This document shows, piece by piece, positions 1 through 64,000 of a stretch of DNA of 64,000 nucleotides (positions within the stretch are counted from its first letter, which is position 1; each line of letters begins with the position of its first letter). The DNA lies in NCBI GenBank assembly GCA_003388555.1, contig QQVD01000037.1:124001-188000 (forward strand). The letters are read 5' to 3'. The translations under genes were made by a program, and so were the position numbers. Source of the DNA: Acidobacteriota bacterium (GTDB lineage: Bacteria > Acidobacteriota > Thermoanaerobaculia > Multivoradales > Multivoraceae). The notes beneath the pieces are model-generated. The model saw only the letters and a program-made list of their open reading frames with translations, did no database searches and was not told the DNA's origin.

Positions 1-1500
1 GGCAAGTTCGACTTCCTGCCGATCATCGCCGAGGAGGAGCAGCTGCAGATCAAGAACGACTTCTCGTACCTGTTCGGGGAGCACGACACCAAGTTCGGCA
101 TCGACTACGACCAGTCGGACCTGGCGCAGATCTTCGCCGGCTCGAAGGACGGTCGCTACGACTACGGCTCGATCGTCGACTTCCTCAACAACAACTCCCG
201 CGGCGCTCGCATCTACTTCGGTGACGTCACCTTCCCGAACTACGACGAGACGCAGGAGAGCTACGCGATCTACGCCCAGGACAGCTGGAAGCGGGGCGAC
301 CTGACGATCAACTACGGCCTGCGCTACGAGGCCGAGATCAACCCCGACAACCTGACCCACATCTTCCCCGAGGGTCGCGACATCCCGGACGACGACGACA
401 ACATCGCGCCGCGGGTGGGTTTCGCCTGGTCGCCCAACGGCATCGACGTGCTGCGCGGCGGCGTCGGCCTCTTCTTCGGCCGCACTCCGACCCTGCTGTT
501 CGCCAGCCAGATCCAGGAGAACGGGTTGTTCCCGAACTTCGGGCGCGTCTTCGTCCGCCCCGGCGATCCCGGTTTCGTGCAGCTCGGCAATCCGATCCCG
601 AACGAGAACCCGCCGATGAACACCATCCCGTCGACCTCGTACGTCGACCCGAGCTACGAGCTGCCGGAGACCTGGCGCCTCAACCTCGGCTACGACCGTG
701 AGCTCGGTCAGGGCTGGCTGGTCGGCGCTGACTTCGTCTACGCCGATGGCTCGAACCTGCAGCGCAACACCGACCTCAACCGGACGGTCGCGACGCGCGA
801 TCAGTTCGGCCGCCCGGTCTACTCGAGCACCCGTCCCAACCCGAACCTCGACACGATCTTCGTGCGGCTCTCGAACGGCGAGTCGGAGTACACGGCGCTG
901 ACCCTCAAGGGCAACAAGCGCTTCAACGGGCTCTACTCGGTGAACGCGCACTACACCTGGTCGAAGGACGAGGACAGCGACTCGAACGAGCGGTCGGCGA
1001 CCTCGGTCACCGTCACCGACGACGCCAACCCGGGCTTCGACTTCGGTCTCTCGGACCGCGACGTCGAGCACCGGTTCCTGGTGCACGGTCTCGTGCAGCT
1101 GCCGCTGGGCTTCCAGATCTCCGGCATCTACGAGTTCCGCTCCGGCTCGGTGTACACCGCGCTCGACGCCAACGACACCTTCTCGAACTACCCGGCCTTC
1201 AACGGCCCGGCGGTCCGTGCGGTGGTCGGCGGCCAGCTCGCCGAGCGCAACGGCGAGCGCAACGAGGACGTCTCGAAGATCGACCTGCGGCTGACCAAGA
1301 AGTTCACCTTCCTGGAGCGCTACGAGTTCGATCTCTACGCCGAGGTGTTCAACCTGCTCGACGAGCACGCCTTCAACGTCGGTGGCTCGCAGTCCGAGCC
1401 GCTGCTCGGCGACGGCAGCCCGAACCCCGAGTTCGGCATCGGCTCGGGCCTGGCCAACGTGCAGCGCAACTGGCAGTTCGGAGCGCGCTTCTCGTTCTGA
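1..1500 (+). CDS. TonB-dependent receptor, Oar-like, C-terminal part (5' truncated by window edge)
   Basis: The frame is open from base 1 to a TGA at 1498-1500, so 499 residues of the C-terminal part are present; the plug domain and any carboxypeptidase-regulatory-like domain lie outside the window. The sequence alternates aromatic-rich beta strands and turns typical of a 22-strand outer-membrane barrel, for example YAIYAQDSWKRGDLTINYGL and APRVGFAWSP. It ends in phenylalanine after GARFSF, the usual C-terminal signature for BAM-assembled barrels. By family knowledge such receptors import large substrates with TonB energy, but nothing in the sequence identifies the substrate. Family assignment is firm; the Oar-like subtype is inferred from overall resemblance to the large acidobacterial/myxobacterial receptors. 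Confidence 0.9.
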   Translation, partial: GKFDFLPIIAEEEQLQIKNDFSYLFGEHDTKFGIDYDQSDLAQIFAGSKDGRYDYGSIVDFLNNNSRGARIYFGDVTFPNYDETQESYAIYAQDSWKRGDLTINYGLRYEAEINPDNLTHIFPEGRDIPDDDDNIAPRVGFAWSPNGIDVLRGGVGLFFGRTPTLLFASQIQENGLFPNFGRVFVRPGDPGFVQLGNPIPNENPPMNTIPSTSYVDPSYELPETWRLNLGYDRELGQGWLVGADFVYADGSNLQRNTDLNRTVATRDQFGRPVYSSTRPNPNLDTIFVRLSNGESEYTALTLKGNKRFNGLYSVNAHYTWSKDEDSDSNERSATSVTVTDDANPGFDFGLSDRDVEHRFLVHGLVQLPLGFQISGIYEFRSGSVYTALDANDTFSNYPAFNGPAVRAVVGGQLAERNGERNEDVSKIDLRLTKKFTFLERYEFDLYAEVFNLLDEHAFNVGGSQSEPLLGDGSPNPEFGIGSGLANVQRNWQFGARFSF

Positions 1501-1545
1501 TCGGAAAACTGATCGGAAAACTGATCGGAAAGCCGATCGGAGAAC
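1498..1545 (+). repeat. 12-bp tandem repeat, four copies, beginning at the receptor stop codon
   Basis: Two identical units TGATCGGAAAAC (1498-1509, 1510-1521) are followed by TGATCGGAAAGC (1522-1533) and CGATCGGAGAAC (1534-1545). The first TGA is the stop codon of the receptor gene, so the array forms the start of the 3' untranslated region. The unit carries the GATC tetranucleotide. Confidence 0.9.
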
Positions 1546-1611
1546 GCGCGACGAGCTGATCGCGGAGGATGCGGGTCGCCGAGCGTACCCGCGTCCGCCG
1601 CGAGACCTGTC

Positions 1612-1650
1612 GGCCCTCCTTCCCTTCTGCGGGAGGAGGGCCTTCTTCGT
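1612..1650 (+). terminator. Rho-independent terminator after the TonB-dependent receptor
   Basis: GGCCCTCCTTCC (1612-1623) can pair with GGGAGGAGGGCC (1631-1642) in a 12-bp stem with one G-U pair and a 7-nt loop, followed by TTCTTCGTCT. It lies about 110 bases after the receptor stop, between convergent genes. Confidence 0.8.
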
Positions 1651-1818
1651 CTCTGGGCGAAGTCACGAGGGGCAGCGCTCGACGGTGTCGGTGCCCGCGC
1701 CTCGGCCGGTCGGCGCGTGAACCGGTCACTGACCGGACTGCAGCCCGCCCGGCCGGGACACGGCCAACACGCCCGCGCCAGGCCGATCGAGTGCGCCTGC
1801 GCCCGATCCCGCGCTGGT

Positions 1819-3570
1819 TCAGCGGCGGCGCGGGGCGAACGGCAGGGTCGCGATCTCGCTCTTGCCCTGGGAGACCGTGTGCAGCCGCCCCGGACGCAGA
1901 CCGGCGTGCCGTGAGGTGGATCCGTCGGGCCAGGTGACCTGCAGCGCCACCGGCTCGGCGTCGCCGAGACCGAAGACCAGGTCGTCGGGCATCTGCGACA
2001 GGTAGCTGCTGCCGCCGACCACCGCGGCGACGCGTGTCGCCGCGGCGGGGCTGGTCTCGAGCACGGCGCGGGCGCCGATCGGCGAGACGCCGCCGGCGGG
2101 GACCAGTCGAACCGTGAGCGACCGACCATGGACGACGTTCTCGAGCAGCAGCGCAGGGCCGTCGTTCTGGGCGACGATCAGGTCCTCGTCACCGTCGCCG
2201 TCGAGGTCGGCGGCGGCGACGCCTCGCGCCACCAGGTCGGGAAGCGTGCCGAAGGCTCCCTCGTCGAGTCGGAACGTGCCGTCACCGGCGCCGAGGAAGA
2301 GCTGCAGAGGTTGACGGTGCTGGCGCTCCCGGTCGAACAGGGCGATGTTGTCGATGATGTGTCCGTTGCCGACCACCAGGTCGAGATCGCCGTCGAGATC
2401 GGCGTCGAAGAGCACGGTGCCGAAGCCGACCCAGGGCAGGCTCGGCGAGCCCAGGCCCGAGACGCGCGTCGCGTCGACGAACTGCCCGTCGCCGGAGCTG
2501 CGGTAGAGCGTGTTCGTCTCGTTGTCCAGATGGGTGAGCAGCAGGTCGAGACGCCGGTCGCCGTCGACGTCGCCCTGCGCGATGCCCATGCTCGCCTCGG
2601 GTCGCCCGTCGGCGTTGAACCCGACCCCGGCGAGCAGCGCGCCTTCGATGAAGCGGCCGTCGGGCTGCTGGACGAAGAGGAAGTTCATCGTCGAGTCGTT
2701 GGCCACCATCACGTCGGGACGGCGGTCGCCGTCGAGATCGGTCGCGAGCACTCCCAGACCCTTGGAGTCGGGGTCCACCGAAGTCGGCGAGGATCGGAAG
2801 CCGGCGGCGAGGGTCTCGTCGCGGAAGGTGCCGTCGCCCGCGTTGCGGTAGAAGACATCGGGCTGCGCGCCGTAGACGTCGGGATGGCAGTAGGAGCGCA
2901 GCTGCCGCCGCGCATTGCCGCAGAAGCGGTGGTTCCCGGGTGAGAAGTCGACGTAGTTGGCGACGTAGAGATCGAGATCGCCGTCGCCGTCGGCGTCGAA
3001 GAAGCTGGCGCCCGTGCTCCACAGATCCGAGCCGACACCGGCCTGCTCGGTGACGTCCTCGAAGCGGCCGCCGCCGAGGTTGCGGTAGAGAGTGTTGCGG
3101 CCGTAGTTGGTGACGTAGACGTCGAGGTCGCCGTCGCGGTCGACGTCGCCGGCGTAGGCGCCCATGCCGTAGCCGCGGTCCCCGAGGCCAGCCGCCGCGG
3201 TGGCGTCCTCGAAGCGGCCGCCCTCGAGCTGCCGGTAGAAGCGATTCTCGGCGGTCGGCGAGGGCTCGGGTCGACCGTCGACCAGCGGCGCCCCCTGCGG
3301 CACGTAGACGTCCAGCCGCCCGTCGCCGTCGAGGTCGGCGACGAGGACTCCGGGGCCCATGTTCTCCGGCATCCACTTCTCGCCGGTGCCGAAGTGCCGG
3401 TGCACGAAGTCGAGGCCCGCTGCGGCGGTGCGGTCGACGAAGCGCACCGGGTCGACCTCGGCGGATCCCGGTGACGGCTTCGCCGGGATCGAAGCAGCGG
3501 CGAGCAGTCCGCCCACGAGAGCGACGACGGTCCTGCCTCGCGCTACCGTCTGCGACCGCGGGATGATCAC
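1819..3570 (-). CDS. CRTAC1 family protein (FG-GAP/VCBS repeats plus ASPIC/UnbV domain), secreted
   Basis: The 583-residue product has a short N-terminal signal (VVALVGGLLAAASIPA) and then the family opening FVDRTAAAGLDFVHRHFG. Repeated calcium-binding FG-GAP motifs of the type DLDGDGRLDVYVPQG, DVDRDGDLDVYVTNYG and DADGDGDLDLYVANYV run from about residue 75 to 470 and imply an integrin-like beta-propeller. The last hundred residues match the ASPIC/UnbV pattern (GARAVLET, GGSSYLSQMPDDLVFGLG, VTWPDG). It starts at GTG 3570-3568, overlapping the TGA of the upstream TPR gene as GTGA, so the two are probably translationally coupled. Family knowledge supports an extracellular binding or scaffold role; no substrate is known. 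Confidence 0.9.
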   Translation of the reverse strand: MIIPRSQTVARGRTVVALVGGLLAAASIPAKPSPGSAEVDPVRFVDRTAAAGLDFVHRHFGTGEKWMPENMGPGVLVADLDGDGRLDVYVPQGAPLVDGRPEPSPTAENRFYRQLEGGRFEDATAAAGLGDRGYGMGAYAGDVDRDGDLDVYVTNYGRNTLYRNLGGGRFEDVTEQAGVGSDLWSTGASFFDADGDGDLDLYVANYVDFSPGNHRFCGNARRQLRSYCHPDVYGAQPDVFYRNAGDGTFRDETLAAGFRSSPTSVDPDSKGLGVLATDLDGDRRPDVMVANDSTMNFLFVQQPDGRFIEGALLAGVGFNADGRPEASMGIAQGDVDGDRRLDLLLTHLDNETNTLYRSSGDGQFVDATRVSGLGSPSLPWVGFGTVLFDADLDGDLDLVVGNGHIIDNIALFDRERQHRQPLQLFLGAGDGTFRLDEGAFGTLPDLVARGVAAADLDGDGDEDLIVAQNDGPALLLENVVHGRSLTVRLVPAGGVSPIGARAVLETSPAAATRVAAVVGGSSYLSQMPDDLVFGLGDAEPVALQVTWPDGSTSRHAGLRPGRLHTVSQGKSEIATLPFAPRRR

Positions 3571-5102
3571 CGGCGATGCAGCGGCGGCTCGCGGTCTCCG
3601 CCTCCCTCTTCGCCGCGCAGCTCTTCGGCCAGGCGCAGCTGCTCGCGGCTCGCCGCCGGCTCTCCCACCGCTTCGAGGGCTCGCGCCAGGGCGGTGCGCA
3701 GCTGCACTCCGTCGATGCCGAGAGCCAGAGCCTGGCGCAGCGAGGCGACGGCGGCAGCGGCGTCTCCCTGCTCGAGGTGGATGCCGCCGAGCACCGCGTG
3801 GGCTTCGCCGAGACCCGGATCGAGGAGGATGGCGCGCTCGAGAGCTCGCCGCGCCGCGGCGTTGCGGCCCGAGCGGCGGAGCACGACTCCTTCGAGGAGG
3901 TGCACCTCGACCTCTCCGGGGAGCTGCTCGCGCGCCGCGGCGAGCAACTCGGCGGCTTCGTCGAGGCGCTGCTGCGAGGCGCGCACCTTGGCCAGGAGGA
4001 GCAGCGTGTGGGGATGATCGGGGTACTCGGCCAGGATCTCCTCGGCCCGCAGCGCGGCGTCTTCCAGTCGGTTCTCCCGCGCCAGCTGCTGGGCCTCGTT
4101 CAGCGCGATGCCGGCCTCTCGTGCACGCTCTTCCTGCTGCTGCGCCGAGGAGCTGAGCTCGCGGAACCGGGCCACCGCCTCGCTGGCTTCCTCGACTCGA
4201 TCGACGGCGCGCAGCGATGTCGCCAGGCGGAAGCTGGCATCGGCGCTGTCGGGCAGAGCCTCGACCGCCTGCTGCAGGTGGGGCAGGGCCTCTTCGTGGC
4301 GTCCCGACGCGGCGAGCAGGGATCCGAGCTCGAGATGGGCTCGTCCCGGATCGGGAGGGTCGAGCTCGATGGCGCGGCGCAGATGCGTCACTGCGCGCTC
4401 GCGCAGGGCCGGATCCGAGGAGCGCGCGGCGGCAGCGCCGGCGGCCAGTCGCAGCAGCGCGGTCTCTCGGCCGGAGCTCTGCAAGGCTCCCTCGGCGGTG
4501 CCGAGGGCCGCCGAGTCGAGGCCCCGAGAGAGCTGCATCAGCGCCAGCTGCTCGGCGACCCGCAGGTCACCAGGGAAGTCGCCGACGGCGCGTTGCAGGA
4601 CCTCGATCGCCGCTTCGATCCGGCCGAGGTCGCGCAGCACCAGGGCGTGGATGAGTCGCGGCTCGACCGCCTCGGGGAAGCGCTCGCTCGCGGTCGCGAG
4701 CTTCTCCAGCGCGCTCTCGTACGCTCCCAGCTGCAGCAGCGCCCTGGCTCCGGGTAGCAGCACCGCGTCGGGAGCGGCGTGCTCGATCTCGGCCAGGAGC
4801 TCGAGGGCCGTCTGGGGATCGCCGCCGGCGAGCGCCTGCTCGGCGCGAGCGAGTTGCTCGCGCAGCTCGGACGGAGCCGCGGGCTCGGAGGCGACAGTGC
4901 CGGCGCCCTGTGCCGCCAGGACCGTGGCGGAGCTGCCGGCGCCTACGCCTGGAGCGCCGAGCAGCCCGGCGAGCACGAGCGCGGCGGCGTGCCCGGGCGG
5001 GCGTGATGCGTTCGTGGCGCCGATTGGGCGGCGCCACGTCCTGGTGCGGGAGAATGGTCGCAACGGTTCGGTGTCCGTGAGCCGGGAAGTGTCCGGAGGC
5101 AC
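3567..5102 (-). CDS. TPR-repeat protein, exported
   Basis: Tandem tetratricopeptide repeats fill the protein, for example AIEVLQRAVGDFPGDLRVAE, HLELGSLLAASGRHEEALPH and HAVLGGIHLEQGDAAAAVAS, giving about ten helical hairpins. A hydrophobic signal (AAALVLAGLLGAPGVGAG) near the N-terminus predicts export. No ATG lies near this signal; GTG 5102 is used here, with TTG 5168 as an alternative, and starts further upstream would overlap the divergent nucleotidyltransferase gene. The stop overlaps the GTG start of the CRTAC1 gene by two bases. A TPR protein beside a CRTAC1 protein recurs at 39584-43122, suggesting the two act together. The exact 5' end is uncertain; the family call is firm. Confidence 0.8.
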   Translation of the reverse strand: MPPDTSRLTDTEPLRPFSRTRTWRRPIGATNASRPPGHAAALVLAGLLGAPGVGAGSSATVLAAQGAGTVASEPAAPSELREQLARAEQALAGGDPQTALELLAEIEHAAPDAVLLPGARALLQLGAYESALEKLATASERFPEAVEPRLIHALVLRDLGRIEAAIEVLQRAVGDFPGDLRVAEQLALMQLSRGLDSAALGTAEGALQSSGRETALLRLAAGAAAARSSDPALRERAVTHLRRAIELDPPDPGRAHLELGSLLAASGRHEEALPHLQQAVEALPDSADASFRLATSLRAVDRVEEASEAVARFRELSSSAQQQEERAREAGIALNEAQQLARENRLEDAALRAEEILAEYPDHPHTLLLLAKVRASQQRLDEAAELLAAAREQLPGEVEVHLLEGVVLRRSGRNAAARRALERAILLDPGLGEAHAVLGGIHLEQGDAAAAVASLRQALALGIDGVQLRTALARALEAVGEPAASREQLRLAEELRGEEGGGDREPPLHRR

Positions 5103-5220
5103 CTGGCGATGAGCCGTCCGCTGGAGAAAGGGTGGCCGGGACCCCGGGGGAGCAAATGATGCTAACAACGCAGGAGAGGCGACTGGAGCGCCGTGGATGC
5201 ACCGCGTCGGGGGCTCCCGG

Positions 5221-6102
5221 ATGAAAGCGAACGTGTCCGTGGTCGGTCTGCTTCCCGCTGCCGGCAGGGCGCGGCGGCTGCGCGGCCTGATCGAGGGCAG
5301 CAAGGAGGCGGTCCAGGTGCGGCGGGGGGACGAGCCGCCCATCCCGGTGGCGTGGCACGCGGTCGAGGCGCTGGCCCTGGCCGGGGTGGGCCGCGTCGAG
5401 CTGCTGGTCGGCGAGCACAAGAGGGATCTCGTCCAGCGGCTCGAGGCGGCGCGAGGCGAGCGCGCAGCGGCGGCGACAGGGCCGCTCCGCCGGCGGCTCG
5501 ACGGGCTCGATCTGCGCTATCGCGCCACGCCGGAGACTCCGAGTCCCACCCACACCCTGGCCCTCGCCCTCGCCGACGAGCAGCTGCGTGACGCCGATGT
5601 CGCACTCGCCTTCCCCGACATCCTCTTCGAGCCGCGCACCGCCTTCGCCTGGCTGCTCGAGACCCTGGCCACGAGCTCCGCCGACGTGCTCCTCGGCTGC
5701 TTCCCGGCCCAGAGTCCCGAGAAGACTGACATGGTCGAGATGGGATCGAACGGAGTCCTACGGCGGTTGTGGATCAAGCAGCCCGATCGAGGACTGCGCT
5801 ACACCTGGCAGATCGCGGTGTGGAGGCCCGCCTTCAGCCGGCTGGTCGTCGCCGCCGCGCGCAGATGGGACGATCCCGCCCGGGCCGCTGTCGGTGCCGC
5901 CTGCGCTGACGGCTCCGCCACGTCCGAGCTGCACGTCGGCCGGGTGATCGAGCAGGCGGTCGAGGAAGGGCTGGAGGTGTGCTGCGTGCCCTTCCCTCAC
6001 GGCAGCTGCCGCGACATCGGCACCCCGGAGGAGCTCGCGGCGGTGAGGGTCGAGAGCGGACCCGGTGAGCGAGCCGGCGACGGCGGCCGCGAGTCGGGGT
6101 AG
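5221..6102 (+). CDS. Sugar-1-phosphate nucleotidyltransferase-like protein
   Basis: The 293-residue product begins with VVGLLPAAGRARRLRGL, the nucleotide-binding GxxxAAGxGxRL signature of the NTP-transferase fold, followed by a product-binding-like segment (ALAFPDILFEPRTAF) and the conserved order of the glucose-1-phosphate thymidylyltransferase family. The family would activate a sugar phosphate with an NTP for glycan synthesis; substrate and nucleotide cannot be read from sequence. ATG 5221 is preferred over ATG 5197 because GTCGGGGG precedes it and it leaves a shorter leader before the signature. The gene is divergent from the TPR gene and converges with speA, with one base between the two stop codons. 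Confidence 0.75.
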   Translation: MKANVSVVGLLPAAGRARRLRGLIEGSKEAVQVRRGDEPPIPVAWHAVEALALAGVGRVELLVGEHKRDLVQRLEAARGERAAAATGPLRRRLDGLDLRYRATPETPSPTHTLALALADEQLRDADVALAFPDILFEPRTAFAWLLETLATSSADVLLGCFPAQSPEKTDMVEMGSNGVLRRLWIKQPDRGLRYTWQIAVWRPAFSRLVVAAARRWDDPARAAVGAACADGSATSELHVGRVIEQAVEEGLEVCCVPFPHGSCRDIGTPEELAAVRVESGPGERAGDGGRESG

Positions 6103-6103
6103 C

Positions 6104-8074
6104 TCAGTCCTCGCGGGCGGGATTCTCGAGGTAGGTGGTTCCTTCGAGCGACGACTCGAAGTAGCGGATGATCTGGCCCGAGGTGCGCCCGTCGATCGAG
6201 CCTGAGCGCACTGCCCGCTCGACGTCACGGCGGAAACGCTGCGCCAGCTCGTCGACGTCGTACTGCACGTACTCCAGCACCTCGCGCACGGTGTCGGCCG
6301 GGATCACCTCGTCGAGCAGCAGCCGCCCCTCGGAGTCGACCGAGGCGTGCACGGCGTTGGTGTCGCCGAAGAGGTTGTGCAGGTCACCGAGGATCTCCTG
6401 GTAGGCGCCGACGAGGAAGAAGCCGAGCACGTACTGCCGCTCGGAGTCTTCGTCGAGCTCGTGCAGCGGCAGCGAGCGCCGCACGTCGCGCAGGTCGATG
6501 AAGCGGTCGACCTTGCCGTCCGAGTCGCAGGAGACGTCGGCGAGCACGCCGTTGCGTGTCGGCTCCTCGTCGAGGCGATCGATCGGCTGGATCGGGAAGA
6601 GCTGCTGGATCGCCCAGCTGTCGGGGATGCTCTGGAACACCGACATGTTGCAGAAGTAGATGTCGGTGAGCATGCGATCGAGCCCGTCGAGCTCCTCCGA
6701 GGAGAGGTCGCTGGCGCGGTAGACCTTGTCGACCCGGCGCAGGATCGTCCAGTAGAGGTCCTCGGCGAGACTGCGCTGCTCGAGGGTGAGATAGCCGAGC
6801 CGGAAGAGGGTCAGTGCCTCCTCGAGGCCTGCCTGGGCGTCGTGGAAGCACTCGACGACCGTCTTGGCGGTGACGTTGGCCAGGGTCTCGACGAGATCGT
6901 GCAGCGGCTGCGGATCGTCGTCGGTGAGCTGTGGCTCGGGAGGCCTGTGCTGGCCGTAGGAGTTGACCCCGACGACGTTGCACAGCAGTACGCTGTGGTA
7001 GGCCGAGATCGCCCTGCCGCACTCGGTGATGATCAGCGGCTCGGGCACCTGGGAGTCGTGGCACACGTTGCCGACGTGGTACACGACGTCGTTGGCGTAC
7101 TCCTGCAGGGTGTAGTTCATGCTCGATTCGAAGCGCGTCTGCGAGCCGTCGTAGTCGATGCCGAGACCGCCGCCGACGTCGAGGATCTCGAGACCGGTGG
7201 CGCCGAGCCTGCGCAGCTCGGCGTAGACCCGCGCCGCCTCGGTGACCGCCGCCTTGAGCTGGCGGATGTCGGTGATCTGACTGCCGATGTGGAAGTGCAG
7301 CAGGCGCAGCGCCTCGGGATGCCCCTCGTTCTGCAGCCGTTGCAGCAGCTGTACGGTCTCGGTGGCGGTGAGGCCGAACTTCGAGCCGTGCCCGGCCGAG
7401 CTGCTCCAGCGGCCCGAGCCGCGGCTGGCCAGCTTGATCCGCACCCCGAGTTGCGGCGCGACCTCGTGTCGCTGCGCCAGCTCGAGCACCAGGTCGAGCT
7501 CGCTCGCCTTCTCGACCACCGGCAGGATGCTGCGGCCGATCTTGCGCCCCAGCGTCACCAGCTCGATGTACTCCTCGTCCTTGAAGCCGTTGCAGATGAT
7601 CTGGGTGTCGTTGTCGGCGAGCGCCAGGGTGGCCATCAGCTCGGGCTTGGAGCCGGCCTCGAGACCGCACAGCGTGCCGCCGCCGGCGGCACGGATCACG
7701 TCGACGACGTGGCGCTGTTGGTTCACCTTGATCGGGTAGACCGACAGGTGGCCGGCCGAATAGGAGTTCTCGGCAATCGCGGTGCGGAAGGCGGCGGCGA
7801 TCTCCTCGATGCGGTGCTCGAGGATCTCACCGAAGCGCACCAGCAGCGGCAGGTCGTAGCCGCGCAGCTCCGCCTCGCGTACGACCTCCACCAGACTGCT
7901 GGAGTGCGGTGAGGCGTTCCTGCCGCGCGGATGGCAGTGCAGCTGCCCGCCCTCGGAGATGGTGAAGTAGCCGTTGCTCCAACGGTTGGTGCCGTAGAGG
8001 TCTTCGCTACGTTGCACCGTCCACGAGCCGCGAGCGCTCCGGCTGCGGGGTTTCTCGGTCGTCGTCGTCGTCAT
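6104..8074 (-). CDS. speA: Biosynthetic arginine decarboxylase (PLP-dependent, SpeA type)
   Basis: The 656-residue length and full motif set match biosynthetic arginine decarboxylase, which converts arginine to agmatine in the first step of the agmatine route to putrescine and spermidine. The PLP lysine is K116 in YPIKVNQQRHVV; EILDVGGGLGIDYDG is the glycine-rich phosphate-binding loop, and VSCDSDGKVD carries the conserved active-site cysteine region of fold III decarboxylases. NMSVFQSIPDSWAI and GAYQEILGDLHNLFGD are further family signatures. It starts with ATG 8074 and a run of threonine codons and has no signal peptide, so it is cytoplasmic. No other polyamine gene is adjacent, so agmatinase or agmatine deiminase must be encoded elsewhere. 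Confidence 0.95.
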   Translation of the reverse strand: MTTTTTEKPRSRSARGSWTVQRSEDLYGTNRWSNGYFTISEGGQLHCHPRGRNASPHSSSLVEVVREAELRGYDLPLLVRFGEILEHRIEEIAAAFRTAIAENSYSAGHLSVYPIKVNQQRHVVDVIRAAGGGTLCGLEAGSKPELMATLALADNDTQIICNGFKDEEYIELVTLGRKIGRSILPVVEKASELDLVLELAQRHEVAPQLGVRIKLASRGSGRWSSSAGHGSKFGLTATETVQLLQRLQNEGHPEALRLLHFHIGSQITDIRQLKAAVTEAARVYAELRRLGATGLEILDVGGGLGIDYDGSQTRFESSMNYTLQEYANDVVYHVGNVCHDSQVPEPLIITECGRAISAYHSVLLCNVVGVNSYGQHRPPEPQLTDDDPQPLHDLVETLANVTAKTVVECFHDAQAGLEEALTLFRLGYLTLEQRSLAEDLYWTILRRVDKVYRASDLSSEELDGLDRMLTDIYFCNMSVFQSIPDSWAIQQLFPIQPIDRLDEEPTRNGVLADVSCDSDGKVDRFIDLRDVRRSLPLHELDEDSERQYVLGFFLVGAYQEILGDLHNLFGDTNAVHASVDSEGRLLLDEVIPADTVREVLEYVQYDVDELAQRFRRDVERAVRSGSIDGRTSGQIIRYFESSLEGTTYLENPARED

Positions 8075-8251
8075 CGGCTCACTTCTGGTGCGTTTCGGGA
8101 AGAACCGGGGCGTCTGCAGGAGACCGGCGATGTCGTCGGCCGCCGGCGGGCTCGAGCCTCCAGTGCAAGACTACCGTCCTGCCGCGCCGGAATCGACGTC
8201 GGATCTCTCCCCGCGGGCTGAGCGCGGGACGATCGCGGGCGCAGCCGGCGC

Positions 8252-9088
8252 TCACAGCCCGACACTCTGGCCGTCGAGCAGCGGCTTCACGACGGGGTCG
8301 CCCGATCGCACGCTCGTCGCCGCCAGGCGATCGAGGAACTCCCCGAGCTCCCGGGCGTCACGCTTCGGATGGTGGTGGACGGGGACGAGATGCGCCGCGC
8401 CGCACTCGCGGGCGAGAGCGTGCACATCCTCCGCGGCACTGTGTCCCAGGACCAGGCCGGGCTCCTCCTCGGCCTCGGCGCGGTCGCACCAGACCTCGTG
8501 CAGCAACCAGGTGGCGCCGGCCGCGAGCTCGCCGGTCGCCGCCTCGCAGGCGGTGTCGGTGACGTAGGCGATGCGGTCGCCGAGACGCATCCCGACCGAG
8601 CCTCCGGGATGGCGTTGACGGCGGACCCGGACCTCCAGGCCAGCGACCGAGAAGTCGCCGTCGTAGGGCACGATCTCCACCGGTTGGGGTAGCTGGTCGA
8701 GGCTGGCGGGGAAGAGCGGCGGGGCGATGAGGCGCCGCAACGCTTCGGCCGGCTCCGCGTCGACCAGCGGCGGTGCGGGGGCGAAGATGCGGCAGGGGCG
8801 CCGCCAGACACCCGACAGGTAGGTGAGCCCGACGACGTGGTCGAGATGGTAGTGGCTGAGCACGATATCGAGGCGCTCGACCTCGTCGAGCTGGCGGGCG
8901 ACGTCTGCCTCGCCGAGTCGCGACAGCCCGGTGCCGGCATCGAGCAGCAGCGGCGCACCGTCCAGGTGCAGCAGGAAGCACATGGTCTGGCGGCCGTATG
9001 CCGGATGGAAGCCGCCGCTGCCGAGCACCACGAGCCGGTCCCTGACCGGCAGCTCGTCGCTCCGGCGTGAGGTGGCGTCGAAGCTCAA
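8252..9088 (-). CDS. Metallo-beta-lactamase-fold hydrolase
   Basis: The 278-residue protein contains the MBL metal motif SHYHLDHVVGL (HxHxDH), a second metal segment RIAYVTDTACEA, and the distal histidine in HLVPVHHHP. LLDAGTGLSRLG is typical of the RNase Z/phosphodiesterase-like branch. No ATG precedes the fold; the best start is TTG 9088-9086, which overlaps the TGA of the upstream glycosyltransferase as TTGA, suggesting translational coupling. Family knowledge gives a dinuclear-zinc hydrolase, possibly a phosphodiesterase; the substrate is unknown. It has no signal peptide and is probably cytoplasmic. Confidence 0.85.
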   Translation of the reverse strand: MSFDATSRRSDELPVRDRLVVLGSGGFHPAYGRQTMCFLLHLDGAPLLLDAGTGLSRLGEADVARQLDEVERLDIVLSHYHLDHVVGLTYLSGVWRRPCRIFAPAPPLVDAEPAEALRRLIAPPLFPASLDQLPQPVEIVPYDGDFSVAGLEVRVRRQRHPGGSVGMRLGDRIAYVTDTACEAATGELAAGATWLLHEVWCDRAEAEEEPGLVLGHSAAEDVHALARECGAAHLVPVHHHPKRDARELGEFLDRLAATSVRSGDPVVKPLLDGQSVGL

Positions 9089-11499
9089 TCGCCCGCCCCG
9101 GGAGCCGTCGGTTCCTGCCCTGGCTCCGCGACGTCCGTCTGGCGAGCCGCCACCGTCACCGTCACTTCGCTGCGGTGGGTCTGGCCGCCGTTGCGCTCGG
9201 CGAACCAGCTGACGTACTCGCGCACCAGGTCGAGCTCGAGCAGGTAGACCCCGGGGCGGCTCGGCGCCCTGACCGGCAGCTCGACGCGGCCCGACTCGCC
9301 GGGCGCCAGCGGTGGCGCCGGTGCGCGCAGCCCGTCGAAGTCGACCGCCGTCCCGTCGGTCTCGAGCCAGTGCGACGAGAGGTTGATCTCGGCCACGCCG
9401 CGAGCCGTCCAGGCGGCCCGGGAGCGATTCGTGATCTCTGCCGTCACCACGAAGCGTTCGCCGCGGCCCACCGTGGCCGGCGCCGTCACCTGGTCCCAGG
9501 AGAGCTGGTAGATGTCGCTCGCCACCTCGTCGCTCGGGCCGAGGAGTCTCAGCGCGACGCCGCCGTAGAACGACTCCGAGACCTGACGGTCGAAGCGGAA
9601 CGAATCGCAGGGCCAGGGCGGGAAGTACCGCGTCCAGTGCACCATCCCGCCACGGTCGCTGCGCACCTCGAGCTCGTAGACGTAGGCCGCAGGTCCCACC
9701 ACCAGGTGGCGTCGCGCGGCGCGGCGTGGCTCGAGCTCGACGGTGCGTGCCTCGCCCTCGGTGAGCTGCAGCGTCTCGCGGTCTCCGCCGAGCGAGATCT
9801 CGACCGTGCTGTCGGGCGCCTGTCCGACCAGCTGCACCGAGTAGCGATCCAGGGGCTCGCGTGCCAGGAGCAGCACCCGCACCGGTACGCGCGCCGCCGC
9901 CACCAGCTCGTGGCCGCGCCGCACCACCTGATCGGCGCGCGCGATCCAGCGCAGCTCGCCGGGCTCGCCGAGGTTCTCGCTGTGGTAGCCGGGTACGTTC
10001 TTGAGCGTCAGCTCGAGCGGGAAGTGGCGCAGGGGCCAGTTGCGGGTGTGTGCCTGCAGCGTCGCCTCGGGCACGGTGATACCGAAGGGTGTGAGCAGCA
10101 GCGGCCCGATCACCAGGCCGGTCCAGGCGCTGGTGGCGAGCAGCGTCCAGGTCGGGCGCAGGTCGCGGACCAGGAAGATCAGCGCCGGCACCGCGTTGAC
10201 GAAGTAGCGGTTGCCGACGAAGCCGCCGCCGCCCTGCCAGTTCCATCCGATGTAGAGCAGGAAGTAGATGGCGATCATGGCCACCGAGCCGAGCAGCCAC
10301 CAGCGTGCCGCGTCGGCGCCGCGGCCGCGGCGCAGGAAGAGCAGCACGGCGAGCACCGCCCAGGGGAAGTAGTGCACGAGCCCGGTGTGCCGGCCCCACA
10401 GGAAGTAGCCGAGGTTCTCGAGCCAGCGTCCGGGCTCGAGCTCGGGCACCCGCAGCAGCCAGTAGAAGGAGCGGTTCTCGGGATCCGCTGCGGCATCAGC
10501 GTCGGCCTCGGCCTCGGCGGCGCTCGCCTCGGCGATCGCGGCCGGCGTCGACGACACGGCAGCGGTGGCGACGGTCTCGGTCCACCCAGCCGGGCGCGGC
10601 ACCTCTCCGGGCTCGCAGACGCGCACGCCCTGACGCCCGGCGACGCCGTAGGCGGAGGCGTGACCGGTGAGCAGGAGCGATCCGGCGACGAGCAGGGCGA
10701 TGGTGATGGCGCCGCCGCCTGCCGTCAGCGCCGCCGGCCGGAGGCGCTCGATCAGGCTCGGCGCACGCTCTCCGACGCGATCGCCGCCGTTGCCGCCGCC
10801 GCTCGCCTCGTGCCCTCGCCGCAGCAGCGGCGGCAGTACCACGGGCAGGGCCAGCGCGACGAGCATCGGCTTGTTGTAGACCGGCAGGGCCAGCGCGCAG
10901 CCGCTGGCGAAGAGGGCCAGAGCACCCGGAGCCCGGTCCTTCCGCCACGGAAAGCCGAGGTAGAGGGCCAGGGTGACGAAGAACATGTTGAACACTTCCG
11001 GCTGCAGCCAGAAGGCGTAGACGCTGCAGGCGCTGAGGCCGAAGAAGCCGGCCGAGAAGAAGAGCGCCAGCGGGCCGGGGTCGTGCTCGGCGATGACCCG
11101 CCAGCCGATGCCCACCATCAGCCAGAGCATCAGCAGGTTGGCGCAGAGCAGCCCGTTGCTGCCGAAGAGCCGGGCGAACGGGGCGACGAAGAGCGGGTAG
11201 ACGTACGGCTTGCCGTAGTGCACCGTGCTCCAGCCGTCGTCGCTGAAGACGATCAGGTTGCTCGTCCAGCGCAGCGGGAACTCGTCGAACAGGCGCCGTG
11301 TGTCATCGGCGCCGACGACGAGGTCGAGATCCCAGGCGAGACTCGACGCCATCATCACGTAGGCGGACTCGTCGGCCTTCAGCCCGCCCGGGACACCCGG
11401 CTTCTGCAGCGCCAGCGGAGTCAGCACCAGGAACAGACCGAACGCCGCGTAGACCCGGCGCGCGATCGAGTGGGAGCTGGCGCGCGCCTCCTCGTGCAT
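9085..11499 (-). CDS. Multi-spanning membrane glycosyltransferase-like protein with a C-terminal beta-sandwich region
   Basis: The 804-residue protein starts at ATG 11499 behind a GGAAGGA ribosome-binding site. Residues about 10-450 hold many hydrophobic spans (AAFGLFLVLTPLALQ, LALYLGF, MIAIYFLLYIGWNW, PALIFLVRDL). The acidic motif KADESAYVMMASSLAWD lies in the first extracytoplasmic loop, as in GT-C enzymes that use lipid-linked sugar donors. The C-terminal 350 residues are soluble and rich in beta strands, with a run resembling an Ig-like domain (GRGERFVVTAEITNRSRAAW, ELPVRAPSRPGVYLLELDLV). Overlap with the MBL gene suggests a two-gene operon. Donor and acceptor are unknown. Confidence 0.75.
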   Translation of the reverse strand: MHEEARASSHSIARRVYAAFGLFLVLTPLALQKPGVPGGLKADESAYVMMASSLAWDLDLVVGADDTRRLFDEFPLRWTSNLIVFSDDGWSTVHYGKPYVYPLFVAPFARLFGSNGLLCANLLMLWLMVGIGWRVIAEHDPGPLALFFSAGFFGLSACSVYAFWLQPEVFNMFFVTLALYLGFPWRKDRAPGALALFASGCALALPVYNKPMLVALALPVVLPPLLRRGHEASGGGNGGDRVGERAPSLIERLRPAALTAGGGAITIALLVAGSLLLTGHASAYGVAGRQGVRVCEPGEVPRPAGWTETVATAAVSSTPAAIAEASAAEAEADADAAADPENRSFYWLLRVPELEPGRWLENLGYFLWGRHTGLVHYFPWAVLAVLLFLRRGRGADAARWWLLGSVAMIAIYFLLYIGWNWQGGGGFVGNRYFVNAVPALIFLVRDLRPTWTLLATSAWTGLVIGPLLLTPFGITVPEATLQAHTRNWPLRHFPLELTLKNVPGYHSENLGEPGELRWIARADQVVRRGHELVAAARVPVRVLLLAREPLDRYSVQLVGQAPDSTVEISLGGDRETLQLTEGEARTVELEPRRAARRHLVVGPAAYVYELEVRSDRGGMVHWTRYFPPWPCDSFRFDRQVSESFYGGVALRLLGPSDEVASDIYQLSWDQVTAPATVGRGERFVVTAEITNRSRAAWTARGVAEINLSSHWLETDGTAVDFDGLRAPAPPLAPGESGRVELPVRAPSRPGVYLLELDLVREYVSWFAERNGGQTHRSEVTVTVAARQTDVAEPGQEPTAPGAGD

Positions 11500-11735
11500 G
11501 GGCTCGATCCTTCCATCGCCGGCGGGTCGGGACAAGCGGCGGAGGATCGGCTCGTCCTGATCGTCCCGGTTCCGGTCTTCCGGCTTGTCGCGAGCGCGGC
11601 GCCCGGCCGCGGATCGCACGAGGATCGCGCCCCTGCAGCCGGTGATACTTTGCCCGGCCAACGGGGGCGAGATGCGTCGAAGCTCTGCCCTCGGACACGA
11701 TGCACCCCTTGCTGGGTGTCGGGAATCGGAACTCC

Positions 11736-13247
11736 ATGAAGTCTTCAGCACCCACCTCTGGACGTAGCGCGCCGCCGCCGAGGTGGCGGAGCGCGTTGGC
11801 GATGGCGGTCGGCCTCCTGGTCGGCGCCTGCGCCGGCCCGCGGGACGCCGCTGAGGTCGAGTCGGCGTCGCAGTCGCCTGCGCCGCGACACGTGATCCTG
11901 CTCACCGTCGACACCCTGCGCGCCGACCACACCAGCCTGCACGGTTATCCCCGTGCGACGACGCCGTTCCTGCAGCGCCTTGCGACCTCCTCGACGGTGT
12001 TCGATCACGCCATCGTGCAGTGGCCGAAGACGGGGACGTCGTTCGCGTCGATGTTCACCGGTCGCTATCCGGAGAGCACCGGCCTGACCCACAAAGCCGC
12101 CCTGCGCATCCCCGAGGAGCTGCCGACCCTCCCCGAGAGCTTCCGTGGCCGCGGATTCCGCACCGTCGCGGTGGTCTCCAACGCGGTGCTGTCGAAGGAG
12201 CTCGGCTGGGATCGCGGTTTCGACGAGTACGTCGAGACCTGGGCCGGCTCGCAGACCGAGGATCCGGTGGAGTACCGGGCGCTGCTGCACGCCGGCCGTG
12301 TCAACCGGCTGGCGTTCGAGCTGCTCGACCGTCACCGGGACGCCGAGCGTCTCTTCCTCTGGGTGCACTACTCCGACCCGCACGCTCCCTACATCCTGCC
12401 GCCGGAGCGCGACAACCCCTTCCTCGGCGATGAGCTGTTCGAGCAGGCCGAGCCGACACACGTCGACCTCGAGGGCACTTCGGGCAAGGCGATCGGCGAC
12501 GCGACGGACCTGCGCTTCTACCGCGCCCAGTACGACGCCAACGTGCTCGAGGTCGACCGCGCTCTCGAGGCGATGGTCGCTGAGCTCGAGCGCCGCGGGC
12601 TCTGGGCCGACGCGCTCGCGGTGATCACCGCCGACCACGGCGAGAGTCTCGGTGAGCACGATCTCTACTTCGAACACGGACCTCTGCCCTACAACCCGAG
12701 TGCCCGGGTGCCGCTGCTGGTGCACGGCGGTGGGGCGCCGGCCGGCCTCAGAGTCGGCGAAGCGGTCGAGCTGCTCGGACTCGCGGCCACCCTCCAGCGA
12801 GCCGTGCCGCGGCTGCAGCTGGACGGGGCGATGCTGCGCGAGGGTCGGGCCTGGCCGCTGCACCCCGACCCTTCGTCCTCACCGGACGTTTCCGGCGCGG
12901 CGGCGCGGGTCGAGGCGGAGCCGCCTCTCGCCTTCGCTGGCGCCGGTCGCGGCGGGCGGCGCCACTTCCGCAGCGTGCAGGACGCCGTTTGGAAGCTGGT
13001 CTTCACGCCGCCGCGCGACGCCGCACGCAGCCGCCCCGACGACTTCGAGCTCTACGACCTGAAGGCCGATCCGCTCGAGGAGCAGGACGTCCTCGACGCC
13101 CATCCGGATCAGGTGCGTCGCCTGCGTGCCCCTCTGCTGGCGTGGATGGAGCGCACCGCGGCGGTCGCCCCGGCGGCCACCGACGACGACGAGGCGTCGG
13201 ATCCGGAGGCGCTACGGGCGCTGCGCGCCATGGGCTACGTGCAGTAG
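11736..13247 (+). CDS. Sulfatase-fold (alkaline phosphatase superfamily) lipoprotein lacking the formylglycine cysteine
   Basis: ATG 11736 gives a 503-residue precursor with a lipoprotein signal (ALAMAVGLLVGAC). The metal-binding segment ILLTVDTLRADHTS and the distal site VITADHGESLGEH define the sulfatase/alkaline-phosphatase fold. Where a sulfatase has C/S-x-P-x-R, this protein has TGTSFASMFTG, so the aligned nucleophile is threonine and no formylglycine can form. It may therefore be a phosphoesterase, a phosphotransferase or a sulfatase with altered chemistry. The C-terminus ends ALRAMGYVQ, a tail shared with the paralogue at 16254. The gene is divergent from the membrane glycosyltransferase. 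Confidence 0.85.
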   Translation: MKSSAPTSGRSAPPPRWRSALAMAVGLLVGACAGPRDAAEVESASQSPAPRHVILLTVDTLRADHTSLHGYPRATTPFLQRLATSSTVFDHAIVQWPKTGTSFASMFTGRYPESTGLTHKAALRIPEELPTLPESFRGRGFRTVAVVSNAVLSKELGWDRGFDEYVETWAGSQTEDPVEYRALLHAGRVNRLAFELLDRHRDAERLFLWVHYSDPHAPYILPPERDNPFLGDELFEQAEPTHVDLEGTSGKAIGDATDLRFYRAQYDANVLEVDRALEAMVAELERRGLWADALAVITADHGESLGEHDLYFEHGPLPYNPSARVPLLVHGGGAPAGLRVGEAVELLGLAATLQRAVPRLQLDGAMLREGRAWPLHPDPSSSPDVSGAAARVEAEPPLAFAGAGRGGRRHFRSVQDAVWKLVFTPPRDAARSRPDDFELYDLKADPLEEQDVLDAHPDQVRRLRAPLLAWMERTAAVAPAATDDDEASDPEALRALRAMGYVQ

Positions 13248-13250
13248 ATC

Positions 13251-13297
13251 CCGGCGCCCACGACGCGCGCTTTCTCCCGGCGTCGTCCTCGCGCCGG
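13251..13297. terminator. Imperfect hairpin between convergent genes, possible bidirectional terminator
   Basis: CCGGCG (13251-13256) and CGACGC (13261-13266) face GCGTCG (13280-13285) and CGCCGG (13292-13297), forming a two-part stem with an internal loop. It fills the 77-bp space between the sulfatase-like gene and the convergent SGNH hydrolase gene. There is no clear U-run. Confidence 0.4.
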
Positions 13298-13324
13298 CGC
13301 CGACCTGCCGGGTTCGGATCGTAC

Positions 13325-14527
13325 CTACTGGGCGACGCTGCCGAAGGCCGCGGCGAACTCCGCCAGGTCGGCGCCGTCGATGTCGAGGTCACCGTCGAAG
13401 TCGGCGTCGGCGAAGTAGACGGCCTCGTTGCTACGGGCACCGAAGGCTGCGGCGAAGCGGATCAGGTCGAGGCCGTCGACCCGACCGTTGCGGTCGAAGT
13501 CGGCGCGCGGGAAGTCGGTGCCGCGGGTGTAGAAGAGCGAGATCTCGCGGTCGAACGTGTTGGGTGGATCGGAGAGATCCTGGGTCTGCAGCCTCACCCG
13601 CACCGGTCCCTGCAGTCGCTCGGGCGAGTGGCTGAGGGTCACGAAGCGACTGTCGCCTTCCGGCGTCGCCGGCGACTCGACGCCGTTGATCAGCAGCCGC
13701 GTCTGGTCGAGATCGATGCCGTTGCCGAAGTCCCAGACGTCGACCCGGACCGTCTGCTGATTGAGCACCTGGAAGGTGCCGTCGGTCGGATCGGTGGTGC
13801 CGTTGACCGGCGGTGCGCTGTCGATCCCCTGCAGGACATCGGCGAAGGTCTGCGCCATCACGTCGTAACCGGCGGCGTTCGGGTGACCCACGGGATCGCG
13901 TGGGTTCGTCGTCTGCCAGTAGTAGCTGTGGTAGAGCAGGTCGAGGCTGAGGAAGGCCTCGAAGTTGTCGACCAGACGGCGGTCGTCGAAGCCGGCCGCG
14001 TTGCGCAGGCTCTGGTTGAGCTGCTTGGTGGAGTGGTTCTCGGGATCCCTCGTGGCGTTGGGCAGGCGCGGGATGATCGTCGCCTGCACCACCTCCATGC
14101 CGTTGTTCTCGGCGCGGCGAGCGATCTGGCGCAGGTTGAAGAGGGTGTCCTCGGGAGCGAAGCCGCGGGCGACGTCGTTGGTGCCGGCCATCAGCAACAT
14201 CACGTCGCCGCCCTCGAGCAGCACCGCGTTGAGCAGCACCAGCAGCTCGGAGGTGTCCTCGCCCGAGAACCCGCGGTTCTCGACCGTGTCGGGGGCGAGG
14301 ATCTCCGCCAGGCGGATCGGGTACCCCGACTCGGGCCCGAGCGGTGCGTCGTCGCCGACGCCCTCGGTGATCGAGTCGCCGAAGGCGATGTAGCGGGTCT
14401 GGGCCGACACGGAGGCAGCGATGGAGAGGGCGAGGACCGAGAGGGTCAGCGCGACGGGCAGCACCTTTCCCGGTGCGGTGTCGCGCTGCTGCGAGGGGCG
14501 CGGGAGGTTCTGCGGAACGCGGGTCAT
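13325..14527 (-). CDS. Secreted SGNH/GDSL hydrolase with C-terminal dockerin-type EF-hand repeats
   Basis: The 400-residue precursor has a signal peptide (VALTLSVLALSIAASVSAQ) and the SGNH blocks: GDSIT with nucleophile S52, MLLMAGTNDVARG, and DPVGHPNAAGYD with the Asp-His pair. A beta-strand domain follows (about residues 245-340). The C-terminus carries two 22-residue calcium-binding repeats, ADFDRNGRVDGLDLIRFAAA and ADFDGDLDIDGADLAEFAAA, the dockerin type I layout. The family hydrolyses esters of lipids or glycans; the dockerin suggests tethering to a cohesin partner or a stabilising role. The ATG overlaps the upstream stop codon as ATGA. Confidence 0.85.
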   Translation of the reverse strand: MTRVPQNLPRPSQQRDTAPGKVLPVALTLSVLALSIAASVSAQTRYIAFGDSITEGVGDDAPLGPESGYPIRLAEILAPDTVENRGFSGEDTSELLVLLNAVLLEGGDVMLLMAGTNDVARGFAPEDTLFNLRQIARRAENNGMEVVQATIIPRLPNATRDPENHSTKQLNQSLRNAAGFDDRRLVDNFEAFLSLDLLYHSYYWQTTNPRDPVGHPNAAGYDVMAQTFADVLQGIDSAPPVNGTTDPTDGTFQVLNQQTVRVDVWDFGNGIDLDQTRLLINGVESPATPEGDSRFVTLSHSPERLQGPVRVRLQTQDLSDPPNTFDREISLFYTRGTDFPRADFDRNGRVDGLDLIRFAAAFGARSNEAVYFADADFDGDLDIDGADLAEFAAAFGSVAQ

Positions 14528-15696
14528 CTCGGATCCTCCGCCAGCGCTCTCAGCGGCACCCTCATGGTCGCCAGCGGCTCGTTCGCGCCAGGCGGCGCCG
14601 GCCAGGCGAAGACGACGCCGCGACCGGCACCGCGCCCCGATGGGATCACCAGCGGTGCGTCGGAGCGGGCGTCGAGCAGGCGACCGGCACGGATCGGCCG
14701 CGGCGGCTCCTGGGCCCCGGCCGGGACGCGCAGATCGAGCGCCTGCCAGGCCGAAGGAGCGGCCTCGCGCAGCAGCAGGCGGGCCTGGGAGGTGGGGTAG
14801 GCCAGCTCGGTGAAGCGAGGACGCACCGAGCCGGGCGGCCCGATCGCAGCGCTGGGCGAGAAGCGATCGCCGTCGAACGTCGCCGCGACCACCCGGTAGC
14901 TGTCGCCGTCGAAGCTCGACCAGGCGACGATGGCGCGTCCGCCCGGCAGCGCCGCCACGGTGGGCGTGAGATCCGGGGAGTCGTCGTCCGTCGCCACCCG
15001 CGCCGGCTCGCTGAGCTCGCCTGCCGGCGAGGCGACGGAGAAGAAGAGATCGGTGTCGTTGCCGTCGAAGCGGCTCCACACCAGCAGCACCCGGCCGTCG
15101 GTGAGAGTGGCGCCGTCGAGCGCGACCTGACTGCCCGGGCCGCGTCCGACGATCCGTCGCGGCGTCTCGAAGCGTTCGCCGCTCCAGGAGCTCACCCAGA
15201 TCTCCCGGCTGGCGGGGGCGCCGCCCTGTATCCATGCCAGCCCCAACGGCGCCGGCCGCCGCAGCTCGCCTCCCGGCAGCAGGCCTTCGGCGAGCAGGAC
15301 CGGTGAGTGGCGCGCGGCAGAGCCCGGCGGCAGCGGATGCTCGTCGGTGACGCCTTCACCATCGCCGCGCACGACCACGAGGTCCCGCAGCTCGCCGGTG
15401 GCGATCTCGCCGGCGTGGCGCTGGCCGACGATCGTCCACTGCCGCTCGTCGGCATGGAGGTCGAAGGCCTCGGCCAGGGCCAGCGCGGCGAGATCGTGGG
15501 TTCCGGCCGCGGTGACCAGGCGGCGATTCGGGGAATCCCAGTACGTGCTCGCCTCGCCCTTCGCCTGCAGCAGCTGCGCGGCCGAAGTTCCGGTGCCGAC
15601 GATGCAGACGACGAGCGAGACGACGGCGACGTGCCGCGGGCGGCGGGCCTTGGGCGAGGGCCCGATGCGAAGGAAGCGTTCGAGGCGATCGATCAT
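14524..15696 (-). CDS. Exported propeller-like protein of unknown function
   Basis: From ATG 15696 the product has 390 residues with one N-terminal hydrophobic segment (HVAVVSLVVCIVGTGTSAAQ) that is a signal peptide or anchor. The body contains blade-like repeats with a recurring W-S-x-F-D-G core (VLLVWSRFDGNDTDLFFSVA, AIVAWSSFDGDSYRVVAATF), reminiscent of sialidase or BNR propellers but without clear Asp-boxes. It is probably cotranscribed with the SGNH hydrolase, whose ATG overlaps its TGA. No enzymatic motif is visible, so a binding role is only a guess. Confidence 0.65.
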   Translation of the reverse strand: MIDRLERFLRIGPSPKARRPRHVAVVSLVVCIVGTGTSAAQLLQAKGEASTYWDSPNRRLVTAAGTHDLAALALAEAFDLHADERQWTIVGQRHAGEIATGELRDLVVVRGDGEGVTDEHPLPPGSAARHSPVLLAEGLLPGGELRRPAPLGLAWIQGGAPASREIWVSSWSGERFETPRRIVGRGPGSQVALDGATLTDGRVLLVWSRFDGNDTDLFFSVASPAGELSEPARVATDDDSPDLTPTVAALPGGRAIVAWSSFDGDSYRVVAATFDGDRFSPSAAIGPPGSVRPRFTELAYPTSQARLLLREAAPSAWQALDLRVPAGAQEPPRPIRAGRLLDARSDAPLVIPSGRGAGRGVVFAWPAPPGANEPLATMRVPLRALAEDPR

Positions 15697-16253
15697 GGTC
15701 GCTGGGAGGACGAGTGGGTGGGGCGTGGTCGGGCCGGCGGTCGGATCGGCGCCCTTGCGGCAACGACGGCGTGAGGTCCGGGAAAGGCCAGGAAGGATGG
15801 AAGGCCAGGATGGATGGACAGGAAGCACGCGGAGCCCGACTCCGTGCCGCGAGCCCGGCGATTGTGAAACGGTGCCTCCGGGGTGTCAACGAACGCTGGC
15901 GGGTGCGCGCGTCTTGGTCGATCGGCGACGGACCCGTAGGCTCCCGGATGCTGGGACTCCCGGGCGCCGGGTGCGACAGCCCACGGGGGACCTGGTGCCT
16001 CGGGGCTGCTCTACGCCCGGTACCCTGCAGTCGCGACACGTTCGACCTCTCCTGGCCGGCGCTCCCGGCCGTTGTCCCGATCGTCTCGGATCATTCGCCG
16101 ATGCTCGTTCTCACAGCCGATACCTCACTGGCGTGCGACGCCGATCGCGTCGTGCCACCTTCGTCTCACGGACTCCCTGGCGGTGAAGGTCGCCGCCGGT
16201 CACCCGCTCCCTCCGTGTGCCCGCCGAACGCGAGCCCATGCAACCGCCGCCTC
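15697..16253. other. Divergent intergenic region (557 bp)
   Basis: This separates the minus-strand propeller-like gene from the plus-strand second sulfatase-like gene and should hold both promoters. I see no convincing -35/-10 pair. The only structure noted is an imperfect direct repeat of about 16 bp (GGCCAGGAAGGATGGA near 15786 and GGCCAGGATGGATGGA near 15803). If the sulfatase-like start lies upstream of the GTG chosen here, part of the right side would be coding. Confidence 0.5.
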
Positions 16254-17855
16254 GTGGGTGGTCGCGCCGCTCACCGCAGAGGCGCTGCGATACGTGCCGG
16301 CCGGTGGCGGGCGGAGCGGTACCACCTCTGGGTGGTGCTGCTCGCCCTGAGCTCGCTGTCGGTGGCGTGCTCCACGCCCGAGGAGCCCGAACCGCATCGA
16401 GGACCGGTGGTCTTGATCACCGTCGACACCCTGCGGGCCGACGTGGTCGGCGCCCTGGCGCAGGCCGACACGCCGGCAGACCGCCGCGGCCTGACGCCGC
16501 ACCTCGACCGCTTCGCCGCCGAAGCCGACTGGGCCGAGCGCGCCGTCGCGACGTCGAGCTGGACGGTGCCCTCGATGGCCTCGCTGATGACCGGGTTGCA
16601 GCCGTGGAGTCACGGCAGCTGGCACGGCGAAAGGGCGGTGCTGGCCGAGGAGCGACTCACGGTCGCAGAAGTGATGCAGGAGGCGGGCTTCCACACCATC
16701 GGCTTTCGCTCGAACACCTGGCTGCGGCCCCGCTTCGGCTACGCCCAGGGCTTCGACGAGATGTACGACCTCGGCGGTTCCAAGCGGGCGATCGCGGTGC
16801 TCGAGTCGCTCGGTGCGCAGGGTCCCGGCGGGGAGACCGAGGCGGCGGCGCCGACCTTCGTCTGGATCCACGTGCTGCCGCCGCACGCGCCGTACCTGCG
16901 CCACGATCAGTACGCCGAGCGGCTCTCGTCCTCTCCCGATCTCACCGCGCTGCCGCAGCGGGTCACCGCCGCCGACCTCGAGCCCTACCTCGATCCGGGG
17001 AGGCCTCTCGACGAGGCGACGCGGGAGGTGTTCTGGACGCTGTACCGGCTGCACGTGGCGCATTCGGACGAGATCGTCGGTGCCCTGCTCGACGCGCTGC
17101 GCCGCAGCGGCTCCTGGGACGACTCGTGGATCGTCGTCACCTCGGACCACGGAGAGGAGTTCGGCGAAGCGGGCCAGATCGCGCACGGCGGAAACCTCCA
17201 CCGCGTGCTGCTGGAGGTGCCCCTGCTGGTCAAGGCCCCACGCGGCGCCGGCGCGCGCATGGAGCCGCGTCCGGGGGTGTCGAACGCCCGGATCTTCGCC
17301 ACCCTGAGTGAGGCGGTGGGCGTCTCGACGGGCGAAGGAGTTGCCGAGCCCCTCACCGTGGATGTCGCTGCCGGCGCGCTCTCCGAGCTCTATCTCGGCA
17401 ACGGGGACAACCGCTTCTCGCTGGTCGAGGAGGGGCCCGACGGTTCGCTGCGCCAGATCCACTGGCGCTCCCGCTTCGCCCCCGAGGAGCCGGAGTACTT
17501 CGCGGCGCGCGTCGCCAGCCTCGCGGATGCCGCCCTGCCCAGCGGTGAGTCGCCGCAGCAGCTGTTCGACCGGCAAGCTGCCGCCTTCCTGGTCGCTCCG
17601 CCGCTCGCCGGCAACGTCGACGTACCCGTGGTCGAGGTGCGCTCGTGGGTCGGATCGAGCGCTTCGGTTCCGCTTGCCGAGGCGCCGCTCGCCGAGGCTT
17701 CGCGGCGGTTGCGGCGGGCCTGGACGGCGGCCAACGGCGACGACGTGGCGCCTGCCGAGGGCCTCGAGGGAGGCGCCGCGCAGGAGGGGATCGAGCTGCT
17801 GCCGGAGGAGCGCGAGAGGCTGAGGGCACTCGGCTACGTGGTCGGCGGTCGCTAG
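16254..17855 (+). CDS. Second sulfatase-fold (alkaline phosphatase superfamily) lipoprotein lacking the formylglycine cysteine
   Basis: The coding frame contains a lipoprotein signal, WVVLLALSSLSVAC, then the metal motif VVLITVDTLRADVV and the distal site IVVTSDHGEEFGE. The nucleophile region reads SSWTVPSMASLMTG, with threonine in place of cysteine or serine and methionine in place of the arginine of C/S-x-P-x-R, so it cannot be a standard formylglycine sulfatase. GTG 16254 is the last in-frame start that leaves a basic n-region before the signal; no strong ribosome-binding site supports it, so the 5' end is uncertain. The C-terminus ends RLRALGYVVGGR, like the paralogue at 11736. Catalytic activity is unproven. 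Confidence 0.8.
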   Translation: MGGRAAHRRGAAIRAGRWRAERYHLWVVLLALSSLSVACSTPEEPEPHRGPVVLITVDTLRADVVGALAQADTPADRRGLTPHLDRFAAEADWAERAVATSSWTVPSMASLMTGLQPWSHGSWHGERAVLAEERLTVAEVMQEAGFHTIGFRSNTWLRPRFGYAQGFDEMYDLGGSKRAIAVLESLGAQGPGGETEAAAPTFVWIHVLPPHAPYLRHDQYAERLSSSPDLTALPQRVTAADLEPYLDPGRPLDEATREVFWTLYRLHVAHSDEIVGALLDALRRSGSWDDSWIVVTSDHGEEFGEAGQIAHGGNLHRVLLEVPLLVKAPRGAGARMEPRPGVSNARIFATLSEAVGVSTGEGVAEPLTVDVAAGALSELYLGNGDNRFSLVEEGPDGSLRQIHWRSRFAPEEPEYFAARVASLADAALPSGESPQQLFDRQAAAFLVAPPLAGNVDVPVVEVRSWVGSSASVPLAEAPLAEASRRLRRAWTAANGDDVAPAEGLEGGAAQEGIELLPEERERLRALGYVVGGR

Positions 17856-18439
17856 TTGAGTGGCAGCGCGACTCCGCTCGCCGGTGCCCTCGGCGACTGC
17901 GACGAGGTGGTCTTGCGCCGCAGGTGCCACCCGAGGCCGAGGCAGGTGGAGCGAGTCGGGCACGGTGCGGCTCGGCCGGCGCTCGATTCCAGGAAGGAGG
18001 AGTTTCCGAGCAATTCGCGTTGTTGCCCGGACTGCGCTACAGTCCCCTGGCGAGGGAGCGCCGTTCTCCGGCTCCCCACGAAACCACCCGCTCAGCGCGG
18101 CTCCCGGTGTCCGGCTCGCAGCCGATACGGGATCTGCGCAAGAGGTCCCGTCGGGCCTCGATGGGTCTACCGCTTCGTGGTGGCGGCCCGGCCTCTCGAC
18201 CGCCCGGAACGGAGTCCAGGCTCTGGGCCATCGGCCGCGCTGCAGCGTACCGACCCGACGAAAGCGTCGATTTGCGAGGCACTTGGATGCTGTTGTACCA
18301 TTCAAGTTCTCAAGTCGTCGCCTCCCCGCCCACGCCGGCGCCCTGCACCGGGCAGCCCACGGCTCGCCCCCGGACAAGCCTCCGGGCCGGGTCGGTCTCA
18401 CTGACTTAAAGTACAGACCCCGAAGGAGTTCCGAGAATC
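17856..18439. other. Long leader region (584 bp) upstream of the exported protein gene
   Basis: No credible gene is seen; the open frames here have irregular composition and no ribosome-binding site. The right end holds a possible promoter (18272-18301), a short inverted repeat GGTCT/AGACC (18394-18398 and 18415-18419) and the ribosome-binding site AAGGAG at 18423-18428, twelve bases before ATG 18440. Confidence 0.5.
18272..18301 (+). promoter_or_regulatory. Possible sigma-70-type promoter for the gene at 18440
   Basis: TTGCGA (18272-18277) and TACCAT (18296-18301) are spaced by 18 bases and lie about 140 bases upstream of the ATG, in the least GC-rich part of the intergenic region. Matches to the consensus are partial. 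Confidence 0.25.
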
Positions 18440-19786
18440 ATGAAGCTCTGCAAGACGGCTGCGGCCTGCCTTGGCGTCCTGGCCACGGCCCTCGTCCTCG
18501 CCGCCCCCGCCGCCGCTGGAACGGTCTATGTCGGTCCAGCATTGAACGGCATGGTCGGCGACTCCGACCTCGAGACCCAGCTGGTGGTGTCGAACCCCAC
18601 CTTCTCCCCCCTGACCTTCACCGTCTACGAGATCGCGACCCGCACCGACGGAACGGTGCGGCCTGAGGGGGGCCTGGTGCTCGAGGAGATCGAGGTGGCG
18701 CCTGGGAGCACGATGATCCTCACCGGGTTGACCGACTCGATGGACGGCTCGATGCTCGAGATCACCGCCGACTCCGACCTGGTGATCGGTGCTCGTCTGG
18801 TCGGCGACATGGACGGCGAGGAGGTGCTCGGCGCTCGCGTTCCGGTGGTCTCGTCCGGCAACGCGATCCCCGGCGGCGTGATGCACCACGTGCAGGGGTG
18901 GCGCAACGATCCGGACTCCCACACCGCCTTCGGCATCTTCAATCTCTCCCAGAGCGCCAACCCGTGCGTCATCGACGTGCTCGCCGCGAGCGGCGCACCA
19001 CTGATCCCGCGTACGCTGATCACGCTCGAGCCGCTCTCGCACACCTACTTCGACGACGTGTTGGGGCTGATCGGCATCGACGACGCCCTCGACGTGCGCG
19101 CCCAGATCGACTGCGACCGCTCCTCGTACTCCTACGCGATCGTGCAGACCGCGAGCGGCGACCTGAAGCTCATCGAGCCGTCGCAGACCGGCTCGTCGCT
19201 GTTCACCGCGCCGGGCGCCGAGGAGCCGTGCCCCGACGGGGGTGTCTGCTTCGACCTGCCGACCTTCGTCCCGAGTCCCGGCAACGACATCTTCGTGACC
19301 GACCTCGAAGGGCTGGACCCGTCGGCGATCTACGATCGCGTGCGGGTCTCCTTCGACTTCCTGCACGGTGGCTGGCATCCGGTCAGTGACGGTCTGCACG
19401 GCCTCTTCTGGCTCTACCGCAACGGCACCTGGCGCGGCAACACCTTCGGCTACGTGAACTTCCGCGGGCCGAACCGCAACCTCGTCTCGCAGCTGAGCAA
19501 CGTCGGCCTGCCGGCCGGCGAGACCCGTCGCAGCACACAGTCGATCGTGCTGCAGCCGGGCCAGCTCTACCACGTCGAGTACGAATACAACGGACCCGCT
19601 CGGGTGATGCGCACGGTGGTCACCGACGCAGTCGGCAACGTCCTGGCCGACATGACCGAGACGACGCCGACCAACCGGGTGCCGGTGCAGGACGGGTTCA
19701 CCATCCAGATCGCGCTGCACCGCGAGTTCATCGAGGTGCCGACCTTCGGCTGGGTCTACTCGAACGGCCGCGTCATCTTCGACTGA
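18440..19786 (+). CDS. Exported protein of unknown function
   Basis: The 448-residue protein has a textbook signal peptide (CLGVLATALVLAAPAAAG) and is preceded by AAGGAG. The mature part begins GTVYVGPALNGMVGDSDLET, then a beta-rich segment (QLVVSNPTFSPLTFTVYEIA) typical of extracellular beta-sandwich domains. The region between about residues 265 and 420 (DIFVTDLEGLDPSAIYDRVR, HVEYEYNGPARVMRTVV) resembles a lectin-like or carbohydrate-binding jelly roll, but no catalytic motif is visible. Cysteines are few. I do not recognise the family. It stands alone on the plus strand with long flanking noncoding regions. Confidence 0.75.
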   Translation: MKLCKTAAACLGVLATALVLAAPAAAGTVYVGPALNGMVGDSDLETQLVVSNPTFSPLTFTVYEIATRTDGTVRPEGGLVLEEIEVAPGSTMILTGLTDSMDGSMLEITADSDLVIGARLVGDMDGEEVLGARVPVVSSGNAIPGGVMHHVQGWRNDPDSHTAFGIFNLSQSANPCVIDVLAASGAPLIPRTLITLEPLSHTYFDDVLGLIGIDDALDVRAQIDCDRSSYSYAIVQTASGDLKLIEPSQTGSSLFTAPGAEEPCPDGGVCFDLPTFVPSPGNDIFVTDLEGLDPSAIYDRVRVSFDFLHGGWHPVSDGLHGLFWLYRNGTWRGNTFGYVNFRGPNRNLVSQLSNVGLPAGETRRSTQSIVLQPGQLYHVEYEYNGPARVMRTVVTDAVGNVLADMTETTPTNRVPVQDGFTIQIALHREFIEVPTFGWVYSNGRVIFD

Positions 19787-20353
19787 TCGCGTTCGCGATT
19801 CCGGGTCCCGAACCGCAGGGCCTCGTGATCCTCGCCGCGGCCTTCGCTGCTGCGAGGATCGCCGCCCCGGGTGGGCGTCCCGCCTCCGCCAGATGTCCTC
19901 TGCAGGGGACGTGTCTCGGTCGCCCGTCGCTTCCGCCGACGGAGCGGCGGATTCGGAGACCGTGGAGCCAATGAGGGCACGAGACCCCGAAGCGGTAAAT
20001 TCGTCCGGGTCGACCGCCGCTCAGGCCGGATAAGGAGCGCCATCACGTCCGCTGGCCCGGTGCGAGAGTACAGGTGGTGCCTGCGGGCGCCGCGGCCGCG
20101 GACGCCGTCGACGCTCGGTCGTGCCTGCCCCGGCGGCAGGGCTCTGGCATGCGGATTGAATTCTCGACCGCCAGGCGGTCTGCTTCTGCGGCAAGGCCGT
20201 TTCGAGCCAGCAGACTCGGACTCTCAGGGCCCGGTCGGGACTCGAGTCCGTGCAGCCTGCCCTTCGTGCCGACGGGCGGCTGGCTCTTCGAACCGACGAG
20301 ACCTACGATAGAGCTCCAGCGATGGAGAGTGAAGAGAGAGGTTACAGCGCGCC
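19787..20353. other. Intergenic region (567 bp) with one hairpin
   Basis: It follows the exported protein gene and leads to the beta/gamma-crystallin gene. A hairpin occupies 19827-19860. A purine-rich run (GAAGAGAGAGG near 20330-20340) lies 14 to 24 bases before ATG 20354 and could act as a ribosome-binding site. I see no coding gene and no clear promoter. Confidence 0.45.
19827..19860 (+). terminator. Hairpin downstream of the exported protein gene, possible terminator
   Basis: GATCCTCGC (19827-19835) pairs perfectly with GCGAGGATC (19852-19860) across a 16-nt loop, 40 bases after the stop codon. The absence of a following U-run lowers confidence. Confidence 0.4.
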
Positions 20354-21535
20354 ATGATCCCCACGAAGATCCCCACGAAGACTCCCACGAACAGCCCCAC
20401 GAACGCTGGTCGAAGATCATCTTCCGAACGGCCTGCACGCCGGGCCGATCGGACCCGCACCGCGACGCTGCCTGTGCGGCCCCGCCGCTGCGCACCTCAC
20501 GGTGGTCTCCGGGTCCTGGCGGTGACGCTCGCTGCGGCTCCGGCGGTGGCCCAGAAGATCGGCGTCGGCCAGACCCGCGGCGGCGGCGCGCCCGAGGGGC
20601 CGCCGATCGTCGCCATCCACGCCACGGTCGAAGACATGGCGACCAAGAAGGAGATCGGCATCGTCGAGCGCGGCGGCCACTTCGAGGTGCAGGAGGGCCA
20701 GCAGGTGCGTTTGCGTCTGGTTGCCGAGGCAGCCGGCGACCGTCGCCGCTTTCCGAGCACCCGCTTCGAGGTCAACAGCGAATCGCGGCACATCTACGTC
20801 GACAAGCTGAATCCGGAGGTCGGCGCCGTGATCCTCACCGGCGGGCGGCCGAACAGTCGCGGTGGCGCGGTCCCGGTACAGTACGAGATCCTCGAGAACC
20901 TCAACGTCGGCGACGACCTGCGCACCGGCCGGTTCTACCTCGACATCGTGCCGCAGCGCACCCAGCAGCCGCGGCCCGAGCCGAAGCCGGAGCCGACGCC
21001 GCAGCTCGGCGTGACCCTCTACTCGGACGCCGGCTACCGTGGCGCCAGCACCCGATTCCTCGCCAGCGATCGTGATCTGCACGACGACGCCGTCGGCAAC
21101 GACCGGGTGAGCTCGATCCGGGTCGATCCCGGATGCACGGTGACGGTCTTCGAGCATCCGAACTACGGCGGTGTCGCCAGCACCTTCACCGAGGACGTCT
21201 ACGGCATGGACGGTACCCGGGTCGGCAACGACGCGGTCTCCTCGCTGCGCCTGGAGTGCTCGACCCAGGCCCGTCGCGGGGTGACTCTCTATTCCGACGG
21301 CTACTTCGAGGGCGTCTCGGCGTTCTTCTCCGGCGACGTCGCCAACCTGGGAGCGACCGACTTCGGCAACGACCGCGCCAGCTCGATCCGCGTCGACCAG
21401 GGTTGCGAGGTGACGATCTTCGCCGACGTGGAATTCCGCGGCCGCTACGCGACCTTCCGCGACACCCTGCCGCTGCTCAACGGCACCCCGGTGGGCAACG
21501 ATGCCGTGTCGTCGCTGCGGGTGCGCTGCGACTGA
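20354..21535 (+). CDS. Beta/gamma-crystallin domain protein, secreted, calcium-binding type
   Basis: The C-terminal half holds two crystallin domains of two Greek keys each: key openings VTLYSDAGYRGAS, VFEHPNYGG, VTLYSDGYFEG and IFADVEFRG, closed by NDRVSS, NDAVSS, NDRASS and NDAVSS. These fit the N/D-N/D-x-x-S/T-S calcium clamp of microbial beta/gamma-crystallins. Residues about 70-195 form a separate beta-rich region, joined by a PEPKPEPTP linker. From ATG 20354 the first residues are a four-copy repeat, and a good signal peptide (LRVLAVTLAAAPAVAQ) appears only after about residue 50. GTG 20474 would put that signal at the very N-terminus and may be the true start. Role inferred: extracellular calcium-stabilised protein. 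Confidence 0.85.
   Translation: MIPTKIPTKTPTNSPTNAGRRSSSERPARRADRTRTATLPVRPRRCAPHGGLRVLAVTLAAAPAVAQKIGVGQTRGGGAPEGPPIVAIHATVEDMATKKEIGIVERGGHFEVQEGQQVRLRLVAEAAGDRRRFPSTRFEVNSESRHIYVDKLNPEVGAVILTGGRPNSRGGAVPVQYEILENLNVGDDLRTGRFYLDIVPQRTQQPRPEPKPEPTPQLGVTLYSDAGYRGASTRFLASDRDLHDDAVGNDRVSSIRVDPGCTVTVFEHPNYGGVASTFTEDVYGMDGTRVGNDAVSSLRLECSTQARRGVTLYSDGYFEGVSAFFSGDVANLGATDFGNDRASSIRVDQGCEVTIFADVEFRGRYATFRDTLPLLNGTPVGNDAVSSLRVRCD
20357..20404 (+). repeat. 12-bp tandem repeat, four copies, at the start of the crystallin gene
   Basis: ATCCCCACGAAG is present twice (20357-20368, 20369-20380), followed by ACTCCCACGAAC (20381-20392) and AGCCCCACGAAC (20393-20404). If translated from ATG 20354 it encodes IPTK, IPTK, TPTN, SPTN. 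Confidence 0.9.
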
Positions 21536-21548
21536 CGACTGCGCCGGC

Positions 21549-21570
21549 GCCGCACCCCCAGCGGTGCGGC
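21549..21570 (+). terminator. First of two hairpins after the crystallin gene
   Basis: GCCGCACC (21549-21556) pairs with GGTGCGGC (21563-21570) across a 6-nt loop, 13 bases after the stop codon. No U-run follows, so it may only protect the 3' end. Confidence 0.35.
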
Positions 21571-21610
21571 GTCCAGGCTCCGACGGGACCCGGTTCCCGC
21601 TCGGCAGGAG

Positions 21611-21646
21611 TGCCCGGCTCGTCTACGCGAGCCGGGCATTCTCGTT
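21611..21646 (+). terminator. Rho-independent terminator after the crystallin gene
   Basis: TGCCCGGCTCG (21611-21621) pairs perfectly with CGAGCCGGGCA (21628-21638) around a 6-nt loop and is followed by TTCTCGTT. It separates the plus-strand crystallin gene from the convergent minus-strand gene. Confidence 0.75.
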
Positions 21647-21754
21647 CCGACAGGGCGAACACCCTGGCGGCGGGGCTCCTCGACGTGGAGCCGCGGGCTC
21701 GTCAGGCGACCAGGACCGATGGTCGGGTGGCGGGCTGCAGGCAGGCGGCGGCGT

Positions 21755-22231
21755 TCAGGGTGAGCCTTTGTCGAAGACGACCCGCCAGACGCCGTCGCCG
21801 TCCCGGCGCCAGACCGAGTTGAAGCGGCCGACTTGCTGGCCGTCAGGGTCGAGGACCGGCCCCGAGCTCAGCGCCAGGTCGCCGGAGTCCAGTACCTCGA
21901 CAGTGTCGGGGCGCCAGGAGAAGGGAGCGGCGGGGCCCTGGAAGAAGGGTCGCCACACCCGCTCGATGGCTTCGTGGCCACGCAGCGGCTCGCTGCCGTC
22001 GAAGAAGATCGCCACCGGTGAGACGAAGGTCAGGAAGGCGTCGAAGTCGCGGTCGGCCATCGTCTTCGCGAAAGCGATCTCACGAGCCTCGACCTCGCGC
22101 GCCGCGCTGGCTCCCTCGTCGCTCTCCTGAGCCCGAGCGGGCTCTGGCCAGTGCGACAGGCAGGCAGCCGCGAACAGCAGCAGGCCGGTCAGCGAACGTG
22201 GAGGAGAGCCGGCCCTCGCGTCGACGTGCAT
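21755..22231 (-). CDS. NTF2-like (DUF4440/SnoaL type) exported protein
   Basis: The 158-residue precursor starts at ATG 22231 behind GAGGGAG and has an N-terminal hydrophobic signal (LTGLLLFAAACLSHWPEPA) ending before ARAQE. The mature 120 residues have the NTF2-like cone-fold pattern: helix REVEAREIAFAKTMADRDFD, then AFLTFVSPVAIFFDG, GHEAIERVWRPFF and the C-terminal strands RFNSVWRRDGDGVWRVVFD. Proteins of this group can be small enzymes or binding proteins, and no catalytic residue set is clear. It lies 21 bases downstream of the giant adhesin gene on the same strand, so the two are probably cotranscribed. Confidence 0.75.
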   Translation of the reverse strand: MHVDARAGSPPRSLTGLLLFAAACLSHWPEPARAQESDEGASAAREVEAREIAFAKTMADRDFDAFLTFVSPVAIFFDGSEPLRGHEAIERVWRPFFQGPAAPFSWRPDTVEVLDSGDLALSSGPVLDPDGQQVGRFNSVWRRDGDGVWRVVFDKGSP

Positions 22232-22252
22232 TTCTCGGTCTCCCTCGAGCTC

Positions 22253-25200
22253 TCAGCAGCGCGATCGGATCAGCAGCACGGCGGCACCGGCGAGCAGGCC
22301 GCCGAGTGCGAGCAGTGCCCACTGCGACAGGGTCGGGATGCCGACGCCGCGCGTCGCCGGTCCACCCGGATCGACGATCCGCCCGTCGCTTGTGCCGTCG
22401 TGGTCTCCCAGCTCGCCGTCGAGCAGTTCGAAGCTCGCGGCGCCGACCGGTTGGCCGGCCACCGTGGCGCTGCCGAAGGTCGCCGGCAGGCTGTACCAAC
22501 GGGGGTTCGCGTCGCCGGGGACCGGGCCGTACTTGCGGTACTCGAGACTGTCGTCGAGCTCGTCGAAGCCGTGGTAGAGCACCGTGAGGGTCGCCGCGGC
22601 GCATTCGAGCTCGAAGGCGAGAGGAGAGGTGATCTGCAGGAAGGTCGCCTCGAACGCCGCGTCGAGCGGCAGAGATGCCGGGTCGATCGCCGCCACCGCT
22701 GTGTGCTGGCAGCCGCCCGAGAGGCCCCCGCGCGGCCCGACTCCGAGCGCGCTGTCGGGGATCTGCATGGCGGGTGCCGCGAGCTCCGTGCCCTGGAGCG
22801 AGATCAGCGTCAGGTAGTCGCCACCGGATCCGGCTCCGACCGCGGGCAGTGAGGTGACGTCGCTCTGCAGGCTGTCGAGCACGCCGTCGTCGTTGCCGTC
22901 GCCGCCATTGGGCGCCGCGTCCTCGGTGACGTTGTCGACGCCGTCGCCGTCGTCGTCACCGGGCAGGAGAGGCTCGACGGTCAGGGTGCCGAGGCCGACG
23001 CTGGCGCCGAAGTTGGCGCTGCCGCTGTAGCTCGCCTCGATCGTGTAGGGGCCTGGCGGGGTCGCGCCCGGCAGCTGGTAGGAGACGGCGGCGCTGCCCG
23101 TGGTCAGTGGCGCCGAGGTCACTGCCGTGCCGACCGGGGTGGCCCCATCGAGCACCTGGAAGGTCACCGTGCCCTCGTCGACGGTCACCGAGTCGGAGAC
23201 CGTCGCGGTCAGGGTGACGTCGCGGTCGTCGCTGCTGAACGGCGTGGTGACGTCGGGCACCGCGGTCGTGGTGACCACCGAGACCAGTGTCTGGTCGGTC
23301 GCGGTGTCGTTGGCCGCGTTGGTGTCGGTGACCCCGGCGCTGGTGCTCACCGTCGCGGTGTTGCTGAGCGTGCCGCTGGCGGCCGGCGACACCGCGCAGC
23401 CGATGCTGTAGGTCACCGAGCTGCCCGGCGGCATCGTCAGGGTCTCGGCGAGGTCGCCTGCTCCGGCGGCGGTGTTGCCGCTGGCGCCGCCGGCGGCGGC
23501 GCTGGTGAAGGTGCAGGTGAGGTCGGTCGGCAGCACGTCGATCAGCGACACCGCCGGGTCGATGCTCGGCCCGGAGGCGGTCACCACGACGGTGTAGGTC
23601 AGCGCGCCGCCGGAGGAGACCGTGGTCAGGCCGTCGTCCTTGCTCACCCCGACGTCGCTCTGCGGCGTCAGGGTGGCGGTGTCGGTGGCCGAGTCGTTGG
23701 CCGGGTTGGGATCTGAGCCGAGACCCGGGGTGATCGTCGCGGTGTTGACCAAGGAGCCGGTGGCGCCGGGATCGATGTCGCAGACCACCGTGTAGGTCAC
23801 CGTGCCGCTGACCGGGATGTCGAGCGTCTCGGCGAGGTTGCCGGCGCCCGCCGCGGTGTTGCCGCTGGCGCCGCCGGCGGCGACGCTGGAGAAGGTGCAG
23901 GTCAGCTCCGCCGGGAAGAGATCGGTGACGTTGGCTCCGAAGGCGGAGTCGGGACCGTTGTTGCCCGCCACGATGGTGTAGGTGACCTGACCTCCGGGTA
24001 CCGCCGAGGCGACGCCGTCGTCCTTGCTGATCGACAGATCTGTCGTCGCCTGGAGCACGGTGAGCGTGTCGCTCGCCGGACCGCTGTTGCCCGACGACGA
24101 CGTCAGGTCTCCGCTGGTGTTGACCAGCGCTCCGGAGACCGTGGCGGTCACCGTCACGTCGATCGTGCAGCTGGCGCCGGCGGCGACCGTGCCGCCGCTG
24201 AGCGAGATCGTCCCCGATCCCGCGGCAGCGGTCGCCACGCCGCCGCACCCGTTGGCAAGGCTCGGCACCGCCGCGACCACCATGCCGGCCGGCAGGGAGT
24301 CGGTGAACGAGAGCGACGTCGCTGCGAGCACGCTGGCGGAGTTGTCGATGGTGAAGGTCAACATCGAGCTCGTTCCCTGCACGATCGGATCGGGGGCGAA
24401 CGCCTTCGAGAAGAGCGGCGGCGGCTCGATCTCGAGCAGGGCGGTGGCCGGCTCGGCGACCGACAAGCCCTGCACGGTGAGATCGCTCGTGGCGTTGGCG
24501 AACGTCCCGGCGGTGGCGGCGGACGGCACGCTCAGGTCGACCGAGAATGTGCACGAGGCTCCGGCCGCCAGGCTGCCGCCCGAGAAGGTGAGGAAGCCGG
24601 TGCCGGCGAGGCTCGAACCGGCTCCGCACAGGTCGCTCAGCGGTGTGCCGATCGCCGCCAGCCCGGGCAGCACGGCGTTGAGGTCGTCGACGAAGGAGAG
24701 GTCGCTGGCCGGTCCGGCGCCGACGTTCTCGATCGTGAACTCGAGGCTCGCGGTGCCTCCGGCCACGGTGGGGCCGGCGAACTGCTTGCTCAGGAAGAGC
24801 GTCTGCACCTCGAGCTCGTCGCTCGCCGCCGCGCCTCGCACCGCGAGGCCGCCGATCGTGCCGGTGACCTCCGAAGTGGTGTTGAGGTAGGGGCCCGCCG
24901 GCAGAGGTGCAGCAGGCACGTCGAGGGTGAGCCTTATGGTGCAGCTCGCCGCCGCGGCGAGGGAGCCGCCGGCGTAAGCGAAGACTGACGTGGGGAAGCC
25001 GCCGGCCATGCCGCCGCAGTCGTTCTGCGTCGCGCCGGTCGCCACGAGACCGCTGAGGGCGGCGCCGAGGTCGTCCGAGAACGCGAGATCGGCGACCGCA
25101 TCGGTGGCCGACAGGTTGGTGATGACCAGCTCGAGGGTCACCGTGCCGCCGGGCGTCGCCGGGTCGTCGGTGAACTGCTTGGTGATCTGGAGCAGGTTCG

Positions 25201-27790
25201 AGTCGACGACCAGGTCGTCGGTCGCGGGCGGCAGGACCGCGTTGCTGCCGCCGATCGTGGCGGCGAGGTTGCCGGTGGTGTTGGCCCAGGTCCCATCGGA
25301 GGGAATCGCCGGACCGGGCGGGTTGGGGATCGTGGCAGGGATCTGCACGGTGACGTCGAAGCTGCAGCTGGTTCCGGCGGTCACGGTGCCGCCCAGGAAG
25401 GTCAGGAAGGTGTTGCCGGAGGATCCGACCAGGCTCGAGCCGGCCCCGCAGGGCGGGTCCGGCGTCGGCGGCAGGACAGCCGTCATGCCCTCGAGGGTGG
25501 CGTCGAGGTCGTCGGTGAAGAGGATCGCGGTCGCGTCCTGGGTGCCCAGCGTGTTGTCGAGGGTGAAGCGCAGCGTCGCGGTGCCGCCGGCGATGACCGG
25601 ATCGTCGGTGAACTCCTTGCTCAGCATCAGGCCAGCGACCACCAGGTCGTCCACGGCAGGCAGGCCGGTGGTCGCGATGCCGAGCACCGTCGCCGTGACG
25701 TCGGAGGTGGTGTTGGTGAAGATGCCGGAAGGGGCGCCGGCGGGCACGTCCAGCGTCAGGGCGATGGTGCAGGTCGCTCCCGCGGCGAGGAAACCTCCGG
25801 CGTAGCCGAAGTTCGACGTCGGGAACGACGACGTCGCCATGCCGCCGCAGGTGTTGACCGTCGCCCCGCTCGCCTGCAGGCCAGGCAGGGTGGCGCCCAG
25901 ATCGTCGCTGAAGGCGATGGCGCTGGCGGCGTTGTCGGGATCCTGGTTCTCGAGCGTGAGCTCGAGCGTCACCGTGCCGCCGGGTGGCACCGGGTCGTCG
26001 GTGAACTCCTTGGTGAGCTGCGGCGCGCCGACCACGACCAGAGCGCCGGAGGCCGCGGGCCCGGTCACCGTCGGCGTGCCGGGCGCGTCGACGAGCGTGG
26101 CGGTGATCTGCTCGGTGTGGTTGGTGTAGGTGCCGCCGGGGAAGCCGGCCGGGATGTCGACGGTGAGCGAGAAGGTGCACGTGTCGCCGGCCGCGCCCGC
26201 CGCAGCGAGCGTGCCGCCGGTGAGCTGGAGAGCCTGTCGGTCGGTACCGCGGGAGACCAGCGCCAGGGAAGAGCCCGGACCGCAGGGCGGATCGGGCGAC
26301 GGCGGCAGGCCGACGCTCACCGGGAAGGGCAGGAAGCCGCTGGTCGGGTCGCCGTCAGCGGTTCCGTCGGTGAGCTCGTCGAGGAAGGTGATGTCGCCGA
26401 GCGCCGAGGTGCTGGTGTTGGTGACGTTGAACTCGAGGGTCACGGTGCCGCCGGCGCCAACCGGATCGTCGGTGAACTCCTTGGTGAGCACCGGGAAGGC
26501 GACGACGAACAGCGTCGCGTTGGCGGGATCGCCGGTCTCGGGAGAGCCGCCGACGTCGCCGCTCACCGTGCTCGTGGTGTTGGTGTAGGTCCCGGGCGTG
26601 GCGGCGGCAGGGACCTGCAACGTCACCTCGAAGCTGCAACTCGTCTCCGGTGCGAGGCTGGCGCCGGTGAGGGTCAGCAGGCTGGTTCCGGCGAGGCTCG
26701 AGCCGGGGCCGCAGGGATCCGCCAGCGGCGTGTCGGTGGCGACCAGGCCGCTCAGCGCGGCGTCGAGGTCGTCGCTGAAGGAGATCGCCGTGGCCGAGTC
26801 GGTGCGGTCGCGGTTGCGCAGCGTGAAGCGCAGGATCGTCGTGCCGCCCGGAGGCGCCGGATCGTCGACGAAGTCCTTGGTCAGGGCCAGGGGTGAGGAG
26901 AAGCCCGTCACCGTGAGGACCGCCGCCGCCTTGCCGGCCGGCCGGGAGTTCCCCTGCACCGTGGTTTCGAGGTTTGACGAGACGTTGCCCAGCTCGCCGA
27001 CCGCGCCGCCGACCACGTCGACGGTGACCGTGCAGGTGGCGCTGGCGGCGACTCCTGGTAAGGCAACCGATCCGTTGTAGAAGAACGAGATCGAGCTCGA
27101 GCCCGGGCTGGCGACGAACGTCGGCACGAGCGGAGCCGCGCCACAGTCGGTGCTGGCGTTGGCGGGGCTGGCGATCAGCATGCCGGGCGGCAGAGTGTCG
27201 GTGAAGCTCAGGAGAGTCGCTGGTTGCGGGTTGGAGGTGTTGTCGATCAGGAAGGTCAGCGTCGAACGGCTGCCGAAGGTGACCGTCGAGGGTGCGAAGC
27301 TCTTGCTGAAGCCGGGTCGGTCCGTCGCCACCGTGAGGTCGGCGGCGGCAGGGCCGCTGTTGCCGGCGTCGGAGGTCAGGTCGCCGGAGACGTTCATGTG
27401 AGTTCCCGGCGTGGCGCTGGTGACGTCGACCACCACCGAGCAGCTGCGCCCGGCGCCGATCGTTCCACCCGTCAGCGTGACCGTGGTTCCGCCGTCCGGC
27501 GCCGTCACCGAGCCGCCGCAACTGTTGGAGACGAACGCCGGCGAGGCGAGCGTGACGGCGGCGGGCAGGGTGTCGGTGAAGGCGAGGTTCGCGATCGCCA
27601 GTCCGGGACTGTCCGAGTTGTCGATCGTCAGCGTCAGCGTGCTGACGCTGCCGGGACCGATCGTGGCGGGCTGGAACTGCTTCGAGAAACCGGGCGGCGG
27701 CGGACCACCCGCGAGCAGCGCACCGGTGCCAGCGACGACGAGGAAGGCGTAGGTGGACAGGCGGGCCGTGGAGCGCAAATCGAAGAACAT
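22253..27790 (-). CDS. Giant repeat surface protein with IPTL-CTERM sorting signal
   Basis: ATG 27790, preceded by AAGGGG, gives 1845 residues with a signal peptide (TYAFLVVAGTGALLAG). About nine Ig-like repeats of roughly 130 residues follow, each opening with a form of LTKEFTDDPVxxGGT or FSKxFxP. Two DUF11-type repeats (DLSISKDDGV, DVGVSKDDGL; about 1245-1500), a bacterial Ig-like domain (about 1500-1605) and an acidic DDDGDGVDN linker come next. A choice-of-anchor-like domain (about 1640-1800) precedes the tail. The last 28 residues, IPTLSQWALLALGGLLAG followed by a hydrophobic stretch and RSRC, are the IPTL-CTERM signal, which in other bacteria is processed by an exosortase-type enzyme. 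A surface adhesion or matrix role is inferred. No sorting enzyme is in the window. Confidence 0.9.
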   Translation of the reverse strand: MFFDLRSTARLSTYAFLVVAGTGALLAGGPPPPGFSKQFQPATIGPGSVSTLTLTIDNSDSPGLAIANLAFTDTLPAAVTLASPAFVSNSCGGSVTAPDGGTTVTLTGGTIGAGRSCSVVVDVTSATPGTHMNVSGDLTSDAGNSGPAAADLTVATDRPGFSKSFAPSTVTFGSRSTLTFLIDNTSNPQPATLLSFTDTLPPGMLIASPANASTDCGAAPLVPTFVASPGSSSISFFYNGSVALPGVAASATCTVTVDVVGGAVGELGNVSSNLETTVQGNSRPAGKAAAVLTVTGFSSPLALTKDFVDDPAPPGGTTILRFTLRNRDRTDSATAISFSDDLDAALSGLVATDTPLADPCGPGSSLAGTSLLTLTGASLAPETSCSFEVTLQVPAAATPGTYTNTTSTVSGDVGGSPETGDPANATLFVVAFPVLTKEFTDDPVGAGGTVTLEFNVTNTSTSALGDITFLDELTDGTADGDPTSGFLPFPVSVGLPPSPDPPCGPGSSLALVSRGTDRQALQLTGGTLAAAGAAGDTCTFSLTVDIPAGFPGGTYTNHTEQITATLVDAPGTPTVTGPAASGALVVVGAPQLTKEFTDDPVPPGGTVTLELTLENQDPDNAASAIAFSDDLGATLPGLQASGATVNTCGGMATSSFPTSNFGYAGGFLAAGATCTIALTLDVPAGAPSGIFTNTTSDVTATVLGIATTGLPAVDDLVVAGLMLSKEFTDDPVIAGGTATLRFTLDNTLGTQDATAILFTDDLDATLEGMTAVLPPTPDPPCGAGSSLVGSSGNTFLTFLGGTVTAGTSCSFDVTVQIPATIPNPPGPAIPSDGTWANTTGNLAATIGGSNAVLPPATDDLVVDSNLLQITKQFTDDPATPGGTVTLELVITNLSATDAVADLAFSDDLGAALSGLVATGATQNDCGGMAGGFPTSVFAYAGGSLAAAASCTIRLTLDVPAAPLPAGPYLNTTSEVTGTIGGLAVRGAAASDELEVQTLFLSKQFAGPTVAGGTASLEFTIENVGAGPASDLSFVDDLNAVLPGLAAIGTPLSDLCGAGSSLAGTGFLTFSGGSLAAGASCTFSVDLSVPSAATAGTFANATSDLTVQGLSVAEPATALLEIEPPPLFSKAFAPDPIVQGTSSMLTFTIDNSASVLAATSLSFTDSLPAGMVVAAVPSLANGCGGVATAAAGSGTISLSGGTVAAGASCTIDVTVTATVSGALVNTSGDLTSSSGNSGPASDTLTVLQATTDLSISKDDGVASAVPGGQVTYTIVAGNNGPDSAFGANVTDLFPAELTCTFSSVAAGGASGNTAAGAGNLAETLDIPVSGTVTYTVVCDIDPGATGSLVNTATITPGLGSDPNPANDSATDTATLTPQSDVGVSKDDGLTTVSSGGALTYTVVVTASGPSIDPAVSLIDVLPTDLTCTFTSAAAGGASGNTAAGAGDLAETLTMPPGSSVTYSIGCAVSPAASGTLSNTATVSTSAGVTDTNAANDTATDQTLVSVVTTTAVPDVTTPFSSDDRDVTLTATVSDSVTVDEGTVTFQVLDGATPVGTAVTSAPLTTGSAAVSYQLPGATPPGPYTIEASYSGSANFGASVGLGTLTVEPLLPGDDDGDGVDNVTEDAAPNGGDGNDDGVLDSLQSDVTSLPAVGAGSGGDYLTLISLQGTELAAPAMQIPDSALGVGPRGGLSGGCQHTAVAAIDPASLPLDAAFEATFLQITSPLAFELECAAATLTVLYHGFDELDDSLEYRKYGPVPGDANPRWYSLPATFGSATVAGQPVGAASFELLDGELGDHDGTSDGRIVDPGGPATRGVGIPTLSQWALLALGGLLAGAAVLLIRSRC

Positions 27791-28104
27791 GGGATTCCCC
27801 TTCTGGGTGCCCGGCATCGCCGACGATGCGACGATCCTTTGGCTCGGGATCCGCTCAATCTAGCACTCGGCCCGCCGCCCAACCGCACCGTGGTGGGCGT
27901 TCGGCGTGAGACGAGCGATTCGGTTCTCCGCACCCTCGGTTCTCTGCACCCTCGGGCAAGGGACTCGGTGCGGAACGCCCGAAGGTCCCGACGCGGATCT
28001 CAGGATTCCTGGAGGTTCCTCTGCTGCGTGAATTCCTACCGGCGCTTCGCGACGGACCGCAGGGCGCATTGAACCGGGGCGCTGAGACCGGGCTGCTGTC
28101 GCTC
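27791..28104. other. Upstream region of the giant surface protein gene (314 bp)
   Basis: It lies between two minus-strand genes, downstream of the glycan-cluster methyltransferase and upstream of the adhesin gene, so it should contain the adhesin promoter. The least GC-rich spot is near 27855-27865 (minus-strand TAGATT), but no -35 hexamer sits at a normal distance. I see no hairpin with a U-run. Confidence 0.4.
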
Positions 28105-29064
28105 TCAGAAGCGATGGCGGAGCGGCGGCATCGGCCGCGGCAGGATCCGCCGCCTGACCGCCTCGGCGATGCGCTTCAGCGGCCTCGCCACGGGAGCGAG
28201 CCCGGGGCGCTGCAGCCAGCGCTCGAGCCTCGCCCGCGCCCCGTCGCGGCGCACCGACCTGGCCTGCTGCCCGGCCGACTCCACCGACGCCCCCGGGTCC
28301 TGGTAGTCCTGCCAGGCGGCGCGGTACTGGCCGAGCTGGGGCGTGACGTCACCGGTCGACGACTCGAGCTTGGTGGCGACGAGGAAGGTCGCCGCCTGGG
28401 CACCTCCGTAGCGCCCGTAGCTGAGGGCGTCGAGGCAGCCAGGGGTGTAGTCGTAGATCCGCCAGCGGTCGGAGTGCAACCGCGCCCCCTGCCAGTAGGC
28501 GTAGTACTCGCACAGGTAGTGGCACTCGATGCGCCAGCCGTTGGCGGCGTAGAAGTCGGCGAAGAAGGTGGGGCAGAGCATGTAGAAGCCGAGATCCATG
28601 TGGTTGTTCGACGGCACCGCGCAGTGGATAACGCGCCCGCCGACCCGCAGCATCGCGTGCAGGTTGGCGAGCACCCGTGGCAGGTCGAAGATCTGCACGA
28701 TGGTGCCGGTCTCGAAGATCGCATCGAATCGACCGTGCAGCGCCTCCGGCACTGGCCGGTTGAGGTCGAAGATGTGGTCGGCTCCCTCCCACTCCGAGAT
28801 GTCGCCGCTCTCGACCCGCTCGAAGCCGAGCAGCTCGAACAGGGTCTCGTCGCTAGTGCAGCCCTGCGCCGCGAGGCGCGGATCGTGCGACGGTCGCGAA
28901 GCGACGCCGCCGCGCAGCTCGAGGCCCTGCGCGGCGGCCCAGGAGCGCAGCTGGCGCTCGCCGAAGTAGACCGACGAGCGCCCGAGCTGCAGCACGGTGC
29001 CCGAGAACGGGCGTTGCTTCGCTTCCTCGATGAGCAGGCGCGCGCTGCCGCGGGGAATGCCCAT
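28105..29064 (-). CDS. Class I SAM-dependent methyltransferase-like protein in the glycan cluster
   Basis: ATG 29064 begins MGIPRGSARLLIEEAKQRPF, giving 319 residues. GTVLQLGRSSVYFGERQLRS and RFDAIFETGTIVQIFDLPRV correspond to the N-terminal and post-motif regions of methyltransferases found in capsule and O-antigen loci; the central HAMLRVGGRVIHCAVPSNN is the usual strand-4 segment. The classic glycine-rich motif I is weak, so cofactor binding is inferred from the fold order. There is no signal peptide. It lies 61 bases downstream of a GT2 gene on the same strand. It probably modifies a sugar or lipid intermediate. Confidence 0.6.
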   Translation of the reverse strand: MGIPRGSARLLIEEAKQRPFSGTVLQLGRSSVYFGERQLRSWAAAQGLELRGGVASRPSHDPRLAAQGCTSDETLFELLGFERVESGDISEWEGADHIFDLNRPVPEALHGRFDAIFETGTIVQIFDLPRVLANLHAMLRVGGRVIHCAVPSNNHMDLGFYMLCPTFFADFYAANGWRIECHYLCEYYAYWQGARLHSDRWRIYDYTPGCLDALSYGRYGGAQAATFLVATKLESSTGDVTPQLGQYRAAWQDYQDPGASVESAGQQARSVRRDGARARLERWLQRPGLAPVARPLKRIAEAVRRRILPRPMPPLRHRF

Positions 29065-29125
29065 CAGCGGCTCTGTGGCAGGCGCGACGGGCAGGATCGG
29101 GAGGGCGTGCTGACGAGGGGAACGA

Positions 29126-30073
29126 TCATGGAGAGGCTTCGGGAGCGGACGGCGGGACGAGGTCGCGCACTGCCGTGGGCAGGGGCGGCAGCGGCGCGCG
29201 CAGACCGTCGAGGAGGCCACGCACCTTGGCGTGCACCGCCCGCTGGTTGCCGCGCGGCAGCTCGCGCAGCCAAGCCACCGGCAGGGCGGCGACGAACCAG
29301 AGCAGCGAACTCGCCCACTGGTGTGGCGCAGCATACTTGCGCAGGAAGATCGCCGTGCTGCGCGCGGTGTGGAAGGTGCGGAACGGCTTGTAGACCCCGA
29401 TCGAGGCCGAGATCATGTGCCAGAGCACGGCGCGGTGTGCGTAGACGCAGCGGAAGCCGGCGCGTCGGGCGCGAACGCAGAAGTCGGCGTCCTCGACGCC
29501 GAGGAAGTAGGCCGGATCCCACAGGCCGATGCGCTCGAGCACGTTGCGGCGGATCAACATGGCGACGCCGTTGACGTAGGGCACCTCCTCGGTGCGGTCG
29601 TACTGGCCGCGGTCCAGCTCGCCCTCGCCGCGCTCGCGGGTGATCGCCTCGCGAAAGCGCAGGATCCCACCGGCCGACCAGATCCGGCCGCGGTCGGAGT
29701 GGTAGTACGCCTTGACCCCGACGCAACCGACCTCGGGATCGGCTTCGGTGACGGCGAGCATCTCGACCAGCATCTCCGGGTGCGCCTCGATGTCGTTGTT
29801 CATCACCAGGGCGTAGTCGAAGCCCTCGTCGAGAGCCACCTGGAGGCCGTGGTCGAGTCCCCACGAGATGCCTCGGTTCTCGCGCACCCTGAGCTGGCGC
29901 AGATCGGGAAACCGGCGGCGCACCTGCTCGTGCGAGTCGTCGGTCGAGCCGTTGTCGATGACCATCAACTCGGTGCCCGGAGAGCGCATCGCGACCAGCG
30001 AGTCGAGCGTCTCGAGGGTCACCCGCGGGCCGTTGTAGTTGAGCACCAGCGCCGCTACTCTTGGCTCGCTCAT
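29126..30073 (-). CDS. Glycosyltransferase family 2 protein (rhamnosyltransferase-like)
   Basis: The 315-residue product has a GT-A fold: VAALVLNYNGPRVTLETLDS at the N-terminus, MVIDNGSTDDS, and the metal/nucleotide motif ALVMNNDIEAHPE at residues 88-100 in place of DxD. DPAYFLGVEDADFCVRARRAG is the acceptor-side ED motif of the WcaA/rhamnosyltransferase group. A hydrophobic segment near the C-terminus (SSLLWFVAALPVAW) suggests membrane association. It starts at ATG 30073, divergent from the epimerase gene. It would add a sugar from a nucleotide donor to a growing surface glycan; the sugar is unknown. Confidence 0.9.
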   Translation of the reverse strand: MSEPRVAALVLNYNGPRVTLETLDSLVAMRSPGTELMVIDNGSTDDSHEQVRRRFPDLRQLRVRENRGISWGLDHGLQVALDEGFDYALVMNNDIEAHPEMLVEMLAVTEADPEVGCVGVKAYYHSDRGRIWSAGGILRFREAITRERGEGELDRGQYDRTEEVPYVNGVAMLIRRNVLERIGLWDPAYFLGVEDADFCVRARRAGFRCVYAHRAVLWHMISASIGVYKPFRTFHTARSTAIFLRKYAAPHQWASSLLWFVAALPVAWLRELPRGNQRAVHAKVRGLLDGLRAPLPPLPTAVRDLVPPSAPEASP

Positions 30074-30153
30074 CGACCCCGCCGATCCCGGCCGACGGTG
30101 CGCGCCAGGTCGCCATCGACCGGCCGGCGGCCGCTGGCCGTGAGCTCCACCTG

Positions 30154-31206
30154 GTGACGCCAGAAGATCCCAGCAGCGACGCCCCTGAGACCCCGGACCG
30201 GACAGCCGGCGACGGTGCCGGCACCTGGAGCGGACGCCGTGCGCTGGTCACCGGCGCCACCGGCTTCATCGGTCGGCACCTGTGCCGCTGGCTGAGCGCC
30301 CGCGGTGCCGAGGTCGTCGCGGCCAGCCGCTCCGCGGCGCAGTTCGCTTCCGCGATCGGTTCCGTGGCGAGCGCGGCGGTCGACGGGTCGCGGAGCGATC
30401 CAGCGCCTGGAGTCGCGGCGGACCGGCTGGTGGCGCTCGACGTCACCGACCCGGTGCAGTGCGCCCGGGTGCTCGACGAGCATCGGCCGGAGGTCGTCTT
30501 CCACCTCGCCAGTCGGGTCACCGGGTCGCGCGACGGCGAGCTGGTGTTGCCGATGCTGCATGCGAATCTGATCGGGACGGTGCATCTGCTCGCTGCGCTG
30601 CATGCGGCGGGCCGGGGCGGGAGCTTCGTGCAGGTGGGCTCGCAGGAGGAGCCGCGTGGCGCGGAGGAGTCGCCGGCGTCGCCCTACGCCGCCGCCAAGT
30701 CGGCCGCCACGATCTACTGCCGGCTGTTCGCCGCACTCTACGGAGTGCCGGTGGGGGTCGCAAGGGTGTTCATGGTCTACGGTCCGGGTCACCAGGACGA
30801 GAACAAACTCGTGCCCTACGTGATCCGCTGCCTGCTCGCGGGCGAGCCTGCGAAACTGATGAGCGGCAACCGCAGGATCGACTGGGTGTTCGTCGACGAC
30901 GTGGCTCGCGGTCTGGCCCGTCTGGCCGAGGCTTTGCCGCGCGAGCACGCGCCAGGACGGCGCGCACTCGAGATCGAGCTCGGCAGCGGCGCATTGGCCT
31001 CGGTGCGCGAGGTCGCCGAGAGGCTCGCCGAGCTGCTGCCGGAGGGCCCGCGCCCCGAGCTCGGCGCCGTCGCCGACCGTGCCGGAGAGATCGAACGTCG
31101 GGCCGACCTCGCCGCCGCGGCCGCGATCGGATGGCGGCCACAGGTCGGGCTCGACGAGGGGCTGGCGCGAACCGTCGAGTGGTTCCGCGGTCGCAGCGGG
31201 GGGTAG
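30154..31206 (+). CDS. NAD-dependent epimerase/dehydratase (extended SDR)
   Basis: The Rossmann motif RALVTGATGFIGRHLCRWLS is near the N-terminus and the catalytic YxxxK is in SPYAAAKSAATIYC. VARVFMVYGPGHQDENKLVP and DWVFVDDVARGLARLAEALP are signatures of nucleotide-sugar epimerases and dehydratases. GTG 30154 is the best start; a TTG at 30061 would overlap the divergent GT2 gene. The product would have 350 residues. It is the only plus-strand gene in an otherwise minus-strand glycan cluster and converges with the PIG-L gene. It probably makes or isomerises a nucleotide sugar for this cluster. Confidence 0.85.
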   Translation: MTPEDPSSDAPETPDRTAGDGAGTWSGRRALVTGATGFIGRHLCRWLSARGAEVVAASRSAAQFASAIGSVASAAVDGSRSDPAPGVAADRLVALDVTDPVQCARVLDEHRPEVVFHLASRVTGSRDGELVLPMLHANLIGTVHLLAALHAAGRGGSFVQVGSQEEPRGAEESPASPYAAAKSAATIYCRLFAALYGVPVGVARVFMVYGPGHQDENKLVPYVIRCLLAGEPAKLMSGNRRIDWVFVDDVARGLARLAEALPREHAPGRRALEIELGSGALASVREVAERLAELLPEGPRPELGAVADRAGEIERRADLAAAAAIGWRPQVGLDEGLARTVEWFRGRSGG

Positions 31207-31234
31207 CGCCGTTGGCGCCGGGCCGGATCGTCCT

Positions 31235-31987
31235 TCAGTTGGCGCGTGCCGGCGGCCGTCGTCCCGGGCGCAGGCGCCAGAAGCGCTCGAAACGGTCGAA
31301 GTCCCGCTCGAGCTTGGCGTCGATCGCATCGGCAGGCGCCAGGCTCCGCAGCTGCGACCGGTAGCAGCGCACCGCTCGGCATTTGGCGGCGAGCAGAGGC
31401 TCGGTGACGGTGAGGTGGGCCGAGCGCAGCCGGCCTGGCGGCCAGAGCGCCCGCCAGCGCTTGCGGTGGCGACGGCGGTAGGGGTAGTCCTCGTAGTAGA
31501 GCAGCAACTCGGGAGGGAAGGCGCGTTCGCCGGCGGCGCGGGTGATGCGGTGGTCGACGTGCCCACCGATGCCGAGCGGGAGGAGGACCTGCTCCCAGCT
31601 CTCGCGTTCGGCGACCCGGCGCAGGCGGTCGGTGCAGTCGTCGACCCAGCGTGGGTCGGCGAACATACGGAAGAGCCACGTCTGGGCGATGCGCGGGTCG
31701 TCGGGCAGGCTCTCCCTGTAGATCGCGTCCTGGAGCGGCCAGTGTTCGGCGCGGGCGCCGAGCTCCAGGCAGGCGGCCCGGTCCTCACGCCGCCGCGTCT
31801 CGACCGCGTCGTCGTCGAGCCGCCACTGCCGGTGCAGCTCGCCGGCGAGCGGCGGTATGCGGCTGGGATCGCCAGCGAAGAGGGTCAGCACCAGGGACTG
31901 CCCGCCCTTCTGCTGGACGTCGGCGAGCCGGGCTCCGGCGGAGAAGACGGCGTCGTCGAGGTGCGGTGAGAGGGCGAGGACGGTCAC
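31235..31987 (-). CDS. PIG-L/LmbE family deacetylase
   Basis: The 250-residue protein starts at GTG 31987 and opens LALSPHLDDAVFSAG, the PHxDD metal motif of PIG-L enzymes, with GIGGHVDHRITRAAG carrying the second metal site. Family members are zinc-dependent deacetylases of N-acetylglucosaminyl conjugates. There is no signal peptide, so it acts in the cytoplasm. It is the last gene of a minus-strand run that starts at the nucleotidyltransferase (35660), 54 bases after the GT4 gene. It probably deacetylates an amino sugar of the surface glycan; the substrate is inferred. Confidence 0.9.
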   Translation of the reverse strand: MTVLALSPHLDDAVFSAGARLADVQQKGGQSLVLTLFAGDPSRIPPLAGELHRQWRLDDDAVETRRREDRAACLELGARAEHWPLQDAIYRESLPDDPRIAQTWLFRMFADPRWVDDCTDRLRRVAERESWEQVLLPLGIGGHVDHRITRAAGERAFPPELLLYYEDYPYRRRHRKRWRALWPPGRLRSAHLTVTEPLLAAKCRAVRCYRSQLRSLAPADAIDAKLERDFDRFERFWRLRPGRRPPARAN

Positions 31988-32041
31988 GGGATCCTGCGTT
32001 CGGCGGACGGTACTCGAGAGCGGGCAAAGCCTAACCGTGGC

Positions 32042-33256
32042 TCACAGCGAGCGCACGAAGGCGCGGTACTCCTGCTCGAAGCGCTCGCGGGTGTGGTGCT
32101 CGCGGACCCAGGTCCAGCCTCGACGCGACATCTCCTCGAGCCGCTGCGGCGGCAGCGCGGCGGTGGAGCGCACCGCACGTTCGACCGACTCCACCGTGCC
32201 TTCCGGGATCTCGATCGTGCGCCCGGAATCGAGGTCGACGCTGGCGCTGCGGGTGAGCAACGGCACAAGACCGGCGTGCATGCAGGTCAGGGCGCTGCTG
32301 CCACCGCCCTCGGCGCAGGAGGGGTAGACCAGCGCGCCGCACCGCCGCACCAGCTCGAGGAACGCGGGGCCGTCGACGTCGATCCAGCCCAGGGTGTGCA
32401 CGTTGGCCAGCTCGTAGAGCTCGCGCCGGTACAGCCGCTCGAAGTCGCGCTCGCGCTCGATCGGACCGCAGACGTAGAGCTCGAGCTCGGGCATCGCGGC
32501 GAAGGCCTCCAGCACCAGGTCGAGGCCCTTGTGCACGAGGCCGCCGGAACCGAACCAGAGGAAACGCCTGCGCGCCGACTCCCACTCGCGGTCGAGCCAC
32601 GGGTAGGTCCGCGGCACCGACACCCGCACCCGTTGCATCGGGATCCCGGCGTGGCCGTAGGTCTCGGCGGTGAAGTCGTTGCCGAGATACGTCGCTCGGT
32701 CGGCGGTCTCGATCAGGCGGTTCTGGGGCAGTTGGCGGCGTGGCGCCAGGATCGCTCCCCTTCGTTCGGCCAGGGCGGCGAGGCGCTGCTGCTCAGCCGG
32801 GTTGTTGAAGCTCCAGTGCGCGGTGTCGAGGTGGGCCACCGCCAGGGCGCCGGGCATCTGGGGTCGCCAGCGCTCGAGGTGGGTGCGCACGTCGATCATC
32901 AGGTCGTAGCCACGCCGCGGCTCGAAGCTCCGAGCCGTCCACGAGATGGCATCGACCTCCCAGCCCTCCTCGCAGAGCAGCTCGGCCATGCGCAGCGACT
33001 CCCAGAAGTGGGTGTGCGAGAGATCCTCGGCAGCGGCGCCGCGGCGCTTCGCCTCGAGGATCGGATCGACGATGAAGGAGAAGAGGGCGAGGCCGCGCCG
33101 GGGGGATCCGGCGGCGGGCTGAAGGGTCACTACGCGTTCGTCGACGCGGCGCAGGCGGCGCGACCAGCGCTCGAGATGGCGCCGCCCGCGGCGTCGCAGT
33201 CTCGCCACCTGTTCGGCGAAGGCGTCCGGGCGCGTGGTGCGCCGCAGCCGCGTCAC
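32042..33256 (-). CDS. Glycosyltransferase (GT4/GT1-like, GT-B fold)
   Basis: The 404-residue protein contains the C-terminal GT-B signatures RFLWFGSGGLVHKGLDLVLE and EGGGSSALTCMHAGLVPLLT, the second being the nucleotide-sugar-binding E-x7-E-like region. The N-terminal half (DLMIDVRTHLERWRPQMPG) binds the acceptor. It starts at GTG 33256, overlapping the TGA of the flippase gene as GTGA. Its place directly after a flippase and before a deacetylase supports a role in surface polysaccharide assembly. Donor sugar and linkage are unknown. Confidence 0.8.
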   Translation of the reverse strand: MTRLRRTTRPDAFAEQVARLRRRGRRHLERWSRRLRRVDERVVTLQPAAGSPRRGLALFSFIVDPILEAKRRGAAAEDLSHTHFWESLRMAELLCEEGWEVDAISWTARSFEPRRGYDLMIDVRTHLERWRPQMPGALAVAHLDTAHWSFNNPAEQQRLAALAERRGAILAPRRQLPQNRLIETADRATYLGNDFTAETYGHAGIPMQRVRVSVPRTYPWLDREWESARRRFLWFGSGGLVHKGLDLVLEAFAAMPELELYVCGPIERERDFERLYRRELYELANVHTLGWIDVDGPAFLELVRRCGALVYPSCAEGGGSSALTCMHAGLVPLLTRSASVDLDSGRTIEIPEGTVESVERAVRSTAALPPQRLEEMSRRGWTWVREHHTRERFEQEYRAFVRSL

Positions 33257-34764
33257 CGCTCACGCTCCCCTCGCTCCGCCGCGTCGGATGCGCTGGGGTG
33301 CTGCAGTGCACCGCTCCAGAACACGCGGTAGCGGGGCCCGTGCAGCCGCCAGACGATCGCCAGGTAGATCGTCGCGGCGAGCAGCGAGGCGAGCAGGCGC
33401 GGCGCCGTGGCCGCCGGGGAGAGCAGCCAGACCGGAGCGAACAGAGGCGCGGCGAGCAGGTAGAGCACCGCGATCTGCCGCAGCAGCCGCCGGAAGGCCG
33501 CGCGGTCGATCTGCGCCAGCCCCCAGGCCAGCACCAGGGCGCCGAGTGGGAAGTAGCCGGCCACCGCCATGCCCAGCTCGCGTAGCTCGGTGTGCACCAG
33601 CGTGTAGCCGAGGCCGCCGAGGGAGACCAGGTTGAGCAGGGTGTAGACGATGAGCAGACGGTCGCGGTGCACCACCAGCAGGTACTCGCGGCCGAACATG
33701 GTCAGCGGCCGGATCAGCGGCACGAAGGCGGCGACCCGCAGGTAGTCGGCGGCGCCCACCCACTCCTCGCCGCCCAGGATCCAGGCCACCAGCTCGGCGT
33801 TGAGGTGCAGGCCGAAGGCGAGCGGCACCACGAAGGTGAGCAGCAGCAGGGTGGCCAGCGAATAGACCTCGTAGGCGTTGCCGCCGGTGTGGGTGAGGCT
33901 GACCAGGGCGGGGTAGACGGCACGGCCCACCGCGTCGGCGAGCAGGCGGGAGACGAAGAAGAGGGCGAAGATCGCCAGCGCCGCCCGCGCCACCGCGGCC
34001 TCGGGCAGCACCAGACCGAGCACCAGGACGTCGAGGTGCAGCACCGAGAGCTCGAGGAACGAGAGCAGCGCCAGCGGCAGGCTGGCGGTGACCAGGGCGC
34101 GCAGCGCCCCGGGCTCGCTGTCGAGCGACAGGTCGCGCCGCGCCGCGAACCAGAGCATGGCGCTGTAGAGCGCGGCGCCAGCGAGGTGTGCGATGACCAG
34201 GCTCCAGACGCCGTGGCCGCGCAGCGCCAGCGCGATCGAGAGGACCGCGAAGACGATGTTGCGCGCCAGCTCGGCCGGGATCGTCGCGGTGAGGCGCTGC
34301 TCGGCCTCGAAGAAAGTGAGCGGCACGGCGCCGAGGCCCTGTACGAAGAGGAAGAGGCAGAGGGCACGCAGGATCGCCGTGGTCTGCTCGTCGTGGCTCT
34401 CGAAACCGAGCGCCAGGATGGGGGCCGCGACGGCCAGCCCGAGGGCGAAGAGGCCGCCCCAACCGATCTCGAGGCGCAGGAAGTCGCCGTACGCACGCCG
34501 CGTCTGGCGGACCATGTGGCCTGGCACACCGAGGTCGCGCGCCTGTGCGAGCAGGATGAACACCGGCTCGGCCCAGTTCCACACGCCCATCTCGGCTGGC
34601 GGGATCAGGCGACGCAGCAGCATGTGGGTCGCCAAGGTGACCACCAGCCGCCAGACCTGCGAGGCGGTGGCGGCGCCTGCGCCGCGCACGATGTTGCGCG
34701 GCGCGCCGGCGTGGGCCAGTGGGCCCAGCGTGGCGCCCTCGTCGGTGTCGGGGAGGTTGCTCAT
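33253..34764 (-). CDS. Oligosaccharide flippase (Wzx/MOP superfamily)
   Basis: The 503-residue protein has about twelve hydrophobic spans. The N-terminus reads NIVRGAGAATASQVWRLVVT, with RRLIPPAEMGVWNWAEPVF matching the usual first-loop pattern of RfbX/Wzx flippases, and FVVPLAFGLHLNAELVAWIL is typical of the C-terminal half. Proteins of this family move lipid-linked oligosaccharides across the inner membrane. ATG 34764 overlaps the stop of the nucleotidyltransferase as ATGA, and its own stop overlaps the GT4 start, so these genes form a tightly coupled operon. Confidence 0.9.
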   Translation of the reverse strand: MSNLPDTDEGATLGPLAHAGAPRNIVRGAGAATASQVWRLVVTLATHMLLRRLIPPAEMGVWNWAEPVFILLAQARDLGVPGHMVRQTRRAYGDFLRLEIGWGGLFALGLAVAAPILALGFESHDEQTTAILRALCLFLFVQGLGAVPLTFFEAEQRLTATIPAELARNIVFAVLSIALALRGHGVWSLVIAHLAGAALYSAMLWFAARRDLSLDSEPGALRALVTASLPLALLSFLELSVLHLDVLVLGLVLPEAAVARAALAIFALFFVSRLLADAVGRAVYPALVSLTHTGGNAYEVYSLATLLLLTFVVPLAFGLHLNAELVAWILGGEEWVGAADYLRVAAFVPLIRPLTMFGREYLLVVHRDRLLIVYTLLNLVSLGGLGYTLVHTELRELGMAVAGYFPLGALVLAWGLAQIDRAAFRRLLRQIAVLYLLAAPLFAPVWLLSPAATAPRLLASLLAATIYLAIVWRLHGPRYRVFWSGALQHPSASDAAERGERER

Positions 34765-35660
34765 CGATCGATCTCGGGACCCGGGCGGAGAGCCGCCGGG
34801 CGGGACAGGACGCGCTCCGCGAGGCGGAGCTCCTCCGGCGTGCCGACGTGCAGGGGTCGCTCGATCGGCGCCACGCGCACGTCGAGCCCGTCGTCGATCA
34901 GGCGACTCACGAGGTCCGGCAGCTCGAGCTCGCCGCGCGGCGAAGGGACGAGCGCGGCGCAGAGTCGAGCGCTGCCCGCCGGCAGCAGGTAGACGCCACT
35001 GTTGTTCCAGCTCGAGGTGGCCTCGCCGTCGCGGGGTTTCTCGACGATGGCGCGCAGCGTGCCGCTGCGCTCGTCCCAGTGCACCGCCGCTCCCCGTGTG
35101 ACGTCGCCGTGGCGGTCGACGGCGACGACCGCGTCGCAGCCCACGGCGCGGCGCCGGATACGGGCGAGAGCCCCGGCGCCTGGCAGGACGTCGCCGAGCA
35201 GCAGCAGGAAGGCCTCGCCCGAGAGCGCGCTCGCGGCGGAGCCGAGGGCGTGGGCGGTTCCGTGCGCCACCCCGGCGTTCGTCGACAGCGGCGTCGGCTG
35301 CTGGCGCACGGTGTCGACGCGGGGTGGGAGCCGAGCGCGGCGCTGGGCATGGGCCTCCCGCCGCCACGACACGAGTGCCCGCTCGATCTGGTCGCCGAGG
35401 TGGCCGATCACCACCGTGACGTGGAGGAAGCCCGCCTCGTCGAGCGCCTGCAGCTGGCGGTCGAGCATCGCCCTGCCGAGCAGCGGGGTCAGCGCCTTGG
35501 CCCGCTCACGGGACCCGGCGCCCATGCGGGTGCCGCGGCCAGCCGAGAGGATCACCGCCCGCGTCGTCCGGCTCGCGGAGCACGCGCGAGCGCGCGAAGG
35601 CTCGCCGTCGACCGCCTTCGCGCCCTCTCGCTCGCCTTGCCTCTGCTGCGCGCGGCTCAC
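34761..35660 (-). CDS. Sugar nucleotidyltransferase (NTP-transferase fold)
   Basis: RAVILSAGRGTRMGAGSRER carries the GxG-x-R nucleotide motif, KALTPLLGRAMLDRQLQAL the following lysine region, and LLLLGDVLPGAG the metal-binding aspartate. IVEKPRDGEATSSWNNSGVY is the conserved product-binding segment. GTG 35660 yields 299 residues with about 30 low-complexity residues before the nucleotide motif; no closer in-frame start was found. The gene heads the flippase, GT4 and PIG-L run. It probably makes the activated sugar used by this cluster. Confidence 0.85.
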   Translation of the reverse strand: MSRAQQRQGEREGAKAVDGEPSRARACSASRTTRAVILSAGRGTRMGAGSRERAKALTPLLGRAMLDRQLQALDEAGFLHVTVVIGHLGDQIERALVSWRREAHAQRRARLPPRVDTVRQQPTPLSTNAGVAHGTAHALGSAASALSGEAFLLLLGDVLPGAGALARIRRRAVGCDAVVAVDRHGDVTRGAAVHWDERSGTLRAIVEKPRDGEATSSWNNSGVYLLPAGSARLCAALVPSPRGELELPDLVSRLIDDGLDVRVAPIERPLHVGTPEELRLAERVLSRPAALRPGPEIDR

Positions 35661-35674
35661 CAACGCAGACCTGA

Positions 35675-36304
35675 TCAGAAGGGGCGCGCCAGGGGGTCCT
35701 TGCTCAGGTCGGGGACCTCCTCGCCGTGGGCCCGCCTCCAGGCGCGGAGGAACCACTCGAGGCGGTCGTTGCCCCAGAAGAGCTCACCTCGGTAGAGGAT
35801 CGTCGGCACGCCGAAGCTGCCGTCGGCGCGCATCTGCTCGAAGCCGGCCTCGAGACGCTGCCGGAGGTCTGGCCGTGTCGCTGCCGCCACCGCCGCTTCC
35901 GGGTCGAGGCCGAGCTCGCCGGCGACGGTGGCGAGCACGTCGTCGCGACCCAGGTCGGCGCCCTCGGCGAACCGCTTCGCGAAGACCCGATCGAGGAAGG
36001 CGTCGCCGGCTCCGAGGTCGCGAGCCCACAAGAAGGTGGCATGCGGCCGCCACCAGTCGCAGTCGTCGGCGAGGCGCCCGGACAGCGGCAGGCCGTAGGC
36101 CTTGGCCAGCCGCGCCACGTCGGCGCGCTGGTAGGCGCCCTTGGTGCGGCCGCGGCTCATCGCCTCGGCCACCTCGGCTGTCGGCGGGAACACCGGGACG
36201 ATCTCGAGCTCGTCGGCCGGGAAGCCGTAGTGCTTCAACCGGTGGTGCGCGAACCAGGAGTAGGGCGAGCGCAGCGAGGTGTACAGGCGTGGGTGATCGG
36301 TCAT
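35675..36304 (-). CDS. DsbA-family protein, 2-hydroxychromene-2-carboxylate isomerase type
   Basis: The 209-residue protein starts MTDHPRLYTSLRSPYSWFAH, where the SPYSWFA segment corresponds to the catalytic serine region of kappa-GST-like HCCA isomerases; there is no CxxC. DRVFAKRFAEGADLGRDDVL and FGVPTILYRGELFWGNDRLE match the helical and thioredoxin-fold C-terminal segments. In known enzymes the reaction uses glutathione in aromatic degradation, but no aromatic catabolism genes are nearby, so the true substrate is uncertain. It lies 14 bases upstream of the nucleotidyltransferase on the same strand. Confidence 0.85.
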   Translation of the reverse strand: MTDHPRLYTSLRSPYSWFAHHRLKHYGFPADELEIVPVFPPTAEVAEAMSRGRTKGAYQRADVARLAKAYGLPLSGRLADDCDWWRPHATFLWARDLGAGDAFLDRVFAKRFAEGADLGRDDVLATVAGELGLDPEAAVAAATRPDLRQRLEAGFEQMRADGSFGVPTILYRGELFWGNDRLEWFLRAWRRAHGEEVPDLSKDPLARPF

Positions 36305-36410
36305 CGGGGAAGGCCTTTGGGGGAACGGGTCGGTTCGGGTGAGAGCGCGTGCGCGGCGGCCCGCCGCCGAGCCGCGCCGAAGGGCGACACGGCGCCAGCT
36401 CGCCGTGGGC

Positions 36411-37970
36411 TCAGTCGCGCCCTCGCACGGTGAGGGTGGAGCGATCGTCGATATCGACCCGGAACACGGTACCGCGACCGCCATCCAGTCTCTGCAGGCC
36501 GCCGTGACGCATTCGACGGTTCTGCTGCGGCGTCATGATCTCGCAGCCGACGACGCGGAGCCCGCTGGAGAGCGGAGTGGTCCGCCCTTCGAGGCGCACG
36601 AAGCAGGGAGTCGCCAAGCTCACCCCGGCGTCGCAGGCTCCGTCGAGCACCAGACCCGCGGCGCCTCCCAGACCGGTGAAGTCGGCCACCAGCACCGAGT
36701 CGTTGACCTTCCACGATCCGAGTCGGCCGATCGCCGACAGCTCGAGGCTGGCGGCGTCGGCGTCGAGCTGCAGCTGCCGCACCTCGCGGCCGATCAGGGT
36801 GGCCTCCCGTACCGTGGCGCTCAGGACGCCGGCACGTTGCACCTCGAGGCTCGAGCCCGGCTGCAGCGTCGCGTCCACCTGGCCGTCGGCGTCGCGCAGC
36901 GCCAGCTGGGTCGCGCTCGCGTCGAGCTTCAAGGCGCCGACCCTCTCGAGCTCGCCGCCGCCTCCGGTCAGCTCGAGGACGCCGGCACCGCTGACTTCGG
37001 AGACGAGCAGCTGGAGGTCGGAACCGCTGGCCGACCAGCCCTGGGAGAAGTGGCTGCGCGACAGGGTCAGCGAGGTGGCGTTGCCGGCCACCTCGAGGCC
37101 CGGTCCGCCGTCCTCGACACGCAGGCTGCCCTCGTGCCACTCGGCCCGGACCTGGCCGCGCACCGAGCGCAGGTCGGCGCGGGCGCCCTCGCCGCGCAGC
37201 TCCACCGCGCCGGCGGCCTCGTCGACCGCGATCTCACCGCCCTGCGCCGTCGCGGTCAGCTTGCCGCGGTGATCGCGGATCTGCGCGTGGCTGGTGACGA
37301 GGGCGAGCTCGAGGTCCCCCGTCGTCGCCTCGAGGAGGAGCGAAGAGCCACTCGCCGTCACGATGCCCGAGGCGCTGGAGGTCCAGTAGAGCCGCGAATC
37401 GACGAGGTGCAGCTCGAGCGGTCCGAAGGTGCTGTTGCTGCTCTGCGAGGCGGCGGCGCGTCGGTCGAGCAGGCTGGACGGCTCCTTCTCCGATCCCTCG
37501 ACCTCGCCGGCGACCGGTGGATCCTCGTCACTCTCGGGCGACGCCGGTTCGGCCCCGGCGGCCTCGGAGTCCAGGGCTCGCGGGCCGACGGCGAGGTCGA
37601 TCTCGAGCCCGCCGACGACGGCCGCGACACCGGGAGGCAGGACCAGATCGACCACCAGGCGGCTCCTGGCGTCGCTCGGAGGCCGACAGTCGATCGCTAC
37701 ACCGGCTGCGGTGCAGCGGGTGGTGTTGGTCGGGTCGGTGACGTAGAGCCTCGGCGCCGTCGATCCGGCGTCGAAGATCAGGTTGACCTCGCCGCGGTGC
37801 ACCTCGAGCGCCACCTGGGTCGGGTCGAGCCGCAGGTCGAGCGGCAGCGCGAGCTCGCTGGCGATCGCAGGAGCCGCGTGAAGCGGCGCGCCGCCCGACG
37901 CCAACAGGGCGGTGGCCCACAGGATCGAGCTCGGGGCTGCGAGCAGCGCTGGCGGAATCGGCGGTTTCAT
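36411..37970 (-). CDS. Exported beta-rich protein of unknown function
   Basis: ATG 37970 gives 519 residues with a signal peptide (LLAAPSSILWATALLASGG then LHAAPA). The body is a long run of short hydrophobic strands, such as VEVEWH-type alternation in RAEWHEGSLRVEDGGPGLEV and GELERVGALKLDASATQLAL, resembling a repetitive beta-helix or DUF4097-like domain. An acidic linker (PASPESDEDPPVAGEVEG) separates a short N-terminal region. Three cysteines near residues 440-500 could form a disulfide. I do not recognise a family with certainty. It lies 122 bases downstream of an ABC ATPase gene on the same strand. Confidence 0.65.
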   Translation of the reverse strand: MKPPIPPALLAAPSSILWATALLASGGAPLHAAPAIASELALPLDLRLDPTQVALEVHRGEVNLIFDAGSTAPRLYVTDPTNTTRCTAAGVAIDCRPPSDARSRLVVDLVLPPGVAAVVGGLEIDLAVGPRALDSEAAGAEPASPESDEDPPVAGEVEGSEKEPSSLLDRRAAASQSSNSTFGPLELHLVDSRLYWTSSASGIVTASGSSLLLEATTGDLELALVTSHAQIRDHRGKLTATAQGGEIAVDEAAGAVELRGEGARADLRSVRGQVRAEWHEGSLRVEDGGPGLEVAGNATSLTLSRSHFSQGWSASGSDLQLLVSEVSGAGVLELTGGGGELERVGALKLDASATQLALRDADGQVDATLQPGSSLEVQRAGVLSATVREATLIGREVRQLQLDADAASLELSAIGRLGSWKVNDSVLVADFTGLGGAAGLVLDGACDAGVSLATPCFVRLEGRTTPLSSGLRVVGCEIMTPQQNRRMRHGGLQRLDGGRGTVFRVDIDDRSTLTVRGRD

Positions 37971-38092
37971 CGGCGCGGGCGGTCGAGGCCGGCAGGGCGG
38001 GTCCACGCGACCGCGCCCGGCGAGCCCTGCTCGACCGGGGGGAGACTGGCGCGGTTCGCGTCGGCCTGGATGCGCCAGATCTTACGCCGGGG

Positions 38093-38890
<798 letters not shown>

Positions 38891-39066
38891 TCGCCTCTGC
38901 CTTCCAGGATGGATCCAGGTGGTGTCGGGAGGTGGATCTGGTCGTCACAGTCGCGCTGCCCGGGGTCGGGCCGAACTCGAATGTCGGGAGGAGCTGGCCG
39001 CGCTTCCAGAACCCTACCCGAGTACGCGCGGGGCGCGGAGCTGTTGCAGAGAGGGGAGAGGGGTCA

Positions 39067-39090
39067 GGGGTTAGGGGATAGGGGTTGGGG
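39067..39090 (+). other. G-quadruplex-forming motif, plus strand
   Basis: Four runs of GGGG (39067-39070, 39074-39077, 39081-39084, 39087-39090) are separated by TTA, ATA and TT, a strong intramolecular G4 pattern. Confidence 0.8.
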
Positions 39091-39104
39091 AAAAGGGAAA
39101 AGTG

Positions 39105-39160
39105 AAAAGGGAGAGGGGAAAAGGGAGAGGGGAAAAGGGAGAGGGGAAAAGGGAGAGGGG
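39105..39160 (+). repeat. 14-bp purine tandem repeat, four exact copies
   Basis: AAAAGGGAGAGGGG is repeated at 39105, 39119, 39133 and 39147 without any mismatch, followed by a partial AAAAGG. Confidence 0.95.
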
Positions 39161-39170
39161 AAAAGGAAAG

Positions 39171-39268
39171 CCCTCGTAGGGGGAGGGAACCGGATTGCGG
39201 CGCGGGGGCGACTGCATCGCTTCGGGGTCATGGTGATCGCGAGCATCTGTCCTCCTCCCCTACGAGGG
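39171..39268. repeat. Imperfect inverted repeat within the cassette
   Basis: CCCTCGTAGGGGGAGG (39171-39186) and CCTCCCCTACGAGGG (39254-39268) are inverted copies differing by one base, 67 bases apart. Confidence 0.7.
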
Positions 39269-39284
39269 GGAGGACATGAGGGTA

Positions 39285-39320
39285 GACCGTGAGTCTTTGC
39301 AGGCTCGACTCACGGTCTTT
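39285..39320 (+). terminator. Perfect 11-bp hairpin followed by TTT
   Basis: GACCGTGAGTC (39285-39295) pairs with GACTCACGGTC (39307-39317) around an 11-nt loop, followed by TTTCGG. It may terminate transcripts entering the cassette from the left, although the neighbouring gene there is on the minus strand. Confidence 0.4.
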
Positions 39321-39479
39321 CGGCTCGCTCACTCCGTTCGCCTCGGCGTGGGTGTGAGGATGGCCCTGGAGCGAGCTCGCAGCTGAGCGGCGACGACCTC
39401 CCGGTCTCGCGAACACGCCCGCGCTCCCTCGAGCGACTCGCCCCCACCACGCCTTCGGCCTTCTGCCCTTTTCCCTCTT

Positions 39480-39503
39480 CCCTCTTCCCCCAACCCCCAA
39501 CCC
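39480..39503 (-). other. G-quadruplex-forming motif, minus strand
   Basis: On the minus strand the runs GGG, GGGGG, GGGGG and GGG are separated by TT, TT and AAGA. This mirrors the plus-strand motif at 39067-39090, so the two G4 motifs point in opposite directions at the cassette ends. Confidence 0.7.
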
Positions 39504-39583
39504 TCCTGCCCTCTGCCCCTCTTCGGGCTGCTAGCCTGCCTCCTCCCACGCGCCGCCGCCGCGCTCCCCGACCCCGCCGAGCC

Positions 39584-41410
39584 ATGACCGAGCCAGCACA
39601 GTCGAGCCCGATCGCGATCGAGGCGAAGCGTAGCTCCCCAGCCGCCACGAGCCTCTGGGACCTCGCCGTGGCGGGTGCGGCACTGGCGCTGCTGGCCGCT
39701 CCGGCATGGGGCCGAGCGGCCGTCTCCCAGGCTGCCGCGGAAGAACAGCCGACGCTGCGCGAAGTGCCCGGCGCTGCGGGCATCGACTTCGTGCACGATG
39801 CCGGCGCCACCGGACAGCTGCTGCTGCCCGAGATCACCGGCTCCGGTCTGGCGCTGCTCGACGTCGATGGCGACGACGACCTCGACGTCTACCTGGTGCA
39901 GGGCGGCCAGCTGCTCGACGAGGGTGGCGCGGCGCTGCTGCCGGCGGAGCGCCGGACCGCCAGCGATCGGCTCTACCGGAACGACAGCCGCGGCGGCGAG
40001 CTACGGTTCGTCGACGTCACCGAGACGGCGGGGCCGCTCTCCCGCGGCTACGGCATGGGCGTGGCGAGCGGCGACTTCGACAACGACGGCCGCGTCGACC
40101 TCTACGTCACCAACCTCGGCCCCAACCGGCTGTTGCGCAACGTCGGAGGGCGTTTCGAGGACGTCACCGAGGCGGCCGGAGTCGGCGACGACGGTTGGGG
40201 CGTCAGCGCCGCCTTCGTCGATCTCGACCGCGACGGCTGGCTCGACCTGTACGTCGGCAACTACGGCGAGTGGTCGGCCTCCGAGCCGGTTCGCTGCTAC
40301 GCCAAGTCCAGCCGCCTCGACTACTGCGGTCCGCTGGCCTACCAGCCCGAGCCCGACGTCTTCTATCGCAACCGCGGCGACGGCAGCTTCGAGTCGCGCT
40401 ACCAGACCGAGCTGCGCAGCGCCCCCGGTGCCGCGCTCGGCGTCGTCGCCTCCGATCTCGACGGCGACGGGTTCCAGGAGATCCTGGTCGCCAACGACGG
40501 CACCGCGAACCACCTCTGGAAGCTGCTGCGAGGAGGAACCGGGCTCGAGGAGATCGGGCTCTTCGCCGGCGTCGCGGTGAACCGCTCCGGTCGCCCGGAG
40601 GCTTCGATGGGCATCGACCTGGCCGACTACGACGGCGACGGCCACGAGGACGTCTTCCTCACCCATCTCGATGGCGAGACGAACACCATGCTGCGCGGTG
40701 ACGGCGGCGGCAGCTTCAGCGACACGACGCCGACGAGCGGGATCGGCCCCGACGGATACCGGTGGACCGGTTTCGGCACCGGATCCCTGGACGCCGACGG
40801 CGACGGCGACCTCGATCTCCTGGTGGTCAACGGAGCGGTTCGCCTCGATCCCTCGACCGGCAAGGGGGGGGTCGAGGGCATGGGCCAACCAAACCGGCTC
40901 TACCTCGCCCGCGGCGACGGCACCTTCGAGCCCACCGATGCCGTCGACCCCGTGCTGTCGCTGCGCGAGGTCTCCCGGGGGTTGGCGCTCGGCGACCTCG
41001 ACGGAGACGGTGACCTCGATGTCGTCTACAGCAACAACGACGGCCCCGTCCGGCTGCTGCGCTCGTCGGTCGACCCTGAGCTCTGGTGGGGCGTCGACCT
41101 GCGCATCGCAGGGCGCCCGGCGCTCGGCGCCCGACTCGGTTTCGTGCACGCGGTCCCGGGTGGAGAGCGCGTCGTCTGGCGACGGGCCCACAGCGACGGC
41201 AGTTACGCTTCGGCTGGAGACCCGCGGGTGGCGGTGAGCGCGGCGATGCTCGCGGGATCGGTACCCCGGGCGTTGTTACTGCGCCTTCCAGGCGCCGCCG
41301 AGCGCCGTCTGGAGGGTGCGCGGTTGACCGCCGGCGCCTACGTGCGCATCGATTTCGAAGGGCTCGGTACCAACGCCGACGTCCCGGTGGCGGATGCGCC
41401 GCCGCGTTGA
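39584..41410 (+). CDS. CRTAC1 family protein (FG-GAP repeats; degenerate ASPIC/UnbV region), secreted
   Basis: The 608-residue precursor has a signal (LAVAGAALALLAAPAWG), then the family opening GAAGIDFVHDAGATGQLLLP and repeated FG-GAP calcium motifs (DVDGDDDLDVYLVQGG, DFDNDGRVDLYVTNLG, DADGDGDLDLLVVNG). The C-terminal 100 residues align with ASPIC/UnbV but are degenerate: SDGSYASAGDPRVAVS replaces the usual GGSGYLSQ block. The frame contains an 8-G tract at 40864-40871. Sixty-five bases downstream lies a TPR gene on the same strand, repeating the pairing at 1819-5102. Role inferred: extracellular binding or scaffold protein. Confidence 0.9.
   Translation: MTEPAQSSPIAIEAKRSSPAATSLWDLAVAGAALALLAAPAWGRAAVSQAAAEEQPTLREVPGAAGIDFVHDAGATGQLLLPEITGSGLALLDVDGDDDLDVYLVQGGQLLDEGGAALLPAERRTASDRLYRNDSRGGELRFVDVTETAGPLSRGYGMGVASGDFDNDGRVDLYVTNLGPNRLLRNVGGRFEDVTEAAGVGDDGWGVSAAFVDLDRDGWLDLYVGNYGEWSASEPVRCYAKSSRLDYCGPLAYQPEPDVFYRNRGDGSFESRYQTELRSAPGAALGVVASDLDGDGFQEILVANDGTANHLWKLLRGGTGLEEIGLFAGVAVNRSGRPEASMGIDLADYDGDGHEDVFLTHLDGETNTMLRGDGGGSFSDTTPTSGIGPDGYRWTGFGTGSLDADGDGDLDLLVVNGAVRLDPSTGKGGVEGMGQPNRLYLARGDGTFEPTDAVDPVLSLREVSRGLALGDLDGDGDLDVVYSNNDGPVRLLRSSVDPELWWGVDLRIAGRPALGARLGFVHAVPGGERVVWRRAHSDGSYASAGDPRVAVSAAMLAGSVPRALLLRLPGAAERRLEGARLTAGAYVRIDFEGLGTNADVPVADAPPR
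40864..40871 (+). repeat. Homopolymer of eight G within the CRTAC1 coding sequence
   Basis: Eight consecutive G bases encode part of a K-G-G-V segment between two FG-GAP motifs. The reading frame is intact as given. Confidence 0.9.
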
Positions 41411-41475
41411 ACGCAGAAGAGGCCCCAGAGGAAGTCAGGGCTTCGCGGCCCCACGAGTGGAGAGGTGATGCGACG

Positions 41476-43122
41476 ATGCACGAGGTGAGAGCTGGCCACG
41501 GACGACCTTGGTCGCGGGTGCCGTTGTGGGCGATGCTGGTCGCCACGGTCGCCACGGTCGCCACGGTCGCCACGTCCGCGGCCGCCGCGACATCGACCGG
41601 GCAGTCTCCACCGACAACGCCGTCCGCCAGCCAGCCGGGCTCGCTGGTCGACGGCCTTCCGCGCCCTTCGCTCGAAGGCCTGGAACCCGAGATCCGCGGT
41701 CAGATCGAGGACGCGCGGGCGGCGGTCGAGCAGCTCGGCGAGCAACACGGGCCGCAGAACCACGCCCGCGCGATCGGCACCCTGGGCCAGCTCTACCACG
41801 CCTACGGCCTGGTCGAGGCGGCGATGCGCTGCTACCAGATCGCCGCTGCCGCCACCGTCGACCTGCAGTGGTCGTACTACCTGGCGCACACTCTGCGCGA
41901 GCAGGGCGACTTCGCCGCCTCGAACGAGCACCTCGCAGAGATGCTCCGGCGCGGCGGCGACACCGTCCCCGAGGTGCTCTTCTACCTCGGCGCCAACCTG
42001 CTCGAGCTCGGCCGCGTCGACGAGGCGGAGCAGAGCTTCCAGAAGGGGCTCGAGCTGGCCCCGGAAGAGGTCGCCTTCGTTGCCGGGCTCGGCGAGGTGG
42101 CGCTCGCGCGCGGCGAGCACCAGCTGGCGGTCGAGCGGCTCGAACGGGCCCTGGCGGCGGTGCCGGCCGCCGACCGGCTCTACTATCCGCTCGGCCAGGC
42201 CTACCGCGCTCTCGGTGACCTCGAGAAGGCGCGTCTGGCGCTTTCTCAGTTCGGTGCTGTCGGCATCAAGCCTCGTGACCCGCTGCTTGCCGACCTCGAC
42301 GCGCTGCGGGTCGGCTCGACGCCCCACACGTTGAGCGGCCGGATCGCCTTCGCGGCGGGACGTTTCGCCGAGGCCGCCGAAGCCTTCCAGCGCGCCGTCG
42401 ATGCCCGTCCCGAGGATCCCGGAGCACACGTCAACCTGGCCACCGCCCTCGACCGGCTCGGCCGTCGCGACGAGGCGATCGAGCACAACCGGCGCGCCGT
42501 CGAGCTGGCGCCCGAGGCGCGCACGGCGCACTACAACCTGGGGGTGCTGCTGCGACTGCAGGGCGAGCATGCCGGCTCGGTGCGCCATCTCGGCGAGGCC
42601 CTGCGACTCGAGCCGGAGGACCATCCGGCGCGCCTCGAGCTGGCCGCCACCTACCGTGCGGCCGGCGACCTGGCGGCAGCAGCGGGACAGGCGCACCAGG
42701 TCCGCGAGGCCGACCCGCTCAACGAGGAGGCGTGGTGGCAGGAGGCTTCGGCGCTGGTCGACATCGGCCAGCTCAGCGCCGCCCAGCGTGTGCTCGAGGA
42801 CGGCCTGCAGGCACTGCCTCGCTCGCTGCGGCTGATGCGGGGACTGGCGCGCCTCTACGCAAGCTCGCCGCATGCCGACCAGCGCGATCCCGAGCGAGCC
42901 GTCGAGCTCTACTCCAGGCTGTGGGAGGCGGAGCCCAGCGTGGCGAACGCGTTGAGCTTTGCGCGAGCTCTGGAGCGGGTCGGGCGGTGTCCCGAGTCGG
43001 CCGACCTGGTCGGCAAGGTGCTGGCGACGAAGGGGCTCGAGGAGGTCTACACGGCGGAGCAGCTCGCGGCGCTGCGACGACTCGAGGAGGATCTCGCCAG
43101 CGGCGCGGCGTGTGTGGACTGA
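41476..43122 (+). CDS. TPR-repeat protein, exported
   Basis: ATG 41476, preceded by GAGGTGA, gives 548 residues. The signal peptide is WSRVPLWAMLVATVATVA and its core contains four Val-Ala-Thr units from a 9-bp DNA repeat. The mature protein is tiled with tetratricopeptide repeats: AIGTLGQLYHAYGLVEAAMR, LFYLGANLLELGRVDEAEQS, RIAFAAGRFAEAAEAFQRAV, NLATALDRLGRRDEAIEHNR and others, about ten in all. TPR scaffolds mediate protein-protein contact, and the CRTAC1 protein encoded immediately upstream is the likely partner. It converges with the B12-binding gene. Confidence 0.85.
   Translation: MHEVRAGHGRPWSRVPLWAMLVATVATVATVATSAAAATSTGQSPPTTPSASQPGSLVDGLPRPSLEGLEPEIRGQIEDARAAVEQLGEQHGPQNHARAIGTLGQLYHAYGLVEAAMRCYQIAAAATVDLQWSYYLAHTLREQGDFAASNEHLAEMLRRGGDTVPEVLFYLGANLLELGRVDEAEQSFQKGLELAPEEVAFVAGLGEVALARGEHQLAVERLERALAAVPAADRLYYPLGQAYRALGDLEKARLALSQFGAVGIKPRDPLLADLDALRVGSTPHTLSGRIAFAAGRFAEAAEAFQRAVDARPEDPGAHVNLATALDRLGRRDEAIEHNRRAVELAPEARTAHYNLGVLLRLQGEHAGSVRHLGEALRLEPEDHPARLELAATYRAAGDLAAAAGQAHQVREADPLNEEAWWQEASALVDIGQLSAAQRVLEDGLQALPRSLRLMRGLARLYASSPHADQRDPERAVELYSRLWEAEPSVANALSFARALERVGRCPESADLVGKVLATKGLEEVYTAEQLAALRRLEEDLASGAACVD
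41539..41574 (+). repeat. 9-bp tandem repeat, four exact copies, in a signal-peptide core
   Basis: GTCGCCACG is repeated at 41539, 41548, 41557 and 41566 and encodes Val-Ala-Thr each time, within the hydrophobic core of the TPR protein's signal peptide. Confidence 0.95.
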
Positions 43123-43173
43123 GCGGCCTGCGTCGCGCCGCGGGTCGACCGAGATCGTCCTCGAGGCCCAGCC

Positions 43174-44247
43174 CTACGCCTCTGCCCTCGGACACAGCCG
43201 CTCGGCCAGCTCGAGCGCCTCGCGCGCCGACGCGGTGCAGCCGTCGGCGCCGACCTTGCGCCAGAGGTCTTCGGCGCCGCCGAAGGCCCGTCCGCCCACC
43301 AGGACCTTGAGGTCGCGGTCGGGCAGAGAGTCGCGCAGCAGCTGGATGGTGTCGCGGATTCCGGGCAGGTGCACCGCCAGAGTGCCCGAGAGGAGCAGCA
43401 GGTCGGTGTCGAAGACCTCGATGCCGACGACCAGATCGCGAGCCGGCACATCCGAGCCGAGCAGGATCGAGCGCCAACCGCGGAGCTCGAACAGGTCGGT
43501 CAGGACGCGCAGCGCCATGTCGTGGGCGTTGCCGCTGGTGGCGGCGGCGATCACCGTGCGCTGACGGCCAGTGGGCTCATCGGAGATGGCGCGCTCGCGC
43601 AGGGCCGACTGGGCGCGGTGCGCGAGCACCACCATCGACCTCTGGGTCGTCGAGGTGCAGAAGTGTTCCTGGGCGATGCCGATCTCTCCGCTGTGCCAGA
43701 GCTCGCCGATCTCTCGCTGCGCCGGCACCAGCACGTTCTCGTAGAGGTCGATCGGATCGGTGCCGGCTTCGAAGGCGTCGACGATGGAGGAGATCGCAGC
43801 CTGGCGGTCTCCTCCGAGCACCAGCTCGACGTAGCGCCAGGCCAGGCGGTCGGCGGGTGCCAGCCGCTGCACGCTCGGAGTCGATTCCGCCAGGTGTCGG
43901 GTCGCCTGCAGCAGGTAGTCGCTGGCGACGCCGCCGATCGGCGCCGGCAACTTCTCCTCGATCACCTCGCGCATGACCTCGAGCGAGCGCGCGAGATCCT
44001 CTTTCTCGAGTCCGCGCAGGTCGAAAGCGCTGTGCGACCAGCGCACCTCGTCGGCGAGCAGGCGCGGTTCCTCGAGCAGGAGCGCGGCGCGCAGCTGCAG
44101 GAAGCGCTGGTGGGCGTGGGCCTTCCAGGCGTCGAAGTCGCGGCCGCCGTCCTCTCCGGGTGTACAGAGCTCGGAGGCGACGAAGCCGGCGAGCGACGAG
44201 GCGCTGTTGCCGATCAGGGTGGCGGCGAGCTGCGTGGTGGAGCTCAT
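43174..44247 (-). CDS. CarH-type cobalamin-binding light-sensor protein without DNA-binding domain
   Basis: The 357-residue protein starts at ATG 44247 behind AAGG. Residues about 1-130 form a helical region that lacks a MerR-type helix-turn-helix. A four-helix B12-binding domain follows, with W184 and E194-H195 in LWHSGEIGIAQEHFC, the Wx9EH motif that caps adenosylcobalamin in CarH photoreceptors. The C-terminal Rossmann B12 domain has the lower-ligand histidine H242 in SGNAHDMALRVLTD, plus LLSGTLAVHLPG and LKVLVGGRAFGG. By family knowledge light would cleave adenosylcobalamin and change its assembly; the output partner is unknown. AerR-like regulators share this layout. It has no signal peptide. 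Confidence 0.85.
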   Translation of the reverse strand: MSSTTQLAATLIGNSASSLAGFVASELCTPGEDGGRDFDAWKAHAHQRFLQLRAALLLEEPRLLADEVRWSHSAFDLRGLEKEDLARSLEVMREVIEEKLPAPIGGVASDYLLQATRHLAESTPSVQRLAPADRLAWRYVELVLGGDRQAAISSIVDAFEAGTDPIDLYENVLVPAQREIGELWHSGEIGIAQEHFCTSTTQRSMVVLAHRAQSALRERAISDEPTGRQRTVIAAATSGNAHDMALRVLTDLFELRGWRSILLGSDVPARDLVVGIEVFDTDLLLLSGTLAVHLPGIRDTIQLLRDSLPDRDLKVLVGGRAFGGAEDLWRKVGADGCTASAREALELAERLCPRAEA

Positions 44248-44441
44248 CGTAGGACCTTCGTTCTTGGCGGGGATGGGTGGCGGTGGACCTGACATCGATC
44301 CAGCTTGGAAGAGGAGGTGAGGTCGCCCGCTGGAGGTTGCCGGGAGCCGCAGTCCATGGGAGCGGTCGATCGGATTCTACGTTCCCGGTTCGTCCCCTCT
44401 CCAGCGCCGGTCCTGCACCTCGGTGCTGGAGCCCGCGGCGC

Positions 44442-44615
44442 TCACTCCGAGCGCAGCGCGTCGAGCTCGCGTCCGACCTCCTCGGCCGCCGCGGTGCGCT
44501 CGGCGAAACGGGCCATGTCGCCGCCGCGCTGTGCCGCCTGGGCCTGCTCGAGCAGCCGTCGGTACCTGGTCTCGAGTCGTCGCGCGCGCCTTGCGTCGAG
44601 CCACTGCCTGATCAT
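44442..44615 (-). CDS. Small DUF6435/Lacal_2735-like protein (57 residues)
   Basis: ATG 44615 follows a near-perfect ribosome-binding site AGGAGG six bases upstream. The 57-residue product begins MIRQWLDARRARRLETRYRR and continues with LLEQAQAAQRGGDMARFAE and EEVGRELDALRSE. This LExxYxxLLEQAxxAQRxGD pattern matches the short helical proteins annotated DUF6435 or Lacal_2735, whose function is unknown. The sequence predicts one or two amphipathic helices. It lies between the Tricorn gene and the B12-binding gene on the same strand, 194 bases before the latter, and may be cotranscribed. Confidence 0.75.
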   Translation of the reverse strand: MIRQWLDARRARRLETRYRRLLEQAQAAQRGGDMARFAERTAAAEEVGRELDALRSE

Positions 44616-44780
44616 CGGAGCCTCCTCTCCCTCAACTGTGGATTCGGGGCGCGCGGGACCTCCACTGGAGCTCCAGGCGCGGCCGCGACGAGTGGCGCCA
44701 GGCCATTCCGTCCTCGGGCGCAGGGAGCTTCGCCAGCCGACGGTGGCCGGATGCGGGCTGCTGGCCCTGGCTCGTCTGCT

Positions 44781-47700
44781 TCAGGGCTCGTCGGTGCGAA
44801 CCCGCACCGGGAACGGCGGTCGCACCGGTCGACTCGGCGGCGACGCCTCGAGCTGTTCGAGCACGATCTCGATCGCCTTCTCGAGCTGCGGATCGCGCCC
44901 AGCCGCCACCTCAGCCGGCCACTGCTCGACCTCGACGTCGGGCGGCACGCCGACGTTCTCGACTCCGAAGCCCTCCTCGGTCCAGAAGGCGAGGTTGGGC
45001 GCCGTGACGAAGCCGCCATCGATCAGCACCGGGAAGCCGAGGATGCCGACCAGGCCTCCCCAGGTCCGCTTGCCGACGAGGGTGCCGAGCTCGAGCCGAC
45101 GGAACATCCACGGCAGCAGATCGCCGCCGGAGCCGGCGGTCTCGTCGATCAGCATCACCTTGGGCCCGTCGATCGCGGCGCTCGGGGTGCGCAGGTCGCG
45201 TCCGTAGCGGGTCGCCCAGCTGGCCAGGTGCTCCCGGCGCAGGTGGTCGATCACGTAGTCCGCCACCTGGCCGCCGCCGTTGAACCGCTCGTCGACGATG
45301 ATCGCCTGTTTGTCGACCTGGGGGTAGAAGTAGCGCTTGAAGTACTCGTGGCCGAGGCCCGCGGTGTTCGGCACCCAGACGTAGGCAACCCGCCCGTCGG
45401 TGGCTTCGTGCACCCGACGCAGGTTGCCCTCGACCCAGGCCCTGCTGCGTAGCGCCGCCTCGCTGGCGACGGGTGTCACCCGCACCGTGCGTGCGTCCTC
45501 TCCGCGTGGATCACTGGCCAGGGTGATCTCGACGCTCCTCCCGGCCGTGCCCTCGAAGGGCGCGTAGACGCTCTGCGCCGAGGTGAGCTCCGCACTGTTC
45601 ACCGCGATCAGGTACTCACCCTCTCGCGCTCCCACGCCCGGTTCGGTCAGCGGCGAGCGCAGCTCGGGGTTCCAGTTGAGCCCGGGGTAGAGGCGCCGGA
45701 TCCGATAGCGGTCGCTGGAGATCTCCCAGTCGGCACCGAGCAGTCCGCCGGGAACGCTGTCGCTCTCCGTGCGCGCGTCGCCACCCCCGAGGTACGAGTG
45801 GCCGACCGCGAGCTCGCTGAGCATCCACTCGAGCACCCGCCCGAGGTCGGCCCGCGTGGTCAGGTGGGAGAGGAACTCGGAATAGGTCTCGCCGATCGCG
45901 TCCCAGTCGGCTCCGTGCATGTTCGGGTCGTAGAAGTAGTCGCGGTTGATCCGCCACACCTCGCGCAGGATCTGCGCCCACTCGGCCGGCGGGTCGACGC
46001 GGACCCGCAGCTTGCCGACGTCGAGCGCTTGCTCGCCTGGGTCGATCGGCTGACCGAGGGGGGAGATGCCCCAGCCCGAGGCCGTCGCCCAGAGCAGGTG
46101 GCTGCGGTCGGGCGACAGCGCGAAGCCCTGCACGCCTTGCGTCAGCGCTTCCTCCTCTCGCCCCTCGATGTCGTAGCGCACCAGCTCGGCCCCGCCGCTC
46201 GCGTCCGAGCCCTGGCGCAGCACGTAGAGGGCGCCGTCGGCCGCCTGCAGCTGGCCGTAGTTGGCCGGCGCCATCGGCAGGGCGACGATGCGCTCGTCGA
46301 GGCGCTCGAAGTCGATCACGACTGCGGCAACGCCGTTCTCTCCGTTCTCCCCTTCCTCGGATTCGCTGTCCGCGCCGTCTTCGCCCTCCGCCCCCTCGTC
46401 CGCGAGCTCGACCTCGTCGCTCTGCGGTGCCAGCGGCGAGGGCTCGCCCTCGGCGAGGACGACCACGTAGACGCTCGAGGTGCGCTCCATGTCGGCGTTG
46501 GACATCGAGAACCAGTGGTTCACCGGGCCCGCATCGGTCGAGGCGAGCAGGTAGAGGTACTTGCCGCTCCGGTCGAAGGCCGGCTCGGCGACGTCGCTGA
46601 GTCCGTCGGTCACCCGGGTCGAGGCGCCGCTGCGCGAGTCCCAGATCCAGGCCGACGCCACCGCCGCCTCGCTGCTCAGGGTGTAGGCGAGCCATCGCGA
46701 GTCGGGCGACCAGTCGTGCTCCAGGGCCCTCAGGGGCTCGGGCCCGAAGCTCGGCTCGCGCGCCACTTCGATGAGCTCGTCGCGCTCGAGGTCGAGCACG
46801 AAGAGGGCCCAGGAGTTGTCGATGAAGGACAGCTTGTCGCCGTCCGGTGACCAGCTCGGGTGTTCGTAGAAGCCGGCGCCGCCGCGACTGGCGAGCTCGA
46901 AGATCCGCGGCTCGCCGCTGCCGTCCTGCGGCTCGACGTGCAGGCTGTACTCGCCGCCGCGGTCCGAGAAGTAGGCGATGTGACGTCCGTCGGGCGACCA
47001 CGCTGGCGAGCGCTCGTGCACCGCCGAGCTGCCGGTCAGGTTGCGCACGTCGCCCTTCTTGGCGGGCAGGGTGAGGATCTCGCCGCGGTACTCGAACACC
47101 GCTCTCTGGCCGCCCGGAGAGAGACCGGCCGAGCGGATCCACTCGTCGCCGTCGACCCAGCGCGGCCGACGCTCGTCGAGATCGTCGACGAGGGAGACAC
47201 GCAGCCTCTGGCTGCTCGAGGCTCCCGGTGTGTAGAGGTGCAGGTAGCCCGCCTGTTCGAAGACGATGCTCTCGCCGTCGCCCTGCACCGCGAGGATCGG
47301 GAAGTCGTCGAAGTCGGTGTGCTGCTGCACCGGAGAGTCAGGGTCGGAGGTGTCCCAGGAGAAGAGGTTGAACTCGCCGGCTCGATCGGAGCGGAAGAAG
47401 ACCCGCTCCCCGACCCACACCGGCATGGTGTCGTTGCAGCGCCCGATCGGCTGTGGCACCTGCACCACGCCCTGGTCGCCGACGTCGTAGATCCAGATGC
47501 GCGAGGTGGTGCCGCCGCGGTAGTTCTTCCACTGGTGGAAGGCCTCCGAGAGGGGCACGTAGGCGATCTTGGCGCCGTCGGGGGAGTACGAGGCGCGCAG
47601 CCCGTGCGGGATCGGCAGCTGGGCGGGGAAGACCCCGGAGGAGGGATCGGCCGGGATCTCGAACAGCTGGATGTGGCGGCGGGTGAAGGTGGCCCGCTGC

Positions 47701-48158
47701 GAGGCGAACAGCACCCGCTGGCCGTCGGGGCTCCAGTCCTCGACGAAGTCGGGATCGGGGTGCCAGGTGAGGCGCTGCGGCACGCCGCCGCTCACCGGTA
47801 CGACGAAGACGTCGGTGTTGCCGTCGTACTGGGCCGAGAAGGCGAGGAGGCCGCCGTCGGGCGAGAAGCGCGGCAGCCGCTCGCTGCCCTCGTGCGAGGT
47901 GATGCGGCGGGCGCCGCTGCCGTCGCGGTCGGCGATCCACAGGTCGCCGGCGTACTGGAAGGCGACGTGGTCGCGGCTCAGGGCCGGGTCGCTGAGCAGC
48001 CGGACGTCGGAGAGATCCACCGCCATCGTCGTGCTGGCGGTCGCGGCGCAGAGAAGCAGCGAAGCGCCCACGAGGCGGCGGCCGCCGGCGGGCGATCTGC
48101 GAGGCGCGGGGTGGGACGGATCGGCGGCTGCGGACGGTCGGCGGTCGGCATGCGGCAT
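44781..48158 (-). CDS. Tricorn protease homologue (S41 family), exported
   Basis: ATG 48158 gives 1125 residues with a signal peptide (LVGASLLLCAATASTTMA). Residues about 45-560 hold propeller repeats with PD40 motifs (SPDGGLLAFSAQYDG, SPDGRHIAYFSDRGG, SPDSRWLAYTLSSE). An acidic stretch (DEGAEGEDGADSESEEGENG) follows. The C-terminal half has the tricorn core domain (WRINRDYFYDPNMHGADWD), a PDZ-like region and the S41 catalytic elements: H787 in ELAVGHSYLGGG and S1010 in IDETAGSGGDLL. Tricorn degrades oligopeptides in cells; the signal peptide predicts a periplasmic or surface form. It is likely a processive peptidase of exported peptides. Confidence 0.9.
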   Translation of the reverse strand: MPHADRRPSAAADPSHPAPRRSPAGGRRLVGASLLLCAATASTTMAVDLSDVRLLSDPALSRDHVAFQYAGDLWIADRDGSGARRITSHEGSERLPRFSPDGGLLAFSAQYDGNTDVFVVPVSGGVPQRLTWHPDPDFVEDWSPDGQRVLFASQRATFTRRHIQLFEIPADPSSGVFPAQLPIPHGLRASYSPDGAKIAYVPLSEAFHQWKNYRGGTTSRIWIYDVGDQGVVQVPQPIGRCNDTMPVWVGERVFFRSDRAGEFNLFSWDTSDPDSPVQQHTDFDDFPILAVQGDGESIVFEQAGYLHLYTPGASSSQRLRVSLVDDLDERRPRWVDGDEWIRSAGLSPGGQRAVFEYRGEILTLPAKKGDVRNLTGSSAVHERSPAWSPDGRHIAYFSDRGGEYSLHVEPQDGSGEPRIFELASRGGAGFYEHPSWSPDGDKLSFIDNSWALFVLDLERDELIEVAREPSFGPEPLRALEHDWSPDSRWLAYTLSSEAAVASAWIWDSRSGASTRVTDGLSDVAEPAFDRSGKYLYLLASTDAGPVNHWFSMSNADMERTSSVYVVVLAEGEPSPLAPQSDEVELADEGAEGEDGADSESEEGENGENGVAAVVIDFERLDERIVALPMAPANYGQLQAADGALYVLRQGSDASGGAELVRYDIEGREEEALTQGVQGFALSPDRSHLLWATASGWGISPLGQPIDPGEQALDVGKLRVRVDPPAEWAQILREVWRINRDYFYDPNMHGADWDAIGETYSEFLSHLTTRADLGRVLEWMLSELAVGHSYLGGGDARTESDSVPGGLLGADWEISSDRYRIRRLYPGLNWNPELRSPLTEPGVGAREGEYLIAVNSAELTSAQSVYAPFEGTAGRSVEITLASDPRGEDARTVRVTPVASEAALRSRAWVEGNLRRVHEATDGRVAYVWVPNTAGLGHEYFKRYFYPQVDKQAIIVDERFNGGGQVADYVIDHLRREHLASWATRYGRDLRTPSAAIDGPKVMLIDETAGSGGDLLPWMFRRLELGTLVGKRTWGGLVGILGFPVLIDGGFVTAPNLAFWTEEGFGVENVGVPPDVEVEQWPAEVAAGRDPQLEKAIEIVLEQLEASPPSRPVRPPFPVRVRTDEP

Positions 48159-48389
48159 TGGGGGTTGGATCCTCTCGTGCTGGTGTCGAAGAGGACCTCT
48201 GGGAAACGCCGAGGAGCGTCGGCCGGCACGGCGCGCGTCACGCTGCGCGCTGCGGGCCGGCGACATCCTCCCGTCGTTCCCGTCGTCCTCGGAGCTGCCG
48301 GGAGTATCTCAGACTGCGAGTGGCTCCAGACCGGCCAGGATCGGGCCGGGCCGTTCGATCTCCACCGGGGTCCGGGTGCGCGTCGCGCC

Positions 48390-49232
48390 CTACCAGGGGA
48401 TCGCCTGGCCGTCCCAGGCGAAGAACCCGCCGGAATCCGCCGGCTCGGCGGCGACGGCGAGCTCCAGCAGACGGCGGGCCACCGGGCCGGGAGCGAACAG
48501 CTGCTCGTCGGGGACCGAGCTCTGGAACGGTTCGCTGAGCGGCGTGTCGACGGTGCCGGGATGGAGCAGCAGGCAGGTCGCTCCGGGGTTGCTGCGACGG
48601 AGCTCGATCGCCAGGCAGCGGTGGAGCTGGTTCAACGCTGCCTTCGAGGCGCGGTAGGCGTACCAGCCGCCGAGTCGGTTGTCGCCGATGCTGCCGACGC
48701 GCGCGCTGAGCGACACCCAGCGTGAAGCCTGCCGCCGCGGCATCAGTGGCACCACCGCCCTGGCCACCAGCAGTGGTGCCCAGGCGTTGATCGTGAAGAC
48801 GTCTTCGAGCGCCGCCCGGCGCAGATCGGCGAGCCGCCGTTCCGGCGCCAAGGGGGGCGTGGTGTCCTGGTCGTGCAGGCGGCCGCAGGCGACGAAGACC
48901 AGGCGCGGTCTGGCCGACGCCCGTACCATGCTCTCGGCCGCCGCCTCGATCGCTGCGTCGTCGCGCAGGTCGACCGCCAGATCGATCCGTTGCGCAGGAG
49001 CCGTCGGGGCGCCACCCGGAGCCGGCCCCCCGCGCCGCGACCAGGCGAAGACGCGGCCGACGCCGGGCGCGGCGACCAGCTCCGCCACCAGGGCGGCGCC
49101 GATGCCGCCGCTGGCGCCGACGACGAGAGCGTCGACGCCGGGGTCGGCCCGGGAGGCGACCAGGTCGTTGGGTAGCTCGATCGGACCGGCGGTGTCCAGC
49201 GAGCTGCGAGGCGCATCGGGCAGCGAGAGCAT
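48390..49232 (-). CDS. Short-chain dehydrogenase/reductase
   Basis: ATG 49232 gives 280 residues (a TTG six bases earlier is possible). The cofactor motif is ALVVGASGGIGAALVAELV, INAWAPLLVARAV corresponds to the NxAG-like region, and the catalytic triad is S in VSLSARVGSIGDNRLGG with YRASKAAL. LLHPGTVDTPLSEPFQ is the substrate-loop segment of classical SDRs. It would oxidise or reduce an alcohol or ketone with NAD(P); the substrate is unknown. A weak AAGG lies 12 bases upstream of the ATG. It sits alone between the Tricorn gene and the small charged-protein gene. Confidence 0.85.
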   Translation of the reverse strand: MLSLPDAPRSSLDTAGPIELPNDLVASRADPGVDALVVGASGGIGAALVAELVAAPGVGRVFAWSRRGGPAPGGAPTAPAQRIDLAVDLRDDAAIEAAAESMVRASARPRLVFVACGRLHDQDTTPPLAPERRLADLRRAALEDVFTINAWAPLLVARAVVPLMPRRQASRWVSLSARVGSIGDNRLGGWYAYRASKAALNQLHRCLAIELRRSNPGATCLLLHPGTVDTPLSEPFQSSVPDEQLFAPGPVARRLLELAVAAEPADSGGFFAWDGQAIPW

Positions 49233-49346
49233 CGCCAAGGCCCTTCGCCGGCCGTCGCTGCGCCGGATGTGCCGGAGACGCAGGATCTGCGGGGCGAGCC
49301 GCCGAGGATGCGATCCTCGAGGTCGCTCCGATCACCTCGAGACGCT

Positions 49347-49372
49347 GGCGCCCGGCCTTGGGACCGGGCGCC
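49347..49372 (-). terminator. Hairpin between the charged-protein gene and the SDR gene
   Basis: GGCGCCCGG (49347-49355) pairs perfectly with CCGGGCGCC (49364-49372) across an 8-nt loop, 18 bases after the stop of the minus-strand gene at 49391. There is no U-run, so it may be a terminator without U-tail or an mRNA end structure. Confidence 0.45.
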
Positions 49373-49390
49373 GACGACGATCAGCCGATC

Positions 49391-49690
49391 TCAGTGCTCC
49401 CGACGGTCGTTGCGCGGACGATCGCGGCGTCCGCGCTCGGGGGCGGAGCCGCGGTCCCATTCGAGGAAGGGGTCCCCGCCGCCGCGACGCTGCTGTCGGG
49501 GGCGGGCGGACTCCCGGTCGAGGGCTGCCCAACGGTCCTCGCGCTCGCCTCGCCGGTTCTGCTTGCGGCGACGGCGCGAGTCGGAATCGTGACGGGGTGC
49601 ACGGTCGAACGGGTCGGACTCGGAGTCGAGGTCGCTACCGTTCCAGTCGAGTTCGTCGGCACCGTAGGAGGTGTAACGACTCTGACGCAT
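49391..49690 (-). CDS. Small, highly charged, probably disordered protein
   Basis: ATG 49690 follows a good ribosome-binding site (AGGAG, 11 bases upstream). The 99-residue product opens MRQSRYTSYGADELDWNG and is very rich in Arg, Asp, Glu and Ser (RRRRKQNRRGEREDRW, ERGRRDRPRNDRREH), with almost no hydrophobic residues. The third codon position is strongly GC, which supports coding. Such a composition suggests an intrinsically disordered nucleic-acid- or protein-binding role. I do not recognise a family. It is flanked by hairpins on both sides and has no obvious operon partner. Confidence 0.65.
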   Translation of the reverse strand: MRQSRYTSYGADELDWNGSDLDSESDPFDRAPRHDSDSRRRRKQNRRGEREDRWAALDRESARPRQQRRGGGDPFLEWDRGSAPERGRRDRPRNDRREH

Positions 49691-50028
49691 CAGCTGATCA
49701 TCTCCTGTGGCCTGCGCCGTGAGATGGGCGCGGGCGGCTCGTGCGGGCAGGTGATCCGCCCGCTGCGGCGACAGGCGGTGGATGGAAGAGTCGTGCCATG
49801 TGCGGCCGAGTCTGGTTGCCGGCTCGCCGACAGCCCCGCGCGCCGGCGCGCGCGGTCGGCGACCGCTCGGCGGCCCCCAATCGTCGTCCTCGCCGGAGGA
49901 CGACTGTCGCGGCCGGTGGGGACGGGGCGCCCTGCCTGCTCGCGGCTTGGCGAAGTCGGGTGTTCGATGCCGATCGGCGGAAATTCGGTACCGAGGACCC
50001 GGAATCCGAATACCGGTCGCGGTTCGCC
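49691..50028. other. Intergenic region between mgtE and the charged-protein gene (338 bp)
   Basis: It contains a 16-bp perfect palindrome (CGCGCGCCGGCGCGCG, 49837-49852) and a 9-bp tetraloop hairpin (49883-49904). No gene was found; the promoter of the charged-protein gene should lie here, but I cannot point to it. Confidence 0.5.
49883..49904 (-). terminator. Tetraloop hairpin downstream of mgtE
   Basis: GTCGTCCTC (49883-49891) pairs with GAGGACGAC (49896-49904) around GCCG. It lies about 125 bases beyond the mgtE stop on the minus strand; the following bases contain few T. Confidence 0.4.
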
Positions 50029-51414
50029 TCAACCGACCAGGCGCGGCAACCAGAGGGTCGCCAGGCTGAGCGCCATCAGGAAGCCACAGAGGTCGGTGAC
50101 GGTGGTGAGGATCGGTCCGGAGGCGAGAGCGGGATCGAGGTCGAGTCCGCGCAGGACCAGCGGCACGACGCCACCGATCGACACCGCGACCACGGTGTTG
50201 GCCGCCAGCGCCAGCCCGACCACCAGGGAGAGGAAGAGGTTGCCCTGCCACAACCAGGCCGCGGCGCCGAGCAGCAGTCCCAGCACGGAGCCGTTGAGCA
50301 GCGCCAGCGAAGACTCCTTGCGCCACACGCTGAAGGCGTCCCGCGGCGTCGCCAGGCCCAACGACAGCTCACGCATCGACACCGCCACCGCCTGGTTGCC
50401 CGAACAGCCCGACATGTCCGAGATGATGGGCAGGAAGGCGGCCAGACTGATCACCGCGGCCAGGGTGTCCTGGTAGAGCGCGATGACGCTGGCGGCGGCG
50501 ATGTTCAGCACCACGTTGAGCGACAGCCACGAGAGGCGCCGCCGGGAGCGCAACAGGTACGGGAAGGAGCGCAGCTCCTCGCCGCCGACGATGCCGAGGC
50601 TCTTGCGGTACTCGTCCTCGCTGCGCTCGGTGAACGCATGTTCGAGGTCGGAGCGCTGCACCACCCCGAGCAGCCGGCCGGCATCGTCGACGACCGGCAG
50701 GCCGAAGAAGGAGTGGCGGGTGAACAGGTCCTCGAGCTCGTCCACCGTCGCCGACACCGGCACACTGATCAGATCGGGGAGCATCGCTTCGGCCACCGCC
50801 GTCTCGGGTGTCGAGAGCAGCAGCTCGCGCAGTGGCAGCACGCCGAGGAGGCGTCCCCCCTCGTCGATCACGTGCAGATACTGGACCTCGAGGTCCCGGT
50901 AGGCGTCGGCGTGGCGCTGCAGGTCGGCGGCGACGGCGCCGACCGTGCTGCCGGCCTCGTAGCGCAGCACGTCCTGCACCATCAGCGCGCCGGCGGTCTC
51001 GTCGGGATAGTCGTAGAGCCGCCGGACCGCGACGGCGCTCTCCGTCTCCATGTGGGAGAGGATCTGCTCGACGCCGCGGACGTCGATCTCCGACAGCAGT
51101 CCCGCCTGCTCGTGGTGGGGCAGCTGCTCGAGGATGGTCGCCGCGTGGTCCGGCTGCAGCTCCTCGATCAGCGCCGCCGCCTGCACCTCCGGCAACTGGG
51201 TGAAGATCGCCGCCGCCCGGTCGGGCTCGGCGAGCTCGAAGAGGCGCCCCTGCTCGGCGCTCGGCAGGGTGGCGACGGCACGGGCCAGCTCGGAGGGCTG
51301 GAGGTGCTCGATCGCCTCGAGCACCAGCGCGGCATCGGGGGACTCCTGCAGTGCCTCGAGGACCTGCCGACGCTCGAGCTCGGCGGACGGACGATCTGGC
51401 TCCTGCTCGGGCAT
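50029..51414 (-). CDS. mgtE: Magnesium transporter MgtE
   Basis: The 461-residue protein has the MgtE domain order: an N-terminal helical superhelix (about 1-130, with LERRQVLEALQESPDAALVL), two CBS domains (about 135-255; LHVIDEGGRLLGVLPLRELL and PVVDDAGRLLGVVQRSDLE), a plug helix and a C-terminal five-helix membrane domain. The pore signatures LPIISDMSGCSGNQAVAVSM and SIGGVVPLVLRGLDLDPALA are present, including the GNQ motif. Family knowledge: a Mg2+-gated Mg2+ channel of the inner membrane. It lies downstream of the DksA-type gene on the same strand, separated by 126 bp that contain a plus-strand-oriented hairpin. Confidence 0.95.
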   Translation of the reverse strand: MPEQEPDRPSAELERRQVLEALQESPDAALVLEAIEHLQPSELARAVATLPSAEQGRLFELAEPDRAAAIFTQLPEVQAAALIEELQPDHAATILEQLPHHEQAGLLSEIDVRGVEQILSHMETESAVAVRRLYDYPDETAGALMVQDVLRYEAGSTVGAVAADLQRHADAYRDLEVQYLHVIDEGGRLLGVLPLRELLLSTPETAVAEAMLPDLISVPVSATVDELEDLFTRHSFFGLPVVDDAGRLLGVVQRSDLEHAFTERSEDEYRKSLGIVGGEELRSFPYLLRSRRRLSWLSLNVVLNIAAASVIALYQDTLAAVISLAAFLPIISDMSGCSGNQAVAVSMRELSLGLATPRDAFSVWRKESSLALLNGSVLGLLLGAAAWLWQGNLFLSLVVGLALAANTVVAVSIGGVVPLVLRGLDLDPALASGPILTTVTDLCGFLMALSLATLWLPRLVG

Positions 51415-51438
51415 CGCGGCTCACCCCCTCTGAACTTC

Positions 51439-51471
51439 GGCCCGTCGGACGAGCGCCCGACGGGCCTTCTT
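51439..51471 (+). terminator. Rho-independent terminator-like hairpin, plus strand, between two minus-strand genes
   Basis: GGCCCGTCGG (51439-51448) pairs perfectly with CCGACGGGCC (51457-51466) across an 8-nt loop, followed by TTCTT on the plus strand. The same GGGCCTTCTT ending closes the receptor terminator at 1612. Both neighbours are on the minus strand, where no U-run follows. Confidence 0.6.
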
Positions 51472-51540
51472 GCGGACACGGGGCCACGCCAGGTGATCCC
51501 CGAGGTCGAGGATAGCGTCGCCCCGAGCGGAGCGACGTCG

Positions 51541-52050
51541 TCAGCTGATGGCGCCGAGCAGCGACCAGGCCTCGTTCGGCAGGGCGCGCGAGACGCCGCG
51601 GGTGGCGAGCTCGACCTCGAGCTCACCCGCCTCCTGGCAGGGAACGCAAAAGGCGGTGGCTGGCAGTGCGGCCAGGCGGGCTTCGGCGATCGGTGTGCCA
51701 CAGCCGTCGCAGATCCCGTAGCCGCCCAGCTCGATGCGCCTGAGCGCGATCTCGACGTCGTGCAGCTTGCGGCGGTCGAGCTCGCCGAGGGCGTGCAGCA
51801 CCTCCTCGGGAGCGTCGCTCTGAGCCTGGTCGACCAGGTCGGAGTAGAGCTGCTCGTGCAGTCTTCCGGTGGCGGCGTTCAACGAGCGCACCTGTCCCTG
51901 CAGTCGCGAGCGCTCGACCTCCAGCTGCTGGCGCTGGGTCTCGACGAACTTCGGGTCGCGTACCGCCGTGGCCGCCACGGCAGTCGGGCGGGCACGCTTC
52001 GAGATCAACATCGGATTCGAACTCCTCGACGACCGGAACCGCTTCTTCAT
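51541..52050 (-). CDS. TraR/DksA-type C4 zinc-finger protein
   Basis: The 169-residue protein has an N-terminal coiled coil (QLEVERSRLQGQVRSLNAAT and DLDRRKLHDVE-type helices) and a zinc finger with C114, C117, C135 and C138 (YGICDGCGTPI and AFCVPCQEAG). This is the DksA/TraR/YbiI layout; family members bind the RNA polymerase secondary channel and modulate promoters, often with ppGpp. The C-terminal extension after the finger is longer than usual. ATG 52050 is preceded by GGAGAG. A direct promoter target cannot be inferred from sequence. Confidence 0.85.
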   Translation of the reverse strand: MKKRFRSSRSSNPMLISKRARPTAVAATAVRDPKFVETQRQQLEVERSRLQGQVRSLNAATGRLHEQLYSDLVDQAQSDAPEEVLHALGELDRRKLHDVEIALRRIELGGYGICDGCGTPIAEARLAALPATAFCVPCQEAGELEVELATRGVSRALPNEAWSLLGAIS

Positions 52051-52197
52051 CGCACTCTCCGGGCACTCCGCCCGTGTCGGGCCGGTGGGTTGTCCGCCGC
52101 CTCCAAGGCCCCCGCACGACGCGGGATGCTGGAGAGGTGGGCGCTCGCGCGTAAGCGAACCACGTGCCAGTCGACGGCGTGGCCGCCGCCGCAGCCC

Positions 52198-53811
<1,614 letters not shown>

Positions 53812-53852
53812 CGGCTCGGCGGTCCCAGGCTGTCTTCGGTCCTCGCCGCGGA

Positions 53853-54968
53853 TCAGGTCGCAGCGACCGGGATCGACGCGCCCCGGGGGAGCTCGCGCAG
53901 CAGGTCTTCCCGGGCATCGAGAGAGGTGAGCAAGGCGAGATGGGCGCGGGCCCGGTCGAGGTTCTGGCCGGGACGCGAGACCCGGAAGTAGAGGTCGCCG
54001 CGCAGGTGGTCGGTGAGGAAACGAACGCCGTTCTCCAGCACCAGCAGTCGCGCCGCGTCGAACAGCAGCGGGCGCTCGCGCTCGTGCAGGAGCTCGCCCA
54101 TCTCGGCGAGGTAGCCGCGGGCGATGGCGCCGTAGAGCTCCGGCTCGACCACGACGCGGTCGAGGTCGGTTTCGTCCTCGGCGCTACGGTGTGCCATGGA
54201 ACGCACCATCTCGCCGAAGTCGAACAGCGGGCTGCCTGGCATCACCGTGTCGAGATCGATGACGCAGAGCGCGGCGCCGGTGGTCGAGTCGAGCAGCACG
54301 TTCGAGAGCTTGGCGTCGTTGTGTACGGGGCGCTGGGTCGCGCCGTGATCGCTCAGCTCCAGCAGGATCGACGCCGACGACGCGTGGGCCTCGAAGCCGT
54401 CGATCTCCTCGCCGCAGCCGGCGCGCCGGCCGAGCGCGTCGTCCTCGGCCGCGGCGGCAAGCCCGGCGAAGCGCCAGGGCGTGTCGTGGAAGCGCGGGAT
54501 CGTCTCGTGCAGGCGGTCGACGGGGAACCCACCCAGCCGGCGCTGGAAACGACCGAAGGCTGCGGCGGCGCTCTCGGCCTGGATCGCCGTCGCGACCTCG
54601 AGCTCGGTGCGAGAGCCGGGGATGTAGTGGAAGGCGCGCCAGCACCAGCCCGAGCCGTCGCGCGCCAGGGCGCCGTCGTCGCGGGTCGGAGCCACCCGCA
54701 ACACCGCCCGCTCGATGTCGGCGACCCCCTCGTCGAGGCAGGCCCGGCGGAGCCAGTCGGTGATCCGGACGATGTTCTCCTGCACCTGCTCGGGGCGCCG
54801 GAAGACGTCATGGTTGATGCGCTGCAGGAGCAGCTGCCGGCGCGGTGCGATGGCCAGCCAGGAGACGTTGATGTGCCCGTCGACCACCGGCCGCAGCTCC
54901 GCCGAGGGCGGCAGGCCGAAGGCGTCGAGCACCTCCGGTGGCGGCAGGACGCGACTCGGGTCGTGCAC
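53853..54968 (-). CDS. Phosphotransferase (APH fold), N-acetylhexosamine kinase-like
   Basis: The 371-residue protein starts at GTG 54968. VVDGHINVSWLAI is the phosphate-loop region, RQLLLQRINHDVFRRPEQVQ holds the ATP-binding lysine-equivalent region, and PVHNDAKLSNVLLD plus CVIDLDTVMPGSPLFDFGE are the Brenner and DFG-like catalytic motifs. The HNDAKLSNVLLD-IDLDTVMPG pair matches N-acetylhexosamine 1-kinase (NahK) and related APH enzymes. Family knowledge: ATP-dependent phosphorylation of an amino sugar or alcohol. It has no signal peptide. The kinase could feed sugar phosphates to the nucleotidyltransferases at 5221 or 34761, which is speculation. Confidence 0.85.
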   Translation of the reverse strand: MHDPSRVLPPPEVLDAFGLPPSAELRPVVDGHINVSWLAIAPRRQLLLQRINHDVFRRPEQVQENIVRITDWLRRACLDEGVADIERAVLRVAPTRDDGALARDGSGWCWRAFHYIPGSRTELEVATAIQAESAAAAFGRFQRRLGGFPVDRLHETIPRFHDTPWRFAGLAAAAEDDALGRRAGCGEEIDGFEAHASSASILLELSDHGATQRPVHNDAKLSNVLLDSTTGAALCVIDLDTVMPGSPLFDFGEMVRSMAHRSAEDETDLDRVVVEPELYGAIARGYLAEMGELLHERERPLLFDAARLLVLENGVRFLTDHLRGDLYFRVSRPGQNLDRARAHLALLTSLDAREDLLRELPRGASIPVAAT

Positions 54969-55050
54969 GCCCCAGTCTACCGTGCCCTTGATTCTCGGGC
55001 GGCGGCTCGGATGCGCCCCATTGCGCGCCGATCTGCGAGGATCTGCAGCG

Positions 55051-55710
55051 ATGAGAGAAGATCCGAGCGGGCGGATCGATCGCCACGAGCCCGAGCAGGG
55101 ACGAGAACGTCGGCGGAGCGACGACGAGAAGCCGCCGGAGCTCGATCGCGTCTCGCCGCTGGCGACCGTCTCACGTCACGTGACGGGTCTCCTGATCGAC
55201 CCTCCGCTGCTCGAGCGCAAGGTCGCCGACGCGCGGCGCAGCGCTCGCGGCCGCGACACCCACATCCTGCACGACGGCGACGACGACGTACCGCAGCGCA
55301 TGCTGAATGCCCTCGAGCCGGGCACCTACGTCACGCCGCACCGCCACCTCACCGTGCCCAAGGCCGAGTCGCTGATCGTGCTGCGCGGCAGCGCCGCGGT
55401 GGTGGTCTTCGACGACGACGGCGAGCCGGAGATCGAGGCCCTGCTCACCCTCGAACCGCGGCCGGGCGCCGGAGTGGCCTTCGATCTGCGGGCCGGCGTC
55501 TGGCACACGATGGTGGCGCTGGAGTCGGGAACCGTGGTGTACGAGATGAAGGGTGGGCCCTACGACGCGCGCACCGACAAGCAGTTCGCCCCCTGGGCGC
55601 CGTGCGAGGGCGAGCCGGGAGCCGCTGGGTATCTGGCGCGGCTCGAGGACGGTCTGCGCGAGCGGTTCGATCTGGCCCCCCGTTCCTGGCAGCCGCCGCC
55701 GCGCAGATGA
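55051..55710 (+). CDS. WbuC-like cupin-fold metalloprotein
   Basis: ATG 55051 gives 219 residues; the first 40 are charged and low in complexity. The cupin core is VPQRMLNALEPGTYVTPHRH followed by AESLIVLRGSAAVVVFDDD and GVWHTMVALESGTVVYEMKG, matching WbuC-family proteins that sit in O-antigen loci and carry a metal-binding PHRH motif. The biochemical activity of WbuC is not established. Its stop overlaps the start of the histidine kinase gene as ATGA, so it heads an operon with the two-component system. The link to lipopolysaccharide is inferred from the family name only. Confidence 0.85.
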   Translation: MREDPSGRIDRHEPEQGRERRRSDDEKPPELDRVSPLATVSRHVTGLLIDPPLLERKVADARRSARGRDTHILHDGDDDVPQRMLNALEPGTYVTPHRHLTVPKAESLIVLRGSAAVVVFDDDGEPEIEALLTLEPRPGAGVAFDLRAGVWHTMVALESGTVVYEMKGGPYDARTDKQFAPWAPCEGEPGAAGYLARLEDGLRERFDLAPRSWQPPPRR

Positions 55711-57353
55711 GTCCTGCGGAGCAGGAGGACGCGATCGAGCGCCGCCGTCGACTCTCGGACCCGGCGGTGATCCTCGGAGTGCTCGTGCTGGTGGTCGGCG
55801 CGCTCGGCATCTTCGGATTGATCGCGGCGCAGGGCGATGCGGCCGAGGCGCTGCGCCAGACCCAGGAGCTGCAACTGCGCGCCGATGCCCGGACCTTCGA
55901 GGCGCTGCTGGCGCAGCAGTACGGCAGGCTGGAGTTCCTGCTCGACCAGCTCACCGGCGCCGCGGTGGCCACCGCCAGCGATCCCATGGCCCGTCGCTGG
56001 GCTCGCCTCGATCTCGAGGGCACGCTGCTGCGGTATCTCGACACCAACCCGCCGGTGGTGAGGCTGCGGGTCTCCGCCAACGACGCCGCGCGGGCGCTGG
56101 CCGAGCGTGACGAGGGAGTGCCGGTGCTGCGCGATCCGTCGAGCCGACTGCCGTTGGAGCTCGAGCTGCTGCACGGAGAGTGGGCGAACGAGGAGGGCGT
56201 GCGGCTGGAGGCATGGGTGGATCCGAGGCGGGTGCTGGCCGATCTCGGCGACGGCCTCGGGCTCACCGCGACGCGCCCGGAACCGGGAGGCGGATCCACG
56301 GCGCCGGTCGCGGGTGCGGGCGAGCTTGTGGAGCCGGTGACCAGCTCGTTCTGGACCCGCCCTCTCGAGGCGGTCGTGGTGCAGCAGCCCGGTGGCGTCG
56401 GCTCGCCGCTCGACAGCGTCACCGGTTGGTTCCGCGTCTTCCTCTGGTTGCAGCTGGTGCTGCTGCCGGCGGCGCTGGTGCTCGCACTGCTCACCGCACG
56501 TCGCCTGCGCCGCATCGCCCGGCTCGAGACCGAGGGGAGGCAGGCGAGGAGGCTCGCCGCGCTGGAGCGCCAGGTCGAGCACTCGGAGCGGCTGGCGAGC
56601 CTCGGTCGGTTCGCCGCCGGGATCGCGCACGAGATGAACAACCCGCTCGAAGGGATGAAGAACTACACCCGACTGCTCTCGGAGGATCTCGCCGGAGAGA
56701 GGTTGGAGGACCTCGAGCAGCCGCGCATCTGGCTGCAGCGCATCGACGAGGGGATCGAGCGTGCGGCGGGCGCGGTGCGTCAGCTGCTCGACTTCGCCCA
56801 ACCGTCCGCGGCTGGAGGGCGGTTCGCCAGTCTCGAGCTGGCTGCCCTGCTCGAAGAGACCCGACGCTTCGTCAGCGCTCACCCCGACTGCAGCGGGGCC
56901 GTGGTCGAGATCGAGTGTGACCCCGGGCTGACCGTCTTCGGCGACCGCCAGACCCTCGGCCAGCTGGTGCTGAACCTCACCCTCAACGCCTGCCAGGCGC
57001 AGGTCGATGGTGGAGCGCCCAAGCGCGTGCGCTTCGTCGCGGCGCCGGCCGATCGCGACGGTCGGGTGCGGCTCGAGGTCCTCGACTGGGGGACCGGCTT
57101 CACCGAGGACGGCCTCCAGCACGCCTTCGAGCCCTTCCACTCGAGCCGCGGCTCGCGTGGACTGGGGCTCTCGGTCTGTCATTCGATCGTGCGTGCCCAC
57201 GGTGGCATGATCGAGTTGACGAACCGTGCCGACGGTGGCGGTGCGAGGGTCGAGGTGGTGCTGCCTTCGCGAGCGGGCTCGCAGGAGCCCGGATCTCCTT
57301 CGCACGACCGCCGCCAACCCCTGGGATACAGAGTCGACGAGAGCAAGCAGTGA
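55707..57353 (+). CDS. Sensor histidine kinase (membrane-bound, extracytoplasmic sensor)
   Basis: The 548-residue kinase has two membrane spans, VILGVLVLVVGALGIFGLIA and LWLQLVLLPAALVLALLTA, enclosing an extracytoplasmic sensor of about 200 residues (45-245). The HisKA box is FAAGIAHEMNNPLEGMKNYT with H308, the N box is LNLTLNACQA, and the ATP lid motifs are LDWGTGFTEDG and SRGLGLSVCHSIVRAHGG. Upstream overlap with the cupin gene (ATGA) and 54 bases to the response-regulator gene place it in one operon. The stimulus is unknown. HEMNNPLEG is the classic NtrB/AtoS-type phosphoacceptor sequence. Confidence 0.95.
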   Translation: MSPAEQEDAIERRRRLSDPAVILGVLVLVVGALGIFGLIAAQGDAAEALRQTQELQLRADARTFEALLAQQYGRLEFLLDQLTGAAVATASDPMARRWARLDLEGTLLRYLDTNPPVVRLRVSANDAARALAERDEGVPVLRDPSSRLPLELELLHGEWANEEGVRLEAWVDPRRVLADLGDGLGLTATRPEPGGGSTAPVAGAGELVEPVTSSFWTRPLEAVVVQQPGGVGSPLDSVTGWFRVFLWLQLVLLPAALVLALLTARRLRRIARLETEGRQARRLAALERQVEHSERLASLGRFAAGIAHEMNNPLEGMKNYTRLLSEDLAGERLEDLEQPRIWLQRIDEGIERAAGAVRQLLDFAQPSAAGGRFASLELAALLEETRRFVSAHPDCSGAVVEIECDPGLTVFGDRQTLGQLVLNLTLNACQAQVDGGAPKRVRFVAAPADRDGRVRLEVLDWGTGFTEDGLQHAFEPFHSSRGSRGLGLSVCHSIVRAHGGMIELTNRADGGGARVEVVLPSRAGSQEPGSPSHDRRQPLGYRVDESKQ

Positions 57354-57407
57354 GTCGATACGAGAGGTGCGCGGCGGAGCCGATCCCGCCGGCCGGAGGC
57401 GCTCAGG

Positions 57408-58817
57408 GTGCCGGCTGACGCCGCACGCAGCGTCGTCCTGGTGGTCGACGACGAGAGCTACGTGCGCGACTCGCTCGAGAGCCTGCTGTCGCGGCGAGGG
57501 TTCGAGGTGCGCACGGCGGACGGCGTCGACGCAGCGCTCGAGGACGCGGCACTGGCCGGCGTCGACGTGGTGCTGAGCGATCTCAAGATGCCGGGCCGCG
57601 ACGGCCTCGAGCTGGTGCGCGAGCTGGCCGAGGAGGGGCCACCGGTGGTGATGATGACCGGCCATGGCACGGTCCGCTCGGCGGTCGAGTGCCTGCAGGC
57701 CGGCGCTGCCGACTACGTGCTCAAGCCGACCGATCCCGACGACCTGGTGATCACCCTCGAGCGCTGCATGGCGACGGCGCGCAGCGAACGCGAGCTGCGC
57801 TACCTGCGCTCCCGCGCCTCCGGCGCCGAGGACGGCGCCGACGAGCTCGATCCGCTCGGTGAGGCGCCGGCGTGGCGCGCCGCCGTCGAGCTCGCCCTGC
57901 GTGCCGCCGAGACCGACGCACCGATCCTGCTGCAGGGCGAGACCGGGACCGGCAAGGAGGAGGTGGCGCGTCTGGTGCACCGGCGCAGCGGCCGCAAGGC
58001 GCAGCCGTTCGTCGCGGTGAACTGCGCGGCGCTCCCCCCGGAGCTGTTCGAGAGCGAGTTCTTCGGCCATCGGCGAGGTGCCTTCACCGGCGCCGTCGAG
58101 GCGAACGACGGCCGGCTGCGGGTCGCGGACGGCGGCACCATCTTCCTCGACGAGATCAACTCGCTGCCGCCGGCCAACCAGGCCAAGGTGCTGCGGGTGG
58201 TCGAGGACGGCAGCTTCGAGCGGGTCGGCGAGAGCCGGCCGAGTCGGGTCGACGTACGCTGGATCTGCGCCGCGAACAGCGATCTGGAGGCCGACGTCGC
58301 TGCCGGCCGGTTCCGCGCCGACCTGCTCTACCGGATCAACCTGGTGACCGTCGAGCTGCCGCCGCTGCGCGAGCGACGTGAGGACGTCGAGCTGCTGGCT
58401 CTCCACTTCCTGCGCCGTGCGGCGCGCCAGCTCGGCCGCCCGGTGACCGGCCTCGGCGAGGGCACCCTGGAGGAGCTGCTCGCGCACGGCTGGCCCGGGA
58501 ACGTGCGCGAGCTGCGCAACGTGATCGAACGCGGTGTGCTGCTCGAGAACGGAGAGCTGCTCACCGTCCAGAGTCTGCCGCCGCTGTCCAAGGTGGCGCC
58601 GCGAGGCGCCAGGGCGGCGGCCGAGTCCGAAGCGCACGCGGACACCCTGAACCTCTCCGAGGTCAAGGCGGCGGCGGAGCGCCGGGCGTTGCGGGAGGCG
58701 TTGCGGCGCTCGGGCGGCGTGCGCAAGGCGGCCGCCGAGCTGCTCGGCGTCGACGACCGGAACCTCTCCTACTACCTCAAGAAGCACGACCTGCAGGACT
58801 ACCGTGGCGGCAGTTGA
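57408..58817 (+). CDS. NtrC-family response regulator, sigma-54-dependent
   Basis: The 469-residue regulator has an intact receiver (VVLVVDDESYVRDSLESLL, D58 in VVLSDLKMPGRDG, MTGHGTV, VLKPTDP) and an AAA+ domain with LLQGETGTGKEEVARLVH, RRGAFTGAVEANDGRL and GGTIFLDEINSLP. A C-terminal Fis helix-turn-helix includes GGVRKAAAELLGVDDRNLSY. It starts at GTG 57408 behind GGAGG. Its stop overlaps the start of the third CRTAC1 gene by 14 bases. It is probably activated by the kinase encoded just upstream and may activate a sigma-54 promoter near this operon or elsewhere. Confidence 0.95.
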   Translation: MPADAARSVVLVVDDESYVRDSLESLLSRRGFEVRTADGVDAALEDAALAGVDVVLSDLKMPGRDGLELVRELAEEGPPVVMMTGHGTVRSAVECLQAGAADYVLKPTDPDDLVITLERCMATARSERELRYLRSRASGAEDGADELDPLGEAPAWRAAVELALRAAETDAPILLQGETGTGKEEVARLVHRRSGRKAQPFVAVNCAALPPELFESEFFGHRRGAFTGAVEANDGRLRVADGGTIFLDEINSLPPANQAKVLRVVEDGSFERVGESRPSRVDVRWICAANSDLEADVAAGRFRADLLYRINLVTVELPPLRERREDVELLALHFLRRAARQLGRPVTGLGEGTLEELLAHGWPGNVRELRNVIERGVLLENGELLTVQSLPPLSKVAPRGARAAAESEAHADTLNLSEVKAAAERRALREALRRSGGVRKAAAELLGVDDRNLSYYLKKHDLQDYRGGS

Positions 58818-60711
58818 TGCCGTCGTCGCCCGGCCCAGCGCCGCCGGTCGCTGCCGCCTCGTCTGGCCGGCGGCGATGCTCCTGATCGTCGGTCTGTCGG
58901 CCTGCGAGGCGCCCGGGTCGGGGCCGCAGGCGGCCGGCGAGGCTCCCACTTCCGAGACAGTGGATCCGCTCTTCGTCGACGACACCGTGCGCAGCGGTGT
59001 CGACTTCGTGCACCGCAACGCCAGCACCGAGGAGCGCTACCTGCCCGAGACGATGGGCGCCGGCGTCGCCGTCTTCGATGCCAACGGCGACGACGTCGCC
59101 GACCTGCTGCTGCTCAACGGGATAGCGGTCGACGAGCTGGGGAGGGAGGGGCAGCTCGACGGCCCAGGGCCGGCGCTCTATCTGGGCCGCGGCGACGGCA
59201 CCTTCGAGGACCGTTCCAAGGGCTCGGGCCTCGAGGCGCCGCTCTTCGCCATCGGCGTCGCGGTCGGGGACCTCGACAACGACGGCGACAACGACGTGGT
59301 GCTGACCACGCTCTCCGGCGAGCGCCTCTTCCTGGGCCGCGGCGACGGTCGCTTCGACGACGCCACCGCCGGGTCCGGTCTCGGCGGCCCCGGCTTCGGC
59401 TCCAGCGCAGCGCTGCTCGACTACGACCGCGACGGCCTGGTCGACCTCTTCGCAGGCCGCTACGTGCGCTGGTCGCCGCAGAGCGACATCCCCTGTCGAC
59501 TCGACCGCAAGCAGCGCAACTACTGCACCCCGGAGGCCTACCCCGCGGTGGCGAATCGGCTCTACCGCAACCTCGGAGGCGGCCGTTTCGAGGACGTCTC
59601 GGAGATCTCGGGGATCGCCGCGCTCCCGGCCAAGACCCTCGGTGTCGCGGTCCTCGACCTCGAGCCGGACCTGTTGCCGGATCTGGTCGTGGCCAGCGAC
59701 ACGGCGCCCAACCAGCTGTGGCGCAATCGCGGTGACGGCACCTTCGAGGAGATCGGGATCGAGGTCGGTATCGCGCTCGGCGCCTCGGGGAGCGCGCGTG
59801 GCGCGATGGGCGTCGAAGCCGCCGACCTCGACGGCGATCTGCGCACCGATCTGGTGTTCGCCAACTTCGCCCAGGAGATGGCGAGCGTGTATCGCGCCAG
59901 CGAGCTCGAGGTCTTCCTCGACGAGGCGGCGCACCGGGGGGTCGGGCTGCCGACCCTGATGCCGGTGAGCTTCGGGTTGCTGGCTCGCGACCTCGATCTC
60001 GACGGTTGGATCGACCTCGTGTTCGCCAACGGGCACATCGAGCCGCGCATCGCGGCGCTGCAGCCCGGGCAGAGCTACGCCCAGGAGCCGGTCCTGCTGC
60101 GCGGCTCGGGAGCAGGGGGATTCGCCCCGATGGCGGGCGGCGCTCCGTTCCAGCAGGCGTACGTCGCGCGTGGACTGGCCAGCGGCGACCTCGACGGCGA
60201 CGGAGATCTCGATCTGGTGCTGACCCAGAACGGCGCTGCGGCGCGGGTGTGGAGCAACCAGGCGGCGGGCCCGTCGGCCCGCGCGCTGCGCCTCAGGCTG
60301 CAGGGGGCCGCGAGCAACCGCAGTGGCTTCGGCGCCAGGATCGAGCTGTCGCTCGGCGGGCGCGAGGTGTGGCGATGGCTGGTCGGCGGAGGCTCCTACC
60401 TCTCGGCCAGCGAGCCGGTGCTGACCGTCGGCGTCGGCGCGCTCGAGAAGGTCGAGCGGGCGACCCTGGTCTGGCCGTCCGGGATGCGGCAGGAGCTCAG
60501 CGACCTGAGCACCGACCGGTTGCACGTGATCAACGAACCGGCGACGGCGGCATCGGATCGGCCGCGGTCGGCAACCGGACGATCGACAGCGCTGGAATCG
60601 ACAGCGCTGGAATCGACGGGGCCGGAATCGACAGCGCCGGAACCGACGCCGAGCTCGATTCCGATCCGATCCGGAGGAGGCAGCGATGCATCGCAGAGGT
60701 CGACGAGGTGA
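58804..60711 (+). CDS. CRTAC1 family lipoprotein (FG-GAP repeats plus ASPIC/UnbV)
   Basis: The 635-residue precursor starts at GTG 58804, inside the end of the response-regulator gene. A lipoprotein signal (AAMLLIVGLSAC) is followed by the family opening VDFVHRNASTEERYLPETMG and FG-GAP motifs (DNDGDNDVVLTTLSG, DYDRDGLVDLFAGRYV, DLDGDGDLDLVLTQNG). The C-terminal ASPIC/UnbV domain is intact: GFGARIELSLGGREVWRWLV, GGSYLSASEPVLTVG, LVWPSGMRQELSD. The last 40 residues are a low-complexity tail encoded partly by a 15-bp tandem repeat. The stop lies 26 bases inside the following BNR gene. Role inferred: cell-surface binding protein controlled with the two-component system. Confidence 0.9.
   Translation: MAAVDAVVARPSAAGRCRLVWPAAMLLIVGLSACEAPGSGPQAAGEAPTSETVDPLFVDDTVRSGVDFVHRNASTEERYLPETMGAGVAVFDANGDDVADLLLLNGIAVDELGREGQLDGPGPALYLGRGDGTFEDRSKGSGLEAPLFAIGVAVGDLDNDGDNDVVLTTLSGERLFLGRGDGRFDDATAGSGLGGPGFGSSAALLDYDRDGLVDLFAGRYVRWSPQSDIPCRLDRKQRNYCTPEAYPAVANRLYRNLGGGRFEDVSEISGIAALPAKTLGVAVLDLEPDLLPDLVVASDTAPNQLWRNRGDGTFEEIGIEVGIALGASGSARGAMGVEAADLDGDLRTDLVFANFAQEMASVYRASELEVFLDEAAHRGVGLPTLMPVSFGLLARDLDLDGWIDLVFANGHIEPRIAALQPGQSYAQEPVLLRGSGAGGFAPMAGGAPFQQAYVARGLASGDLDGDGDLDLVLTQNGAAARVWSNQAAGPSARALRLRLQGAASNRSGFGARIELSLGGREVWRWLVGGGSYLSASEPVLTVGVGALEKVERATLVWPSGMRQELSDLSTDRLHVINEPATAASDRPRSATGRSTALESTALESTGPESTAPEPTPSSIPIRSGGGSDASQRSTR
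60583..60642 (+). repeat. 15-bp tandem repeat, four copies, in the CRTAC1 lipoprotein tail
   Basis: TCGACAGCGCTGGAA is present twice (60583, 60598), followed by TCGACGGGGCCGGAA (60613) and TCGACAGCGCCGGAA (60628). It encodes Ser-Thr-Ala-Leu/Gly-Pro-Glu-type units near the C-terminus, 44 to 103 bases before the next gene's ATG. Confidence 0.9.
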
Positions 60712-62059
60712 AGGTCCAGGGTTCGGCAGGCGGCTGTGCGGCAGCTGGTGGTGGGGGCCCGCGGCCTGCGGCGTCACCGCGGCGATCCTGCTCGCGGCGC
60801 CGTCGACCGGATATGGAGCAGCCGGCCAGCCGCCGACGCGAGAGCCGGCATCACCGGAGGTCGTCGTGCCCGACGTGCTGAAGACCGCGAGCGAGGTCGT
60901 GGTGCTGGGGCGGCTGGCGCGCGAGCCGATGCTGGCCGAGCTGTCGACCGGCGAGCTCTTCCTCGCCGGCTACGGAGCGCAGTCAGCGACTTCCAGCCAC
61001 CCCGACCAGGCGCCTTTCCTCTGGCGCAGCGACGACCGCGGCGCGACGTGGGAGGTCGTCGACGTCGGTGGTCCGGAGACCGGTGCCCGCGGCAACTCGG
61101 ACGTCGACCTGGCCGTCGGCCCCGAAGACGAGCTCTACTTCGCCTCGATGGGCTTCGACCGCACCACCTTGCGCGGCACCCACGTGGCCGTCGGGGTGAG
61201 CCTCGATCGCGGCAGGAGCTGGCGCTGGAGCGAGCTGTCGCGCACCGAGCTGGACGACCGCCCGTGGGTGGTGGTGACACCGGATCGCGTGGCGCACGCG
61301 GTGTGGAACGACGGCTCCGGCGTCGCCTACGCGCGCAGCGAGGACCGCGGTGCCAGCTGGCAGGAGCGACCGCGGATCCACGATCAGGGCGGGTCGAGCC
61401 ACTTCGCCGCCGGACCGGCCGGCGAGCTGGCGGTGCGCATCTCGCCGCTCTCGGCGTCCGGCCATCGCTTCCACGAGGGCGCGGATCACATCGCCGTCAG
61501 CACCGACGGCGGTGCGAGCTGGACGCTGCACGCTCCGCCCAGCCGGGCCGAATGGCCGCGCAACTTCTTCGGCCTGGCGGCGACGCCGCGCTGGGTCGAG
61601 CCGCTGGCGTGGACGCCGGACGGTCAGCTGCTGCACCTGTGGGGCGAGGACGGCAGCCTGCACCTGGCGGGATCGGTGGATCGGGGCGCCAGCTGGACGA
61701 CCACGGTACTGACCGGCGCCGAGGCGGCCGCGCCCTTCTTCCCCTACCTGGTGGCATGGGGCGAGCGCGCGGCGTTCTCCTGGTGGTCCGGCCAAGGCGA
61801 GAGCCTGCGGGCGCACATCGCCGTCGCGCAGCGGGGCGACGGCGGCTGGCAGATCGCCGCGCGCAGCGAGGCGCTGGAAGTGGATGCCTGGCGGGCGCCG
61901 CCCGGCGCCGATGCGTCGTCGGCGATGCGCGAGACCGGCGGTGAGTACCTGCCACTGCTCCCGCTGCGCGGTGGTGGGCTCGCCGCCGCCTACACGGTGC
62001 AGAACGCGCCGCGAGACCGCTTCGGCTTCGTCTTCCGGCGCTTCGACCTTCCGAAGTAG
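60686..62059 (+). CDS. Exported BNR/Asp-box propeller protein (sialidase-like fold)
   Basis: ATG 60686 has a strong ribosome-binding site (GGAGG, five bases away) and gives 457 residues. A hydrophobic segment (AACGVTAAILLAAP) near residues 25-40 is a signal or anchor. Five Asp-box motifs of the S-x-D-x-G-x-T/S-W type occur: SDDRGATW, SLDRGRSW, SEDRGASW, STDGGASW and SVDRGASW, as in sialidase and sortilin propellers. Catalytic arginines of true sialidases are not identifiable, so a binding role is as likely as hydrolysis. The gene overlaps the upstream CRTAC1 lipoprotein gene by 26 bases and is probably cotranslated with it. Confidence 0.85.
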   Translation: MHRRGRRGEGPGFGRRLCGSWWWGPAACGVTAAILLAAPSTGYGAAGQPPTREPASPEVVVPDVLKTASEVVVLGRLAREPMLAELSTGELFLAGYGAQSATSSHPDQAPFLWRSDDRGATWEVVDVGGPETGARGNSDVDLAVGPEDELYFASMGFDRTTLRGTHVAVGVSLDRGRSWRWSELSRTELDDRPWVVVTPDRVAHAVWNDGSGVAYARSEDRGASWQERPRIHDQGGSSHFAAGPAGELAVRISPLSASGHRFHEGADHIAVSTDGGASWTLHAPPSRAEWPRNFFGLAATPRWVEPLAWTPDGQLLHLWGEDGSLHLAGSVDRGASWTTTVLTGAEAAAPFFPYLVAWGERAAFSWWSGQGESLRAHIAVAQRGDGGWQIAARSEALEVDAWRAPPGADASSAMRETGGEYLPLLPLRGGGLAAAYTVQNAPRDRFGFVFRRFDLPK

Positions 62060-62161
62060 GTGCCGAGCGCAGCTGCGCGCCCGTCGCCCGGGCCTTCCGG
62101 CGTCGCCGCCGGTGGGCCGTGCAGCGCTGTTCCGGTACAGTGAGGGGTCTTCATCGCAGCA

Positions 62162-62181
62162 GCCGCCCCTTCGGGGGCGGT
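62162..62181 (+). other. UUCG-tetraloop hairpin in the leader of the CBS gene
   Basis: GCCGCCCC and GGGGCGGT pair around TTCG (62170-62173), an exceptionally stable RNA hairpin, 67 bases upstream of ATG 62248 and 100 bases after the preceding stop. No U-run follows, so it is either a 5' leader structure or a weak terminator. Confidence 0.5.
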
Positions 62182-62247
62182 GCCCCGCACCGTGTGCCGC
62201 GGCGGCGCCGACCCACCGAGCGCAGGTGCGGCAGAGAGGGAGACGCC

Positions 62248-63219
62248 ATGGAAAGACCACGCCTCGCCCGCGACATCATGGTCACCGACCTGGTGACCGT
62301 CGGTCCGCACACCCAGGTCTACGAAGGCATCCGGCTGCTGCTGCGCAACGGCATCACGGGCGCGCCCGTGGTCGACGAGGAACGTCGCTTCCTCGGCATG
62401 CTCTCCGAGCGCTCCTGCCTCAAGGTGCTCACCGTGACCGCCCAGCTCGCGGCCGAGACGGGCGCACCGCCGATCACCACCTGCGCCCGCGACTTCATGA
62501 CCACCAAGCTGGTCTCCTTCCGCCCCGAGACCGACGCCCTCGAGGCCATCGAGCAGCTCCTGCGGCGCCGCATCTCGGGCGCCCCAGTGGTCGACGAGAA
62601 CGGTCGCCTGCTCGGCGTCTTCTCGGAGCGCTTCAGCATGAACGTGCTGATGGCCTTCGCTCACGACCGCATCCCCGGCACCGAGATCGGCCCGTTCATG
62701 AACACCGACTTCGGGCGCGTCATCGGTCCCGAGGTGCCGCTGCTGGAAGTGGCCGAGAAGTTCCTCGGCACCCACTACCGCCGCCTGCCGGTGGTCGACG
62801 GCGAACGCCTGGTGGGCCAGATCTCGCGCCGGGACGTGCTGCGCGCCGAGCACCACCTGACCCGCATCCTGCAGCAGCCCGGATCGCGGCTGCTCGGCAC
62901 CGACGCCGACGCGCGTCTCAGCGAAGCGTCGCGCCTGCTGGTCGAGGGGCCGATGGGCAGTGGTGAGGTGCACGCCTTCATGCGCACCGATCCGCGCACC
63001 ATCGAGGAGGACGCGGATCTGCTGCAGATCGCCGGCATCTTCATGAACACCGACTACCGACGGCTGCCGGTGCTGCGGGACGGAGTTCTCGTCGGCCAGA
63101 TCTCGCGCCGGGACGTGCTGCAGGCGGTGCTGCAACAGATCAGCCGCGCACCAGCGCCCGAGAAGGCGCTCCTCTACCTCAGCGCCCTCGACGAGACGGG
63201 AGAGCAGATCCCACGCTGA
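62248..63219 (+). CDS. Protein with four CBS domains
   Basis: ATG 62248 behind GAGGGAGA gives 323 residues composed of four CBS domains in two pairs: ARDIMVTDLVTVGPHTQVYE, CARDFMTTKLVSFRPETDAL, EIGPFMNTDFGRVIGPEVPL and EVHAFMRTDPRTIEEDADLL, each followed by a strand such as VVDEERRFLGML or RLPVVDGERLVGQISRRDVL. Domains three and four are near-duplicates (GQISRRDVL at the end of both). CBS pairs bind adenosine nucleotides and regulate linked proteins, but here no catalytic domain is attached, so it is a stand-alone sensor or adaptor. There is no signal peptide; it is cytoplasmic. Confidence 0.9.
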   Translation: MERPRLARDIMVTDLVTVGPHTQVYEGIRLLLRNGITGAPVVDEERRFLGMLSERSCLKVLTVTAQLAAETGAPPITTCARDFMTTKLVSFRPETDALEAIEQLLRRRISGAPVVDENGRLLGVFSERFSMNVLMAFAHDRIPGTEIGPFMNTDFGRVIGPEVPLLEVAEKFLGTHYRRLPVVDGERLVGQISRRDVLRAEHHLTRILQQPGSRLLGTDADARLSEASRLLVEGPMGSGEVHAFMRTDPRTIEEDADLLQIAGIFMNTDYRRLPVLRDGVLVGQISRRDVLQAVLQQISRAPAPEKALLYLSALDETGEQIPR

Positions 63220-63259
63220 GCTTGCGGCCGGTTGTCGCCGGATCTGCGGCGCCGCAGCT

Positions 63260-64000
63260 TCAGGGCGGAGGGTCGTAGAGCCGGGGGTCGAGGGGCTCGA
63301 GGCTGGTGCCGAGCTGGCCGCGCCAGAGCCAGAGTCGACGGTCCCCGAGGTCGGCGAGCAGCCGCCGGGTCGATCCGGTGTCGACGTCGTGCGCCCACAG
63401 CACCGGCGCGGAGTCGACCAGCGGTGGGTTGTAGATCGGCATCTCGTGGCCGGCGGCCACCAGCACGAGATGCCGCCCTCCCTGCGCCTCGAGGCGGCGG
63501 GTGATCTCGGCGCGGACGGTGGCGACGTCGCCGGGGTCGTGGCGGTAGGCCGGCACCTGCAGCACTGTGGCGGCGAGCTGGCCGACGAGCGCGCCGGGTA
63601 ACAGCGCGGCCGCCCAGCCGGCGCTGCGAGCCGGCCGCGTCACCAGGCGATGCAGTGCCGCGGCCGCCAGCAGCCACAACGGTGCCGTTGCGGGAGCCGA
63701 GTAGTGCACGTGGTACGGCTCGACCAGCCCATGGCCGGCGAAGGTCAGCAGCAGCGAGGAGACTGGCACCCAGCTCGGTGGCACTGTCGTCGCACGGCTG
63801 CGTGTCGGCCTGGAGATCGCGGGCGCCAGAACCAGCGCCGCGACGAGGAAGGGGCCGAGCAGGAAGTAGAGCGCCTCGGCGCTGCGCCGCGCCGCCAGGT
63901 CCGCCGCCACCGGCACCCAGCCGAGGTCGTCGGCGCGCTGCAGGTCGTGTTCGAACTTGTGCAGGCGCCCGTCGGTGCCCCAGCCCTGCCACACGAACTC
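63260..64000 (-). CDS. Membrane protein, C-terminal part (truncated by window edge)
   Basis: The frame is open from the window end to TGA at 63260, so 246 residues of the C-terminal part are visible. Two or more hydrophobic spans (FLLGPFLVAALVLAP, LLLTFAGHG, PLWLLAAAALHRL) are followed by a soluble segment (RHLVLVAAGHEMPIYNPPLV, APVLWAHDVDTGSTRRLLAD). HDPGDVATVRAEITRRLEAQ suggests an extracytoplasmic domain, similar to C-terminal regions of acidobacterial membrane glycosyltransferases of the GT39/83 type. The N-terminal part is missing, so family and function stay open. It converges with the CBS gene. Confidence 0.7.
   Translation of the reverse strand, partial: EFVWQGWGTDGRLHKFEHDLQRADDLGWVPVAADLAARRSAEALYFLLGPFLVAALVLAPAISRPTRSRATTVPPSWVPVSSLLLTFAGHGLVEPYHVHYSAPATAPLWLLAAAALHRLVTRPARSAGWAAALLPGALVGQLAATVLQVPAYRHDPGDVATVRAEITRRLEAQGGRHLVLVAAGHEMPIYNPPLVDSAPVLWAHDVDTGSTRRLLADLGDRRLWLWRGQLGTSLEPLDPRLYDPPP

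Follow-up and report, generated by a model that had tools for sequence, protein, structure and literature searches.

Several groups of described proteins come closest to the two proteins considered here, P1 and P2. The phosphoethanolamine transferases EptA, EptB and MCR have, like P1 and P2, an acidic residue, a T-x-R motif, a Thr nucleophile, a D-H-G-E motif and two His residues, and the Zn ligands published for MCR-1 (PMC5175174) are Glu246, Thr285, Asp465 and His466, together with His395 and His478. The S1 formylglycine sulfatases share with P1 and P2 the PF00884 domain, the overall fold, the first Asp and the residues corresponding to His216 and Asp300 of P1. The phosphonate monoester hydrolases RlPMH and BcPMH, and EfAS/SpAS2, share the fold and have Asp-His, not Asp-Asn, at the metal. 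Phosphonate monoester hydrolases have a formylglycine nucleophile where P1 and P2 have Thr, and they retain the Arg, Lys and His residues. EfAS too uses formylglycine and keeps Arg, Lys and His residues that are missing from P1 and P2. Thr replaces Cys/Ser in 30 of the 59 PF00884 Pfam seed sequences, and according to the available text of PMC5066984 (2016) such proteins were not accepted as sulfatases without experiments; the example given there is the TxNxE streptococcal group, and that text makes no mention of an EptA-like residue set or of the C-terminal L-x-x-L-G-Y tail described below. Our search of the open-access literature found no paper on this tail or on the activity of the Thr-type group that we define here by a Thr nucleophile, DT-x-RAD, DHGE, HG and the tail, all of which P1 and P2 possess.

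Both genes lie in the window (the whole stretch of DNA analyzed, 64,000 nucleotides), with the following features, residues being placed by alignment:

11736..13247, + strand: P1, 503-aa probable lipoprotein with a Thr-type PF00884 domain and Cys32 in its lipobox (ORF, profile search, predicted structure)
11910..11927, + strand: P1 DTLRAD, residues 59-64 (predicted metal ligand Asp59; Thr60, Arg62, Asp64)
12030..12032, + strand: P1 Thr99, predicted nucleophile, within TGTSFASMFTG (invariant)
12381..12383, + strand: P1 His216 (PHAPY), predicted second-metal/phosphate ligand
12633..12644, + strand: P1 Asp300-His301-Gly302-Glu303 (DHG 300-302), predicted metal ligands
12675..12677, + strand: P1 His314, at the place of the sulfatase Lys
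13221..13238, + strand: P1 C-terminal tail LRAMGY, residues 496-501
about 16254-17855, + strand: P2, probable lipoprotein of about 533 aa with a Thr-type PF00884 domain and Cys39 (GTG start inferred)
16425..16442, + strand: P2 DTLRAD, residues 58-63
16563..16565, + strand: P2 Thr104, predicted nucleophile, within TVPSMASLMTG (invariant)
16884..16886, + strand: P2 His211
17145..17156, + strand: P2 Asp298-His299-Gly300-Glu301 (DHG 298-300)
17184..17186, + strand: P2 His311
17820..17837, + strand: P2 C-terminal tail LRALGY, residues 523-528

Active-site residues and predicted fold

PF00884 is the best-scoring family for both proteins (E 3.8e-38 for P1 and 2.9e-29 for P2), which are distant relatives with 28% identity. 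The initial annotation had read Thr at the nucleophile of both proteins, with the metal-binding aspartates and DHG kept, and both observations hold: Thr99 and Thr104 align to the Cys/Ser column of C-x-P-S-R, and the aspartate and DHG motifs stand at the positions listed above. The C/S-x-P-x-R signature is absent, with Thr at the nucleophile position and Phe (P1) or Met (P2) at +4. Across 50 selected sequences aligned to P1, Thr99, His216, Asp300, His301 and His314 do not vary, and in the structure models helices H99-108 of P1 and H104-113 of P2 begin at Thr99 and Thr104. When P1 is aligned without gaps to 6bne, an Ept-type chain, its Thr101 faces the second Thr of GTST in that chain; we rejected Thr101 as the nucleophile because residue 101 is variable in the 50 sequences, residue 99 is invariant and it is residue 99 that opens the predicted helix.

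Compared with S1 sulfatases, P1 and P2 also have replacements at the Arg, the Lys-x-His pair, the second Asp, the Asn and the Lys; in P1, the positions of the second metal Asp, the Lys-x-His pair and the substrate Lys hold Thr60, Ser148/Asn149 and His314. We compared 137 Thr-type with 25 Cys-type domains in P1 numbering, drawn from 182 nonredundant domains, of which 10 with nucleophile gaps, 6 with S, 2 with L, 1 with A and 1 with G fall outside these counts. At residue 60, 133/137 Thr-type domains have T, A or S and 25/25 Cys-type domains have D; residue 103 is R in none of the Thr type (0/137) and in 25/25 of the Cys type; residue 301 is H in 135/137 Thr-type domains, against N in 21/25 and H in 3/25 of the Cys type; residue 303 is E in 128/137 against 0/25; and residue 314 is H in all 132 nongap Thr-type rows (132/132) and K or R in 14/25 Cys-type domains. 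Thr is thus not a lone substitution: the sulfatase-specific residues are altered as a set. At P1 positions 59, 60, 62, 64, 99, 216, 300, 301, 303 and 314, E. coli EptA and EptB have E, T, R, (E/D), T, H, D, H, E and H, reading E-T-x-R-x-(E/D) at the position of DTLRAD, and the E. coli sulfatases AslA and YdeN lack this residue set. The metal and nucleophile residues of P1 and P2 likewise correspond to the published MCR-1 Zn ligands (PMC5175174), with Asp59 instead of Glu. We therefore rejected decay of a sulfatase as an explanation, since the catalytic positions are kept as a different, EptA-like set and all the formylglycine enzymes group in a single clade (see below).

The likeness to phosphoethanolamine transferases suggested by the initial annotation thus stands for the metal and nucleophile residues, but membership in that family does not. 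P1 and P2 have no N-terminal membrane domain, just a signal-peptide-like stretch ahead of the catalytic domain; they score 49.7 and 12.3 bits against the phosphoethanolamine transferase NCBIfam model, both below the cutoff of 500, and as whole profiles they resemble sulfatases more. The nucleophile-helix disulfide Cys281-Cys291 of MCR-1 (PMC5175174) lacks a counterpart, as Cys32 in P1 and Cys39 in P2 are the sole cysteines, which also rules out formylglycine made from another cysteine. Through these lipobox residues, assigned by eye, both proteins are probably lipid anchored; a Ser at −3 of a lipobox, as in P2, is unusual.

In structural comparison, which the initial annotation had proposed against transferases, the predicted folds came nearest, among the chains compared, to those of phosphonate monoester hydrolases and S1 sulfatases. 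P1 matched the S1 sulfatase fold 6hhm (Z 37.8, rmsd 2.9, 398 aligned) and P2 matched 7oz8 (Z 32.2, rmsd 3.4, 363 aligned). EptA-like chains were absent among the best 50 structure matches listed (VIA-align), an absence that does not argue against kinship. In the P1 model, residues 490-498, in the tail region, form a helix (block pLDDT about 57-72), and pLDDT is under 50 across 369-475 of the P2 model.

Phylogeny and the C-terminal tail

The pair noted initially is real but is part of a wider pattern, with 24 Thr-type and 5 Cys-type PF00884 genes in the genome of the window, probably that of a member of the Acidobacteriota. In a tree of 74 rows with the catalytic columns removed, omitting LapC and rows more than 42% identical to another (bootstrap unsettled, 0.933), all 17 of 17 formylglycine-type sequences fall in one clade (100/98), with the Thr type, P1 and P2 included, outside it. 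A 115-row quick tree, in which 8 rows are uncounted, requires 2 T/C changes and has the open-ended Cys row L017 among Thr rows. In the 74-row tree the Thr type is a separate lineage rather than a set of decayed sulfatases. The best match to a formylglycine-generating enzyme is on contig C16, adjoining Cys-type sulfatases and away from P1 and P2. The wider sequence set is biased toward P1 relatives; a phylum sample of 60 genomes, chosen independently of P1 and restricted to top-scoring Pfam matches, contributed 29 new loci (L188-L216).

The C-terminal GYV tail that the two proteins had been said to share proved to be general, in the form L-x-x-L-G-Y: it follows the domain in 22/24 Thr-type and 0/5 Cys-type genes of this genome, and in 106/127 Thr-type against 0/23 closed Cys-type ORFs of the wider set, open-ended ORFs being excluded from these counts. 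It also occurs on four of the S rows and four of the gap rows outside the T/C counts and on one of the seven PF01663 proteins examined in this genome (L161). Among Thr-type ORFs under 60% alike, the tail lies within 8 residues of the C terminus in 59/79, compared with a mean of 0.056 and a largest value of 1 when the last 40 residues were shuffled 1,000 times, so the shared tail is not due to chance. In 5 of the 22 tailed genes of this genome it is internal, ahead of TPR repeats; such copies are weaker evidence than C-terminal ones, because a six-letter pattern may arise by chance in a long extension. Given this internal placement, a free C-terminal sorting signal is an unlikely role. More probably, the tail belongs structurally to the catalytic domain and, by analogy with the functional C-terminal tail of choline sulfatase, an S1 enzyme (PMC5870055), possibly packs near an active site.

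Gene neighborhood and proposed function

The span first described as two proteins also holds, on the minus strand, a GDSL hydrolase and p434. The neighbors, identified by neighborhood comparison, are as follows:

9085..11499, − strand: GTC, GT-C-like glycosyltransferase of 804 aa, polytopic, oriented divergently from P1
13325..14527, − strand: secreted GDSL/SGNH hydrolase with a subthreshold C-terminal dockerin-like match
14524..15696, − strand: p434, without a Pfam match, apparently beta-propeller-like by eye
18440..19786, + strand: p448, secreted-looking, without a Pfam match

P1 and P2 are accompanied by the GT-C-like glycosyltransferase, the GDSL hydrolase and the two secreted proteins in this and several related genomes. 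The GTC of the window falls below every profile cutoff, and a relative (L148) passes GT87. GTC is divergent to P1 in G000, G019 and G025, and the arrangement P1-SGNH-p434-P2 occurs in G000, G022 and G030. In our gene-by-gene comparison, which covers Thr-type relatives within this order, SGNH, p448, P2, p434 and GTC occur all together in 7/7 P2 loci examined in genus g2. The five P1 loci examined in that genus (L135-L139) all have, at a distance of about 1-2.5 kb, a gene belonging to one and the same cluster of related genes, and the member of this cluster that was tested is a polysaccharide flippase; in 2/5 a family-2 glycosyltransferase gene adjoins P1. In P1-relative loci of other genomes, a partner stands beside P1 in only 4/15 (L131-L134), and loci L146 and L155-L157 showed no partner next to P2. 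A promoter pattern search found nothing.

The best reading, to which we give a probability of about 0.62, is that P1 and P2 belong to the alkaline phosphatase superfamily as extracytoplasmic enzymes with a lipid anchor, whose substrates are phosphate esters, most likely diesters, rather than sulfate esters. They would be metal-dependent phosphodiesterases or phosphotransferases, and the conserved partners point to a glycan or lipid of the cell surface as the likely acceptor or substrate. In P1 numbering, Asp59, Asp300 and His301 would bind a divalent metal that activates Thr99, which would attack the phosphorus to form a phospho-threonine intermediate, while His216 and His314, either by themselves or together with a second metal, would hold the phosphate. 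The intermediate would then be resolved either by transfer to a hydroxyl on a glycan or lipid of the surface or by hydrolysis with water. As catalytic residues alone cannot tell a transferase from a hydrolase, the direction is not decidable from sequence, and we prefer transfer only slightly.

Pure hydrolysis is the less probable course. Here P1 and P2 would be secreted phosphatases or phosphodiesterases with a scavenging role, releasing phosphate or alcohols from external phospholipids, nucleotides or glycans, and the GDSL hydrolase would take off acyl groups. Both proteins exceed the cutoff of 23 bits for PF01663 (nucleotide pyrophosphatase/phosphodiesterase), with 47.4 and 42.4 bits over best stretches that cover part of the profile only; the nearest folds listed are hydrolases, and the GDSL hydrolase is a recurrent neighbor. 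However, the recurrent membrane glycosyltransferase-like neighbor and the polysaccharide assembly genes near P1 relatives in genus g2 point to building rather than scavenging. It is improbable that P1 and P2 are noncatalytic binding proteins or regulators with a retained fold, a kind of role once argued for YejM/LapC (PMC7576196): the nucleophile is lost in some relatives (L032, which belongs to this genome, has Ala, and L157 and L109 have Leu), but every catalytic residue is intact in P1 and P2, including the five that are invariant in the 50 sequences aligned to P1. Least probable, despite the PF00884 assignment, the S1 fold and the promiscuity of this superfamily's enzymes (PMC12421950), are sulfatases that work without formylglycine, with Thr used directly or in an unusually modified form. 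P1 and P2 have other residues in place of the Arg of C-x-P-S-R, both members of the K-x-H pair, the second Asp and the substrate Lys; mutating the corresponding EfAS residues abolishes or nearly abolishes activity (PMC12421950), and, as argued in PMC5066984, oxidized Thr would yield a ketone, not formylglycine.

The short conserved tail assigns P1 and P2 to a large family, most of which is unstudied. We tentatively propose, as a possibility we hold less firmly than the phosphate-ester reading itself, that a large group of bacterial "sulfatases," with at least one archaeal member, may form one unrecognized family of extracytoplasmic Thr-dependent phosphotransferases/phosphodiesterases, with a sulfatase fold and a phosphoethanolamine transferase active site, the latter completed or gated by a diagnostic L-x-x-L-G-Y element that follows the catalytic domain, and that formylglycine sulfatases may have arisen as one derived branch. 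Because these sulfatases group in a single clade, the direction of evolution can be tested. Together, the tail and the residue set provide a simple sequence rule dividing the Thr type from the formylglycine type. Annotation by family alone (PF00884, "Sulfatase") would turn the 24 Thr-type genes of this genome into a rich sulfate-ester diet. If the Thr type handles phosphate, genomes with many such genes are credited with too many sulfatases, and a large set of enzymes acting on phosphate at the cell surface goes unnoticed.

Nucleophile position and active-site columns

P1 and P2, the two probable lipoproteins of the sulfatase family (PF00884), are encoded in the window as follows:

11736-13247, + strand: P1, 503 aa
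about 16254-17855, + strand: P2, 533 aa

We inferred the GTG start of P2 at 16254 because it yields a signal-peptide-like stretch ending in LSVACS. In a Pfam profile search, both proteins match PF00884 (132 bits for P1 and 102.8 bits for P2; cut-off, 25) and, in part, PF01663, and their sole cysteines, Cys32 in P1 and Cys39 in P2, belong to the lipobox. The initial annotation had placed threonine at the formylglycine position of both proteins, and the alignments bear this out: the residue is Thr99 in P1 and Thr104 in P2, invariant among 50 selected P1 relatives and 38 selected P2 relatives, respectively.

Threonine at the nucleophile position is a family trait that extends beyond P1 and P2. 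A profile search of the window's genome returned 33 PF00884 places; when the open reading frames (ORFs) were read, with split genes counted once each and one place below the cut-off omitted, 24 genes carried threonine (Thr-type), 5 cysteine in the form C-x-P/A-S-R (Cys-type), and 1 alanine. P1 matches at an E value of 1e-20 or better occurred in 31/31 genomes searched, including its own, and many of these matches are paralogues. Relatives in named genomes come from Acidobacteriota, Myxococcales, Planctomycetota, Hydrogenedentota, Aminicenantes, and others. They also occur in a single haloarchaeon, Halovenus, with two copies, each of them Thr-type and bearing the C-terminal motif described below. 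Over this ORF, a locus from 'Acidobacteriota bacterium isolate OFTM27' (L064) shows full identity to G002, a relative from the window's family, so the window very probably comes from Acidobacteriota. A relative in the window's genome (L032; contig C1, about 33870-35222) has Ala at this position, and L157 and L109 have Leu, which makes all three candidate pseudoenzymes; L032 and L157 cluster with P2 in a quicker 115-row tree. A Thr-type paralogue in the window's genome, its ORF read stop to stop (L023; C51:26317-27240), has about five hydrophobic segments N-terminal of the domain and the motif C-terminal of it, a layout like that of EptA and other membrane transferases.

To compare active sites, 182 non-redundant domains were placed on one profile, and 137 Thr-type rows were set against 25 Cys-type rows. 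The residues known for their part in the formylglycine reaction are altered jointly in the Thr-type rows. The arginine of the formylglycine motif is present in 25/25 Cys-type and 0/137 Thr-type rows, where His, Phe, Met, Val, Leu, Thr, Gln, or Ile replaces it; the second aspartate, also in 25/25 Cys-type rows, is Thr, Ala, or Ser in 133/137 Thr-type rows; the lysine of Lys-x-His is mostly Ser and Asn in Thr-type rows; the asparagine of the DN motif (21/25 Cys-type) is His in 135/137; and a later lysine (K or R in 14/25 Cys-type) is His in all 132 non-gap Thr-type rows. In the formylglycine enzyme EfAS, mutating Q21, R65, K110, H112, or K324 is described as abolishing or nearly abolishing activity (PMC12421950). 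Of the E. coli K-12 reference proteins added to the alignment, the phosphoethanolamine transferases EptA and EptB line up with the active-site columns of P1 and P2 through E-T-x-R-x-(E/D), a Thr, a His, D-H-x-E, and a further His (P1 has Asp59 in place of the first Glu), whereas the sulfatases AslA and YdeN lack this set and LapC (YejM) retains it only in part. The corresponding residues, matched by alignment rather than coordinates, are reported as the ligands of two zincs in an MCR-1 structure (PMC5175174).

Fold and descent

AlphaFold2 models of P1 (pLDDT, 82.8; pTM, 0.85) and P2 (pLDDT, 72.2; pTM, 0.74) resemble S1 sulfatases and phosphonate monoester hydrolases in structure comparisons, with P1 matching 6hhm (Z, 37.8; rmsd, 2.9; 398 aligned) and 2vqr (Z, 34.4; rmsd, 3.1; 403 aligned) and P2 matching 7oz8 (Z, 32.2; rmsd, 3.4; 363 aligned). 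Together with the Ept-like columns, these matches indicate a sulfatase-like architecture carrying Ept-like chemistry residues. In a 74-row tree built with the catalytic columns dropped, whose bootstrap had not settled, the 17 formylglycine-type rows, including AslA and YdeN, form a single clade (100/98); outside it lie 55 Thr-type rows and EptA/EptB, the exact position of the latter being weakly supported. A single origin of formylglycine inside a Thr-type background is a possible reading of this unrooted tree and not a proof; the 115-row tree needs two T/C changes, not one.

The L-x-x-L-G-Y tail

The shared C-terminal GYV ending proposed for P1 and P2 was confirmed as part of a motif, L-x-x-L-G-Y, that follows the catalytic domain (LRAMGY in P1, LRALGY in P2). 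In the window's genome, this tail is found in 22/24 Thr-type genes (all except L019 and L022) versus 0/5 Cys-type genes; 17 copies are C-terminal, and 5 are internal and followed by tetratricopeptide repeats (L005, L010, L012, L018, and L027). Among closed ORFs of a wider set, 106/127 Thr-type proteins carry it (87 C-terminal, 19 internal) versus 0/23 Cys-type, and a phylum sample gave 11/11 Thr-type, 1/1 Ser-type, and 0/19 Cys-type rows, one of the last being open-ended. With Thr-type ORFs limited to those <60% alike, the tail lies within 8 residues of the end in 59/79 Thr-type versus 0/20 Cys-type ORFs; when the tails were shuffled, the number of such Thr-type ORFs averaged 0.056. Its Leu, Gly, and Tyr are at least 90% conserved in the selected P1 alignment, like Asp59, and no displayed Pfam or NCBIfam match spans it in P1 or P2.

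The distance from Pfam match to tail is 104 to 165 residues in 21/22 genes (258 in L031, where the Pfam match is partial), and this steadiness, along with the internal copies, suggests that the tail belongs structurally to the catalytic domain. Choline sulfatase, whose active-site tunnel is described as lined by a neighbouring subunit's C-terminal tail and whose activity drops strongly when that tail is shortened (PMC5870055), is a precedent for a functional C-terminal tail, not evidence on this one. An L-x-x-[LM]-G-Y ending also occurs on PF01663-type or similar proteins, in L161 of the window's genome (C68:5730-6578), in L148 and L150 (both at 13.3-14.5 kb), and in L153 (13744-14499), so the tail crosses Pfam families; their nucleophile column holds Ser, except for a gap in L153, which is partial.

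Gene neighbourhood and predicted activity

Other features of the window are the following:

9085-11499, - strand: GTC, a polytopic GT-C-like glycosyltransferase (membrane protein), divergent to P1
13325-14527, - strand: GDSL/SGNH hydrolase, recurring in the gene set, with a sub-threshold C-terminal dockerin-like calcium-binding repeat
20354-21535, + strand: protein with two beta/gamma-crystallin stretches
22253-27817, - strand: protein of 1854 aa in which DUF7933 and DUF11 repeats occur along with an IPTL-CTERM motif

P1 is followed by the hydrolase and p434, then P2, then p448 (p434 and p448 being partners that have no Pfam match). The window's GTC passes no profile cut-off; its relative in L148 passes that of GT87 glycosyltransferases (31.8 versus 25). 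The order P1-SGNH-p434-P2 recurs in genomes G022 and G030, and the divergent GTC-P1 pair in G019 and G025; P1, SGNH, p434, and p448 stand together in G002 (L064), and P2, p448, and p434 in G003. In the related genus g2, SGNH, p448, P2, p434, and GTC occur in 7/7 fetched P2 loci (L148-L154). P1 lies elsewhere in that genus, about 1 to 2.5 kb from a flippase-cluster gene in 5/5 fetched loci (one cluster member was Pfam-tested) and adjoining a called family-2 glycosyltransferase in 2/5. Among 15 fetched loci of P1 relatives in other genomes (L130-L144), only L131-L134 have partners beside P1, and none adjoin P2 in G002, G029, G021, or G025 (L146, L155-L157). This neighbourhood loosely ties P1 and P2 to surface glycan or lipid work.

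That PF00884 includes threonine proteins not to be presumed sulfatases is already stated in published work (PMC5066984); we found no description in the open-access literature searched of the full Ept-like residue set on a sulfatase fold, the diagnostic tail, or the conserved P1/P2 gene set. As the most likely mechanism, we predict that P1 and P2, aided by a divalent metal, go through a phospho-threonine intermediate and that their substrates would be phosphodiesters outside the cytoplasm. Because of the partner genes, transfer to a glycan is slightly favoured over hydrolysis as their activity.

Follow-up and report, generated by a model that had tools for sequence, protein, structure and literature searches.

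Within the window, the whole stretch of 64,000 nucleotides of Acidobacteriota DNA that was analysed, the minus strand carries at positions 43174–44247 a gene for a 357-residue protein of the photoglobin-CBD (photocobilin) type, confirming the reading frame given in an earlier note on this DNA. M1 is invariant in an eight-sequence alignment, which favors a start at this codon over the alternative in-frame ATG upstream, at 44295. A scan of genome contigs with the single protein gave no match, and an alignment used as the query recovered full-length homologues in Acidobacteriota, Gammaproteobacteria, Planctomycetota, Alphaproteobacteria and other groups. Since these homologues span several phyla and reach 37–40% identity within the order of the host, the reading frame is not a chance one. 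Its product is probably a light sensor, in which a B12 photoreceptor is fused to a relative of the phycobiliproteins that harvest light in cyanobacteria; the pigment site of this relative seems to have been lost.

Upstream on the same strand lie a 57-residue DUF6435 protein (44442–44615; PF20027, 9.6e-11) and a Tricorn-like protease (44781–48266; Pfam PDZ_Tricorn, Tricorn_C1 and Peptidase_S41), the two neighbors already described in the earlier note. The DUF6435 and photocobilin genes are separated by a 194-bp gap devoid of any terminator-like site, and DUF6435 is possibly the first gene of a two-gene unit; a sigma70-like promoter match is also found in this gap (44374–44403, minus strand). 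No conservation of DUF6435 or Tricorn was seen beside the homologues, in a clustering of ORFs of 70 residues and above that does not reach the size of DUF6435. Both were rejected as functional partners on this ground, and the protease is considered a neighbor outside the system.

The C-terminal part of the protein, from about residue 131 to 357 (43177–43857), is a CarH-type AdoCbl-binding domain, recognized by Pfam as B12-binding_2 (residues 138–208, 1.6e-17) followed by B12-binding (residues 231–346, 5.7e-13). The residues singled out by the earlier note (W184, E194, H195, H242 and the loop N240-A-H-D-M-A245) all read as claimed. They fall within the complete light-response signature defined in PMC11796333 (GxxW, EH, GxxH and GxxxP), here G181xxW184, E194H195, G239xxH242 (G239NAH242) and G264xxxP268, and the assignment to the light-sensing type of AdoCbl domain is thereby supported. 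In that study, the four full-signature proteins tested all responded to green light and one control devoid of the signature did not. As an internal negative control for the cap motif, the methionine synthase of the host genome has GRLFNANELIVAEVL where the W-x9-EH cap would be, with DVHDIG as its ligand loop. The ligand loop had been presented as a peculiarity of this protein; the reading NAHDMA is correct, but N240 is present in 26 of the 36 subfamily members, the others having D or E.

The B12 part of the structural model fits CarH, with a VIA Z of about 20 to TtCarH, and its best matches are photocobilins (Z 25.3, 2.2 Å over 207 residues, to SasPcob 7–214); the comparison recovers the four-helix bundle plus Rossmann fold of the CarH-type photoreceptor domain. 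The signature is common to the CarH/LitR proteins (Thermus CarH, PDB ID: 5C8D; CtMerR, 8JBS), and the W131–H132 pair of TtCarH is likewise present as W184–H185. According to the motif table, most family members conserve H185, which corresponds to His132, the CarH residue responsible for the bis-His light state, whereas this position is occupied by Gln in SasPcob, Tyr in AbDPcob and Arg in CtMerR. In contrast to CarH/LitR, Pfam detects no helix-turn-helix, in line with the absence of a DNA-binding domain reported in the earlier note, and the N-terminus holds an additional globin domain and no MerR domain. The host genome encodes a PduO-type adenosyltransferase, the enzyme that makes AdoCbl. On these sequence features, the 357-residue protein is predicted to bind AdoCbl and to undergo green-light photochemistry.

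The N-terminal 130 residues had been described as helical and unassigned. They are indeed helical, and residues 1–128 (43864–44247) can be identified as a phycobiliprotein-like globin (photoglobin), so that the CarH-type domain does not stand alone as had been proposed. Pfam gave no match with the N-terminus of the window protein itself, and PF00502 (Phycobilisome) matched 4 of 25 family members, with a best E-value of 0.0019. Against all PDB sequences, a nine-sequence profile of residues 1–126 ranked the globins of AbPcob and SasPcob first (6.9e-6 and 2.3e-5), followed by allophycocyanin beta (1.1e-3); with a 25-sequence profile, the photocobilins came first again in the same order. As the full-length model yielded structural matches almost only to the B12 part, the N-terminal domain was folded separately. 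The resulting AlphaFold2 model has five helices (pLDDT 92) and is structurally closest to phycobiliproteins, smURFP and SasPcob 225–346 (VIA Z 15.0). The Foldseek E-values are modest (best 9e-3), and the 50 best rows are nearly all bilin-type globins or photocobilins. By itself, a Z of 15 would not fully set a bundle of helices apart from background, but the sequence profile points the same way as the structural matches. W41, W70 and R78 are invariant among the 25 sequences.

The profile and structure matches therefore identify a fusion of the photocobilin type, in which the globin precedes the B12 domain, and not a bare CarH domain. The protein combines the two parts of the photocobilins SasPcob and AbDPcob/AbPcob (PDB ID: 8J2W, 8J2X, 8J2Y; PMC10979010), a five-helix phycobiliprotein-like globin and a CarH-type AdoCbl domain, and shares with them the cap motif and the invariant globin tryptophan (W70, Trp296 in SasPcob). 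It differs from these by its N-terminal globin and its WxxH motif; an arrangement with the B12 domain at the C-terminus has already been stated for some photocobilins (PMC10979010). Photocobilins are thus closer relatives than CarH or than AerR, to which the earlier note had likened the protein. AerR (7TE2), a B12-binding regulator that works via a protein partner, as is proposed here, consists of a single B12 domain without a globin, and its sequence match is much weaker (E 0.0012); what stands of that comparison is the partner-mediated action. Six relatives, Hymenobacter being represented among them, have a diverged N-terminal domain without the W41/R48 pattern and no ECF partner (see below); response regulators or RND pumps are encoded close to some of them.

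In the profile alignment, H44 coincides with the aspartate that holds biliverdin (BV) in SasPcob (residue 264 of the chain and Asp270 in the paper, the offset being set from H102/H108 and W290/W296). In AbPcob, the same position is a histidine, which its authors blame for weak BV binding (PMC10979010). The CxRD/CxQD motif of bilin-binding globins reads W41-K-A-H44, the residues expected of a strict two-chromophore photocobilin (Asp270 and CxQD) being replaced by H44 and WxxH, and H44 is the most frequent residue at its position in the family motif table. A search for heme oxygenase (PF01126) found none in the host genome. Among 34 genomes searched, 7 gave a match and 27 none; in the class of the host, the enzyme was found in 1 of 12 carriers of the photocobilin gene and in none of the other 11, versus 15 of 149 class genomes overall. 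His44, the WxxH motif and the general lack of heme oxygenase argue for a green-light sensor that is probably bilin-free. Since no heme oxygenase was found in the host, self-made BV is unlikely, and any use of a bilin by the window protein appears doubtful, although biliverdin could come from outside. Bilin-type globins are also paired with B12-binding proteins in the BBAG-2 systems, but these are encoded by separate genes, in genomes that have a heme oxygenase, and carry an RGMC motif with demonstrated BV binding (PMC10151467).

Neighboring ORFs were clustered in 35 loci, and one recurrent neighbor of the homologues was identified, a SigK-like ECF sigma factor. Of 34 loci, 8 have it next to the photocobilin gene, a number to which two pairs of close relatives contribute. 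It lies directly downstream, with gaps of 0–23 bp, in L021–L024 and L026, and adjoins the gene in L033, L039 and L040. An RskA-type anti-sigma factor completes the cluster in L026 (RskA-photocobilin-ECF), while in L040 an RskA-ECF pair diverges from photocobilin-fasciclin; a fasciclin gene lies close by in L023, L039 and L040. In L021 and L023, the photocobilin-ECF pair lies beside genes for DUF1295, a type III polyketide synthase, an isoprenylcysteine methyltransferase-like protein and SRPBCC. In the host genome, the ECF orthologue (48% identity, the next paralogue having 33%) is unlinked to the photocobilin gene and sits on another contig within a fasciclin-ECF-RskA-like cluster; at 6652–10514 of that locus (L065), the order is fasciclin, SigK-like ECF (7511–8101), RskA-like anti-sigma factor (8098–9078) and a PQQ-propeller gene.

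Co-occurrence extended this association, all counts ignoring relatedness between genomes. In the class of the host, 9 of 12 photocobilin carriers have the ECF factor, versus 8 of 137 genomes without a photocobilin. A further 24 carriers belong to other groups; in these, the factor accompanied a conserved globin in 17 of 18 and a diverged globin in 0 of 6. In Gammaproteobacteria, 10 of 10 carriers had it, compared with 3 of 273 sampled background genomes (E ≤ 1e-30). Several genomes of the host class have the ECF factor without a photocobilin, and the dependence is therefore one-way, the sigma factor not needing the photocobilin. Replacement of the photocobilin by a CarH-type protein in these ECF-only genomes was considered and rejected, as only some of them carry MerR-B12 proteins. 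The genome evidence suggests that light-dependent gene switching by the window protein involves a single, specific alternative sigma factor. Action through a protein partner, as the earlier note had proposed, is accordingly probable, and we infer a contact with the ECF sigma factor or its anti-sigma factor. The characterized photocobilins do not share the SigK-like ECF association of this subfamily, the carriers of which mostly lack heme oxygenase. No link between a photocobilin and an ECF sigma factor was found in the literature searched, the original description of photoglobins (Comput Struct Biotechnol J 2022) lying outside its scope.

Upstream of the DUF6435 and photocobilin genes, in the gap that follows the Tricorn gene, lies an ECF-promoter-like site, CGCATCC-N16-CGAA (44755–44729, minus strand), the fixed bases of which are the same as in the site before the fasciclin gene of the unlinked host cluster. 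Its extended form, CATCCGG-N13-GCGAA, occurs three times in the 2.08 Mb scanned of the 6.8-Mb host genome: before the fasciclin gene, before the PQQ-propeller gene after RskA, and at 44755–44729. In L023, L039 and L040, fasciclin and ECF genes are repeatedly preceded by the related AATCC-N16-CGAA. In held-out upstream regions of photocobilin genes or operons, this element, or a CATCC form with a spacer of 15–16, was found four times versus 0.21 expected. The TGAATCC form was sought and is absent from the host genome, where CGCATCC is the local form. As the motif was defined after looking at the sequences, its strength is moderate.

The 357-residue protein thus belongs to a known kind, the photoglobin-B12 proteins, as a variant that apparently lacks a bilin and is associated with a single ECF sigma factor. 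On balance, we lean towards an AdoCbl light switch of photocobilin architecture that controls an ECF/anti-sigma system by protein contact and has its own gene in the regulon. Underlying this reading are results computed directly, namely the domains, motifs and fold, the lack of a recognizable heme oxygenase, the linkage and co-occurrence with the sigma factor and the shared promoter-like sites. In relatives, AdoCbl photolysis is established, as are the loss of dimers or tetramers and the regulation of partners by protein contact, a mode of action of which stand-alone photocobilins are capable (PMC10979010). In the dark, AdoCbl would be bound base-off on H242, its adenosyl group capped by W184, E194 and H195, and the protein would dimerize. 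Green light would break the Co–C bond and shift E194 and H195, whereupon H185 could ligate cobalt like His132 of CarH and so alter the dimer. The globin would most likely be a docked domain with a structural or transducing role, not a second chromophore carrier. Output would proceed by contact with the SigK-like sigma factor or its RskA-like anti-sigma factor, the dark AdoCbl form keeping the pair in one state and the light-induced change of the dimer altering sigma activity. The regulon, which would include fasciclin, may concern the envelope or photo-oxidative stress, and the photocobilin gene, as a putative member, would be subject to feedback.

Other readings were weighed against this one. 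A true two-chromophore photocobilin, sensing green and red light with biliverdin supplied by neighbors or by an unrecognized enzyme, would agree with the bilin-binding family and fold of the globin, with the invariant W70, equivalent to the SasPcob tryptophan that contacts both BV and the corrin, and with the seven genomes that do have a heme oxygenase match. AbPcob, despite the same histidine, retains some BV binding (about 20%) and a red-light response and is still called a photocobilin (PMC10979010). The replacement of CxRD/CxQD by WxxH and the failure to find heme oxygenase in the host and most carriers nevertheless make this reading unlikely. We are similarly skeptical that the same light sensor addresses another output partner, the ECF association reflecting only a shared niche of light or photo-oxidative stress. 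The unlinked ECF gene of the host, the genomes with ECF and no photocobilin, and the homologues whose neighbors are RND pumps, response regulators or dus would all suit that explanation, which has to contend with an adjacency repeated in unrelated phyla, a near-complete, one-way co-occurrence and a shared promoter motif.

That the protein senses the level of AdoCbl and is not used as a photoreceptor seems quite improbable: the motif does tell the type of cofactor pocket and not the physiology, but the green-light responses that followed the full signature in PMC11796333 and the induction of fasciclin genes in other bacteria by light or photo-oxidative stress (PMC9861118, PMC7074977) weigh against it. 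Least credible by far is a corrinoid protein of a B12-dependent methyltransferase, for which NCBIfam offers two weak hits, pyl_corrinoid (55 bits) and MtgC (54 bits). These scores are far under the cut-offs of 215 and 370 bits, the W-x9-EH cap is present, and no corrinoid-type methyltransferase, the neighbor that the earlier note had associated with such a protein, lies beside the window gene (flanked by DUF6435, Tricorn and a TPR protein) or recurs beside its homologues. The light-sensor reading is probably correct.

B12 photoreceptors are known to act through DNA binding and diguanylate cyclase, and the preferred sigma-factor reading would add direct control of a sigma factor as a further output. 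It would also provide a candidate light input for the SigK-RskA-fasciclin systems, the stimuli of which have been called obscure (PMC9861118). The host cluster has the same composition (ECF, RskA-like anti-sigma factor and fasciclin) as those of Mycobacterium and of Rhodobacter capsulatus, whose RpoE is SigK-like (PMC7074977), but in the papers found those systems have no B12 photoreceptor tied to them. Light induces fasciclin genes in Mycobacterium kansasii (PMC9861118), as photo-oxidative stress does a fasciclin protein in Rhodobacter sphaeroides (PMC7074977). The phycobiliprotein-like globin would then have been retained for structure or signaling after loss of the pigment. More tentatively, and with somewhat less than even confidence, we propose a widespread class of bilin-less photoglobin-B12 proteins that are directly coupled, through their AdoCbl photochemistry, to a SigK-like ECF sigma factor and an RskA-like anti-sigma factor, so that the sigma factor is switched by light via B12. 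The link to the sigma factor deserves testing, for which three components would suffice: the small sensor protein, the sigma factor and the anti-sigma factor.

Two further observations were made. At 49270–49244 (minus strand), ACATCCGG-N14-GCGAA lies just before a short-chain dehydrogenase gene (48390–49238), possibly another member of the regulon; this sequence nearly repeats the motif, its spacer being longer by one base. In two genomes of the host order, a CarH-type B12-binding domain is followed by a C-terminal XRE-like helix-turn-helix, a regulator of inverted architecture.
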